From Climacium dendroides (Eukaryota; Streptophyta; Bryopsida; Hypnales; Climaciaceae), in assembly GCA_950106755.1 (NCBI GenBank), contig OX467092.1, positions 3,038,001-3,102,000 on the forward strand: a stretch of DNA of 64,000 nt. Direction: 5' to 3'. A program made the position numbers and the translations under genes. The notes below the pieces were generated by a model that was given only the letters and a program-made list of their open reading frames with translations, did no database searches and was not told where the DNA came from. Numbering within the stretch: the stretch's first letter is position 1; every line of letters begins with the position of its first letter. Positions 1-64,000 of this stretch are shown piece by piece.

Positions 1-104
1 TTGTTTGAACACCCTTATCAAATAAACATCTTAAACTACATTTAGCTATTGTTTTAACTCGGGTTTTGCATTAGCGCATGCAAATTAGAGCTGAAAATTA
101 ATTA

Positions 105-1335
105 GGACTTGCAAGGGCTCTGATGGTTTTGAAGTTCCCCAACTGAACCTCCAGAGCTCTAAAATCCAGGACAGGTATAGAAGATCGGCCTAGACAGATG
201 AGTCTCGAACTATTCCAGGGTCTCAAACTACTCCACTCAGCTCCTAGTTGTGAGCGATTAATTTTCCCCAAACCAAGTCCTTTCAAAGGTGTCATTCCAT
301 GTCTCCATAATTTTCTTGTAGCTAGTGTGAATCATGATCATTGAATTCTTATGCCGAATTGAATTGACGATATATATGTTGTGAACCTCATTCACTGTGT
401 TCCCGAAATCGTTACCTTCCATTGCATTCCGGTAGCACAACTGAGGATGGTACTTCAGCTGACTCCTGGGGGTCGACTGGTTCCATGGAATCGAGTAGTG
501 CAACAAAAACATTTGCAGCAGCATTTGCGGTGTCTTGTAACGTGGCGTCCTCAGATCTGGTTGCAATTGGCCCAACAAACTGTACACTTCAGCTTCATGA
601 GTTTTAATACCAACATCTTCGATGTCGGTAAAATGTGACATACATCGACAGAAACCCTAAAAACCAGGATAGGTATAGATATATATACATTTCATGCGGA
701 GTGTCTTGAAAAGAGAGACAAAGTAGTGAAATACCGCCCAGTTATATTTTAAAATTGACTAGCACAACGAGAACCCGTAGTACCTCATTCCCAAGTTTCT
801 CGTATACGATGATTTGATTTCTAAAAGTATCGACTGTAGGCACACAGTCATGAAAACTGATGATTTCTAAGGTCCGTTAAGGGTTAAATTGCAATAAATT
901 TTGTAGGAAGAAATCTTTTTGCAAGTAGAACTTTCACTAGATAATCAACCGGAGTTTTGCACTCTCTAGTCTGTAGTGGATATTATCCACTACATGCAGT
1001 AGTAAGTGCAAAACTCCGGTGGAAACGAAAAAAGAAATGAGCCAGCTGAAGGCAATGCAGTGATATGGTATTCTGGTTATTTGTGGCCTACCTCACAGAA
1101 GTACCGCAATGACCTTCATCTTCATGAGTATCGATGTTCAACTTGGACTTGACCGTGTGCTTCGGATTGGGGTCTATTGCGCCCGCTTTTGCTCTCTTCG
1201 CCCTGCTCTTTGGAGCCATCTGATCTGCTCTGACTGTGCTAGCTTGAAATCAACTGTACTTGGAGGATTACTGGATTACTGTAAGCAGACACAAACAACA
1301 TCAACTCCGAGTGTAGAATCGAAGCAGCAGTGAGA
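105..1335. repeat. Diverged duplicated segment, copy 1
   Basis: This stretch aligns by eye with 41458-42325, from the shared word CCAGAGCTCTAAAATC to the shared GTGTAGAA...GCAGCAG end. In the best-conserved part (about 380-640) the length differences between copies are 3 and 6 bases, which suggests a former coding constraint. Several frames are open on both strands, so I cannot choose the coding frame and I recognise no protein. Copy 1 is about 360 bp longer, mostly through sequence around its small hairpin. It could be a duplicated gene start or a fragment of an unknown repeat family. Confidence 0.6.
949..1019. repeat. Nested hairpin
   Basis: The 15-base arms CCGGAGTTTTGCACT and AGTGCAAAACTCCGG are perfect inverted copies. 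The loop holds a second palindrome around GTAGTGGATATTATCCACTAC. The partner segment at 42.1 kb has a related left arm but no matching right arm, so the hairpin was probably gained here or lost there. It could be a tiny MITE or a small-RNA foldback; nothing in the sequence decides. Confidence 0.6.
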
Positions 1336-1798
1336 TCACAAAGACAATCCAAGTCGTTGCAACAAGTCTAACCCATCTCCAACCAAAATTGCTTTTTTTC
1401 ATGACCCGACTCAGTAGCTTTGCCATTAGCCCCAGACTCTTCTACTAGCTTCAATCCAAAAGTACTCTACCCAGCCAGGAACTTTTGACTGCGAAAACAC
1501 AGTACGCAAAAAGCTCATACGGTTTTGAACCAACTTACAAGTCCGAGAAGCCGTCCCGTTGCAATCAATCCACCACGAATTCCCTTGCCCAACACAATTT
1601 CACTGCACACACTTTCTGCTTCAGCTGATAGAGGCGTCGACTTTCGGGATTTGGGGACAACCAAGCTCCGAAATTACTCCAAGCTCGAGCTCTAGAAAGT
1701 ACTCCAATCAACAAAGATTCAACTACTAACTACCCTATCTTGATTCCCCAATCCTGTTGAACACTAGCACCTCCAACCGAACCGTGTGGGAACAAGAG

Positions 1799-2560
1799 AA
1801 AACGATCGAGAGAGCATTCCGATACCGTACCTGAACTTGCCTTCAAATCGTCGGCTTTTCTCTCCCTCAGCGAGTAGATTATGGCCAGCAGCAGGAGATG
1901 AAAATGCACCGGCTAGCTCACTCTCCTGTTTGGGATGCAGACAAGGACCCCGTCCCTGTAGTGAAGTTCTTCCCAAGGAATTTAAGCAACAAATAACAAA
2001 TAAGTCCTCGCACATCCATGCACAACACAGTCTACAAAAAACCCGAAAAAGAACCACCCTAGTCTATCATTCAGAACGTTTCCACGTACAACCTCCGAAT
2101 CCAGTTGATTATCGAATCCCTCGATCAAGGGTTAAAAAGCAAGAGCGTGTGAGGTGAAAAAACCTGTTGTGATCCCAATTCGATCACCTAGCAGAGAGCT
2201 AGCTAGACTGAAAAGCGATCGAGCTGAAGAAGCTTAAGATCGAAATGCGGCTTAACATCGAAACTATTAAGCCTGGCTTTTTACTGCTCCGATCACCGGA
2301 CCTGCAGGGAAAAGTCATGCACACAGCACACATGATCGAGCTAGAATCTGTCACAAAAACTAGCAAACTGCAGTAACTATAAGCATGGATGAACGTCTTA
2401 ATTACGTAGGCATTGCATTGCTGGTTTGTGGCATTACGAAGCAAATGATTGAATTCAAGAAGAAACGATCCGGAGAGAATATCGATATGTACCTGAACTT
2501 GCTTCCGCTCTCTCCCGCAGCGTGCGGACCTCGAGCAGTAGCAGCGGCAACAACAGAAAA
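1799..2560 (-). repeat. Two short related segments, each with a possible splice donor
   Basis: Segments starting near 1799 and 2463 share an ordered set of words (ACGATC, GAGAG, GTACCTGAACTTGC, CTCTCCC, CAGCG). On the minus strand each reads GCAAGTTCAG followed by GTACGG or GTACAT, which look like splice donors (exon ends near 1831 and 2493). This would fit a duplicated first exon on the minus strand. No protein family is recognisable and no further exon was found, so the reading is weak. Confidence 0.25.
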
Positions 2561-2839
2561 TGGAGAAGTGCTCCGACCTGCTTGTCCTCTTGTTGGGTCG
2601 ACGACTACCCGTCTTTGTCGCTAGGTCAGTTTTATCCATGATTTATCCTATTACAGATCGAGGGTCAAGTAATGAACGGATATTTCGTTAAAATGGCAAT
2701 ATTTCACAAACTTGGCACTTTTAGGTTTAGACCATGTGGGTCTGAAATGTAAACCAATCCTAGACTTCAGACCATGTGGTTTGAAAGGTCTGAAATCTAT
2801 ACCCTTCCTAGAAAATGAATGGAAAAATTGCACAGGAAT

Positions 2840-3880
2840 AGGAGGGTGACATTAATTTACCAGTCACACCATTTGTAATTAAATTATTTTTACGCTGAAG
2901 AGCACACTCTCACACCATCCGGAAAATTTTCAACTCCAAAGAAAGCCAAAATCCACTGGATGACTGATGAATGCTTACGGACAAGCTGCAGCTAGAAAAA
3001 AATTAACAAGCGTACCACAGGAGCTTTACCAAAAAAAAAGTGGACGGAGTATGAGATATTGATTTAAATCTTCTTTTTTGAATTATTCAAGTGGAAAATG
3101 GAAATTCAAAATGGTATGAAAAGAAAATAAACTCAATGTAATTAAAATTTGTAAGTTTGTGTTGAAAGTAATGAGGTTCTAAAGATTAATTATTTTGCCA
3201 TTTTTCACTGAACATTGAATACACAATTTTAGATTGTTTGCATATTATATTATACTATATTATACTATTGTATATTATATTATACCATACTATATTATAT
3301 TATTTGGTGTTTTTTAGTTTGAATTATGAATTTCTTTAGAATTGAAGATCCATAAAAAAAAAATGTGAAGTACTTTTGTATAACCACATGGATGAATTTG
3401 GAATATATTTTTGTTTTACATATTCAATGATGCCTTACATATTGATTCCTTGTTTTATGCATTCAACTTTTGACAAATGAGATGTGCATTAGAACATGTG
3501 GAAAAATGTGAATATTGAAATCATCCATTGATAGTGGTTTAACAATAACAGTTTTGCATATAAACAACCAAATCGATTATCTTCATTATTAAGTACTTAA
3601 AAAATGTGCTTTAGTGGTATATGTTGAGAGTGAAAACACAAGACACTTGTTGATTTTGTTGCATTTGGTTATTTGGGAAGGGAATATTGGGAGTATTATG
3701 AACTTAGGCACAAAATAGTTATAGTAAGACATTAGAAACCTTCTAGCAAAAAGATGCTTTGATGTTTAAATTTTTAGAAGATAGAAAAAATTAAATATAT
3801 AATAAACAATAATAATTCATTTCTAAAAAATTTATAGAGATGAGATGCAATCAATAAAGTTATGAAATAGTCTATGAAAT
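2840..3880. other. AT-rich stretch without a recognisable gene
   Basis: The stretch has low GC, short ATATTA runs near 3240-3300 and no sizeable ORF. Just before it, at about 2679-2700, lies one arm (ATTTCGTTAAAATGGC) of the small TIR family seen complete at 10311-10624 and 43846-44162. No matching right arm is visible here. Confidence 0.5.
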
Positions 3881-3881
3881 C

Positions 3882-4032
3882 ATGGTTGTCATACTGGACA
3901 AGTTACTATTCATTTTTCGTCCTGTAGGACGAGTTACTGTTCATCAAATGTACTTGAGAGGTACATTTGATGAATAGGAACTCGTCCTACAGGACAAGAA
4001 ATGAATAGTAACTTGTCTACTATCACAACCAT
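3882..4032. mobile_element. 150-bp foldback element (MITE-like)
   Basis: The two arms are about 70 bases each and nearly perfect inverted copies around the loop TTGAGAG. The outer ends read ATGGTTGT...ACAACCAT and the inner arms read CATCAAATGTAC / GTACATTTGATG. The flanks share TATGAAAT on both sides, compatible with an 8-bp target duplication of hAT or Mutator type, though the exact boundary is uncertain. It has no coding capacity. A transcript would form a long hairpin. Confidence 0.7.
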
Positions 4033-4658
4033 ATATGAAATAGCTTCTTTGAGTTTGTAGAAATGCGTACACAACAAGCTACCCCTTCTTTATATCAAAG
4101 TTTATATAGAGGATAAGGAATTAACTCTTTTTAGAATATCCTTGACAAGTAGTTGTTACCTTAATCAAGGAACATTCTCACAAAATTTTCAATTGAAATT
4201 CATTTTTTTAGATACTTTATAGTACTAAAAACATATCAAAATAACAAATTCTTACAAGACTAACAAAACTAACTATTAAACAATGTATGACTTTCTTAAA
4301 TTTTCAAAAAATATAGAATGTATTTAAACTGATAAGATTGTATAATATAAGGGAAATTTAACAAATTCTGGAATTTTCGGATTCCATAAATATGAATTCT
4401 GGAATTTAGAGTTTAGGTGGTTATCAATTTTTGTTGGTCACTCCTGACCAACTATAGCATAACCGTCTTGCAAATCTATACTTTTCTACCCTGTATACTA
4501 CATAATAGTTCTTGTATGTCGGCTACCTACTGATACCTGTTGATGTCTTCAAGTTTCAACCAAGGCTTCTGGCAATGTCTTCAAAATGTTTTTTTGGTTC
4601 ATAAGTCCTGAATAACTCCATAATTTGTTAAATCGCTCATATATACTTTTAGTATTAA

Positions 4659-7423
4659 CTAGCGGTTGGCGCTTGCTATGCTACACATTCACCATTAGAA
4701 TTTCAATAAATCTTTAGATAAAAATTACTAAAATCTTCATATAAATTTTTTAATAAATAAGTATATACTAAAATAAACAATAAAAAATTTAATGAATGAT
4801 GAATGAAATACATGCAATGATGAATATGGTAAAAAATACATATAAAAATCTCAGAAGCTTTGTGAACAATTTAATTGTTGTGAAACCCAAAATCGGTTCA
4901 ATCTAATAAATTTCTCAAATCATTTGGTAGTAGCAATAGAAAATTGAAATCAAAAGCTCAAAGCTCACAAAAGCACAAAATCATAAAAATGCAAAAGAAG
5001 TATAAAGCCAAAAAAAGCAATGAAATTGCTACCTTTATAATAGCACCATATTGATCCTCTTTAATATCACCTCAATTGCAACAGCTATATTATTTTTATA
5101 ATATCACCCTTTGTAAAAAGTGATATTACAAAGGTGATTGTGAACTGCTACTCTATTTCAGTAATATCACATTGTGTGAAAATATGATTTCTATGTATGC
5201 ATGATTGAAAATATTTTTATAAAATAATTAAAATAATTATTTTAAAGACTTATCGAAATCATTATCATACATTTTATTCAAATATATCAAAATTTTACTA
5301 ATATGTGATACAATGAATGTGTAGCATAGCAAGCCCAAGCCCCTAGTATTAATGGTAGCATTTGTGATATTACAGAGGAACTTATGATTTTAGTAGTATA
5401 ACTAGTTGCTATGCTATGCATTCACCATTAGAATTTTATAAGAATTTTTATGTATTAGATAGAATGCAGAATAAGAATTTCAATAAATCTTCAGATAAAA
5501 ATGACTAAAATCTTCATATAAGTTTTTTAATAAATAAGCATATACTGAAATAAAAAATAGAAATTCAATGAATGATGAATGAAATGAATATGGTAAAAGA
5601 TACACATACATTAGAATGCATTAGAAATTTGATTCAATTGTTATTGCATGTATTTCATTCATCATTCATTAAATTTCTATTGTTTATTTCAGTACATGCT
5701 TATTTATTGAAAAATTATATGAAGATTTTAATAATTTTTATCTAAAGATTTATTGAAATTCTTGCTCTGCATTCTATCTAATACATAAAAATTCTAATGA
5801 AATTCTAATGATGAATGCGTAGCATAGCAAGCACCAACTACTAGCGGTTGGCACTACTATGCTATGAATTCATCATTAGAATTTTATAAGAATTTTTATG
5901 TATTAGATAGAATGCAAAACAACCATTTCAATAAATCTTCAAATAAAAATGACTAAAATCTTTGTATAATTTTTTTTATAAGTAAACATATATTGAAATG
6001 TATAATAGAAATTTATTGAATGATGAATGAAACATATGCAATGGTAAATACTATAAAAGATACACATATATTAGAATGCATTAGAAATTTGACTCTATTG
6101 TTACAAAAAATGGCAACCCAAATTGAAGAATTGAAAAGAAAAACTTATAAATCTCAAAAACTTTGTGAACAACTTAATTGTTGTGGAATCCAAAATCACT
6201 TTAATTGAATAAATTTCTCAAAATCATTTGGTAGTAGCAATAGAAAATTGAAATCATGAAAGCTCAAAGCTTACAAAAGCACAAAATCATAGAAGTGCAA
6301 AGAAGTGTAAAGCCAAGAGAAGCAATGGATTTGCTACCTCTATAATATCATCCTATGGATCCTCTTTAATATCACCTTAATTGCAACAACTATATTATTT
6401 CTATAATATCATCCTTTGTAAAAAGTGATATTACAAAGGTGATTGTGAACTGCTACTCTATTTCTGTAATATCACATTGTGTGAAAATACAATTTCTATG
6501 TATGCATGATTGGAAATATTTTTATAAAATAATTAAAACAATTATTTTAAAGACTTATCGAAATCATTATCATGTATTCTATTCAAATATATTAAATTTT
6601 TATTAATATGTGATACAATGAATGCGTAGCATAGTAAGCACGAGCCCCTAGTATTAACGGTAGCATTTGTGATATTACAGAGGGAGTTATGATTTTAGTA
6701 GTATAACTAGTTGCTATGCTATGCATTCACCATTAGAATTTTATAAGAATTTTTATGTATTAGATAGAATGCAGAGCAAAAATTTCAATAAATCTTCAAA
6801 TAAAAATGACTAAAATCTTCATATAATTTTTTAATAAATAAGCATGTACTGAAATAAACAATAAAAATTTAATGAATGATGAATGAAATACATGTAATGA
6901 TGAATATGGTAAAAGATACACATACATTAGAATGCATTAGAAATTTGACTCAATTGTTACAAACAATGGCAACCCAAATAGAAGAATTTAAAGGAAAAAC
7001 TTGTAAATCTCAAAAGCTTCCTGAACAATTTAATTCAAAGCTCACAAAAGCACAAAATCGTGGAAATGCAAAAGAAGTATAAAGTCAAGAAAAGCAATGG
7101 AATTTCTACCTTTATAATATCACCATATTGATCCTTTTTAATATCATCTCAATTGTAACGACTATATTATTTCTATAATATCACCCTTTGTAAAAAGTGA
7201 TATTATAGAGGTGATTGTGAGCTACTACTCTATTTCAGTAATATCACATTGTGTGAAAATATGATTTCTATGTATGCATGATTGAAAATATTTTTATAAA
7301 ATAATTAAAATAATTATTTTAAAGACTTATCGAAATCATTATCATACATTTTATTAAAATATATCAAAATTTTACTAATATGTGATACAATGAATGTGTA
7401 GCATAGCAAGCCCAAGCCCCTAG
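4659..7423. mobile_element. Array of four AT-rich TIR elements
   Basis: Element 1 (4659-5346) starts CTAGCGGTTGGCGCTTGC and ends with the inverted GCAAGCCCAAGCCCCTAG. It is flanked on both sides by TATTAA. Element 2 (5402-5844) is shortened and carries an inverted internal piece at about 5640-5835. Element 3 (5841-6651) and element 4 (6707-7423) are fuller copies. The same 50-60 bp spacer follows elements 1 and 3. Elements 3 and 4 each contain a related ORF of 62-68 codons (6020-6208 and 6876-7082) sharing the words LECIRNLT, MATQIEE and KSQKL, with no known domain. All copies carry an internal hairpin around CACCTTTGTAAAAAGTGATA-like sequence. I do not recognise the superfamily. Confidence 0.65.
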
Positions 7424-8840
7424 TATTAATGGTAGTATGGGGAATGCTGGTATGCGAGCGTAGAGCACAGAGCGTAGAATATAGAGCGTGGAGCATGGAT
7501 TTCTAAATTTTTAAAAAGAAATTTTGGTATAACATATGATGAAGTAGTTAAAAAGTGGATGAAAGAGTAGACAAAAAAGTGGACGAGGGTTTAGGGTGGA
7601 TGAAAAAGTGGATGAAAAAGTGGAAAAAAAATGATGAACAATGTCAGAAGTTGGATGAAAATTAGGAAAGTGGATGAAAAAGTAGATGAAAAAGTAGATG
7701 AAAAATGGATTACGCTGGTACTAGTGTGTATAGTGGATTACGGTTTAGAGTGAGCTTCTACATTTAAAGCGTAGGAAAAAATTAGAAGAACTTGAATAAA
7801 AGTTGGATTAAAGCTAGTAAAAATGGATGAAGGATGAGTTGAAAACTGTTAAATATTTAGGATAAAATAAGATGGAGTTCATAGAAGAAATAGTTGAAGG
7901 GTAGGATGGAAAAAGGTGATGAAAGGAATGGATGGAAGAAGTAGAAGGGAACAAAGGATGAAAAAAATGGATGATACAAGTATAAGAAAGACTTATTAAA
8001 AAAATATATTAGATGAAATGGAGTATAAAGGATGTATTGTAGAGAAATAATCTCATTCAACCTCTAATGATGCAAGAGAGATTGAAGGTTCAGTTTTTGT
8101 GGGAATAACTTCCCCTATGACCGTGGAAGTGCAGTGGGTTCGACCACCGTGGCATTAGGGATTAGGTAAAACATTTGAGATTGGATTTTACGGACTACAA
8201 CATATACGTAGACTCTTACAGAATATAACAACGGGTCACGAGTGCTTGGAACAAGTTTAGAGTATGTAGTTTTGGTCACAAAATTTAGGGCATGATAACA
8301 GAAGAAGGTATGTTGAAGAGTTTTGTACTATGCAATTCAATACTATGGCATTGAGCAATTGTGGAAACCCCCGCAGAAAACGGAATTCAAGTTAATATTG
8401 AAACTATATTCTTCTGTCAATTTCAACCTTGTGGTAATCTTAATTAATTAGCCACTAAGTTAGTAGCATAAAAACATGCCATTTTGTTCAGTTTGCAAAC
8501 GAATGTTAATGTCATATCAAGCAATATATGGATTGGGAATTACTAGCAACATAAACCCATAATAATTAATTATCAAACATGAAAATTGTGGAGTGGAACT
8601 TTAGTTTAGGCACAAGTGAAAAAGATGATTCAGTAATCGCAGGAGCAGACATGGTCTCCCAATATACAGCAAGTGACTTGCCCAAGCATGAAGAAAAGTA
8701 TACTGCGTGTAAGTGGCTTCCAACTACACTTGTAAGAAGCTGTAGGAAGGATTAACGACAAACGAAAAATGCACGGAATTGTACGTTTTATAACCATGTG
8801 TTGAAAACACCAAGAACCCTACATGATTAGTTGAGACATA
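7424..8840. other. Purine-rich minisatellite, then no recognisable gene
   Basis: Around 7550-7710 the sequence repeats GTGGATGAAAAA-like 12-mers irregularly. The rest, up to the 3' end of the minus-strand gene, is AT-rich and shows nothing I can name. Confidence 0.5.
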
Positions 8841-9185
8841 CTATGCAGAAATCGAACTGCCCTCACTGTCTGATGCCTGTAAATCTGATTGTATTGCGAA
8901 TTCATCTATAAAGTTAAGAGCACGTGGGTCAACTAGGTGGGCCCTAGCACGTGGTTTAGGATTCTGGGCAACAAATTCGTGAGCCACTGCATCAGCATAC
9001 ATGGGAAGAGTAAATGGCTTCGGTGGACTAGGAAAGAATTGAGGATGAGAAAAGAAAGGGACATTGGCTACAGTTGTCACGCTGTGGGCTTGCCTGAAAA
9101 ACCAAGTTATCCACATGTAAGTCGGACGGTTAGAAACTGATGTATTTCATCATGCGAAGAGGAAAACAGTCACAAGATGACTTAC

Positions 9186-11821
9186 TTACGGAATCTAGTA
9201 GTCTTCACAATAGCTTGGACGGGGACTTCGTCTTCATCCATATCGACTGGTACATTAGCCGGTTTAGGTGGGCACTAGAAGAAAAAAGGGGGTTCTGCGA
9301 CTACGCTACGCAACTGGTTTTTCAGTTGCATCGGACATTTGCGACTGGATTGCAACTAGTGATAATTTGGAATTTTGTAGTCGCAGTGGACACTCTAGAA
9401 TCTAGGAAACGTTTGTAGCAATACACCTTGTCTGTGACTCATTTGCAACTTGTTTGCAACTTGTAAATTTGTAGATTATTAAAACATTAGTCTTGATGAT
9501 TTGTAGATTTCGAAATTTCAAATCTACCTTTTTCTAGATTTTAGGATTTCAAATCCGCCTTTTTGTAGATTTTAGGATTTTAAATCTACTTTTTTTCTAG
9601 ATTTCTAAATTTCAGATCTACTTTTTTCAAGATTTTAGAATTTCAAATCTACCTTTTTCTAGATTTCAGAACTTTTGAACTACCTTCTTCCTAGATTTCA
9701 AAAATTCAAAAATTGGTATTTAATAGATTTCATTAGTTTAGGAAACTTTACAATTTTATAGATTTTAAAATTTCTTAATCTTCAATTTTTAAAAAATTTC
9801 TATTGGTTGTAGAATTTTGTATTCTATAGAATTCTAAATATTGTAGAAATCTACAAACTGTAGAAATCTTAGAATTCTACCAATACAATTCATTGCATAA
9901 GACAACAATAGCTTACAAGTCTTATATGTCCAACTTTAAGGTACTCTTGACAATAGATATGGGACAACTGAGATACTAAAAAATGATTAAGAAGCAACTA
10001 AGATATTGAAAAACAACTAAGAAACAACTAATGTATGACTTAACAATGACTAGGAAGCAACTAAGACAACTAATGTATGACTTAAAAGTGACTAGGAAAC
10101 AACTAAGACAACTAATGTATGACTTAAAAGTGACTAGGAAACAACTAAGACAACTAATGCATGACTTAAAAGTGACTAGGAAACAGCTAGTTTTACTACT
10201 ACAAAACTCAATTTTTGATTGATTTCAGCAGATAAGTGAAACAAATCTATACAATCAAATCAACAAAATAGTTAAATTTTCTAAGAGTGTAAAATGACTA
10301 AAAACCAAATGGCCAATTTCATTAAAATGGAGACATTCCATTATTTGGCACTTTTAACAGTTTAGACTGTACAATCTGAAATCTATATCCATCCTAGATT
10401 TCTAAAATCTATAAAAGTCCTAGATATCTAAAATCTAGATTTTTACTAATTTTTTTAAATCCCGTAGTCTAAAATCTATATTAGTCCTAGATTTTTGAAA
10501 TCTATAAATGTTCTAGATGTACATAATCTATATTAGTCTTAGATGTCATTTTGCAATTGAAAACCCGCAGTTTGAAAAATTGCATAGAGAAATATAGAAA
10601 GCTACCATTTTAATGAAATTTGCCATACAACTAAAGTACAACTAGAAAGCAACTAGGAAACGACTAGAAAATGACTAAGAAATAACTTTGGTCATTTTAT
10701 AGTTGCAATTTTTCTCTAATTGTTTCCTAGTCATTTTTACAACTATAGATTGACTACTTTGCGACAAAAACAATAATATAAAACAATTAAATTAAATTTG
10801 GTGCAAATAGAGAGGATTTCAGTCGCATGATAGTTGTATAGGACACTAGTTGCAGAACGGCCGGTTGTGGCGGACACATTTTTCTTCTAGTGGGGTTAAG
10901 GCTGGGACTGACGACCGTGCGCATAATTGGAGCAATAAGTGCATCAAAAATAGCCTTATCCTCCTCGAATGCAAGAATATGTCGCAGTGTGGCACGGTAA
11001 GCTTCGATGGTTGCACCTAAAGACATGAAATAAGTCCAAGGAAGTGGACAAAGGAAAAACCACCAAGTGCTTTAATTCATGATCATGACAATGACAAGTT
11101 TATACCAAAGTACCTATAGCGGCTGTGCAATCGACTACAACGTCCCCTGGTTTGCTGCATACTTCCACAAGCATCTGCATGAATTTCCGAGATTTCTCTC
11201 GAGGTCCTCTCCATGGTATATCTCCATTTATGGTGACGTCATTCTTGTTGCAGAAATTCTGCAGAATGTCATCCTTACCCACATTAATACCCACAACATC
11301 GTGGGATTCCACGTATTGGAAGGGGTAGTCATCCTCGGACTTTGGTCCGTTCTCTTTTACAACGAGAGATATGGAGAACCGCATAGTCTGCAACAACCAA
11401 GAAGTGAGGATTAAACACTATTTTAGAAAATCATTAAAGCACACATAGAAGACGTGGGGAAATACATTACCGTCTTAGTGTTGTCTGCTAGAGACGTTAG
11501 ATGAAGGCGGTTCATGCCGAACCATGTCCGTAGTATCTTGAATTTGTATCCTTGGCAACAACCAAGGAGTTGGCTTCTGTGGGCATGAGAGAGGGCAGGA
11601 TATATTATGAGAAGACCTCCATAGTCATGGAGGTATACTTCGGCAAAGTCAAAGATTGGCACTAACCAATCATCTGCAAACACGTTCCACTTTGGTATAG
11701 GTGCAGGAAGAGTTGAGAGTGTGGGAATATGAAGGCCTTCAGGAACATCCACAATGACCAAGTCCACTGCAACCTCACGCTTCAAGACTCCATTGAAGAA
11801 GCGTTGTTTGTCACTCGAATG
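9186..11821 (-). CDS. Exons 9-11: N6/N4-type DNA methyltransferase-like core
   Basis: Exon 9 reads VDLVIVDVPEG, then a long loop, then YLHDYGGLLIIYPALSHAHR. Exons 10-11 then join to read KPGDVVVDCTAAIGATIEAY, followed by RHILAFEEDKAIFDAL. This is the permuted (beta-class) order, with motif IV before motif I: a DPPY-like strand (here DVPE), then PGD-VV-D-x-x-A-x-x-G-A-T for AdoMet binding, then an acidic strand end. Known family members methylate adenine N6 or cytosine N4. The aromatic residue of DPPY and the usual DPF.G.G motif are altered, so activity is doubtful. The motif I coding sequence spans an intron (GTACTT donor after 11114, TAG acceptor before 11016). Exon 11 is interrupted by the CACTA-like element. 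Confidence 0.65.
9500..9690. repeat. About 46-bp degenerate tandem repeats in the CACTA element
   Basis: Roughly five units of the type AAATCTACCTTTTTCTAGAT recur with substitutions and small indels. They occupy a subterminal position, as such repeats often do in CACTA elements, where transposase binds. That role is inference. Confidence 0.6.
10026..10193. repeat. 42-bp tandem repeat, four units
   Basis: Units begin at about 10026, 10068, 10110 and 10152, each starting AACTAATGTATGACTTA. The 42-bp period keeps one frame open (14-residue units of the type MYDLKVTRKQLRQL), but this is a by-product of period length, not evidence of coding. Confidence 0.85.
10311..10624. mobile_element. Small TIR element nested in the CACTA element
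   Basis: The left end GGCCAATTTCATTAAAATGG matches the inverse of the right end CCATTTTAATGAAATTTGCC. The interior holds several CTAGATnTCTAAAATCTATA-like words. The same family appears at 43846-44162, and one arm lies at about 2679. Its presence inside the CACTA element dates it as a later insertion or as cargo captured with it. Confidence 0.65.
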
Positions 11822-11953
11822 TTGCAGGAAAACATGAGGGATAAGTAGAAACACAGTATAGGCACATAGAACTTCAAAAGGGAGTTGATGAAATTGCAGT
11901 AGTATGTGAATGATAAAAAGAATTTATAAATGATGGTCTTGCTTGAAACGTAC

Positions 11954-13925
11954 CATTGAAAGGAACGCATTCACGTCATCAAATGATTTCTTCTGACTTG
12001 GTAAAGCGGACAATGACAGGTTCAATATGCACTCGTCTACATCATGAACAGGGTAGTGAGAGGACGGAGTGAGTCTGTGGACCAAGTGCTCTTGAGTAAG
12101 CGAAAAGCCTGATGATCCTTTTTTCACCTCGGCTGCACTTGTAGCTGGTTCTGGGTTTGGGGTTTCAGCCTTCCTCTTGGTCCCCTTTTTTTTACCCTTC
12201 TCTTAGGCCTTCTCAGATTGGGTGGCCTGTCGCTTCTTTCTGATGTCGTTGAACTTCTTCTGTGCTTCTTCAAGCTTCTTGTGCTTCTTCAAGCTTCTCG
12301 TGCTTCTTCCTATCAGAGACCTCCCGCCTTTGGATGCATCTTGCTCGCATCTCTGGATCAAGATGAGCAAACTCATCGAACTTAGCATCAACAGTAGCGG
12401 CATCCTTCAAGGTCTGGAATAGAGCCTCCTCCTCTGGCGGAGTAGTCCCAAAGATGCATTCTATATACCAAGGACACACTTGCAGATGTGGACTTGTCCA
12501 CTTTGTCCACTGCATGGGAGAAAACATGCAGTCCAGAGAAGACCGATCTAACCAAGTAGTCAAAAACGGTGGTAAATCTACCTTCGCAATTGCCTTCTTG
12601 TTGTATAGCTCAAACTTGAAATACCTGCGTCCAATGCAGGATTAGTTAGCTACCTTTATAAGAATAAGTGATTGTACAATAAACAAGGCACAAGGACAGT
12701 GTATTGGACCCTCCAAATATGATTACAGCATGGTTGTCCGGAAGAGCCGCAATGCCAGAAGAACTCCTACACAAGGTTAGACACCTGTAAATCACACGCT
12801 TCACAACCAGCGCCGACCCTCTGAAATCCTTGAAGCTGTCCGACTTCTTGAAGGGGTCAGCACCCTTGAAAACACCGGTGAAAGCAATATCCCAAAGCTT
12901 CATCCTCCAACTCTCAATGTACTCAAGTAGTGTCATTGGTTTGCTTGGAACGCTCATATTGATTGGAATATTGTCAGCCCGAACGATTGATTCGAACATG
13001 TCGTTGGCTGACTCTTCAATCTGAAGAAGTAAATGTAAACACATTGAGGCCAAGTTGTGCAACACAGAATGTGAAATAGTAATGCATTAAATACAATAAT
13101 GAAACCATGAGATATAACCCTTACCCCAGCATACTAGCACACCCTAGTAAGAAATTGAGTCAACCTCTCCTCATTCACAGGACGAGGTGGAAATTGGCGA
13201 GCCTCACGGGAGGGACCAAAAGCATTCATCCACTTGAGCCACCTGACTTTTAATTCCGGAGACACGTTGGCTGTTGCAATCAACTGTAACTTTTCTAGAG
13301 TCAACTCAGGAACATCAAAAAGGCTCCAATGTCGCTCTATTTGCATCAAGAAAATGAAAAGGCATCGTCAGTGAAGAAGAGACAAATGGATGAAGAGCAA
13401 AAAGCTGAACCAATGGTTTCGTGAAAATACCTCTTTCAACCAGTCAAGTCCCAATGCCGGATTTGCAACGGCTACAATCTTCGAAAGCTTCTTGTATAGC
13501 TTCTCCGTAGAATCCTTAATTGATGCTCTCATAGCCAGGGCAACACCCTCTCTTGTAACCTCATCTTCAGGCGTATCCTCATGATATTTTCAGACTGCCG
13601 CATCAGCAGCTGTGGCTATCTCTTGCTGAACAAACATAGGGGAATCCACATAAGTTTTCAATAGAACGCATGATACTAACTTGGAGTGCTTCATGAAATT
13701 TGAATATGAGTTACTGTTACTGATCACATCCATACTTTAAAAATAAACGATGTGAAGACATCCAAGGGCATAGAATACCACGACTTTCGTGTATTCTGTT
13801 GACATTTTGCCTTCTCCTCAGGACTCAGCAATTCATGAAATTTCTCAAGCTCAAGTAATCCATACTTCTGGACGCGGTAGAGTGTATGAACCAGGTTGGT
13901 TTTGACATGCGAGTTCTCGATATGC
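11954..13925 (-). pseudogene. Exons 4-8: linker region, three stops and a frameshift
   Basis: These exons encode helical, charged sequence with no recognised domain, including HTLYRVQKYGLLELEKFHEL (exon 4), LKVRWLKWMNAFGPSREARQ (exon 6) and a Lys/Glu-rich stretch rich in KKHEKLEEAQ-type words (exon 8). Exon 5 has TGA where the frame is otherwise open (13590-13592). Exon 6 has TAG near its end (13134-13136), unless a weaker donor just upstream of it is used. Exon 8 has TAA at 12203-12205 and an exact 19-bp tandem repeat (12261-12279, 12280-12298). Removing one repeat unit restores the frame into the later part of the exon, which ends at the donor GTACGT. Confidence 0.6.
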
Positions 13926-14046
13926 CTGCAGTAAATAATAATTTAGGATGAACCTGAGAAGTAACTCCAGAAAATAGAGCATTGTTCAAGAAAAGTATTC
14001 TGATAGGTGACTGCAAACGATGACAATGAGGTTGGTGTAAACTCAC

Positions 14047-14693
14047 TTGTTAATATCGTGCATTGCTTGCATTGCAACTCCAATTCGATGCCTTGTGTCT
14101 AGGACTATTGAGTCTACACAAATGTGCCATTCACGATCTGCTTTGTGGAGGCGCTCAATGTGATTCATCCAGGCGATTCGTCTATGATTCCCATCGCAGA
14201 CAAAAAACTTGTAGTCCACCAAATGCTTGAGGACAGTATGCTCAAGCTTCTCGTTGAATTCATCATTCACTGCATTCCATGTAGGTCTCCATTCTTTCTT
14301 CTCAGCATCGGTAAATACTGCCATCTCACCCGCCTCATTCGATACTGAGACATAGAAGACTCTTGCGCCCTCCTCATATCCCCGACTGAATTGGTTCTCC
14401 AACAACGTCAAATCGCACGAGAGTGTAGGCCGTACCATGGGCATTGAAACTAGACGACATAAAGGTATCTTCAATCTTGATTGGTCACTGGATGTCAATC
14501 TCAAGCTATGAATGATGGACACAATGTCCACCGTCTGCGACTTCCGAATTTCGTCTTCCATGTAGTGCGGTTGAACCCCAGGAATTGAAATCTCTGAGGC
14601 TTCACCGTCGTCATCCTCCCCGACACCCCTAGGTGCAGGAGCCCTAGCAGTCATAGACAATGCTCTTGGTGGGGATTTCTGGGATGCAGGCTC
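14047..14693 (-). CDS. Exon 3: ParB/sulfiredoxin-like domain
   Basis: After an acidic linker and a helical stretch, the translation reads IPLCRLVSMPMVRP, then a variable region, then YKFFVCDGNHRRIAWMN and WHICVDSIVLD. This follows the ParB-fold order: an IPL..I...P.R-type strand, then a G-x-HR motif (here DGNHR) at the start of a helix, then a final hydrophobic strand. In bacteria the DGxHR segment is part of the nucleotide-binding/catalytic site of ParB, Noc and related nucleases. Exon 3 begins after CAG at 14694-14696 and ends before GTGAGT with two bases of a codon, which exon 4 completes. It contains no stop. Whether it bound CTP, acted as a nuclease or only served as a fold cannot be told. 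Confidence 0.65.
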
Positions 14694-15419
14694 CTGTGTA
14701 TTGAAAAAGACAACGGAGTTGCAATTGTCATATGAATTTCACATACAGATACATTGAGAAATATATTGTAATGTTCATTTGTAAAGGACATCATGATTAT
14801 CAATCAGAATGATTTAGAATGGAATATTATAGAGAGATTAATTTATGAAGTTAACATCATCAAATACATGTCCACAAACCACACTCTCTAGTGACAATAA
14901 TGTATCTCCCAAATCAATATTGGATGATATCCTCTGGGGTAGTTAGCCTAGATGACACATCATCAGCAAATACAAGTTCCTGGTCCCCGAATCCAACGGA
15001 CGTGCAGCATGACTTTGAAGAATCCGACAACCCCAAACTCTGTAGGTCATCTACTCCCTCATTAAGTTCGCGAATCAGATTTTGAAGATCGTATGGTACC
15101 CTTGGCTGCTTCTCTCGGAAATGAATGTCGGCATCTATATCTGGGACTTGAATCTCCATGGCCGCAAGAGTAGGATCTTGAACATTCTGAACTTCAACAA
15201 CGTTCTCATAACTTTCAACCTGGAGATGGAAATAATTAGAATATTTATATAAGATGGACAAACAATATTCACAACAAATCGATTAAGAAACTAGGATTCC
15301 AGAACTTTCGGTGAAGGGTTGCAAATTATAACGGGCCGACAGCCCATGGGAGCCGAGTCAGCATATTTGACAAATGAAGACGGGAGGATGCATAATTCAG
15401 CAATCAGTTCCTTAGCAGG

Positions 15420-17330
15420 GGCAAGAGTTGTCCGTGACCAGAAACTCATGCTTGGCCCGAACCCTGTCGGTGGAGTCTCGGTCCCGAGAGAGCGATCTGC
15501 GGTGCAATATCATGCACGATCACTAGTAGAAAACGCAGAATTTCTGTTGTTTCGGTGACGTTGTTTTGGTCACCGAACAACAAATTTCTGTTGAAATTTA
15601 CAGAAATCTGTAAATTTAAGCAGAAATTTGTTGTTCGGTGACCAAAACAACATCACCGAAACAACAGAAATTCTGCGTTTTCTACTAGTGGATTCGGTGT
15701 ACTATTTTATCCAAGCCTAAAACTCGGCAGTGCAACCCCTAATTTGTACAAGCCAAATTAATGAAAGTTCCAACTCGGTACAAACGAAAAAAAGATGCTA
15801 GAGGAGTGATGAATGGTTTTGTTTCCATTAATCATGCATGGACCCGAGCGGTCAGATGTTATCTCGGTCTCGAGAGAGTGTTTCTGAATGAGGAGGTGTG
15901 CATGATTTCAGTGAACCCACGGAGTGTACAGGTAGGCAGGCTACAGGTATGCAAGCTGAGATATATATGCTTGGCCCGAACCTTGTAGGTGCCATCTCGG
16001 TCCCGAGAGAGGGATCTGGGGTGCGACGCCGAGTACGATTTGTTGTTCTGTAATATGCAAGCCTATACCTCGTCAGGGCAAGTAATCATGCATGGCACCG
16101 AGTTGTCAAGTGTTCTCTCGGTCCCGAGAGAGTGTCTTTGAATGACGATGCATGCATGATTTCGAACAGGATCCCATTGATGCCCTAAACATAAAGTCTC
16201 GGGATCCCAGATTTGATGAGGGATACAAACCCTATGTTCTGAGCGAGGGGTGGATGGAGAACTCTTGATTCAGTGAACCCTCAGAGACTACACGGAAACA
16301 TGCTACAGGTAAGTCTTCTCCAAGTAAGAAAGCTGAGAAATCTATGCTTGGCACAAACCCTGTCGGTGCCGTCTCGGTTCCGAGAGAGGGATTCGGGAAA
16401 AGATGCCGTGCACGTTTTGTTGAACTATATTATGCAAGCCTATACCTCGGCAGGGCAACTAATCATGGCAGATCTCGACAGGGCAACTTATCATGCATGG
16501 TACCAAGCTTCCAACATGGACCCTAAAATCACGAATGTCCTGACTCGGTAGAAACGAAAGAAACATGTTGGAGGAGTCATTATTCATGCATGGCACCGAG
16601 CTGTCAGGGGTTCTCTCGGTCCCGAGAGAGTGCTTTTGAATGTGGAGCCATGCATGATTTCGATCACAATCCCACTGATGCCCTAAATGTGAAGACTCGG
16701 GTTCCCAGATTTGACCAAGGATACAAACCCTATATTTTGACTCAACGCAAGCGAGGGGCGGAAGGAGAACTCATGATTTGGTGAACCCTCAGGGACTACA
16801 CGGAAACATGCTACCGGTAAGCCTTCTAGGATCTTGCAGGCTGGGAAATCTATGCTTGGTCGGAATCCTATCGGTGCCGTCTCGGTCCCGAGAGAGGGAT
16901 CCGGGGTGCGATGCCGTGCACGATTTGATGCACTGTATTATGCAAGCCTTATCCTCGGCAGGGCATACCTCGGCATGGCAGACCTCGGCATGGCAAACCT
17001 CGGCAGAGAACCTAAATTCACGAATGTCCTGGCTCATTAGAAACGAAAGAAACATGCTGGCAGAGCAAGTAATCATGCATGGCCCCGAGCTGTCAGGGGT
17101 TATCTCGGTCCTAAGAGAGTGCTTTTGAATGAGCAGGCATGCATGATTTCGAACTAGATCCCGCTGATGCCCTAAACGTAAAGTCTCGGGCTCCCAGATT
17201 TGATCAGGGACCCTAAACCCTATTTTCTGATTCAACGCAAGCGAGGGGTGGAAGGAGAACACTTGATTCGGTGAACCCTCAGGGTCTACAAGTAAGCATG
17301 CTACAGGTAAGCAAGCTGTGAAATATATGC
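15420..17330. repeat. About 500-bp tandem repeat array in intron 1
   Basis: Two landmark words alternate. Type A is CTCGGTCCCGAGAGAGGGAT near 15475, 15986, 16370 and 16878. Type B is CTCGGTCCCGAGAGAGTGCT near 15862, 16112, 16612 and 17101. This gives three to four higher-order units of 400-500 bp with internal deletions. The landmark core CTCGGTCCCGAG is a near palindrome. ORFs up to 188 codons cross it, but they follow the repeat and look non-coding. Confidence 0.7.
15521..15690. mobile_element. 170-bp CACTA-type foldback MITE
   Basis: The element is a nearly perfect palindrome with ends CACTAGTAGAAAACGCAGAA and the inverse. It is flanked by GAT on both sides (15518-15520 and 15691-15693), a 3-bp target duplication. 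It lies in intron 1 of the minus-strand gene and within the first unit of the local tandem array. Termini and target length place it with CACTA elements. Confidence 0.9.
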
Positions 17331-17483
17331 AAGACCCCCGTCCCTCGAGTGACACTGAAGCATTCTGGTGATACCGTAGTTACGAAAGAGGTTTAGGGTT
17401 CTAGGCTTGACAAACCGTGACAATCCGGAGTTGTTATGAAGTTAGTATAATCCGACATGCAAGTATGTTGTGCTTCAGCGTAC

Positions 17484-17573
17484 CTGGGCTACGGCGGCGG
17501 CGCTTTCTTGCGCAAGTGGCAGCACAGTATTGTCTCCGGCTTGATTTCTTCGCGGACGCAGAACTTGATCCAT
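17484..17573 (-). CDS. Proposed first coding exon of the ParB-methyltransferase gene
   Basis: An ATG at 17571-17573 opens 30 codons starting MDQVLRPRRNQAGDN. They end exactly on a codon at GCCCAG followed by the donor GTACGC. The next proposed exon starts on a codon after CTCCAG at 15220, so the phases fit. The intervening intron of about 2.26 kb would be occupied by the tandem array and MITE. The assignment rests on splice signals and phase only. Confidence 0.45.
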
Positions 17574-17599
17574 CACTGAAGACCTTGGAGAAACACAGA

Positions 17600-18950
17600 A
17601 TTGCCTCCACACGTCATGAATCCATGAATACCTCATAACACTCTATATCGGAATAAGTTAGTGAAGTGGACACAGCAAGTGTTGGATGACCTACTAGATT
17701 GTCTTTCGCGGACGGCGAGGCGGGAATCACAACCACAGCGTCAGGTGTGTAGACAGGGCAAGTCAACGATCCGAGGACGCAATGGCAGCGGAGTTGCTCC
17801 CCAGCAAGGTATGGTATCGCACTCCCTTTCAGAATTAGGGTTGATGGCGGGATGCTGTATTTTCTGGGATGTACGGTCCAGACTACGTAGGGAAGTACGA
17901 TTCCGAACTACGGCCAGAACGACGGTTCGGTTGGAACTACGTTTGGGTCTACGGTTGCATCAAAGGGGATTAGCCCAGATCTTTAGTGATACATATTCCT
18001 ACCTCACCTACCTCTCTATACACTTCGCTTCACATTATATGGATTATCAATTTCCAGATTGTATGTTATGAATTGAAATCCTAATTTATAATGTCCATAT
18101 ATTGTGGATCATTTCTTGAATAGGATCGAAGAGTTTTCGTCGGCTGAGGGTTTTCATTATACTTTGAGCTTCTCGATAGTGAGCAATTAAATTTCATTAC
18201 AAGATATATCAGTTGATACCTATTCTAAATATGATGTTTTTAGGTATTTAGTCCCTATAAAAATTCAGTCACTTTAAAAATTCTATAGTACTTGTTCTCG
18301 GTCCAAGCTTTTCTTTAGAGTAGGGAGGGTAGTATATATTTGCATATTTCATGCACTCATTATTGGTAGTATGTACCATTGTTTGATTACAGCACATATT
18401 ATAGTTATTTGCTCAGGGTCCTGGGAGGGGTACAATCTTGGAATCGAAGTGAAGTAACCTCGTATAAATCTAATATAAGATTTATCTACATATCTTAAAA
18501 ATCCTCCATAATTGCGATATCATTTACAATATCCCTTAATATTACTTGATGGATGACTTAGATTATGGTCAGTGTGTTCGTTTACCTATAACGGTCAAAT
18601 TCTTTTTGGAAATGTTAATGATTCTGATGAATCTTGAGATTCGATTTCACTATACTAAGTGGATTGTGCTTCCTTACTACAGAAGCTTCTCATATATATC
18701 ACTATACTAAGGGAATACTTACACAGACCTGCCTGACATGTATTAACGGTGTACCCAATACATTCAATGGCCTATTTAATCTTTGTTCTCCTGACAATTT
18801 GTGAGCCGCCGTTTTGGTACTATATTGTACTTCTTGAGTTACTACTAGTATTCACTATTCACATGTTGTATTGATTGTATTTCATTCTAGGCCTGATTTT
18901 GAATGTGTTATTAAGAGCATTTCAGTACTTCTGCGCTAATGTTTTGTATG
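17600..18950. other. No firm gene; possible upstream region
   Basis: The part nearest 17.6-18.0 kb is moderately GC-rich and could hold the 5' region of the minus-strand gene. An open frame of 136 codons on the plus strand (17661-18071) has no recognisable domain. Beyond 18.1 kb the DNA is AT-rich with no signal I can name. Confidence 0.35.
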
Positions 18951-19037
18951 AAATAGTCTTCGGTTATAGTGTTATTTCACTCTTGGAATGTACAACCTCA
19001 AGAGTTGCAGGAAGGATGCATTGCTTTGACTGATAGC

Positions 19038-19900
19038 ATGACAGGATCTTCAATGGCAATTGTGAGGGCACATGGAGAGTGTGTTCCGATCTCATTTCCT
19101 GTGGGCGAGTTGGGATATGCTGTTGTCAGTTCGTCTCGATTGAGTGCCCGTTTCCAACTTGTGGAGAACTCATTAGATATTGACGAAGAAGTATTTGATA
19201 ATATAAGTGGTGACTTGACGCATACTATAGGGCAAGAGCCCTCTGTATGTGGCCTTGTTAGGCAATGGCATTTGCGTGAAGGTAGGTATTTAACATATGG
19301 ATTACCGCAGTCCTGTGCAAGAGCATCCAATGCAGAGGGATCCGCTAGAGTTTCTAGGACTAGTATTTTCGAGAATACTATGAAAATTGAGTCTGGTGTG
19401 GAGGTGATTACCATTGGAAGTGATGACTCTGATGGTTCATCTCCACCCTGCAAACTTCTGAAACCGACATCCTTGTCTGTAGTTGGTAGGGCGTACTCAT
19501 CCTTCTCGCCTTCTACAGATACAGTGACACCATCATCATCATCCCGTGCGTCTTCAATTGTTTCATGTTTGCAGAAGCTATGCCACACAAAAGGTTCCAG
19601 GAACCCGTTCAAGAGGGTCAATTGGAACTCAATTAGAATATGTAGTGTCCAATTTGTTCCACCTTCATTCAATGGCGATGTGATTTTTGAGTTACTACCC
19701 GTCAAAGATGTTTCGGGAACTCACAGTCAGGCTAAGCTTCTCACTGGAATGGAGAAACGCTATGATGGTCACGTTTGGACAAATCTTCATACGACAAATA
19801 TAAAAAATGCAGACGGCCTGACATTTCGGTTGGCGTCTTGCGTGGGCCACCTACAATGTGTCAACCCGAGTTGTGACTATCTAACTCGAAAGCACCGTGT
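19038..19900 (+). pseudogene. Truncated protein with a Cys/His (CxGHLxCxNxxCDYL) motif
   Basis: The frame is open from well upstream of the first ATG at 19038, so the true start is probably an upstream exon. The N-terminal half is Ser-rich and acidic. The C-terminal part reads KRYDGHVWTNL, then ASCVGHLQCVNPSCDYLTRK, whose paired cysteines and histidine look zinc-binding. I associate this signature with repeated, transposon-linked plant proteins, from memory. Directly after LTRKHR the sequence turns into the CGTCCG-type array, and the continuing frame is low-complexity Arg/Asp/Gly. The gene therefore seems cut off there. A minus-strand ORF overlaps it but lacks such motifs. Confidence 0.45.
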
Positions 19901-19901
19901 A

Positions 19902-20260
19902 CAGGGTTGTCGTGGACGTGTGTCCGCGGCGAAATTGCGTCCAAAATCGGACGTCCTGACGTCCGCCCGTCCGGACCCTGTGGACGTAGACGGACGGTCC
20001 TCGGTCGCCGTCCTGCGGGCGGACGAACGGACGGATTGGCGGATGGGCCGGTCAGACTGGCGGACGGGCGGGCGGACGGACGGCCGTTTTTATTGGTGGA
20101 CGGGCAGACGGGCCAGCGGACGGATGGGCGGACGGGCGGACGGATTGGTGGACGGGCGAGCGGACGGATTGGCGGACGAGAGAGCGGACGAGCGGACGAG
20201 CGGACGGGAGAGCGGACGAATTGGCGGACGGGCGGACGCGCGAACGGTTCAAGGGCCAAG
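19902..20260 (-). promoter_or_regulatory. CGTCCG-type GC-rich array (1 of 5)
   Basis: Dozens of GGACGG/GGCGGACG words occur on the plus strand (CCGTCC on the minus). The left edge starts with CAGGGTTGTCGTGGACG, which resembles a hAT-type terminus and abuts the truncated plus-strand gene. In the orientation shared with the other arrays it would face a minus-strand gene below 19.9 kb, but none is evident. It could instead be the distal end of the hAT element. No inverted partner of the CAGGG end was found. Confidence 0.5.
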
Positions 20261-20640
20261 GGGTTTAGGGAGTCTGGGAGTGACCGACTGAGAGAATGAG
20301 GGTTTGTAACTTTGCATTTTGCAATTTTGCATGATTTTCAGTTTGTTTTAGGGTTCTTACAAATTTGTGAGTTTTGACGCTTCAGAAATTTTTACGTGCT
20401 ACACACTTGAAATTGAGAACAAAAAATAACACAATGAAGATTTCTTCAATATCACTTGGGACAAAATCCCCCAAAAATGATAGTTTCATTAATTTTTTCA
20501 AGATAATTTGGCAACCTTGTACTACTATGAAATGCTCCAAGAACTAATAAATCTTAGCTATTCATCTCTCTAAATCGTAAGCATTTGAGCACCAAGTTCT
20601 GTAAATGTTCTTCATTCAAATCCTTTCTAAATTTGAATGC

Positions 20641-23600
20641 CTAGGGGTGGTAATCACTATCTCCTTTCACCTCTGCCCCGCTATTGTACTCTCTTGATTG
20701 GAATCCATCATCTTCATCACTCATGGTGTTCTCTTCATCGTCTGATGAAAGTGTTTGAGTTTCCCCTCTTTTCTCTTGTACTGTTGAAGATACACGAGCT
20801 TTCTTAGGCTTGCCCATCATTTGCTCGTTCTTTGCTTTCATCAAGGTTTTCCCTACACATTCACGAAGGCGATCAACCGCTTTTCCTTTTCTCAACGGAA
20901 GTTCTGGAATAGACGGACGCTTATCAAGGGGGGGTTTTCCTGCATTCACTTTCTTCGTTGGAGAGATAGCAAACGGCTCTATTACTCGTTTGTTCTTTGC
21001 TTTAGTGGGTTCTTCCATCATCATTGCCATCCCTGCCTTTCTCCCTTCTTCAGTGAATGCCTCTATAGCATTTGAAGATTCTAGTATCGGGTCCGCTAGC
21101 CTTGTTGAAGATGCTGGTAGGCGGTTTCCTTGCTTCTTTAACATTGAGGCCAACGTCTCATCTTCCTCGTCATCGGTGAATGAACAAATCTGCAATCTTC
21201 GATTTTCGGTACGTTCTATTTCTTTCGAAATGATGGAAGCTCGTGTTGGACGTTGAGAACTTCATGAACCCACCAAAGTAATGCTTACACTATTAAATAG
21301 TGAGCGTGCACCTATTGGAGGAATGCTACGTGGTGGACGTACAAAACTTGTCATGTTTTCCTTTGTGCCTTGGCCACTGTGAAGCAAGTTCGGACTTCCA
21401 CATTCTATCAAATGCGAACGTACATTGTCTTGTGTCCCACTCGCTTCATGGTTTAGGCTACTTGGTTCCCCATTGCTTTTGCTTGCCAATCCTCCTAGAG
21501 ACTCCACACTTATCTTGTCCACATTCATTTGCTCGCGGTCCTCAACGTTGTCATTCTTTTCTAGTTGGGCCACCACTATGGATGGAGACCTACCGCTTCC
21601 AATCACTTCATCTATTTCGGAAGTTCTAGCATTGGATGCTATGGTTCCATTAGAAGCTAGGACTGGACATTTGCGTCCTCTTCATTTAGATTGAGGACCT
21701 TGTCACTACTTAGAAATCGGTTTCCATCTACAAACCTTGCTATGGAAGGTACGCCTTCGTCGTTTCCACAATCATTATCGTCCATTGGAAAGTCGTACTC
21801 GTCTCGGTCATTGTTGCCCATGTCATTATCATCCATATTTACTCTTCCAAACGGTTCACCTCCAAAATTGTATGTATTGCCATCAAAATCTTCTTCATTG
21901 AATATTGGGTCGTACCAATTTGCTTCTTGTCCATGTGCTTCATTCCCGTCCACACGAACACCTTCTTCTTCATCTTCACTGCTCTCATCATCTTCGTTTG
22001 GTCCCTCCGATTCTTCTGAATCTACATTTTCAAGGTACCACTTCTTCTCATCCCTCTCCTTGGATGCGGCCAACACTCTTGAATTAGTGTACACATACAC
22101 CAAATCCGCAACTCTCTTTGTTCTCAACTTATTTCGAGATTTGTTGTGAACAAAAGAATAGCTACTCCAATTCCGTTCACATGAAGATGAAGATACCGGT
22201 TGGCCCAATATTCTCCTTGCAATTGGAGCAATGAGCTTCCCACATGCGCCTTCAAAATCCCACCAAGCGTGTGCCGATAATTTTTGTTCACTTGGATTCA
22301 ACATGTTGTGGAAGGGAGGCTCCCTATGTCGAAACGCCATGAATTCCTTGACGACGTCCGCGTAGTCCGTAGGTTTACATATTCGCATGAGAACACGCTT
22401 GCATGCTTCGGTGGCCTCTAAATCGTCGGCTAGTTCTTTATCGTGCAAAAGATAGGGATTCAAAAGAGCTCCTGCATATTGGAGATCGGTCTCTACCATT
22501 TCCCATCTAGCGTTGAACACCTCCTTCAATGGTTTGGCAAATTCGGGGCTCAATAGAAAAGGCGGATTTTCTAACCCCCCCACATGTGACCGTATCTTCC
22601 TCATAATATGCAAAACTTTCCCTAAACATGGCGTCTTTGCATCTAAATCACGAAGGCCATACACAACAACGCCCATCAACTGCACAAAATTCGTGCAACG
22701 CCTCCAGAAATGCTCATTGTTTATTATCTTCTTTGTACACCGAGACTTTGTACGGTTCTTCTTTTTCTTGTCATCCAACGTCTTCACATATTGTTCCCAA
22801 CGCGGATCTGTCACACTCTGTTGAAGTGCTCCCTTAACTTTCAACAAGCGTTCAAGCGCAATGAAATTTGAAGCAAATCTTATTTCGCCTAGCATCAATA
22901 AGCTATGCTCTTTTTCGTATGAACGAAATATTGCAAGCGACATGTGCCGCTTTCTAAAAAACGTAAGAACCATACGAGCTTTGGCCATGACATCCGCCAC
23001 CCATGCTTCCTTCCCCCAATCTTTTAGCAACAAATTCAAGGCGTGCACCACATAACCTTAAAAAGAAATGTGAGGATATTTGTCTTTTATGATTCTACAT
23101 GCTCGAGGGTTTACAGGAGCATTGTCCGTTGTTATTTGCACCACATTATGCGGACCCACCTCCTGTATGAATTTGTCCAAAATAGAGGCCAAGTACTCTG
23201 CGTTTTTTACGAACCCACTTGTGTCCACCGATCCCAAAAATTGCTCCCCTGCAGAAGATACAAGCATACAATTCACCAATGGCCGATTTGTAACCGAACT
23301 CCATTCATCAATAGACAAGGTTGCTCCAAACTTTCTGATACTATCCTCGGTCCTCTTCTGCAACTTTAGCTTGACATCTTCTTTCGCTTCTTCTAGTAAT
23401 TTGGTTCGTAGAGTTTCGTACGATGGTGGGCTGTATGGCTTACCAAACTTAGCTGTTTTCTTCACTGCTTCTTTGAAGGCCTCACTTCGAGCTACCGCAA
23501 ATGGTATGTTGGCTGAATAGAAGAAATTGGCCCACAACGCATTCAAATTGCGTCTATCAGCTTGTTCAAACCCATCTACTAGCCGACTTTGTCTTCGGGG

Positions 23601-24020
23601 CCGATTGATGGAAGAGGGTGGAGTTGGACATTGTTCATTTGATGTTTCCACACTTTGATGTACCCTTGAAGACGCACGATGAATTTCAGACGGCGCTGCA
23701 CACGAGTCCTCTTGTGTTGAACGTGAAAAATCCCTTCTATTTGAAGCATTGCTTGCAACCCTCCCTATGTTTTCACCATCTACATTGTCAAGGGCCGATC
23801 TTCGTGGAAATAACCCATTACAACCGGCAAAAAGAGTTCGAATTGACGAAGTCAATTTTAGACATATGCTTATCCCCCTGTCGCGAACACCGTCTTTGCC
23901 TTTATATCCAAGGTGGCTCAACATGCGACACTTCCGATTTGCAAACACCAAGTCACATGCCTTGCACTGCACTTTACCGCTTGATGGAACAACATACCAA
24001 CCGGAAAAATCCTTACTCAT
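20641..24020 (-). pseudogene. hAT-superfamily transposase, degenerate
   Basis: An ATG at 24018-24020 opens a frame of about 1,120 codons. The N-terminus has a BED-type finger (VQCKACDLVF...MLSHLGY). Next comes a DUF659-like region: FGATLSIDEWSSVTNRPLVN, FLGSVDTSG, VGPHNVVQITTDNAP, with the expected Asp residues. Near residues 570-640 is the hAT dimerisation region (WWDFEG, RRILGQPVSSSSCERNWS, KSRNKLRTKRVADLVYVY). A long acidic, low-complexity tail follows. Damage: TAA at 23058-23060 in the middle of the catalytic region, a frameshift near 21660, and TGA at 21262-21264. The protein would cut and paste its own element; as it stands it is inactive. Terminal inverted repeats and an 8-bp target duplication were not identified. 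A CGTCCG array lies about 320 bp upstream of the ATG. Confidence 0.88.
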
Positions 24021-24337
24021 TGTGGAAAGCTCCGTTCAAGTTCAAGTCCAAGTTCAAGTTCCAATCTTGTCTTCAGTTCCAAATGTTTAGGTTCAAATCA
24101 CTATGTCACATGTATCAAATATAGTCTGTAAGCAAAGCCTTGGAAACCAAAGCCCCCTTGTCCACTGAACTATGCATTACCAAGCAAGGGACACAAAGAT
24201 TGCAGCTCCTAGCCCTTGAAAATCTTAGCGTTCAGTTTCTCAGAAGTGCTTGTAAATGCCTTCTTCCTTGCTCTTATACTCCTAATTTGTTGAATGTTCT
24301 ATGCCTTAGAAGTAATCGTTGCCAACGGTCAGAAAAC

Positions 24338-24510
24338 CCGGCGGACGGGGTGGGCGGACAGGGCGGACGGATGGTCGGTCGGGTCGGTCAAGGCGGACGG
24401 CCAGTAGGACGGGGCGGATGGGCGGTCGGACGGGTCGGACGGATGGGCGGGCGGGCCGGACGGGTCGGACGGGTCGGACGGGGCTGACGGGCGGTCGTAC
24501 GGACAGGGTG
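24338..24510 (-). promoter_or_regulatory. CGTCCG-type array upstream of the hAT gene (2 of 5)
   Basis: On the minus strand the words CCGTCCG, GACCCGTCCG and CCGTCCGCC follow one another with little spacing. The array lies between the 3' end of the RING gene and the hAT start codon. I see no TATA box in this copy. A promoter role is inferred from its position and from the sister arrays that do have one. Confidence 0.5.
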
Positions 24511-24514
24511 GTTT

Positions 24515-24960
24515 TAGCCTTTTAGGGTGGTCAATTTTACTTAGTTACTTCTTTACTTCGAACTTTTGGGCTCTTGGTTCAGTTGGTTGCATTCCATCCT
24601 AGGGATAACTAGATTACGAAAGTAGTAGAAAACAAGTGTTAAGTACTACAACAAAATTCTCAATCAAAGATACAATTAACTAAAAATTGGGTATAACATG
24701 CACATTTCAATAAAACTTAGTCCAAGAAAATGAATTTTATGATAAAAACATAATACATATATATATATATATATATTCAAATAAATAAATAATTATTTGC
24801 AACATGTTTTTCTTCACTACATGTATATGCAATACAAAAAAATCATGATGGACATGGTAGGCTACGTACAATACTGCTAGTCATAAAAAAAATGAAGCCC
24901 ACACTACATAATTATATCCTGAGTGCCATTAAAATACGACTACATAGGAAATTAAACATT
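24515..24960. other. AT-rich spacer with (AT)n
   Basis: The spacer lies between the array and the RING gene's stop codon. It contains an (AT)n run near 24757-24774. No gene is seen. Confidence 0.5.
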
Positions 24961-27900
24961 TCACAATTACTTCAACACACTATTATCTTCTTCGACATCA
25001 CGAGATGTCCCCTCCCTCGCCATGAGTCTTCTACTTGTTCGACGAGGCACCGGTTGCGGACTATTTCCATGGTTGCTCCCTCCGTGGCTAGCTTGTACCT
25101 GCATGTCAACCCTCTCAAATTGTCGTTTGGTTTCCGGAGAGTGGTCATCCTCCTTTTCAATCTTCCGTTTATTCTTCTTCTTCGGAGAGAGCTCCACTTC
25201 GTGGGCCCTCAAAGCCCTCACAGCACAATCTATGTCATCCATCAGTTGTTTTATCATTTCATCCTCGCTTTTCATCATCCAAGTTTGTTCGCCTCCCTCT
25301 CCTAGATACTTCCTCCACTTGGTTATAATGTCCTTCATGTTCATGTCAAATGCCCTTGCAACGTCTTCCATCTTATGCTCTGTAGATGATTTACCGTTTA
25401 GGTCCACCACAGAACGAACTCTTGCTGCTTCTTCCAACTTCGACAAAATGAGGGCCCGCCCTATCAAATCTGTATTGTAGCCCGCAAATTGCTTTAAGAC
25501 TTTTGGATCACGCTCAACCTCCACCAAGAGGTCATTTGGACCCTCTCTCTTCCATTTCTTCTCGGAAATTCGAAAGAACTTTTGGTGTTGTGTGCTCCAA
25601 TGTCCGCCCATGCTGCGACAGAACAACTCTCGAGCTTTGCTGTTCTTAATCTCGAAGGCACGCAACTCAACCTCCACGTCAGACGTCATCCAAAAGAATT
25701 TATCTTTGGTGGGAAATGGGCCATCGCATAGCTCATATATTTGTAATCGAGCATCCCACTTCATTGGTTTCCCCCAATGCAAATAGTTCTGAAATTTGTA
25801 TGGCTCTTGGTCAAGTGGAAGGTTCCATCGATTGTATTCGTGCCCCGTAGGCATACGGTACAAAATCCCTAGCATTTCATACAGCCTTGAACTCAGAGGA
25901 ATACGGCATTCGGGACAACGGCGTTGAAATTCCGCCGATCTTTGAATGCAAAACACATGGAATGTATGGCGACACTGTCCCAATACTATAGCTCCTTCGG
26001 GCCCAAAACAACCTTGGCAAAGAGAACAATGACCCTCCAAGATGGGAGTATTTGGAAAACTTCCTGGCACAAGCTCCTTTTCATGTTGTTGGAAGTGAGC
26101 TGACAACGTGCCATAAGGGACCCATCCTTCCTCCGCTTCCAAAGTCCAATCAATGTTCTCCGTATCATAGGTCTTTCCGTGGTTTAGCCGCTTATACATC
26201 CTATCCATGTTCCCCCAAACCGTAAGTTTTAAATCAGGGTCCTTTCTTTCCTCCTCCAACTTCTCCACAAAATGCTCATAAGAACTCTTGACATTCTCGT
26301 ATGCTGTGTCTGATTGCAATGCATACCTCAAGAGCCCGTTCATGAGTCCGGATGATACTGAAGAATGATCTTGTAGTTGTCGTGCCCACATCATCCACCG
26401 TTAATCCGCATTTTCCTTTGGAAGGATTTCACTTAGTACCCCTACTTCCATCATTCGTTTCATTGTTGATTCGGCCTCATTCTTTCCTCGAACTGCCAAG
26501 TCCAATTGATGCCTTAACTCTTCAACTTCCGGATTTAGTGATTGCATGGAAGCATCTTCAAATGAGGGGAAAACTATGGATTTTGGACTCGGAATGTGCT
26601 GTCGAAATTCTACAGTCCCATCCTCAGCTTTGCCCTCGTCAAGAGGAAGAGATAGTTGATCGCTCTCTTGTGTTGGTTCACTTGCCTCTAATAGCCCTAT
26701 TCCGCCAGGCGATTGTTGACCTGCCTTCTCGTTCTGTAATGTCCACAATGTTTTGCGATGCTCTTCTAACATCTCTTTGCATGTCTTCAACTCCAACACC
26801 AACTTCTCATTCATAGCCTTGAGATTCTCATTCATGGCCTTCAAATTGTCATTCGTTCGCTTCAAAGTCTTGTTATTTTTCTTGACACTCTCATAGTCAT
26901 TACCCAAGGGCTTCAAGTTTGGGGTCGGCCTCCAATACAATGTGTTGTATTTGCTCTCCAATATCTCATACTTTGCCTTGAGGTCATCATGATCTTCTTT
27001 GGAGTAACGCACCTCCTTCAACTCCAAATTCTGCTTTTCCAAAAAAAATTTATGCTTAAGGTCTTCCAACTTCTCGTCTTGTAGTTTGTCCACAAACTCG
27101 ACAAACTTTCTGAAAGCCAAAGCACCATGAAGAACGGATGGTGTCATTTTCGTAAATGTATCAGTTATTTGCGCAAGAGCAGGCGTCAATACAACCACAA
27201 CTCTAGCTGTACATGATAGAGAATACGTCGTTCTAAATATCTCGCCAAATCCTGATGTTGAATTGCCTGAAGTGGAGCTGCGTCCTTCATTTGTAGTGCC
27301 ACCTTCTGTCGCAGTACAGAGTAAGCAATTTCCCTATTATACTTACAAAAATCACCCTAGAGCATAACAAAATGACCCTAAAGATCGAACCCACGAGATC
27401 CTGTGAAGTAGCTAACTCTAACAAGGAGATAAACCCAATTAAATCCTTTTATTCTACTTTTCCGGTTCTACCTCTGACGACCGGAATGTCAAATACCAAC
27501 CGGAAGACTACGACCGGATTGTATCCTACTTCCGGTTTCACTAGTTCCCCGGTCTCTGGACTGACTTCTGAATTCTGGACCCTACAACTTCCGGTCCTAT
27601 GTACCCTCCTGGGCGGATCTGATCCGGTCTACCCTTCCGTACCCGGTTTAGCTTTACCTCTGTTTTACCATCAGAGGGTTCGCCGCTTGCTTTTGAAAGT
27701 GGTAGGCCCACCACTCCTTCCGTGACTTATAGTGGCTGAAGACCCACTTTCCTATCCACTAATCCCCTAACTAACACGGATCCGGTTTGGTCCTTCACAG
27801 TAATCCGGATAGCAACCCGAATTACAGGTCACACAAAGACCCCCCGTACGATCCTCTCATACTACAACGACCTTGACGCTAGTCCGATCCGTACGAAGTT

Positions 27901-28484
27901 AGGTGGCTACAAGTGCACCCGTCCGTTCCAACACCTACAAAAGTTCTTCCGTTTACCCACAACGGTGGCAAGACCTCACAAGAGTCAGGATACTCGACCG
28001 GATTTCCTACCCAGGAGTTCTAGCGCAGCTAAGGAATCCCTCCCTATCCGCCTAGCCTGATCAACGGATCTCTTACCCGGAATGCTAAACTTCTGTAGCT
28101 GCTGAGGCACTGGAATCCACTCCTAACTCTTCATAACCTACTCGCATGTACCTAGAACCGGAAACATACATCAAGGGGAGAAACTCTACCAACACCTCCG
28201 TACTCACCTTCCTACTCTGACTCCGTGCACTCTTGCCAACACTTGGGAAAATTACACAAAAGTTAGTTTAAAGGAAAGTACACAAGGAAATGCCAAAAGA
28301 ACTCTTCCCTGTCTCCAGCTCAGAGACTGTTTTATATACAAAAAGCAAAAAGCAAAAAGTGAATATATGATTTCCGCCTCTGAAGGCGCTGACAATCCGG
28401 TCCTACCTTATCCTAATCGGATTCTATTTCGATTCCTATCTATAAGTCCTATTTTTACAATCCTTCCTGTTCCGTCTCATACAC

Positions 28485-30131
28485 TCAGGATCCAATGGTA
28501 GGGCTCTCATCAGGTCTCTCCAACTGCTCGAAGACCTCATTTAGATTCCGGTTCCGTTCTCCATCCGTAGGTAGAGCTGGGTGATCTTCCTTAGTTTCTG
28601 GGGAGTCTAAATCTATCGGTTGATGTCCAGTCGAGGGCATCTCCTTCTTTGCCCTACTTGACTGGGGCGTCTTGTCCTTTCCCGGTTCATGAGCTACGTC
28701 TTCCGGAAACAAGTCCGGAAGAGAAATTTCAGAGAGCCGGACCGGAACTTCTGTCAACTTCTGGCTGCTCTCCACGATCTAATCCGCTGACTCCCATGCC
28801 TTGGATAGAAGCTTCTCCATCTGCTCCTCAAAATCAGTGAGGATGTGCACCACCCTGGTTCCAGATATCTTCTTGTCCTTGTGCACCTCCTCTTCGAACA
28901 GGCGTGCCTTGGTGACCACGGCTCCGGGCCCTCCAAGCACGTCCCTCACTTCTGCAGCCAACTTCTTCATTTCCTCCGCCATCTCCTTTGTCGCGGTGGC
29001 GTTCTCGAGCAACGCGAAAAGTTCGGCCTTGAGGGTGTCCACCTCATCGTGCTGCCGCTTGCTGTCCTCCTTCATCTTCCGGAGCTCATCCGGATTGATA
29101 ACACTCTCAACTACCTTCTGCGGCAACTAACTGTCTGGTTCCGCTCCGATTAATTCCGCGATCTCCTCGAGCGTCTGCTTCTTAACTTCCCAATCCGCCC
29201 GGATTCCGCAGAGGATCCCAACCAACTCGTCGAACAGATCTCCGGTTCCCGATCCGGATGCCACATCCGGTCCGGTTGGAGTCTCCCCTCTGTGCGGTCG
29301 CGGATGTCTTGGGGGCGTTCCTCGATTCCGAGTCGGCGTGGTCTTCTGCCTCTTGGCGAGGACATACGGTTCCTCCTCTTCCTCTTCTTCTTCCTCCTCC
29401 TCGGTTTCGTTTCTGGAATCCGCTTTTTGATCGGACTCGGATTCACCATACTTCATAGTCCGCTCCTGGGCCTTCCACACCTTCAGCTCCACTTTCGTCA
29501 ACAATTCCTGTTGTTGGTAGAGGTGGTACACATAAGGGCACAGTGGGGTAGCCCTACTTCTCCCTACTCTTGTAGTAAGCTGGGACACCAGATCAAAGAA
29601 GATCCGGCCCTAGTCTACTTTCCGGGTTCCGCTCAACGCTCCGAAGATCGTATTAGCCAAGGTGATAGTCACCCTGGTGGGCTTTTCTGGATGCAAAACC
29701 GGAACCAGGAACTGGAGCAGGCGACGCTCCCGGTCATCGAGGCAGTCTTCTACCGCGTAGCCGTCCTTCGGATTCACTACGCTTCCAAACTTGCCCTGGA
29801 CGAAATCATCCTTTCGGCTAGCAAGCCCAAGTCCTCCTGGCCGGAATCCGTATACGTCCCGCCACAAAGCCTCGGTCCATTGGACCGGATTCCCTCTCAG
29901 GGTATTATCGAACTGATTCGATACGCCACTCAGGATTTCTCTAATCATCCTCTCATCTTTGAAACCCCAAGGTTTCAAAGCTAACCCCTGACAACCCATC
30001 AACGATAAATCCTCTCTGAGTTCTCCCTGTTCCGGTTCCTTGGTCAACATGAGCGGAACTACCTTCCTCAGTTTTACTTCACTCGGGGGCGGGGTGCTAG
30101 AGCTTGGTCTCTTCCGGTTCAACCGCGGCAT
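28485..30131 (-). pseudogene. Gag-like ORF of the insertion, with three TAG codons
   Basis: One frame runs from ATG 30129-30131 to the end at 28485 and is broken only by TAG at 29610-29612, 29127-29129 and 28779-28781. Features in order: a basic Pro-rich start; a globular part with KPTRVTITLANTIFGALSG and CPYVYHLYQQQELLTKVEL; an (E)n acidic run with TEEEEEEEEEE; a Pro/Arg-rich stretch; a coiled coil (KMKEDSKRQHDEVDTLKAEL); and an acidic tail. From memory the globular part resembles a gag-like family repeated in seed-free plants. The first TAG falls where a Trp would fit (KVD-stop-GRIFFD). The zinc knuckle expected of many Gag proteins is absent. Confidence 0.55.
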
Positions 30132-30440
30132 GAAGGCGGCTCTACCCGGTTTCACTCTCTACTAACCTAACAAGGGAGCACTCACACTTTTCCGCTCCAC
30201 CTGCAAACCACCCTCCTCGCGTGCTCACAATCTCAGTCTCTCATGGTTCCGTATCCACTCGCACTCAATGTCTCATCCACTCATATCCGGAGGAGATTTC
30301 TCCGTCTCACACCTCTCACTCACTTCCGGGCCCTCTTGTACTTTCTCTCCTTGCCGTGGTAAACGACAAAAACGTCAGGCGCTAAGTCAGGAAACGACAA
30401 CACATAGAAAACCAGAGACCTGAAAATGGGCAGGGTCAGG

Positions 30441-30450
30441 CTTTATATAG
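30441..30450 (-). promoter_or_regulatory. TATA box of the inserted element
   Basis: The minus strand reads GGACTATATAAAGCCTG about 310 bp upstream of the gag-like ATG and about 285 bp inside the insert's 5' edge, where a U3 promoter would lie. A second TATA-like word (TGTATATAAAA, about 28330-28341) follows the ORF and might mark a diverged downstream LTR. Confidence 0.5.
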
Positions 30451-32284
30451 TCCTGACGTCCTGGACTGTCTTTATGACCGGTCGGATATTTGGTCCGGTT
30501 CTTGACATCCGGTTCTCTCCAATCCGGTCAACGAGATTCCGGTTGGAAATACTTATCCGGTTGGAAATCTAATTCGATCCGCTTCTACCTAAAATCGGAT
30601 TAGTTCCGTAAGGTCCTTTTGTGACTATTTTTGGATTTATCTTTCTCTCTTTAGATGAACCCGGATACCTATTTCTAATTTCCGGTCCACTCAAAAAGGT
30701 AAACAAATAAAAATCAAAAATATGAGTTGTCACACCTTCATTAGGATTTCCTCCTACATGCTCAGGGCTACCTTCGTTTATAGTGCTCCCTTCATTTCTG
30801 CCATTTGTTGCTTCTCTCTGAATTTCAAATTGATTCCATCGGAGGGAACACTGCAACAAGTTCTCCATCTCTTCTAGTGGAGGCATCTTTTGTAGAGTCT
30901 TGAGATCCTCTAGGCCCAACAAAGCTAGCAACGGATGATCTTGGATAATCGGGGTCTCTTTGTCGTTGTTTACAATAGCCTCGTCTTGAGAGTCCATCCT
31001 TACATCTGTCGGTTGAGTTGGATGCTCTTCATTTTGGTTTGGTGAAGTCCGAATTGCATTTTCAGGTCTGGACAGTAGGCTTGGTTTTTTCCTTGATTTA
31101 GGAGACGGAGGGACATAGAACATGATGTCTTGTGCTGTGTCTGCTAAAAACCGGTCAATACAAGCGTGAGCCTCCTTCACGTCTTAAAGGTCTTCTCTAT
31201 CTTCAATGTCTTTTATAGGATCCTCTTCTTGGTGCTTCTGTGACATCAATGTAGATCCATGTTCTGTTGGCCGAGGGAGCTTCATTGCAACGTTGCTTTC
31301 TAGCACCCCTTCTAACACGTTTTGTGTAGGGTTCAAATCCGTCGGTGGAGTCAAAAACACCTCTCCCTCCACATCGTCCACAAGACAAGTGCTTCCTTTT
31401 GAGGGGTCCCCCATACAAACCAGTTCTACCGCCATTTTCTTTCCATTCAGGACTTCCATACGACGCACTTGGATTTCAAGAGGGATCTGAATTGATTCCA
31501 CAGCATCCTCTAATGCTTTCTTTTTTTCACTTGCTTCAGGAAGTTGCGCCTTCGGAACAAACATATCAGGGATATGTTTCTGACGTTTGCCAATCACAAG
31601 TGGCAATGTCGCTATCGTAGGATACGTACTCCAATCCACTTGACGGCCCAGTATGAGTTCAGCGTAAACCATGCCTGCCAAGCTGTAGTTAATTTTGCCC
31701 TTGCTCATAGCCTTCTCCGGAAATAAGGCCTTCCACACCTCCATCGAATGGTGCACAAAATGATCATTGAGGCAATTCAATGGTTTAAAACAATATTCAC
31801 GGGTGTGAAGAGGGTGACACTCTCGAGGCCACAACTTCCCAATGTGATACATTTTCACGTATTTGCGGCACAATTTAGAGGTCCAATACTCCACATCCTC
31901 TTTTTCCCAACCCGTCTCAGCCTTGATGTTGACGTCATCCAAAATGTCAAACTGTAGCTCATGACCAACGCCCTTCGGCTTTGACTTCTTCTTGCCTTCA
32001 ATTGCAGCACTACTTGCCCCCACCATGACTGCTTGAGTGTCGAGTACTCACTTGCAATTTTAGAATGGAAATTTCCAATATATAATCCCCGTTCTCTAAA
32101 AATATATAATGTGCTTCACTGTCTCCAAACGTATGTAAGTAACCAAGGACCAAAATCCAATGTAGTATGATCAAAATATGACCCCCACTCTTCACCACAT
32201 AGGAGCAACTAGTGCGTGAAGCAATAGTAGCACATCCGACATGGCAGTGATTCCCAAATGGAAGAGTGAAAGTGAGGAAATGTG

Positions 32285-32520
32285 TATTGGCCGTCCGCCA
32301 ATATACCTGTCCGCTCCCAGACCTAAAAGAGGCCCGGGACCGGACCTATCCCGGACCACGCGGACGTGGCCCGAGCCGGCGGACGGGCGGACGGAGCTGC
32401 CCTGTCCGCCGCCGAAGCGGCCAGCCAGCCCGGCCGTCTAGGTCCGCCCGGCAGACGGGCGGACGAAGCGGCCGGCTGGCTTGGTCCAGGTCCGCCCGGC
32501 GGACGGGCGGACAAAGCGTC
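32285..32520 (-). promoter_or_regulatory. CGTCCG-type array with TATA-like box upstream of the RING gene (3 of 5)
   Basis: On the minus strand, GTCCGCCCG words alternate with GGGCGGAC and end at GGACAGGTATATTGGCGGAC, where TATATT (about 32300-32306) could be the core promoter. The 5' leader would be about 245 bases to the ATG at 32026. The array is also foldback-rich because both GTCCGCCC and GGGCGGAC occur. Confidence 0.55.
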
Positions 32521-32529
32521 CAAATTTTT

Positions 32530-34323
32530 TCCAATTTGGCATGAAACCTAGGATTCTTCTCGTCCGCCTTTACTTACTATCAGTTTTTTGGGGTCAATTA
32601 AAGTTTCAGCATCCTATGCTTTTCTCATTAACCCAAAAAATAAGAAATAGACAAGTTATAATCAGATTTTAAATAATCATTTAGAGTTCTTTGAAGTTTA
32701 CAGTGAGACCCTAAACCCTAGAACCCTAAAACCCTCAACTCTTAGTCTCCTACATTTCAAATTACGCCATTGTTTTGAGCAAATTGTAAATTTGTAATAT
32801 TCATTTGAAATTGTATGCATACAAATTTTAACTAGATATAAAGGATATTATTTATTTATTTATTTTTTCATCATGTAGGATATTTCAAAGGGAAAGAAAA
32901 AAACAAAAACATGATCAATATTAGTGATGAAGTGAAACGTTATAATTCCCAATTGACCAAATTGAGATGGTGCTACAATCACAACAATTACTTCAAGGGG
33001 TTTGGTTTTGGTTCTAGTTTTGAACCTCATGGACAATTTCCATTGACTTCACGGTGTTTTGTACATATGGACTTATAGAGAAGCCAAAAATGTATATAAC
33101 TTATGCATGTCACAGTGCAACGCCATGTTTGTACTGTATTTTGTAATGCCCTTTTTTGATTAGGATTGTTTTAAAAGTAAGGGTATACAAAGAGTGTAAG
33201 ACTTCACAACATTTCTGAAATTAGTAGAACTGTAAAATCCTTACTCATTGTGAAAAGCATTATAATCTTCTAATCCATAAAAGATATGTTTTTGTGTTTT
33301 TTTTTTGTTTTTTGTTTTTTTGTTATATATATATACTTTTTATTTTTTTTTCTTGGAGAATTTGCAATGTAAAGCAATAAAAAAATTTTAGTTTCTATTT
33401 GTATAATGTATAAGTTCTTCTTTTATCTAAGACTGGGTTTATACTGTGCCGAAGGCCGGATGAAAGTCCGGCCGGATTTGCCTTCGATCCATTCTTCAAT
33501 CCGGCCCCAGTTTTTTCCATCCGGCCCTACTTAATCTAAAGTCTAAACCCCTTGGGTTGGATTTTCAATTCATGTGCTCTTCAATTTTATCAAGGCTCAA
33601 TTAAAAAACATCAATAAAAATATGCATGTTTATCTTTTATTTCTTTTTTAATTAAAAACAAAGATTTTTTTCTTTTGTTTCATTTTTCTTTTTGTTTCTA
33701 TACATTTTATTTCTAAAATACAAAAAGAAGTTTATTTATTGATTACTTAAAAATAAAATAAAAATTTAATATTTTGGTTTTCCTCTTATATAGAATATGC
33801 ATTTGTAATCAACATGTTTAATGCTAAAACATAGGTACTTTATTGTAGTCACTTAGATGATTTTCCTTTAAAATTAAATAAAGTAAATCCATAAGGGAGT
33901 TTCTCTAAGAACACCCGTGCTCTAAGAGTGATCATGACGGAGAGGTACATTTTGCTTTAGTGAATGTACTAGCACATTTTAGGACATGGTCACTTTTAAT
34001 GGCCATTGCCTTTCAACTTATTCGCCCTCCATAACTAATTACAGAATGATTTAAAAAATATGAAGGAAATCAAGTCACCAAAAAAATATGAGGATGAAGG
34101 GCCTAACGTGCATTTCAAAATCTACTCTACAATTTTTTAAATGAATCTTTAATGTGGTTTTTTCTCCAAGAGTTAGTGTATTTGAGGCTCATTTCCAAAA
34201 GCCCTCAACACTATGAAAGTCAAGTTTGTGATGGAAACTCTTGTACAAAATCTTGAATAAGAAAATCATAATCAATCATTTTGAAAATTGGATTTTTGAT
34301 GCTAAAGTTAGATTTAAAATAAA

Positions 34324-34366
<43 letters not shown>

Positions 34367-34640
34367 CTAAGAATAGCAACTTGGTTAAGTATTATTAGAC
34401 TTAGAATCTCTATTTTCATAGATAATTTTCTTTCTTATTTAGTATTTAGGAAGCTTTAATTCATTTAATTAAGATTTGTTATGAGATTTCAATTTGTTTT
34501 CATCAATTTTTTTTGAGATTTCAACTTATGTCCTGTTATAAATTCTGAAAATTTCACTACATGCCATATTTATTTTATTTTTTAATTAATTTTTAATGAA
34601 TCTGACTCGAGCATAGGGTATTCCAAGTGATGAACTTCAA
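32530..34640. other. AT-rich divergent intergenic region with telomere-like run
   Basis: This separates the minus-strand RING gene from the plus-strand gene at 35131. At about 32706-32736 it carries ACCCTAAACCCTAG and further CCCTAAAA words, matching the plant telomeric unit and the telo-box promoter motif. A (TA)n run lies at about 34326-34361. No ORF of substance is present. Confidence 0.5.
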
Positions 34641-34649
34641 TGTGTATAA

Positions 34650-34945
34650 GAACGGCCCGTCCGCTCGTCCGCCCGTCCGCTGTCCGTCCTCCCATTCGTT
34701 GTCCGTCCGCTATCCGTCCGACAGTCCGCTGCCCGCTGTCCGTCCGCCGCGCGGTTAGAGCGTCCGTCCGCGGGCTCCGTCCGATGCAGTCGTCCGCAGT
34801 CCGTCGAGGCCGTGCAATTGGATGCGCCGGGGCATATTGCCCGTCCGATCTGGCGGTCAACCTGTCCGCCCGTCGGATTTGGGCAGTGATGTCAGCATCG
34901 GCGGACGGTATAAAGAGGGGCGCGGACGGCCCATTCCGCGCAGTT
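34650..34945 (+). promoter_or_regulatory. CGTCCG-type array with TATA box (4 of 5)
   Basis: Words such as GTCCGCCCGTCCGC fill the region and end at GGCGGACGGTATAAAGAGG, with TATAAA at 34909-34914. A start about 30 bp further would give a leader of about 190 bases to the ATG at 35131. The hexamer orientation relative to the gene matches the other arrays. Confidence 0.6.
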
Positions 34946-35130
34946 GTTTCCCTTGCGGAGTGGGCAGATCCAGCGCCAATTGGTATCTGTGAGCCCCTTC
35001 CGACTTGGAGCGTGAACAACTGTGAATGAATTAACTTAATTTTTTGTAATCTCTTCATCACCTTCTCAATTATAGAAATTGTAAACTTCTCACTCAAACA
35101 TTGCATTCGGTGCGGAAAAGAAGGATTACC

Positions 35131-36231
35131 ATGGCTCCAAAAGGATTTCCCAATCTGCTGAAGAAGAGTACAAAGGGAAAATCACAAGACATGGATTGGG
35201 ATGCCTACTTCAACCACTTTTGTGTGGCTGAAGAGGGATGGCAATACGAGCCCAAAGCAGTATGGACTTGCACAACGTGCCGAGAGTATGTGAAAATGTC
35301 ACACATTGCGAAACTCTAGCCAGCAGATAACATGGTTGTATTAGAGAGACAAGTGAGATGATGGGAAGGTCCCATGAACACTTGCAAGAGTGAACATTTC
35401 AAGCAGAGATACGAGGAGATTTGGGCATCTTGCGGTCTAGGTGCTTCCAAACCAAATATCATGAACTATTCCACCATGGCAATGATTTGGGCGGAGATTG
35501 TACTCCAGAAAGATGTGGATTGGTGTACGGTGCCTGCAAAGGACAAGAAGACCAAATTGAGCTGTGACAAAGCGGTGATAGACACCAATTGGATTGGCCC
35601 AAGCGATTGCATGCCGAAGTGGTCTAATCGGGGTCAATTTGGATTTCCTTCGGAACCATTGCCAGATGCAGAGGACAATGATGATGATGACGAAGAAGAC
35701 TTACCACCTCCACTTCCACAAAGGCACGTACGTCGAGAAGAGTGCGAAGACTTGGACTTCCAAAATCAATTGCGAGAGGCAACAAGAAATAGTATTTTGG
35801 ATCAAGGTCGCCCGCGTCAACAATGGTCACCACCTCGTCATGATCGTGATGTGTGTTGCCCGCAATATGGAGGAGGAAGTTTGCATTTTAGCCCTGGCCC
35901 CCACGATGACTTCCAAAACATACGAGGAAGCCATGCAAGCACAAGGTTCACGGACTACGGTGGATCTCAATATGGTGGGTCGCAATTCTATCCGGGGACG
36001 GGAGGGCCGGACTCATATAGGCCTCGTGGAAGCTCATACTACACCGGCTCAAGCGAACGAGGGACAAGAGGGTTCGAGGCAAATGCATCACCTCCTCCAC
36101 CTCCACCATTTGGGGGTCCATACTTCTCCGATTACGGACAAGGAGGAGGGTCTGGCGGATATGGACAATGTGGTGGCTTCGGTCCCACACCCGAAGGTCG
36201 AAATGACGATAGTAGTTCGGATTCAGAATAG
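35131..36231 (+). pseudogene. 366-codon protein: zinc-like N-module plus Gly/Tyr-rich tail
   Basis: The ATG in ATTACCATGGCTCC opens a single frame ending at TAG 36229-36231. It is interrupted by TAG at 35317-35319 and TGA at 35359-35361. The N-terminal 120 residues (VWTCTTCREYVKMSHIAKL, IWAEIVLQKDVDW) align with the N-terminus of the RING gene (LCRKYVKMYHIGKLWP, YAELILGRQVDW). At the first stop the relative has Trp, so TGG to TAG is likely. The middle is acidic (DDDDEED). The last 130 residues are rich in Gly, Tyr, Ser and Pro with repeated YGGSQ-type words, a prion-like or RNA-binding style of tail. It lacks any RING or transposase domain. Function is unknown. Confidence 0.6.
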
Positions 36232-36239
36232 AGTATAAT

Positions 36240-37090
36240 GTAGTTTAACTATTTAAGGGTAGAGTAGAAGATGTCTTTTGACTTATTCGGAGGTTATGGA
36301 TTTACTATTATTGTTTAAATGTATTTTGGTGACCACTTTTGTGACCATTAGTGGTCAATGATGTCACTATTTAAAACTTTGAACATGCACATCTATTGAA
36401 CATGTTTAGTTGTAGTATCAAAAATCTCTTCTTGGAAATGTTTGACAGTGTTTTTTCTTTTTTAGATTTAGTGCAAGGGTACCAAATGCAATGTTGACTT
36501 TCTGTATTCTTTACCTGCTCTTGGAAGTTGGAAATGAGATTGAAATGCAATTAGTTCTGGAGAATAAATTAGAATCCAAATTCATTTGGAAGAATTGTAT
36601 AATAGTATTGTGGATTTTGATTAGCCCTAATGTAATTGAGCTTATATACATTAAGCCTTCCAATTTTTTGTGTCACGAAGTTCATAGGTTTGACTTGCAA
36701 GAAATATTTGAACTCTTTTTTGCAATTTGAACACCCTCATAGGTAAACATTATAATTTTTAACTCCATAAGGGATATTGTTGTGCTTTCTTTTTTTCCAT
36801 AATGTCTAGCATGTCTAGTTTGAATTTGTACGGTTAAAAACTCGAAATTCCAAGAAAATGATAAATGTAATGAAAATATTGACATTTCTTTAGAAGTAAA
36901 AATTTCAAGAAATTGAAGGAAGTTGAGAAGAAGCCTTGGGTCTATTTTTTTAATTATTAGGCATTCAAATGCCCAAATGCCCAAATGCCCAATTCTTCCC
37001 AAACAAGAAGACCTACATGAAGCTTATTGAATGAAAAGGGGGAAAAATCACCCTAAAAATGAGACGGTAGAAATGAAGTGGACGATCTAA
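36240..37090. other. AT-rich spacer, no gene seen
   Basis: The spacer lies between the two plus-strand genes. It includes a short AAATGCCC tandem (about 36967-36993). Nothing else can be supported. Confidence 0.5.
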
Positions 37091-37104
37091 AAATCGCCCC
37101 CTCT

Positions 37105-37300
37105 GGACCGTCCAATCACGCAGACTGTCCGTCCGCCCGATCGGACGGCCTCTATTCGACCGTGTGGACCAGACGAGGCGTCCGCCAACCCTAGATTGTC
37201 CGATCGGACGGCCTCCGTCCGCTGTAGGATTGGAATGAGGCCGTCCGCCTCATATAAGACAAGCGGACGGACCGTCCGCTCTCACTTTTGCCTTCCCCCT
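37105..37300 (+). promoter_or_regulatory. CGTCCG-type array with TATA box (5 of 5)
   Basis: GTCCGTCCGCC and GATCGGACGGCCTC words surround CCTCATATAAGACAAGCGGA, with TATAA at 37253-37257. The leader to the ATG at 37443 would be about 155 bases. Two copies of a GATCGGACGGCCTC block occur about 60 bp apart. Confidence 0.6.
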
Positions 37301-37442
37301 TGCATGCAAGAGAGAGCGGAGAGCTGGTGGTTTGACCTCCAATGGCTTCTTTCTTTGGGTGGGTAAGAGTCTAATATTTGGGGTAACTCTTGCCAAATTT
37401 TTTATAAAACTTTGACGTTCATCATTCTACCGGGTTATCAAC

Positions 37443-38861
37443 ATGCCGAAGGCAAAGAAGTCTTCCAAGGAGCCGAAGGGAAAAGAAGAAGCCCCCTCTA
37501 TTCAGTGGACAAGGGAGAATCCCTCGGAGAGTTGCAAAGCATTCTTAATCAAATTGATTGTGAAGTTTTATGAGACAGAGACTACAGTGTCTCTTGACAC
37601 TAAATATGTGCGATATGAAGAGGACTGCATCGAGAAATTCTTTGTGGATATGAGGCAGAGGATGTTGGACGCCTTGCACGTACCGTAGTGGATTGATGAA
37701 ACGGAGAAGAAGAATTTCCCCAAATTTCTTGACAGCAAGGTACATGATGCATTATGGAATGCTTCAGTCATTTTGGATAAATATTGGAGGAGGAAACGCG
37801 AAAATGATGAAGCCTTCGAGCATGTCATTATGAAAGCGGATTTATTCACCAAAAGGTGCCAACCATTTAAGAGGAGGCAGAATAGAGTAGAGTCAATTGG
37901 TTGGTGGACGAGCAAGCTTGGAATGGACCAAGCACAAAATACACGTCGCCTTCTAATAGCCCTTCCGGAAACGGCCACGGTGATTCCCGTAAATAACAAA
38001 ATCATGCGGGGTGGCTATGCTACAATTCAGAGAGTGCGAATAGAAGGATGTGCGGAGATTCATCCATCATAGGAGTTTGCAGCAAAGATGTCTCTCCAAG
38101 AAGGTGAACGACCTGCTTTTGCAAAGATGGAACACAATACTGAGACTATGGCAGTAAGGATTTCGCATGTTGGAGTGATACGTTTTTTTGCAGTGCATTC
38201 CAAAAAGAATGAAGGATACTCATTCTGGTGGAACGGCGGTACATTGCGTGAAATGATGCGTCGGGATGACGACTATCCAGACAACATAGCCCTTCGAGTG
38301 CTGTATGAGCCGTGTAGAACAGAAAAAGAAATCATTGCTGCTAAAAATCTGAAGCGATTTAGAGCCAAATGCGTGGAGCTTGCATGGGCATTACTGCACA
38401 TCATGAATGCGGTGCACACCGCTGGACATCTCCACAACGACATTTCTCCGGACAACATCATGTTTCATTTTCCTGAAGATGAGTCCCGGGTTTACATTGG
38501 AGTTTGTGATTGGGGGATGACTATAGTGTTGAGCGAGTCCATGAAGTCGTTGTATACATTCACATCAACAGCTGAAAAGGACGAAGCTATAAAGAGGAGG
38601 TGGTGGGTGGATCCCAATATTACTTATGTACACGGAAGAGATGCGGATGTGCAAAACATCCCTTCTCTTTCCATGCAATCCAAGCAATATGCTGTTGCTA
38701 AATTAGCTGAACGGATCAGTAGGCAGTGCATGTCAGAGGCGTATCATAAGTTGCAGCGTGAATCAAGTAGCTCACATGTCAAGTACCTCCATCCACAATT
38801 TGCACAGGTGTTTGATACTTACTTGAAGCGCGTTCAGAACAAAGAGAGTACTTTGGCATAA
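37443..38861 (+). pseudogene. Kinase-like protein (HND / DWG variant), with two TAG codons
   Basis: One frame of 473 codons starts at ATG 37443 and ends at TAA 38861, broken only by TAG at 37686-37688 and 38070-38072. The first 170 residues are helical with no known domain. A protein-kinase-like fold follows: a glycine-loop-like IMRGGYATIQRVRI, an EFAAK that would be the VAIK lysine strand, HNDISPDNIM in place of HRDxKxxN, VCDWGM in place of DFG, and a WWVDPNITY in the position of the APE segment. The catalytic Asp and Asn and the metal-binding Asp are present, but HRD and DFG are altered. The second TAG lies just before EFAAK. Intact relatives may be active or pseudokinases. As it stands the gene is broken. 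Confidence 0.65.
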
Positions 38862-39454
38862 GTCATCGTCCGTTTTAGTACTTCATTCAACTGGCCTATT
38901 CCGGATGAACACTTCCGTGGTTCATATTGAAGTTCAAGAATAGTTCATATAAGTATATAGGCTGGTAGTATGCATAGATGCCAAGTAGTATGTATGCGAA
39001 TTACATAGTTGCATAGCATATGTGCACCATTTTGATTCTTTAAGACCAATGAATGCCAATGCAGTTGGACTTTTATGTGCCTTTGTAATTGACGAGGATA
39101 TTTTAATTGATAATGATTTTTAAAGTGTGTGAATTGTCCCTATCTTTTGTCATTGTTGGTTTGCAATTTTGCATAGAAAAGTCTAAAACCCTGCAATTAC
39201 GGTAATTGTGATTTTTTAAGTTGGTATTTGCAAGATTGGGAAGTTTTTGTTTTAAATTGTATGGTCTTCCAATTCTTCAATTTGCCATGTATGGTTGAAG
39301 ATATTCAATTGGACAATGTATTATGTGTAATTGTAAATTGTCTTCTAGATTCTAGAAGCATGGTTTTTTGTTTGGTATCAATGGTGTCTTGTTAATTTTT
39401 TGAATGCAACAGGTTTGTTGGCTTCATTAAGATGTTAAAAAAATACAGTAATTA

Positions 39455-40160
39455 CCCTATTTACGGCATAATGTTTTCTATGGGAATGAATTTACTACTT
39501 TGCAATCGAAATCACTTGATGAATATATATATACGAATGGTGTGCTTTAGTTATCAATGTTATTGGAACTCAGGTAGGTATTTAGTTATCAATGTTATTG
39601 GAACTTAGGTAGGTATTTCTGTACCCTAACAACTTACCAATGTACTGCACAAAAATAATTAATGCTGCTATAAGTTGAAATACTAGAGGAGATTGAATGC
39701 GTAGCCACAACGACTAAAATAACCAGTATGACTTAAAAAATTAATGAGCCTGGTGACTTGCATTGTACAATCTCTAGCAAAGGGCGCATATAGATTACAG
39801 AATTTCCCGGTCCTCTGATGAAATAACGTACTGAAAAATCAGATCCGCCGGCAAACCAAGCGCATTATGTTTTCAATGTCTTCAATTGCTCATATTGATC
39901 CTAACCCAGTGATTACTATGCACTTACACCAGGGGTCCTTTGAATTGTAGCAGCATGAATTGTAATTTCACACCAAAATCAAATCCTTTGTCAAAGTTTG
40001 GTTTGCAGATCAGGCCATTACTCATATCTTCAAAATAAGTCTCCTGATCCAGTCATTGTTTGTGTGATCAATATATACACGACTGCATGCATGATCGATC
40101 CAGCTATATATCGTATTAGGAAAATTTCAGCTGCAGGCCTGATGAAGCCATTGTCCTGCT
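39455..40160. repeat. Segmental duplication, copy A
   Basis: The segment shares long words with 51875-52245, including TACGGCATAATGTTTTC, GTGCTTTAGTTATCAATGTT, ATGCACTTACACCAGG and GGCTGCAGGCCTGATGAAGC-like ends. This copy carries extra sequence in the middle. No coding frame is evident. Confidence 0.6.
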
Positions 40161-40169
40161 AGACTTGAA

Positions 40170-41450
40170 ACGGGATCCCGTTTGTCTCGATGAACGGCGA
40201 CCCTGTCGAGTCAAGTTCCGCCTCAATTGGACGAGACTATTTCTGCACGGGAGTAGAATAGTTCGGATCCTTCTTCATCTGCACCATGGTAGCCGCAGTT
40301 GACCCTAACACCCATCTACTGCGGAAGCCTTCGGTCATTAAGAAGTCCGCGACTTCTAGCTCGACGTCTTCTCTCGGCGGTCTACTGCGTCGTCTGTTTA
40401 CACATATTGACAAAAAAACTCTCAGAGCAGGCAGTACTTCGGCTGAAAACGAAACCCCACACTCTTAGCTCCAGTTAATCACTAGAGAAATCCAAAAATT
40501 CCCATACACCCTAGACTGGAATTGTGCAATTGTGGAATTGCCCAACTTGAGTTTCGAATAGAGCCTGATATTCTATACTAGCTCAAGCTGATAAGTTCCA
40601 AAGTGGCACCCGAATGGATGGACTCTTTAGATTTCTCAGGTCAATTCGACACACTAGTTCCAGGATTGGCAGCTATTTATCAGACAATTGATATCATTAT
40701 CATTCATACAAGGAACAATGTACGTGTAGGAGCAGGACAATTTTTCTAGTCTTTCAAGAGTAAAGTGGCACATACTCCATAAACTGTCGTTGGCGTACTC
40801 AGTATGGGAAATTACTGTGATTGAAGGAAGCAGGTCCATTTAAAGCTACTAGGCTCTAAAAGCGTCCTCAACAACAGAAAGGTACATTTTGATTTCTTCA
40901 ATGTACCTAATTGCGAAGCAGCTCTCATAGGAAGACCGGTAGGGTGTCACCCCGGGGTATTATATCGCAACATGCAACTTTAAGAAAGTTTGGGGGGGTA
41001 AAGTTTCGTGTTGGAATATAATACTTGGGGGGGGACACCCTGCCGTTCTCCCTGTGTCTTACAAGGGCGTTTTATGGACCTCCTAGAAGAAACAATTGTA
41101 TGCGGTAAGGTGGGTTGGAGAAAGTGGATTACATATTCACACGATATACGACTCTGCTCGCCTATCAAAATTGATACTCTGAAGAAATCTCTGAAGGTAA
41201 AAGATTTCAAGATTTTCTAAAATCTACCAAAAATGGAGGATTGATTTTTCCAAAAAATCTACGAAATTCATGGAAATTATTCGAGAGCCTGAATTCTACA
41301 GGCTGGATGCATACCAGAGTCTGTAATCTACTTTTTCGGTTTTTCACAACTAAAATCTACATGGTTGGAGGGGTTGAAAGTCGAAACGACATCCAAATCG
41401 TTTAGAATGTCTTTTTAACTAGGCGTGTAAGCCGTGCAAGTAAGAGCCGA
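40170..41450. other. No firm gene; one small Ser/Lys-rich ORF
   Basis: A 60-codon ORF starting ATGGTAGCCGCAGTTGA at 40286 (MVAAVDPNTHLLRKPSVIKK...) has reasonable codon use but no recognised domain and no visible continuation. The rest holds a small C/G-rich MITE and featureless sequence. Confidence 0.3.
40941..41041. mobile_element. 101-bp MITE with AGGGTGTC termini
   Basis: The left end AGGGTGTCACCCCGGGGTAT matches the inverse of the right end ATACTTGGGGGGGGACACCCT over most positions. The interior is AT-rich. I saw no clear target duplication. Confidence 0.6.
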
Positions 41451-41457
41451 TAATTAT

Positions 41458-42325
41458 GCACTTGCAGGTTCTCTGATGGTTCTGAAGGTCCCCGACTGAA
41501 CCTCCAGAGCTCTAAAATCGAGGACTGCTATAGAAGATCCGCCTACACAGAAGAGTCTCCACGGACACGGACCACCGTGGTCATCCCATGCCTCCATGAT
41601 TTTCTTGAAGCAAGTACGCATGAATCAGTGAGTTCTTATGACGAATGGAATCGACGATATACATGTTGTGAACCTCATTCACTGTGTTCCCGAAATCGTT
41701 ACCTTCTTCCACTCCATTCCGGTAGCACAGCTCGGGATGGTACTGCAGCTGACTCCCGGGGGTCCACTGGTTCCATGGAATCGAGTGCCGCAGCAGAAAC
41801 ATTGGCAGCAGCATTTGTGGTGTCTTGTAACTCAGTTACCGTGTCCTCAGATCTGGATACAATTCGTCCAACAAATTCTACACTTCAGCTTCATGAGTTT
41901 GAATACCAACAGCATTCGTCAATTTCATTAACTTGTGACACACATCCACAATTTCACAGAAACACTAAAAACCAGGATAGATATAGATATACAATTCATG
42001 CGGAGTGTCTTGTAAAAAGGGACAACTTAATGGAATACCGCCCATATATATTTAGAGATTGACTTGAACTATCACTAGGTAATCAATCAGGGTTCTGCAG
42101 TACTCTCTACTGTAATTCTTGCCTACCTCTCCACAATGACCGCATCGTTCGTTGTTACTGGATCCATCTTCAAACTTATTGATTGACAACTGCGCTCTTC
42201 CCCCTCGTCACAGATCTGCTCTCGTTGTGCTCACTTGAAATCAACTCTATTCCACGGATTACTGGATTACTGTCAGCAGGTACAAAAACACAACAACCCC
42301 GAGTGTAGAAGCAGCAGTTAGCACC
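41458..42325. repeat. Diverged duplicated segment, copy 2
   Basis: This is the partner of 105-1335 and is immediately followed by the tandem array. Relative to copy 1, the length changes in the conserved core (about 41665-41935) are 3 and 6 bases. Plus-strand (GSTGSMESS) and minus-strand (IPWNQWTPGSQLQYHPELCY) readings are both conserved, so the coding strand is undetermined. Confidence 0.6.
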
Positions 42326-43736
42326 ACATGACCGATGAAGGCGTCCCAACGATGGACTCATCGGCGGGGGCTCCGTCTACAAAACAAGAATTCGATTTGG
42401 ATTTGTGGACAATCTCCACGTTTGCAATAACAACCAATTCTGAACAATTCCTGATAATGAGCCACCAGCGGTAAACCTGTCACTTTGATTCTATAATCCT
42501 CCGAGGTCAGAAGCTCACCCGGATCGCAAATGAAGGCCCGCTTGGAATACTGGACAACACAAGAGTTGCAAACAGCGCGGTTCGTTCTCACTGTCCAAGC
42601 CCACCGAGAGTTTCACGCTGAGAACTGTTTGCACGCACAAACAAAGAAACAGCACTTAACACCACATGATCGATGAAGTCGTCCCAGCGATGGACTCATC
42701 GGCGGGGGCTCCGTCTTCAAAACAAGAATTCGATATGGATTCGTGCAAAAATCCTCATGTGAAAAGCAATGTTCCACCTTGGACAATCTCCACGTTTCCA
42801 ATAACAACCAATTCTGAACAATTCCTGATAATGAGCCACCAGCGGTAAACCTGTCACTTTGATTCTATAATCCTCCGAGGTCAGAAGCTCACCCAGATCG
42901 CAAATGAAGGCCCGCTTGGAATACTGGACAACACAAGAGTTGCAAACAGCGCGGTTCGTTCTCACTGTCCAGGCCCACCGAGAGTTTCACGCTGAGAACT
43001 GTTTGCACGCACAAACAAAGAAACAGCACTTAACACCACATGATCGATGAAGTCGTCCCAGCGATGGACTCATCAGCGGGGGCTCCGTCTTCAAAACAAG
43101 AATTCGATATGGATTCGTGCAAAAATCCTCATGTGAAAAGCAATGTTCCACCTTGGACAATCTCCACGTTTCCAATAACAACCAATTCTGAACAATTCCT
43201 GATAATGAGCCACCAGCGGTAAACCTGTCACTTTGATTCTATAATCCTCCGAGGTCAGAAGCTCACCCAGATCGCAAATGGCAAATGAAGGCCCGCTCCC
43301 CAGATCGCAAATCGCAAACGAAGGCCCGCCTGGAATACTGGACAACACAAGAGTTGCAAACAGCGCGGTTCGTTCTCACTGTCCAAGCCCACCGAGAGTT
43401 TCACGCTGAGAACTGTTTGCACGCACAAACAAAGAAACAGCACTTAACACCACATGACCGATGAAGTCGTCCCAACGATGGACTCATCAGCGGGGGCTCC
43501 GTCTACAAAACAAGAATTTGATTTGGATTTGTGGACAATCTCCACGTTTGCAATAACAACCAATTCTGAACAATTCCTGATAATGAGCCACCAGCGGTAA
43601 ACCTGTCACTTTGATTCTATAATCCTCCGAGGTCAGAAGCTCACCCGGATCGCAAATGAAGACCCTCGTGGAATACTGGACAAAACAAGAGTTGCAAACA
43701 GCGCGGTTCGTTCTCACTGTCCAAGCCACCTACTGA
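42323..43736. repeat. Four-unit tandem array of 290-414 bp units
   Basis: Units begin with ACCACATGA at 42323, 42661, 43035 and 43449. Unit 1 and unit 4 lack a 36-bp block that units 2 and 3 carry. Unit 3 has an extra 40-bp internal duplication around CCAGATCGCAAAT. On the plus strand each unit opens with ATG and keeps about 48-60 codons open (ending TNSEQFLIMSHQR) up to CACCAGCG followed by GTAAAC, a possible splice donor. The minus strand is also open (LLTSEDYRIKVTGLPLVAHY). It could be a multiplied first exon or a minisatellite. Confidence 0.75.
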
Positions 43737-43845
43737 CTGATACCACCGGGGGTTTCACGTTGAGAGAGCTGGGCGAGACTGAGAGGTGGATGACGACGCT
43801 AGCTTGGTCGCGCTGATATTTGTATGACGAGCCTTTGCTCAGATG

Positions 43846-44162
43846 GGCAATTTCGTTAAAATGGCAAAAAAGATTCTGCGTTGTCAGTTTTTACAGTTGA
43901 AAGTGGCCGGTGTGGATTGTACAAACGTCGTAGATGTTTGAAATCTATACCTTTCTTAGATGTTTTCAATCTTCACCTGTGCTAGATGTCACTTTTACAA
44001 TTTTGATTGTGCAATCTGAAATCTATAGTAGTCATGGATTCTTTGAATCTATAAAAGTCCAAGATTCCTGAAAGCTATACTTAGTCTAGATTTTACTTTT
44101 AGAATTCAGAGCAGGCAGTCTGAAAATGGCACATGGAATGTGGCCATTTTAATGAAATTCCC
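43846..44162. mobile_element. Small TIR element, same family as 10311-10624
   Basis: The left end GGCAATTTCGTTAAAATGGC matches the inverse of the right end GGCCATTTTAATGAAATTCC. The interior carries the same kind of TAGATTTnTGAAATCTATA words as the copy inside the CACTA element. Confidence 0.65.
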
Positions 44163-45103
44163 ATTCAGGTGGTTTTGTCCCTGTGTTTTACCTCCGGGAA
44201 AAAAGCAGCAACCTTTTATGTGCTACACAATTTATTTATTTTGAAATTTTGAGTTCATATTTGCAATCAGATGCCCCAAATTAGCTAGGGTGTGTGGAGA
44301 AACAGAATTAACCTGGCAGCAAAGAGGGGGCTTTTTTTCCCTTGCCTGACCTCTTACAACTATAAGCAGGACCCGCTAGCTTCCATAGCCTTCGATCTGA
44401 GTTGACCTCAAGAGAAATGCAAGAACCTCGGAATTGGAGCCGTGTGCCGCTCTTGACTCGGTCACTTACTGACGTGATTTCATGAATAGATTCTCTCGGA
44501 GAGAGAGAGCTGGAGGAGCTAAGCTGAAGCTGGAAGAGTATCGATCGATCTAGTACTACTAACATCATGGGGGACATACAGTACATAAGTAACACACATA
44601 TTGAGACGAGATCTGTCTGCAAGAATTTTTTCGATGAACTTGTGCACTGTGGTGGATTGTGCACGAAAGGCTTTCTAGCTTCAGTCAGATTGAATGGGCA
44701 TTACTTGTTTGAGCCAACTCACACCTGGATGAAATTGATATCCGACTAATGGCAGCTCCAAGTGGTTGTTTCCATGACTCAAATCAATGTTTCCGTCTAC
44801 CAAACCTGGTGAACGAATGGGTGTGTGTAAAGTGTCGATGAACCAAAGGGGGGGCCCGGAAACACTGGGAATTCTCAGAGCCTCGAAAGGTCCACTTTGT
44901 CCATGTCGTCCACTCTGGCAGCCCTGGTTTCCAGCTTTCAGCCCCACGCTGCAACCGGTAAGTTACATCTACTGCATAGAACAGAGAACCCTACAGAGAA
45001 CTCTACGAGTATGCTGATTACCCTGGTTTATATTTTATTTTAATTAATTTGGCACTTAAAAATAGACCATCATGTGCATTTGTCGCCACTGTGGCAGCAT
45101 GAC

Positions 45104-45171
45104 ATTGATTACCAATGAGGTAGAAGGCCCTTTTTCCATTGATTACCAATGAGGTAGAAGGCCCTTTAATT
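45104..45171. repeat. 34-bp direct tandem duplication
   Basis: The unit beginning ATTGATTACCAATGAGGTAG is present twice in a row, starting at 45104 and 45138. It is a recent local duplication with no evident function. Confidence 0.8.
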
Positions 45172-45474
45172 TCCATTCTTGAAAAGGGAACCCCTACAAT
45201 AATCAAAATGGCTCCTCAATGAACCCCAATCCTTCAATCCATACCTTAAGTTTGGTTGTTTGTTTTTGTTTCGTTGTTTTGTTTGTTACATTGAGATCTC
45301 TTGAACCGTGCGTCCCCAAGTCGCATGCTTGGTATCATCGGAAAGCCCTTGGTGAGGAGGGATGCATGGGCTTTGTTTTCTAACATTTGAATGTATGATG
45401 TAAAAGTTATTGAATTTCAAAAAAATTATTGAATTAAAAAATTCAGAAAATTACTTTTATTTTTATTTTGGTTT

Positions 45475-45772
45475 TGGCAACGGCACAAGACACACTAGTT
45501 ATACTGAAAATCTCTACCAGGCATCGAAAGAGGCACAATATGACAATACCTTGTGGCCAGAAGTGCAATGGAGCAAACCTCGTCTAAGTTGGGTCAACAT
45601 CCTTTCGAATCATGGACCACGTGAGCCCCGATTCGTCCACAATGCCCCCTACCCTTGGGGGATACACACAAGAAATGAACTATGGAGCTTGGTTATGAAA
45701 AGATTTGACTTTGCTTGTCTATTTCGCATTCAGTCACGAGGTGAAGTTATACAGGGGTTGTTGATGCTCTAG
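45475..45772 (+). CDS. Possible exon of unknown protein, just upstream of the tilS-like region
   Basis: The frame reads EAQYDNTLWPEVQWSKPRLS and later FVHNAPYPWGIHTRNELWSL, with good composition and a pyrimidine-rich lead-in compatible with an acceptor. I do not recognise it. It ends at a TAG at 45770-45772. It could be the last part of an upstream gene or a piece fused to the tilS remnant. Confidence 0.3.
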
Positions 45773-45951
45773 ATGTGGAACGAGCTGCTGGATAGGATTC
45801 GGCTACCGGCAGACAAAAATGTGTATCCTGGTGCAATGAATGTCTCAGTTGACTCTGGACCAGCACAGTCAACTACGTCGTTACCTAAGTGTAGGCTGTT
45901 TGCAAGCGCGAGAGGGGAAGAAGAAACGCGTCCACAGATTGGTCGACTTTG

Positions 45952-47321
45952 CTGAACAACCCTATCCTTGGACGATCCTCCGAAGAGCTTCTCTCCAGGA
46001 CGAAAGAGGTTTTGCTTGCGAATTCGTGTCACCAGTGGGACTGGGTGCTAGGGGTTGTGAACTGCGACCATCAGTGGTCGTCATTGTCGCAACATCAAGG
46101 CTCCCACGTCTCGCAGATTGCAGCAAGCTTGGGGGTGAATTACTACCAAGTAGAGACGACTTCCCCTGTCCCAGGCGAAGGCCTCGTGCGCACATGGCGG
46201 TAGGGCGTCTTGCAACGGATTGTGCTTCGGCATGGGTACACGTCGATTGCCACGGCGCACAGCGCGAGCGACCGCGTGGAGACTCTACTCTACAACCTCT
46301 CCCAAGGCTCGGGTCTCCACGGGCTACAGTCGTTAACATGGAAACGCATGTTATCACCCGTGCTGTCTCTCACTCACAGCGCACCATCCACGCCAACAGG
46401 TATCCTTAAGTTTCTTCAATTGTGACCCCCGAGGAAGGAACTTTCAAACTCAACAATGAGGTTGCCCTCGTGAGACCTCTCCTGGGGATTTCAAGAACCG
46501 AGCTCCGAGAGTACTGTGACCGATTAGGGTTACCCTTGTGGCCCGACGCGAGCAACATGTCGCTCGAAATTAACGGCAACCGCATCCGCCTTGAGCTCCT
46601 CCCTTACCTGCGCGCGATCCAAACAGTGCCAAAGGAACCCCTAATTCCTCGTTCATCGCGAACACCTCTCTACCAATGCTGCAAGAAGTATGCAAGAAAG
46701 TGTAATCCATGTCCAGGAAAGAAACAAAGAAGCCTCCCTCTCCATCTTGAGACAGTAGTCTCCAATTTCATTTCATCTCCATTGAACAAAACTCCTAAGA
46801 AGGCGATATTCGATCCGATCAAAACCGTGCCAAGCAAGAAGTCTGCAAGAAAGTGTAATCCACGACCAGAAAAGAAAGAAAGAAGCTTCCCTCGCAATCT
46901 TGATAGAGTAGTCTCCAATTTCATTCAACTAAATTCCTAAGAAGGCGGTAACTTACTCAATAAGGGTTCCGTGGATAAATCGCTGGCGCGGTGTGCGGAG
47001 ATTCTTCACGCTGAAGAGCAGTACCTCGACAGCATCTGTGAGAGCATCTTGAGAAAGGCGGAGACCGAGGACGGGGATGGAAGGAAACTTGACATCGGAG
47101 TCGTGCAATCGTTGCCCGTAGCCTTGCAACGTAGAATGCTGAAGCAACTTGTGGAGAGTTTCACGGGGAGATCGTTAGGGTTTGATCACGTGGAGCGCTT
47201 GCGAGGTTCCTACTCCCTCTCCGCTGACCCTCAAGACGGTGTCAACCTCGCATTGCCTGGGAATGCGACTGTGCGAGTACTGAATCCGCACTTCCGTCTG
47301 ACGCACGCGAAGCAAATGTAA
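45952..47321 (+). pseudogene. tilS: tRNA(Ile)-lysidine synthase-like pseudogene (cyanobacterial/plastid type)
   Basis: TilS converts the C34 of the CAU-anticodon isoleucine tRNA to lysidine, using ATP. Recognisable blocks in order are: LGVVNCDHQWSSLSQHQGSH, [48 protein letters not shown], then in another frame LVRPLLGISRTELREYC, SNMSLEINGNRIRLELLPYL, and later VDKSLARCAEILHAEEQYLD and LPVALQRRMLKQLVE. The [12 protein letters not shown] wording is that of cyanobacterial and plastid (ycf62) enzymes. The N-terminal SGGxDS ATP loop is not found. Damage: TAG at 46201-46203, a frame change near 46400, TAA at 46938-46940, and an inserted Lys/Arg/Cys-rich stretch with an internal repeat (ARKCNP...VVSNFI twice). 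Two frames make an active product unlikely. The frame change could be a degenerated intron. Confidence 0.8.
46640..46940 (+). repeat. About 165-bp duplicated insert inside the tilS-like sequence
   Basis: Two similar copies (about 46685-46785 and 46845-46930) share GCAAGAAAGTGTAATCCA, TAGTCTCCAATTTCATT and CCTAAGAAGGCG. They separate ELLPYLR from the VDKSLARCAE block, which are nearly adjacent in normal TilS. The insert is therefore an acquired or expanded segment. Confidence 0.6.
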
Positions 47322-47629
47322 CCGCTGAAGGATACCTTCGCTGCAGCTGATCTCATTGATCAAGGAGCGTCATACTTGCACTCGGAACCCCAACCCCTGA
47401 CCCTGAACTCGCACAGCGCCAAAATTTCGACACTGGTTTTCAAATCACAGTTGCGTTCTCTCATTGCCGTTGCAGGAGTCGTGACAGTATGTCGAACCAA
47501 ATACTGCCATGAGGGCAAACAATCCAGTGGCGTCACTGAAGAATTGTTTTCCCAAAAGCAAGGAGCGTGTAGAGAGTTTGAGGCTCAATGTATGTTGAAA
47601 GATTTATGTTGAGAAGATGCGAGAAGAAC

Positions 47630-48420
47630 ATCTTTTCAAGTTTACGCGACTGGGGTATGGAGAAGAGCGAGAACAATGTGGTATGAGGATGTCACGGTGA
47701 GCTGTAGCAACCCCGAGAGAGCACTGTAGGCAACTGGGGTTCCAATGAGGCCGCAGCAATGGTCGGTTTAGAACATGCTCTACGGTAGACTTTGTTAGTT
47801 ATGTTCATTAAATATGGCGAGTTGAATTACCCCAATAGATTGTTTTGGAGATAACGTTCTATTCTTCCTCATATATATATATATATATATATATTTGTAA
47901 AATCCTTAATTATTATACTCATGAAAATTTAATACATTACTTTTGCTATGAAATTTCATTGTGTAAATCTGTCTTTTTGAAGTAATCATTTTCTCTTGGT
48001 GATCATTCATAAATCCATTTTAAGCAAAGGCCCATGGCAAAATTATTGACAAAAGTTGGAAAGCCTCGAAGGAAGAAAGGTGCACAAATATGGCTTTATA
48101 AGATTTAGACCCATCAAAATTGAACTGCAGTGTTTCAAGATATAGTTGTTCTTAAGCGGGCATGGTGATATCTTTGTTCCAATGGTGAGTGCTGTTAATT
48201 CCATCATAGATAATTATGGTAGCGAGGAAGATTGTTTGAGCAGGTTGGTTGGTTTGCCACTGTCTTGCTTTATTCGTTATGCATGTCCTGAAACAGAGCT
48301 GATTCCTTTTGGGAAGAAGAGAAAGCCTTCATTATCCTGTTCCTTGTTGACTCTGGAAGGCTCCAGAAGTCCAATTCAGGCCTCCTGTTTCTGTGCCAGT
48401 TTTGAAGAGGACTTCTTTTG
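47630..48420. other. No recognised gene; (TA)n run
   Basis: The stretch has an (AT)n microsatellite at about 47870-47894. A 109-codon plus-strand frame at 48146-48475 starts before and runs into the TIR repeat that follows; it is not recognised. Part of it (VPMVSAVNSIIDNYGSEEDC) could be a real exon end, because GGTGAGTG occurs in it, but support is weak. Confidence 0.3.
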
Positions 48421-48422
48421 TC

Positions 48423-48860
48423 TAAGGTTAAACAGCCCATTGCGGTCAAATGACCCATTGTGGGGTTTTGTTTGAGTATGTGAGATGTGGGCCACAATGC
48501 ATGTCTTACATGACAGCAATAGAGTGAACACTGACCTCATTAGAAACTTCTAATTTTTCAATGTGAAGTTCATTGTAAAAATTGACTTTTTTTGGCCTTC
48601 TGTAATAGAAAATATTTTGACTGCATTAGGTAGTGAGATGAGCATTACAGATTCAGCTTTTGTTGGTCTTAAGGTAGTCTACAGACTCTTTTGGGCTGAA
48701 CACTTCAAAAATTCCTAGTGAATTCATACTTTGTCAAAAAAATTTAATTTCAATTGCTGTTTCTCACACTTGTACTGATGTGGGAAAAAAAATTGAAAAA
48801 TTTCAAGAACAAGGTGATGTCAAACTCCTCATTCTGACAACAATGGGCTGTTTTACCTTA
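48423..48860. mobile_element. TIR repeat family R, copy 1
   Basis: The ends are TAAGGTTAAACAGCCCATTG and the near-inverse CAATGGGCTGTTTTACCTTA. The interior words ATGCATGTCTTACATGA and CTCACACTTGTACTGATGTG recur in copies at 55884-56358 (same strand) and 53811-55366 (inverted, interrupted). It has no coding capacity and the superfamily is not recognised. Confidence 0.7.
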
Positions 48861-48869
48861 AATTCTTTT

Positions 48870-51800
48870 TTTTGAACGAATGCTTGCAGTGTTCTTTCCT
48901 GGTTCTGCTGATATAGCATTGGTCCCGACATGAATTGTGTTTCCTAAAATGTAGTCAGTTGAATTAGTCATCTGTAAACCATGTGACTGTAGTCTTTTGG
49001 GGGTTACTGTTGCAGCTGTTTCCCAATCCGATGGTGTTGTTGGTGTGGCAGAGTTATGTTTGCATATTGTATTTGTGAATGCCTCCTGGCTTTGGAATCC
49101 TTCTCCAGGGACAAGAAGTTCACCACCACAACCTTTGATGTACAGTGGGGTCCAGTTTATTTACAAACTGCCTATTTGAGCCATTCAGAAAATTTTGTAC
49201 AATGTAGATTTAAATTGTTTTATTTTGGTGAACATAATTATCATTGCATCCTTACACAATCCCAATCAAGCAGACCAAATTTCACTTCCCAAAAACCAAA
49301 ACTCCATTTTTGGTGAATTTTTTTGTTAATTTTCATGATAATATAAGATAATTCATTGATAAACATTGGTGATGAAAATTTTCAATTTGACTGCATAGAT
49401 ATGTAGGAAACATCCATATGCACATCTTTCCTTTGATAAGTATCTACACAAATGTTTTGCAATTGCTTCTATAGGGATTTCAATGTCAATGTGACAATGT
49501 CCTAATTTGGGAGAATAGATATCTCTTTATTGTAATTTGATTTTTTTGTTTGCCCTTCACATGATAACTAAGTATGATGGTACAATTACTTTGCCAAAAT
49601 CTAATTGTAATATATAGATATCCATTTTTTCAAAGTTTGGTCATACAACACTTTTTATTGAAATCTTCATTGCTCATTTGTTTGTTACTTAAGGGACTGT
49701 TTTTTAATATGAAAGATGTATGTGTAAATGTTCCCTACATATCTACCCAATTGAATTAAAAAAATTCATCATCAATTCATCATCAAAAAATATTATATAA
49801 AATCATGAAAATCAACTTTAAAAATTCACCAAAAATGAATTTTTGTTTTTTTGAAATTGAAATTTGGTATGCTTTATTGAGAGTGGGTAAGAATTGAGTA
49901 TTAATTATGCAAGATTAAAAATGACAATTTTAGTTAAATATTATATACAAATCTTTGAATAGTTCAAACACACAGTTCATAAATGAACTGAACTTGATTG
50001 TACAAATATAAGGTACAACTACCCATTACCATACAGATTTGCTATCTAGGTACTTTGAAAAAGTTGTTTATGAGCTCTCATATTTTTTAGAAATTGAATT
50101 GTTTGAGAGAAGTCAATTGCAAAAAGAATGAAGACATTCCAACATGAATTGATTTTTTGTGATTTTTCAAAGCTGAAATGTAAAACTGTGAATAGACAGT
50201 TGTTGAAGCATGATCAGACCATTGTTGAAGAGTGGGCTGATGTGTTCACTCCCCAGTGCATTGCCATCATAATCATGGATTAGTAAGATTGTGGTAATAA
50301 GATGGGCCAGTGATAGACATGGGAGGAACCTACAGGTGGTGGAATTGGATAAATGGTGGTAATGGATAGTTCTACCTTATAGTCTGTAGAGTGGAGGTGA
50401 TCATAATACCCAAGAAACGGATGTGAGTGACTGGTTGTGATTTCATATCATTTGAATATCAATACAATATTTTATATCTATTGATTATTGTCCTTGAAAC
50501 CTACATGTGCATGTAAGATAGGTACACCCAAAATTGTCACTTTTTGCTATTGAGATTATTTTCTATTATTAGACTGGTCAAATTCTCATATGATCTAGTT
50601 GGCAAGTGAAAAGAGGTTCCAACACATCAGAGAACATGACATTTGGATATTGTATGCAAAAGTTATTAACCTTAGAGAGCGCTCCAACGTCCATTTTTTG
50701 GACAATGAACAGATTGAAGTTCTTGTTTATGTCTCATTCTTGCTTGGATGAAAGTCATCATAATTTTTGGTGATACTTTATCAAGTTCTTATCTTATCTA
50801 ATGGTTGGATTTGGTGTTGCTAGATTACATATTTTTCTAAAATTACAAATGTGGAAGTGTGTCAAGTCGTCAAATTGCATTGACTCTAGTTCAAAACTAG
50901 ATTTGCAAAAATGAGGTCATAGATGTAAAGAACATCAAAATTTCAGAAAATCATCATGTCAAGAGAACCTCATTTTGAATCCATTCCAACAAATTTTACC
51001 CAAAAAATAATAATATTTTAATTGTAATCAAAATTTGAAGGAATTTTGAAATTTCTCTTTCAAAATTTATAGAAAATTATTGGTGATTGCATTGGTGAAT
51101 CTAACTGTACGGATGGAATGTAAAATTCAAAATCTACAACTTTCCTTTGTATATCACTTCTAAAATATTCTTCCAAATAGCACTTTATAATGATTTTCTC
51201 CAAATCGTCAATTCTGGAGAAGAGTCCAGACGGTCCAGGGTTAACCCCTGAGCACCCAGACCGTATTTGCCAAAATTCAAACCCTTCTCAATTCATTCCA
51301 ATCAAACTATCATGTAGAATGAGATCCACATAAATTGACCGTACCGATTGATAGTAGAGATAGGACCAGAGCTATAGGGAAAAGAACACATCCTTTTACA
51401 AAAGATTATAATGATCAAACAAGGAGATCTTTGAGTTTTGAGAGGCTATATTTGAGGCATTGGGGCGCTCAAGGGTTAAAGAACAAAGTTTGGTTCTAAA
51501 AGTGTTTCTTCCACATAGGTACAGAACTGATGTACTGTTTAGGGTGAGTGGCACATTTGGGTGTACTTACCTTATTGATTCCTTTGTTGAAGAGCCCATT
51601 AGTCACTGGCATTTAGCGATTTTTAGCAGTGTTTCTTAATCATTGAAAGGAACCTTTTATTATGGGTCTTAGTTGTTCCCTCTTTTGAGATGGTTTTGAC
51701 ACACAAATGCATGTTATTTTGGATATTGCAGAAGTTATTTCTCAGTTTTTTCTTGAGATAAGAATAGAATCGGTGCTGCATTTAATTGACTCATCAATAG

Positions 51801-51870
51801 TATGTTCTCAACTTCACTAGCTTTGAATGTTTGTGATTCCATTTTCTCGACTTATGGCTTATTCATGCCC
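48870..51870. other. AT-rich stretch with nothing identifiable
   Basis: ORFs are short, there are no clear splice-linked frames, and no strong repeats were found by eye. Confidence 0.5.
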
Positions 51871-51874
51871 TATG

Positions 51875-52245
51875 TACGGCATAATGTTTTCCATGGGAAT
51901 GGATTTAAAACTTTGCAATCAAAATTAGTTGATAAATGTATATGTATGTTGTGCTTTAGTTATCAATGTTAATGGAACTCAGGTAATTGCCATTTCAAGC
52001 CAAAATCAAGTCCACTGTCAAAATTGGATGCACTTACACCAGGAATTATAATTTCAAACCAAAATCAGATCTGTTGTCAAAAATTGGGCTTGCAATCAGG
52101 CTATTGTTCATGTGATCAAAATAAGGTTTAGGGTCCAGGCATTGTTCGTGTGATCAATTTATATAAGGCTGCATGACTGTGTGATTGATCCAGCCATAGG
52201 ATTAGAAATTTTTTGGCTGCAGGCCTGATGAAGCCATTGTAGATT
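51875..52245. repeat. Segmental duplication, copy B
   Basis: This is the shorter partner of 39455-40160. The shared landmarks occur in the same order, ending at CTGCAGGCCTGATGAAGCC. Confidence 0.6.
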
Positions 52246-53236
52246 TTGAGAAGCTGTAAATTGATTGGGGTTATGCATTTTATGTCCGTTTTGGTGATCA
52301 ATTTTTATTGTTTCAACATGTGAAAAAAGGATTGAATGACTTCAAATCATTTTCGTAGTTTTAGCACCCTTGTGATCAAATATTATAATCTTTCGATTCA
52401 TAAGTGATATTGATTTGTGTGTTGTCCTCATGTGATCCCTAACCTATCTAATTTGCTTTTGTATGGTTACAATTCCAAATAAATTGATATAAATTATCAA
52501 AATTTTGATCCATTTAGAGTACATTCCACTAGGCTCTCTAAGATTTTAGGGGTTAACAATAAGTCCTACCTAATAACAATCAAGTGTGAACAATTCCTGG
52601 AAATGGACCACCGTCACCTGCTGGCCGTCTGTCCTGAACACCTTGATTTGTTTTTTTAATCCCTTTTTATTTTTATTTTCTCTTAAACTGTTTTTTAATA
52701 CTTGTTACAGTCTTCCTTAGCCCTGATTTTTTTTTCCTGTGTATCCCTACACTAATTAGTGAAATTAGGTTGCCCCCCACTAATTTCTCGACATTCTACA
52801 CTATATAAATATGTACAATTTTTGTAGAAGGATGCACCAATGTAGGAGCCATGTGTGTTGCATGGGTTGGTGCACTGGTTCATGGCTTGGGTTTGAAGAA
52901 TTGCTTGTGCCTCCATCTGGAGAAGTGGTGAGTCATGAGTTAATTTTCCCGAGTAAGGCAACCTAATTTCACTATTTAGTGTAGGTCGGACCTCCTTTAT
53001 CATTCCCTGATTTGGTGGACATGGATCCCTTCTCTATGACCAATACTTGATACTGGCATTCTTTCTCGTTGGCTCATGGCTCACGGCTCATGGCTCACGG
53101 CACGCAGCACGGCATGCCACTTCATGGGAAAAAGCAACTCCAGGAACACAGATCCATGAAAAGTACAGTACAAAACAATTTTTAAGAAAATGCAGTACAA
53201 AACACTCCAGGAGCCAATGTACCCATTGTCAACCAC

Positions 53237-53532
53237 TAAGTTGGGTGGCTCTTAAACTGACCCTTTTAAGAGCTGATTGCATTTTGGGGACAGCTAAACA
53301 TCTCAAAACAATTTTCAGTGGATTTTGGTAGGAAGAAAAAAGGAATGGGCATCTAATCCAAGTTGTTTCATATTTTTTGGACCTTTGTGGAATTAGTTAC
53401 AAATTTTTGAAGTTGAAACATAGTGGTTTCTAAAACCGACCCCCTTCTGAAATGTACACAGTTAATACATTTCAGAAGTAAAATGTACCAGATCGGTTTT
53501 AGAACCAGGCCGGTTTAAGAGCCACCTACCTT
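53237..53532. mobile_element. About 295-bp TIR element with GGTGGCTCTTAAAC termini
   Basis: The left end GGGTGGCTCTTAAACTGACC corresponds to the inverse of the right end GGCCGGTTTAAGAGCCACCT. An internal palindrome TTCTGAAATGTA...TACATTTCAGAA lies near the right arm. No convincing target duplication was seen. Confidence 0.55.
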
Positions 53533-54052
53533 ACCCATACCCAACTTATCTGGAGCATTGTTTCCAACTAAGGTTGGATCAGATTAATGACGGAAGCTTC
53601 ACATGTGTTTTTTAATTTTTTAATTTCAAGGTTGAAACTAATAAGATCATGGCACATGTCCCAAAATAGTGAGCAACAAAGTAGGAAGTAGTGAATGAAA
53701 AGCAACGGGTTTTGTTACCATATAATTTGTGTTCCTGGCAGCATGCCATTGCATTAGATTTGGAGGGACATCAGGGTATTCTTTTCTTTATATCAGAACT
53801 GGCGACAAAAGGCCAGAAACTAGCCCATTGTGATCAAAATGAGGAGTTTGACATCATCTTGTTGCTGAAATTTTTCAATTTTTTTCCCACATTAATACAA
53901 GTGTGAGAAACAACAAGTGCAATTAAAATTATATATATTTTTGGGCAAAGTATAAATTTGCTAGGAATTTCTGAAGTATTCAGCCCAAGAGAGGCTGTAG
54001 ACTACCTTATAACCAACAAAATCTGAATCCATCATGCTCATCTGACTACCTA

Positions 54053-55133
54053 GGGGTCTGTTCCCACCAATCATTATATCAGCAATATTAGGATAGAAAC
54101 AAGTAAAAGTGGAAGGAGGATTCCCACAGGAACATTAGCATATTTGCCGAGCCTGCGTGGGTGCTGAGCTGGTGCTCAGGTAAGGTCGCTCATCGTAGAA
54201 AATGTCACTAGTTCAGAGCATTGCCACAGCTGCACTTCAAGTAGGAGCGCCAAGTGCAGCCTTGGCGTGTGGATTTGGAGAGTGGGACTCTGACCCATGG
54301 CTGACGCACCAAGCCGGGGCGCTTAATGGATATTAAATGAAAACAATTTGAAGGTTTTGAAATAAAATCTACAAAAAATTTAACTTTCAATGCATTACCT
54401 CACATTGTTTCGAAAGCACTCCCAACTTATTTTGAATTTTGAAGAGGAAGAGAAGTTCACTATATACACATGGGGTGGTAAAAGGTAGAACAAACAATGT
54501 GGGATAAGTAAAATTAAAGTAAGTAGGAGTTCAACACTCATAGTTAATTCAAAAGTAGGCATAATAAAATGAACTTTGAATTAACTATGAGTGTTGAGCT
54601 TACTCTAATTCTATTTATCCCACATTGTTTGTTCTACCTCCTACCACCCCATGTGTATATAGTGAGCTTCACTTCTCATTCAAAACTCAACAAAATTGAA
54701 AAGCTTATCTCCCAACTCTCTACACACAAATAAAGGTGACTTTATTGTAGTTGGAAGATGATTTTTTTTTTCAATTTTTGACACAAGTAAAGGATGAACT
54801 GTGGTTCGAATTAATTGTGAGGTTATTTGAGGCCAGGTGGGGTCAGTGCCTTGATGATGGGGTAGAAGGGATTGTCACTACCATCGAAGATGGAGTGAAG
54901 AGGTCAGTCAAACCCTTTGGCGAGGCGCGTTGAAGCCCCACTATTTGCCACAAGCTTTTGGGAAACACGATAGTCAGGCCAGATATCTGCTGTAGCAGAC
55001 AAGGAATGAGTGATGGATTAGTCCTTAGGACTGGTTCCGCGCCTGCTGCTCAATGAACTGTCCTTCTCTTTGTTTGAGGCGGCCCTTTACCTAATCACAA
55101 CGTTCCTATCTACAACTCGGTGGGAACAGACCC
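54053..55133. mobile_element. Harbinger/Tourist-like element, about 1.08 kb
   Basis: The termini are GGGGTCTGTTCCCACC and the inverse GGTGGGAACAGACCC. The 3-bp flanks are CTA and TTA, close to the TWA target preference of PIF/Harbinger elements, whose TIRs often start GGGnCTGTT. No transposase is present, so it is non-autonomous. It contains a large internal foldback. Confidence 0.75.
54430..54690. repeat. 260-bp foldback inside the Harbinger-like element
   Basis: The arms of about 110 bases are inverted copies, including CTATATACACATGGGGTGGT and ACCACCCCATGTGTATATAG and the inner CTCATAGTTAATTC / GAATTAACTATGAG. A single related arm lies at about 59990-60100, so this is a dispersed family. 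Confidence 0.75.
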
Positions 55134-55369
55134 TTATGCAGTCACAATATTTTGTATCAAGGAAGGGCTAAAAAGTCTATTTTCACAATGAATTTCACAT
55201 TGAAAAGTTAGAAAGTTCCTAATGAGGTCACTATTCACTCCATTATTGTCATCTAAGACATGCATTGTAGCCCACATCTCATATACTTAAAAAAAAATCC
55301 ACAATGGGTCATTTCCTAGGTGATGGCAATGGGTTCATTTGATCGCAATGGGCTACTCTACTTTACTTG

Positions 55370-55880
55370 CAAACTAGAACTCTTCATAACTTTCATCTTA
55401 TTAATCAAAATGGAATGGTTCAAAGCTTTCCACGTATAAATAAATTTAAAGAATCAATTTTAAATTTTTAGTATTTTTTAAAAATAATTTCTAAAGAAGT
55501 TTTTTTTGTTGCCTTGGATTGCCCGATGATTGTTGAAAACTACATATCATACAATAACTTTTTAACCATGTAGTCTAAATTTGTAAAAACTATTGGATCT
55601 TAAAGCTACTCCTCAAGCACATGTTGTGTGAAAATTTCAAAGAAAAATAAAATAAAAACTCAATTCATGACAAGCTACCCCAAATCACTATGTTGCCAAA
55701 AAAATGAAATTTAGGGCTTAGGGTTTAAGACGTGACAAATTTTTCCCATGTAGAATGATAGGAAATATGGAGATTGCAAATTTTTCATAGTTTTATTGCC
55801 AAAATTGAAATCAATATGAAGCCCAAAAGTGCTTGGACCCCATAGCCAATGTTTAGAGATTTCCAATTCTAATCATTTAA
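55370..55880. repeat. Single arm of the large foldback family
   Basis: Words such as CAATAACTTTTTAACCATGT and TTAAAGCTACTCCT occur in the same order as in each arm of 61845-62592. The copy lies between two members of family R in opposite orientation. Confidence 0.6.
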
Positions 55881-55883
55881 GAA

Positions 55884-56358
55884 CTAAGGTAGAGCAACCC
55901 ATTGCGGTCAAATGACCCATTGCAGTCACCTAGGAAATGACCCATTGTGGGGTTTTTTCAGTATATGAGATGTGGGCTACAATGCATGTCTTACATGATA
56001 ATGGAGTGAATAGTGACCTCATTAGGAACTTCTAACTTTTCAGTGTGAAATTCATTGTGAAAATTGACTTTTTAGCCCTTCTTTGATAGAAAATATTGTA
56101 ACTGCATTCGGTAGTAAGATGAGCATGATGGATTCAGATTTTGTTGGTTATGAGGTAGTCTACAGCCTCTCTTCGACTTAACATTTTAGAAATTCCTAGC
56201 AAATTCATACTTTGTCAAAATATATATAATTTCAATTGTACTTGTTGTTTCTCACACTTGTACTAATGTGGGAAAAATTGAAAAATTTCCAGGAAAAATT
56301 TAGCAACAATATGATGTCAAATTCCTCATTCTAACCATAATGGGCTGGTTTACTTTAG
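55884..56358. mobile_element. TIR repeat family R, copy 2
   Basis: The ends CTAAGGTAGAGCAACCCATT and AATGGGCTGGTTTACTTTAG are near-inverse. The interior matches the copy at 48423 along its whole length. Confidence 0.7.
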
Positions 56359-57340
56359 TTTGTGGGTAGTTATTGAATCTCTACACTAAGATAAACTTTG
56401 AAGTCTTTTATTTAACTCTATTTTCAATATTTTTGGAATAAAATAAAATAGTTAGGCGTGTATTGGTTTTAATAACATTTCAACCATTGGAATTGGTATT
56501 TTCAATTCCATAAATAATTTATTAACAATTTAGTATTTTAAATCATTTTCTACATCTTTCAACTTACTATTTTTCCCTATATGTTGTACAATTCTAAATG
56601 ATTTCAAAATTTTCAAGCATGTAGCCAACTTGCCTTGAAGAATGAATCTAAAGAGTAACCACTATGTTGGACATTTTTCCATCCAAATGTGACCTTGTGA
56701 AGTGTTTCTACCTAGTTTTTTGTTGGGCCAGAAAAAGGATTTTTGTCACTTCAAATGCTAATATCTTGCAATCTATATGGTGGAAATTTCTGAAAATTTT
56801 ATCACATCTTTTCAAACCAATGCACTGTAAGATCTTATGGTTACATGTGTCCAAAAATTTTTTTTTTCAAAAATTTGGTACTTGTACTAGAAACAACAGT
56901 TTTGGAACATTTTTGGTGAAAACATAGTCAAAAAACTTTACCTAGGGGTTAAACTACTGATGTTCTGCTCCAAAATCCTTTAAGTGATTGAGTATGGGTA
57001 TATTTACCTTAAGGCATGTCTATTTTAGTAGAGTTCTGGAACAACTATCAATGAGTTTTTTTTAAACACTTGAGGCCTCTGTTGTTTGAATAAAAAGTTT
57101 GAAGTTCTTTTAAAACAAGAGTTGGTGTACCTTTTTGAAAACTTGTTGTGAATGTTTTTCAACCCATGGAAAAATGACATGTAGACTTGTTTTCTAATTG
57201 ATTTGGGGTTTTGAGGATTTTGGCAATTTGTCACTATTGTATCATTTCAATAGAGGCAATCATGGTTGCACCCAAAGCCATTGTACAATCTATCATTTGT
57301 ACTATAATGTTTTTGAAGCTTTCTCTTGCAAAAAATCTAT

Positions 57341-58975
57341 GGTGCAATGAATATAAATATATTTGACCTCAAAAAGTAACTTTTTAAAATAATGACCTTC
57401 AAAATTGACTTGGATGAATTTGTTAAATAATTGTTTTTAAGAATTACCATTACATTCATAGCTTAAGAGTCTCTAAATCAAAGGACAAAATCTATACAAA
57501 ATAATTAATAAATACTGAATCTATATATTATTTCAAAAGGGATTTTTAATTTTCTTAATTTGTTAATTGTATAGGCATGTTATTTGGTTTGAACACCACT
57601 ATTAAAATGTACTTCTAAACTTATATTTTCTAATACATCTTCACAATTTTGGTTCCTAAGGCAATAAAATCTCTTTGTCTTTTGAAAATTTGCAAAGAAT
57701 TGAATTTAAATATAATGTAGAGGGATATTTTGGAATTCATTTATGAATAGAAATTGTGAATTTAAAAAATAGAAATTGAATCCATACATTAAATTACACC
57801 ATAGCTATTACTAATATTATAATATTATATTTTGAACTTTAGTCATGAAAGGACATGGCAAGCCCAGGGCACTTGAAAAGCCAAATCTCAATTTTCGCAT
57901 AGTTCTTGATTTTAAATGCTTTTACACCTAACTAAGAAAATGTAGCTCTAGTAATGAAGGTAGCATCTTAAAAGCTTAAAATACACCATTTATGAGCTTT
58001 TTCAATCAAATTTCTTTTGGTGTAAGCTCAAAGAGTACACCAATTATACTACAAAGTTTATTACAAAGTACTATTTGTTCAATTCTCTTTAAAATTTCAT
58101 ATTATTTCATATAAAATTTCATATTAAACAAATTATGGTGCAATGAATATAAATATGTTTGACCTCAAAAAGTAACTTTTTCTAATAGTGACCTTCAAAA
58201 TTGACTTGGATGAATTTGTTAAATAATTGTTTTTAAGAGTTACCATTACATTCATAGCTTAAGAGTTTTTAAATCAAAGGACAAAATCTATACAAAACAA
58301 TTAATAAATACTCAATCTATAAATTATTTCAAAAGGGATTTTCAATTTTCTTTTGAATTTGTTAATTGTATAGGCATGTTATTTGGTTTGAATACCACTA
58401 TTAAAATGTACTTCTAAACTTATATTCTCTAATACATCTTCACAATTTGGGTTCGAACCCAATAAAATCTCTTTGTCTTTTGAAAATTTGCAAAGAATTG
58501 AATTTAAATATAATGTAGAGGGATATTTTGGAATTCATTTATGAATAGAAATTGTGAATTAAAAAAATGAAAATTGAATCCATACATTAAATTATACCAT
58601 AGCTATCACTGATACTATAATATTATATTTTGAACTTTTAATCATGAAAGGACATGGCAAGCCTTGGAGCACTTGAAAAGTCAAATCCCAATTTTCACAT
58701 AGTTCTTGATTTTAAATGCTTTTATGCCTAACTAAGAAAATGTAGCTCTAGTAATGAATAATATTTTTTTTATTTTATAAATTCTTTTCAAAAATTACTA
58801 AAATTATAATTTTATAACACTTTTTGAAGGTAGCATCTTAAAAAGCTTAAAATACACCATTTATGAGCTTTTTCAATCAAATTGTTTTTGGTGTAAATCC
58901 AAAGAGCACACCAATTATACTATGATGTTTATTGCAAAGTACTATTTGTTAACTTCTCTTTAAAATTTCATACTA
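57341..58975. repeat. About 800-bp tandem duplication
   Basis: The unit starting GGTGCAATGAATATAAATAT at 57341 repeats at 58137 (796-bp period) with scattered substitutions. The second copy has an insertion of about 70 bp (AT-rich, near 58758-58828). No ORF is conserved. Confidence 0.8.
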
Positions 58976-60104
58976 TTTTAGATATTTTATAATTATTAAG
59001 ATTTTTATTAAGAAATTTATTTTTAAATCATAAAATTTTAATTATTAAGGTTTTAAAATAAAATTTATATATAAATACAATAAATTTCAAAATTTCAAAA
59101 TTTCAAAATATATTATTTAATATAGAAAACTAAAGAAGTTTAACCAAGCAAAAAGATGATTTGTCCTTGAGTAGTCTTGTAGATGTTTTAGAGCTTGGCC
59201 TAAAATGACCATAGGACATTTTGGCAATACTCTCAGCTTGGCTAAAGATAACTTCAAGACATCTTGGATTTTATATAGCCAAGCCCAACTAAAACCAAAG
59301 CCAACTTGGAGATTTTAAAATGTAATCATTTTTCTATAATTACTTAATCATCAAAATTATAGATAGGGTTTAGGATTTGAGGGTTTTAAAATTTTGAATT
59401 TGGTGGTATGTTTTATGTGTAATTTTTTGAAATTCTATCCTTCAACTTGAAAAAAATCTACAATATTCTAAAGAAGGAAAAATGAAATGGTTTGATCTTC
59501 AAAGATTCTATAGAACTTCAATTTGTGCATCAATTTTAAATCAAAGAATTGTGAAGGAAGAAAATTGTATTGTATGCAAAACATTACAAAAAATTTGAGC
59601 CCTGAAGAAGGCTGTTAAGAACATTTGTTGACCATCATTAGTGGTTTTTAGAAGTGCACTATTTTCCTGTACCCACTCAATTTGATAAACGGGCAGTGCA
59701 CGATTGGGCTCAAGAATGGACCGTCTAGATGAAATCACAAATCCTACTGGCCCTACAAGTCCGGAATTCTTAAACCATACTAATAATAGTTGATTCACTT
59801 CTACACATCACATTCAATAACAATAAGAACTACCTTCCCTTACACAGAATGATGTGGAATATTTCACACCATTTCATTTCGAGATAATATGATGTAGAAT
59901 ATTCTACACTCATTGACACTAATGCTTTAGTTTCCTCATTGTGATTTGAACAACTTTCATGATTTGTGGATCAAGAGTGAGAAGACAAATCTTTATATAT
60001 ATTTGGGGTGGTAGGAGGCAAAGTAGACAATGTGGGATAAATAAATTAAAGTTAGTAGGAGCTCAATCGCTCATAGGAAAGTCAAATTAAAGCAACAATT
60101 CTAT

Positions 60105-60450
60105 TTAAAGTAAAATTTCAGGCCTCAATTAGTCATAGTAAAATAGAAAATTTTAAAAAAAATGGACTAAAAAAAGTTGGAAAATCTATTTAAATTTCAT
60201 CTCCAAAAATCCGTTTCATATTTTAAGACTCCAACCAAAAGTTATGGACATTTCAAAGAGGGGTTGGAAGGGACATTTTACATCTTGAAACATCCTCTTT
60301 AAATTTTGTCCATAACTTTTGATTGAAGGTTTGAAATATGAAACGGATTTTTGGAGATGAAATTTAAATAGATTTCCCAACTTTCTTTAGTCCAAAGTTT
60401 TTTGAAAAAAATTCTTCTATTATGACTAAATGAGGTCTAAAATTCTACAT
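60105..60450. mobile_element. About 345-bp foldback element
   Basis: The arms read inwards from AATTTCAGGCCTCA / TGAGGTCTAAAATT to AAAATCCGTTTCATATTTTA / AATATGAAACGGATTTT and nearly pair through AAAGTTATGGACA / GTCCATAACTTTT. It is non-coding. Confidence 0.7.
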
Positions 60451-61844
60451 AAACATAATTTTGACATTTTGACAATAAGCAGTTTAGCACTCATTTTCAA
60501 ATTATCCCATATTCTTTGAGGATTCATGGTGAAAACTCAATTTGAATATAAAAATGACAACTCCAACCTTCAATCCCTCAAATGTTTCCTACTCAATTTC
60601 TTCACAGGTCTACCAAAATTATTCTTTGGATGAGTTAAATGACATTGGAATTTTGATTCGAATGATTCAATCTCATGGTGATTGGCATATCATCTTCATG
60701 TTTCTTTGAATATTTGGTTGGTTGGTCTGAGATTTAGAAGGAAAAAAAAATGTAAACCATATATCTATTGCCATTGACAGTCCTGGCACGTAGGGAATTA
60801 AAGAACCATAGATTTTTGAACTTTCCAAGGTTGTGTTGGCACAAGTAGTGCCAACTCGGACATGCACGGGCAGACAACGGGCTAGCACTGTAAATCATTC
60901 CACCCCCCCAAGTTAGGAGCCCTCCCGTGGCCTCATTTTTTTTCTAATGCCAATCAAGAATGGAGTGCTCACCAATGTAGAAGGATGTGATAGGTATTTG
61001 AAAATGAAATGTATTTGTGAAATATGTTTGTGTGTTTGTTACAATGAGCTCAAAAAAATCAATTACTGACTCATATTGTGTCATGGGGGAGTTTGAATTG
61101 TAAGAATTGTAAAGAAAATTGAAATCTATAATTGAAAATCTCTTCCAAATTTGATTCAAGATTGAACGTTTGTAACTTTTATAACATTTATTCCTTCATG
61201 AAGTTCAAATTGATATGTTCTATTTCTAATGATTTTCCAAGATTTTTATATTACTCATTTATTTAGTCATTCAAAAAGAAGAAATACTTGTTTATCCATT
61301 TAAGCTAGAAATTCATAATTTATATATCTTTCACTTACTTGAATTTACAAATGACTAAAAGTAGAGCCATCCATCACCAACAAACACCCCAAGAGCAATC
61401 AATAGGGTGGCAAAAATGGAGCAAAGGTTGGAATTAATTTCCAAACATGAATTATTGATTTCCTACCATCAATTCTTCCATTTTGTTCTTGACACATCTT
61501 TGGTTTGAAGTGCCAAAATGAATAAGAAGTAGCCTCTTAAATGATCAATTTTGGAATAGTCTACACATTGAACATAGATCCAAATCAACTTATGCCTTCT
61601 CAAATTCATAGTAATTTCAATTCAAGTGATAAAACTTTCAAATTTTGGCAATCCCACTCATTTCTATCTCTACACTTATGGAAATATTTTCTTCGCCTCA
61701 CTATACTCCACAATTGCTTATTCGGTTAGTTATAGGTGGTTACACCTTAGAGAATTATGAAGTACAACATTTTATTCTACAAACAACTCTCTCTTCCATT
61801 TGCATTTTCCACAATCAGTTGCCATAAAATCTCAAAGTGCAATC

Positions 61845-62592
61845 TTACCCCCTAGAGGTCCAAACATTGTTTTGTGGCATCATAGTGATTTTGAGCAACT
61901 CACTACAAATGGAATTTTTATTTTTATTTTTTGAAAATTTCACACATGTGCCTAAGGAGTAGCTTTAAAGCACAACCATTTTCATTACTTTTGACTACAT
62001 GGTTAAAAAGTTATTGCATGATATGTAATTTTCATCATTCGATGAGTAGCTTGGGCAACCCAAAAACCTTCTTTAAAAATCACTTTTTTAAGAAATAAAA
62101 AATTGAATTAGATTCTCTAGACTTATATATTCGTAGAAATCTTTGAATCATTTCATTTTGATTTATGGAATGAAAGTTATGAGGAGTTTTAGTTTGTGGG
62201 TAGGTATGGAATCTCTAGACGCCATATCTTGCCCACAAACTAAAACTCCTCATAACTTCCATCTCATCAATTGAAATAGAATGATTAAAAGCTTTCTACA
62301 TATATATAAATCTAGAGAACCTATTTCAAATATTTTATTTCTCAAAAAAGTGATTTTTAAAGAAGTTTTTTGGGCTGCCCAAGTTGCTCACCAAATGTTG
62401 AAAATTACATATCATCCAATAACTTTTTAACCATGTAGTCAAAAGTTATGAAAATTGTTGCGCCTTAAAGCTACTCCTTAGACACATGTTTTGTGAAATT
62501 TTCAAAGAAAAGAAACAGAAATTCCATTTGTAGTTAGCTGCCCAAAATTGTTATGATGCCCAAAAAATGGTGTTTGGACCTTTAGAGGTTAA
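61845..62592. mobile_element. About 745-bp large foldback
   Basis: Two arms of about 360 bases are inverted copies around GTAGGTATGGAATCTCTAGA...GCC. The outer parts are CCTAGAGGTCCAAACA / GTGTTTGGACCTTTAGAGG and the inner parts GTTATGAGGAGTTTTAGTTT / AAACTAAAACTCCTCATAAC. A transcript would form a very long hairpin. A related single arm is at 55370-55880. Confidence 0.75.
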
Positions 62593-63177
62593 ACATCCAA
62601 GTGTAGGAAAATTTCAAATTCTGTGTTTGAAATATACAATAAATGGGTGAAAAGTTACTTTACTTTAGGGTTATCCTTACAATAGCTTTTGAAGTGCTCG
62701 AATGGCCCCACTGAGTGGTTGCTTCCATAATCAGGAGTTGATATGAATAATTTAGGATGTTTTGAGGAATTCAATGAAATGTACCAATTGAACAAATCTT
62801 TTGGATGTGGAATTGATGGCAGTTTAGGAGCTCAAAGTGAAGCACAGGAGCGGAGCATGTCATGGAGTGAGCCAGTAAGGTAACTTAGCTGACCTCTTTC
62901 CAATTAGCCACCCATTTTCGCTTATTAGGCTGCCATGTTTTCCAACCATGTTTTCGCTTATTAGGGTGACAGTTCACATAGCACAAATGTTGGGGAGGTG
63001 TACAGTAGCCAACGCATTTCCAACCATCACCCTATTTCTGATTTGTAGGCTGCTTTCTTTTCCATGAAGTTCTCCTTACTTTCTGTAAAGTTGTAGTGGA
63101 GTTTGAGGAGCAGTTGTGGTTGAACTTAGCTTGATGTGCAATGAAGAAAGCCTGTCTACACTATCCACGGCCAGGGT

Positions 63178-63390
63178 GAATTGACCCCCTCATTGCCTTG
63201 TTGGGAGAACATTGGAATTTTGTATTTGCAACACATGGAGAAATTTGGAAGTTCTGAATTCATATTTGCAATTAGATTGTAGAGGCCCCAAATTAGATTG
63301 TAGAGGTGAAGAAATATAAAAATATGCGGCTCAAAATAGGGGGCAAATTTTCATATTCTCCCTTGGTTGGGGCAATGAGGGGGTCAATCC
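63178..63390. repeat. Short-armed inverted repeat
   Basis: GAATTGACCCCCTCATTGCC is matched by the inverse GGCAATGAGGGGGTCAATCC about 170 bp downstream. A further GGATTGATCCCC lies after it. It is possibly a MITE with unclear ends. Confidence 0.45.
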
Positions 63391-64000
63391 TCCTTGGCCC
63401 ACTCAGAATTGGGGGAGGGAGGATTGATCCCCTTAGGATTTCAGAAATTTTGACGGCAACAAAAGAAAAAAATTCCAAAGAAGAATAAGTTTCATTCCTA
63501 GAAAATTGTTAAGAAGTAGGTATGAGATGGAAAAAAAAATTTAATTATTAATATTTTTTAAAATAGAACTGAAATACACTAATTCCAACGGTGAGATTGC
63601 TCTAGAAAGTAAACTAGACCATGTGAAACTTTTTTAAAAATTGAAACAAGACATGTGGACCCCAAAGAATCATCTACAAAAATCATTTATTGAAAAAAGT
63701 TGGAATCCTAAATTGCCCGAAAAACTAAGATTGTCCATAACTTTCTCATAACTAGTCCAAATGGAATGAATCAAAGTTTCAAATGTAGACAAAAGTTTAA
63801 AGATTTTAGGAAAAAATATTTTGACTTTTTCTGATTTTTTTGTGCTGCCCAATGACTATTATTTTTGGCTTTTTGTGCCATAACTTTTTTTCATGGGCAC
63901 CGATTGAAACAAAAATTATATGTTCACAAAGCTCTCGGCAAACTTCAAAACCTCAAAAAAAATCTCAAGAACATTCACTACAAATTGAGACAATAGGAAC

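Follow-up and report, generated by a model that had tools for sequence, protein, structure and literature searches.

The window, that is, the whole 64-kb stretch of DNA that was analysed (contig C41:3038001-3102000), contains a minus-strand gene (17573-8844) spliced from about 12 exons, in which a region with ParB-type motifs precedes a half resembling a DNA methylase. The gene is a broken copy that belongs to group A of a transposon family in the same genome. Its exon model is homology-guided and provisional where exons 2, 6 and 7 end; exon 1 is without a counterpart in the moss alignment. The following features were placed in the window, with the evidence for each given in brackets.

8844-17573, minus strand: ParB-motif/methylase-like gene, broken copy of group A, about 12 exons (exon model and moss homology)
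14047-14693, minus strand: exon with the ParB-type motif region, CDGNHR (exon model, homology and at least 221 genome matches)
13736-13925, minus strand: exon carrying the HVK stretch downstream of the ParB-type motif (exon model and homology)
13431-13625, minus strand: exon 5, with an in-frame stop inside (exon model, homology and comparison with relatives)
11954-12624, minus strand: exon 8, charged linker with a frameshift and a stop (exon model)
11471-11821, minus strand: exon 9, position of methylase motif IV, DVPE (exon model and profile match)
11114-11387, minus strand: exon 10, motif X and the first part of motif I (exon model and profile match)
9190-11016, minus strand: exon 11, remainder of motif I, split by a CACTA-type element (exon model)
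8844-9093, minus strand: last exon, C-terminal tail without a counterpart in the moss proteins (exon model and alignment)
9273-10892, unstranded: CACTA-type element within exon 11, GGG on both flanks (sequence)
15476-17119, unstranded: array of TCTCG-N4-CGAGA palindromes, exact at 15476, 15862, 15995, 16116, 16372, 16614 and 16880 and degenerate at 17103 (pattern search)
15521-15690, unstranded: small self-inverted element with CACTA ends, within the region of the palindrome array (sequence)
19053-19889, plus strand: N-terminal part of the partner gene, likely a transposase (match to the left gene of the group-C element)
19902-24035, unstranded: hAT element cutting the partner gene, left end near 19902, transposase frames at 21657-24035 (repeat matches and frames)

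The spliced structure of about 12 exons put forward in the original prediction was borne out. GT was found at all eight donors that could be placed and AG at nine of the eleven acceptors, and a 1147-aa protein of the moss Ceratodon purpureus (M758_1G295400; 30% identity over 84%, E 2.7e-99) aligns with the window gene exon by exon and in the same order. KFFVCDGNHRRIAW lies inside the exon 14693-14047, VDLVIVDVPEG is found at about 11.76 kb in exon 9, and KPGDVVVDCTAAIG|AT spans the intron 11113-11017. A DGNHR-type motif, DVPE and a third motif, which had been predicted in this order, are thus all at the places given for them, and the moss protein has the same order. The match between the moss protein and the ParB-region exon alone reaches an E-value of 2e-33, and this similarity is therefore not due to chance. 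A second relative from Ceratodon, KC19_7G101700 (661 aa), is without the ParB region. Protein searches for more members of the family returned these two Ceratodon proteins and none further, and no viral or prokaryotic relatives were obtained in scans of viral contigs and of genome contigs. When the moss protein was compared with phages by tblastn, weak matches to its methylase part were detected, with a best E-value of 7e-5 among the matches listed.

The C-terminal part of the protein shows the beta-class order of motifs IV, X and I. The Pfam profile PF01555 scored above its cut-off of 26.7 bits in the moss protein P0001 (30.4 bits), in group C (28.0 bits) and in group B (27.3 bits), and under it in the group D copy (25.1 bits) and in the C-terminal half of the window copy (23.5 bits, E 6.1e-5); B, C and D were represented by one sequence each, that of C being assembled from two copies. 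In a PDB profile search, an adenine methylase deposited as DpnA (5hfj) was matched with an E-value of 3.5e-4 and CcrM with 0.005. An N6/N4 methylase-like core had been predicted and is confirmed by the motif order and by the profile scores in moss, B and C, while the suggested profile stays below its cut-off in the window copy itself and in D. Motif IV reads DVPE in the window, DVPE in one B copy, DLPE in eight C copies and DCQE in one D copy. Its aromatic residue is missing in the copies read from the four groups, and the catalytic motif (D/N/S)PP(Y/F/W) was not found in them. Motif I retains the D and the last G; read by eye, the methylase-like half keeps an acidic residue at the cofactor pocket. 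The 6mA or 4mC chemistry that had been considered for an intact relative looks unlikely for the A to D copies read; the two moss proteins are outside this judgement, because they keep an aromatic residue in motif IV (DTPF and DQPY).

In the N-terminal part, DGNHR is present in all five members compared and is followed by an HVK stretch downstream; the pairing of these stretches with the ParB boxes was done by eye. PF02195, the profile proposed for checking this region, gave no match at E<=10 in the window, in moss, in one B copy or in one D copy, and 0 matches across the species' own genome in a search that ignores introns. The ParB-region exons of the window matched no Pfam family at E<=1. 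A ParB domain was confirmed neither with NCBIfam nor with PHROGs, where the top match was a ParB-like family at E 0.25, and a PDB profile search with the ParB region gave 0 matches. With tblastn, this region matched two phage records (best E 1) and nothing in plasmids. Alignment of the five members with 11 phage ParB-type sequences in hhalign yielded a probability of 0.1, at the level of the controls (one reversed and five shuffled, 0.1-0.2), and AlphaFold models, with mean pLDDT values of 30.3 and 36.4, were of too poor quality to be used. Of the predicted pairing of ParB and methylase, the methylase half is thus supported by PF01555, whereas the ParB identity of the N-terminal part is unproven and is read from motifs only.

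The window copy is a broken group-A copy. The stop in exon 5 falls where relatives carry a sense codon, the charged linker of exon 8 contains one frameshift and one stop, and exons 6 and 9, whose acceptors were positioned by homology, have no AG there. Beyond the conserved core, exon 11 is split by a CACTA-type element of 1,620 bp (9273-10892) that is flanked by GGG on either side. Divergent to the methylase-like gene lies the N-terminal part of the partner gene (53% over 19569-19889, E 1e-29), with a second segment at 33% over 19053-19328 (E 5e-9). Neither this fragment nor the palindrome array at 15476-17119 had been named in the original prediction. At least 34 other genomic places match the window from 19893-19904 onward, where the frames of a hAT transposase come next.

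Within its own genome (412.6 Mb, 123 contigs), at least 221 matches to the ParB-region exon were obtained, a lower bound, as 150 of 1567 first-look candidates were scored. By identity they form group A at about 85-96%, which includes the window copy, group B at about 70%, group C at about 64-68% and group D at about 52-58%, with a few matches in between. Seven listed copies of group B have equal scores and are found on five contigs. Many matches of this exon in A, B and C showed a stop codon; we infer from the sequence that it sits past the exon end, in the read-through intron donor.

Nine group-C copies were sampled with their flanks. Eight of these stretches share one common, sharply bounded unit of 13.1-14.1 kb, and in the ninth the match is limited to 2.4 kb. 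In most copies, the unit starts with CAACGACGCTAGTTTGTGAGCC; it ends with an imperfect inverted counterpart, the terminal inverted repeats being imperfect and about 50 bp long. Target duplications are exact over 9-10 bp in six of the eight units and contain one mismatch in the other two. Each unit holds two divergent genes, with the ParB-methylase-like gene at the right and a left gene whose joined frames encode about 990 aa. For 988 aa of this partner gene no relevant Pfam family was found at E<=1 and no match in the PDB search, and none of the 41 genome matches to PF10551 lies within the elements examined. Because of its position, the element ends and the reading of its sequence, the partner is likely a transposase. 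That the gene might be a passenger of a large eukaryotic mobile element was part of the original prediction, and the copy number, the bounded units and the two divergent genes bear this out; the flanks of the paralogues, which had been named as a check together with their number, supplied the ends and the target duplications. The alternative of a domesticated gene is not supported, given the many dispersed copies and the decay of the window copy.

The group-C elements combine terminal inverted repeats with target duplications inside the range of 8-11 bp reported for MULEs (PMC6446971, available in part). They were not filed as MULEs, because no MULE domain was found in the partner gene, although they are MULE-like in their target duplications. 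Terminal inverted repeats, duplications of 8-11 bp and a second gene are likewise features of Mutator-like elements with extra open reading frames such as mudrB, according to the same partial source (PMC6446971); in contrast to these, the partner gene described here is without a Pfam match and the second gene is of the ParB-motif/methylase-like type.

Since dS is saturated between groups, dN/dS values are quoted from group C, in which four pairs of copies were compared. Within the methylase-like gene, the ratio was 0.07-0.13 in the ParB region, 0.12-0.38 in the exon of motif IV and 0.14-0.17 in the exon of motif X/I; the partner gene gave 0.12-0.21. As group C consists of two close sublineages, these comparisons are not independent. 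Values of up to 1.3 were obtained in group-A pairs, which differ by few changes. The seven exons tested, with exons 6 and 7 left out, are stop-free in all eight full C copies, and the main exon of the partner gene is open in six of the eight. Both genes of the element look to be under purifying selection. Low dN/dS and open exons together suggest that the methylase-like half is kept despite the loss of its catalytic motif.

Seven exact copies of the palindrome TCTCG-N4-CGAGA lie between 15476 and 16893, with none elsewhere in the 64 kb and 0 expected from 100 shuffles. For the shorter core CTCG-N4-CGAG, one extra copy was seen in the window at 29321, away from the array. The eight C elements contain 10-15 copies of CTCG-N4-CGAG each (96 in total, Markov means 0.03-0.11), 94 of which have the longer form, and the eight flanks examined, 5.9-6.9 kb long, contain 0. 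In C, the half-sites are paired 94 times with a gap of 4 bases and at most eight times with each of the other gaps tried (0 to 30). Of the 1024 five-mers, TCTCG is the top one in C (94, the next having 10), and in the five-mer pair counts of the window it is third (7), behind two AT repeats (21 and 20). Flanking the searched core, T is conserved in 94 and A in 96 of the 96 C sites, and both are conserved in 38 of 38 sites in A loci and in four of four in B. The 4-base spacers are mostly GTCC or GGAC in A, CCAC in C, and GGAC, GGCC and GCAC in B, and each half-site contains a CpG. These sites are not independent of each other, as some of the array sequence is tandemly repeated and the C copies belong to the two sublineages.

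With the gene boundaries taken from one C copy, 89 of the 96 C sites are located between the two genes; in seven of the eight elements, one further site is found some 273 bases inward from the left end, which accounts for the remaining seven. One B copy has four sites, two upstream and two downstream of the gene. No site was found in 11 of 30 group-A loci of 3.5 kb each, eight of the 11 being in one cluster on contig C38, nor within 6 kb around one D copy, a stretch that hardly reaches the region between the genes. Genome-wide, the 16-bp form occurs 269 times, compared with eight times for a reversed-pattern control. The 50 sites listed all belong to contig C1. A listed gene copy is found no more than 5 kb away from 42 of them, where 0.14 would be expected, and 12 of the 14 gene copies listed on this contig have sites, the two without being D-like (53-54%). 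Of the eight outlying sites, three show the 116-base step known from group C and two have the A spacer, and on these grounds they may mark unlisted gene copies.

Our preferred reading, to which we give an even chance, is that the ParB-methylase-like protein of this two-gene DNA transposon family is predicted to bind the family's own TCTCG-N4-CGAGA and would probably protect the element against silencing by the host. As a dimer, it would recognise the TCTCG half-sites, and since catalysis looks lost, its methylase-like half would more likely sense or occupy DNA than methylate it. From the array between the two genes, the bound protein would keep the element expressed in a VANC-like way; the anti-silencing role is proposed by analogy. 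The position of the array between divergent genes fits a control of both of them, and because of the CpG in each half-site, binding could be methylation-sensitive. More doubtful, though possible, is a parS-like system in which a ParB-type protein with a dead methylase would read the CpG half-sites, with the spacer as a subfamily code, and hold the element open against host methylation. Arguments against the shielding role are the ParB fold, which is without profile or structural support, the D copies and the 11 of 30 A loci without sites, the downstream sites in B, the dependence among sites and among dN/dS pairs, the A ratios of up to 1.3, the third rank of TCTCG in the window, and the partner protein as a possible binder of the palindromes.

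Plain autoregulation, with the protein bound at the array and repressing or activating the two divergent promoters without any effect on DNA methylation, would agree with the 89 of 96 C sites between the genes, as delimited in one copy, and inverted repeats with fixed half-sites do resemble operators. However, 10-15 sites per element exceed what a simple operator needs and B has sites downstream of its gene, and we consider this explanation unlikely. In some elements, transposases bind repeated internal motifs, and the partner protein, likely a transposase, could be the palindrome-binding factor; the ParB-methylase-like protein would then act otherwise, for instance by helping integration as proposed for mudrB. 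The single site that seven of eight C elements carry some 273 bases inward from the left end would suit such a role, but most sites are in mid-element, distant from the ends, and the partner gene has no Pfam or PDB identity, which makes this explanation quite improbable.

It is very improbable that the protein is an active adenine or cytosine-N4 methyltransferase marking the element's own DNA. PF01555 above the cut-off in moss, B and C and the purifying-type dN/dS of the methylase-like exons would be in line with such an enzyme; against it speaks motif IV, which has the DVPE, DVPE, DLPE and DCQE forms across the four groups, the moss forms being set apart. The bdelloid N4CMT is also a bacterial-type amino-methyltransferase in a eukaryote; it has SPPY and shown activity, which is abolished by changing the Ser and Tyr of this motif, whereas the gene described here has a degenerate motif IV and is located in a transposon (PMC8885841, available in part). 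That the palindromes are nothing but satellite repeats without function is hardly credible: part of the sites do lie within tandem repeats, but identical half-sites and the 4-base gap are found in A, B and C despite different spacers, and the bases outside the searched core are nearly fixed.

To our knowledge, VANC of the Arabidopsis VANDAL elements is not methylase-like. It is encoded by an extra gene of a Mutator-type plant DNA transposon and, as described in the available part of the source from which the likeness is drawn, binds a short motif that accumulates through tandem repeats in the element and causes methylation loss in its elements; anti-silencing has been shown for VANC and is only proposed for the gene described here (PMC5735166). 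If the shielding role holds, the family would provide, next to VANC, a second type of self-recognition factor encoded by transposons, made of parts best known in bacteria and phages. In ParABS systems, ParB acts at clustered inverted-repeat parS sites. A protein with ParB-type motifs beside clustered inverted repeats is found here as well (for ParB background, PMC12704722, available in part), in contrast with an array located in a transposon and a ParB fold that is unproven and read from motifs only.

Prokaryotic fusions of a ParB-type domain followed by an N6_N4 methylase-like domain have the same arrangement; they are reported to be phage-enriched (PMC12704722, available in part) and include Bce_0392 of Bacillus cereus (PMC5512222, likewise in part). 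In contrast to these, the gene described here is spliced, its motif IV is degenerate, its ParB part is without a profile link, and the moss relative of 1147 aa has a long middle region. If the reading is correct, a ParB-methylase-type fusion of a kind reported as phage-enriched (PMC12704722) would be present in a eukaryotic transposon and maintained by selection without its catalytic motif. Fungal DNA transposons that encode TET/JBP dioxygenases also carry a gene of the DNA-modification type, although they differ in the enzyme class and in the host kingdom (PMC12730594, available in part). Among the literature titles and abstracts listed, a coverage that leaves out most subscription papers, none describing such an element was found. 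If the predicted binding is real, the palindrome would offer a defined 14-bp site at which binding, methylation sensitivity and anti-silencing could be tested together.

Among the matches listed for the ParB-region exon in the same genome, eight near-alike copies of group A, to which the window copy belongs, were located on one contig (C38:16094722-16785377; L022-L027, L030 and L031). Their orientation alternates strictly and they are spaced 76-117 kb apart, and together these eight copies look like a large inverted segmental array. In the group-D copy L059, the region of the ParB-type DGNHR motif gave a weak match to the DUF1015 profile, which remained under the cut-off (E 0.044). A DUF1015-type domain is included by name among the ParB-fold fusions in PMC12704722.

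The locus tags of the Ceratodon purpureus relatives M758_1G295400 (tag series M758_1G) and KC19_7G101700 (KC19_7G) correspond to separate Ceratodon annotations; the gene family may be mobile in Ceratodon too.

Further features of the window were:

24967-26400, minus strand, open reading frame of 477 aa that matches RING-type fingers
38073-38861, plus strand, open reading frame; its protein kinase match is under the cut-off
42307-43730, long tandem array with a repeat unit of 374 bp; in its core the units are about 99% alike
46410-47321, plus strand, tRNA lysidine synthetase fragments of the TilS type, with ATP_bind_3 and TilS domains barely over the cut-off

The TilS-type fragments possibly represent a host gene.
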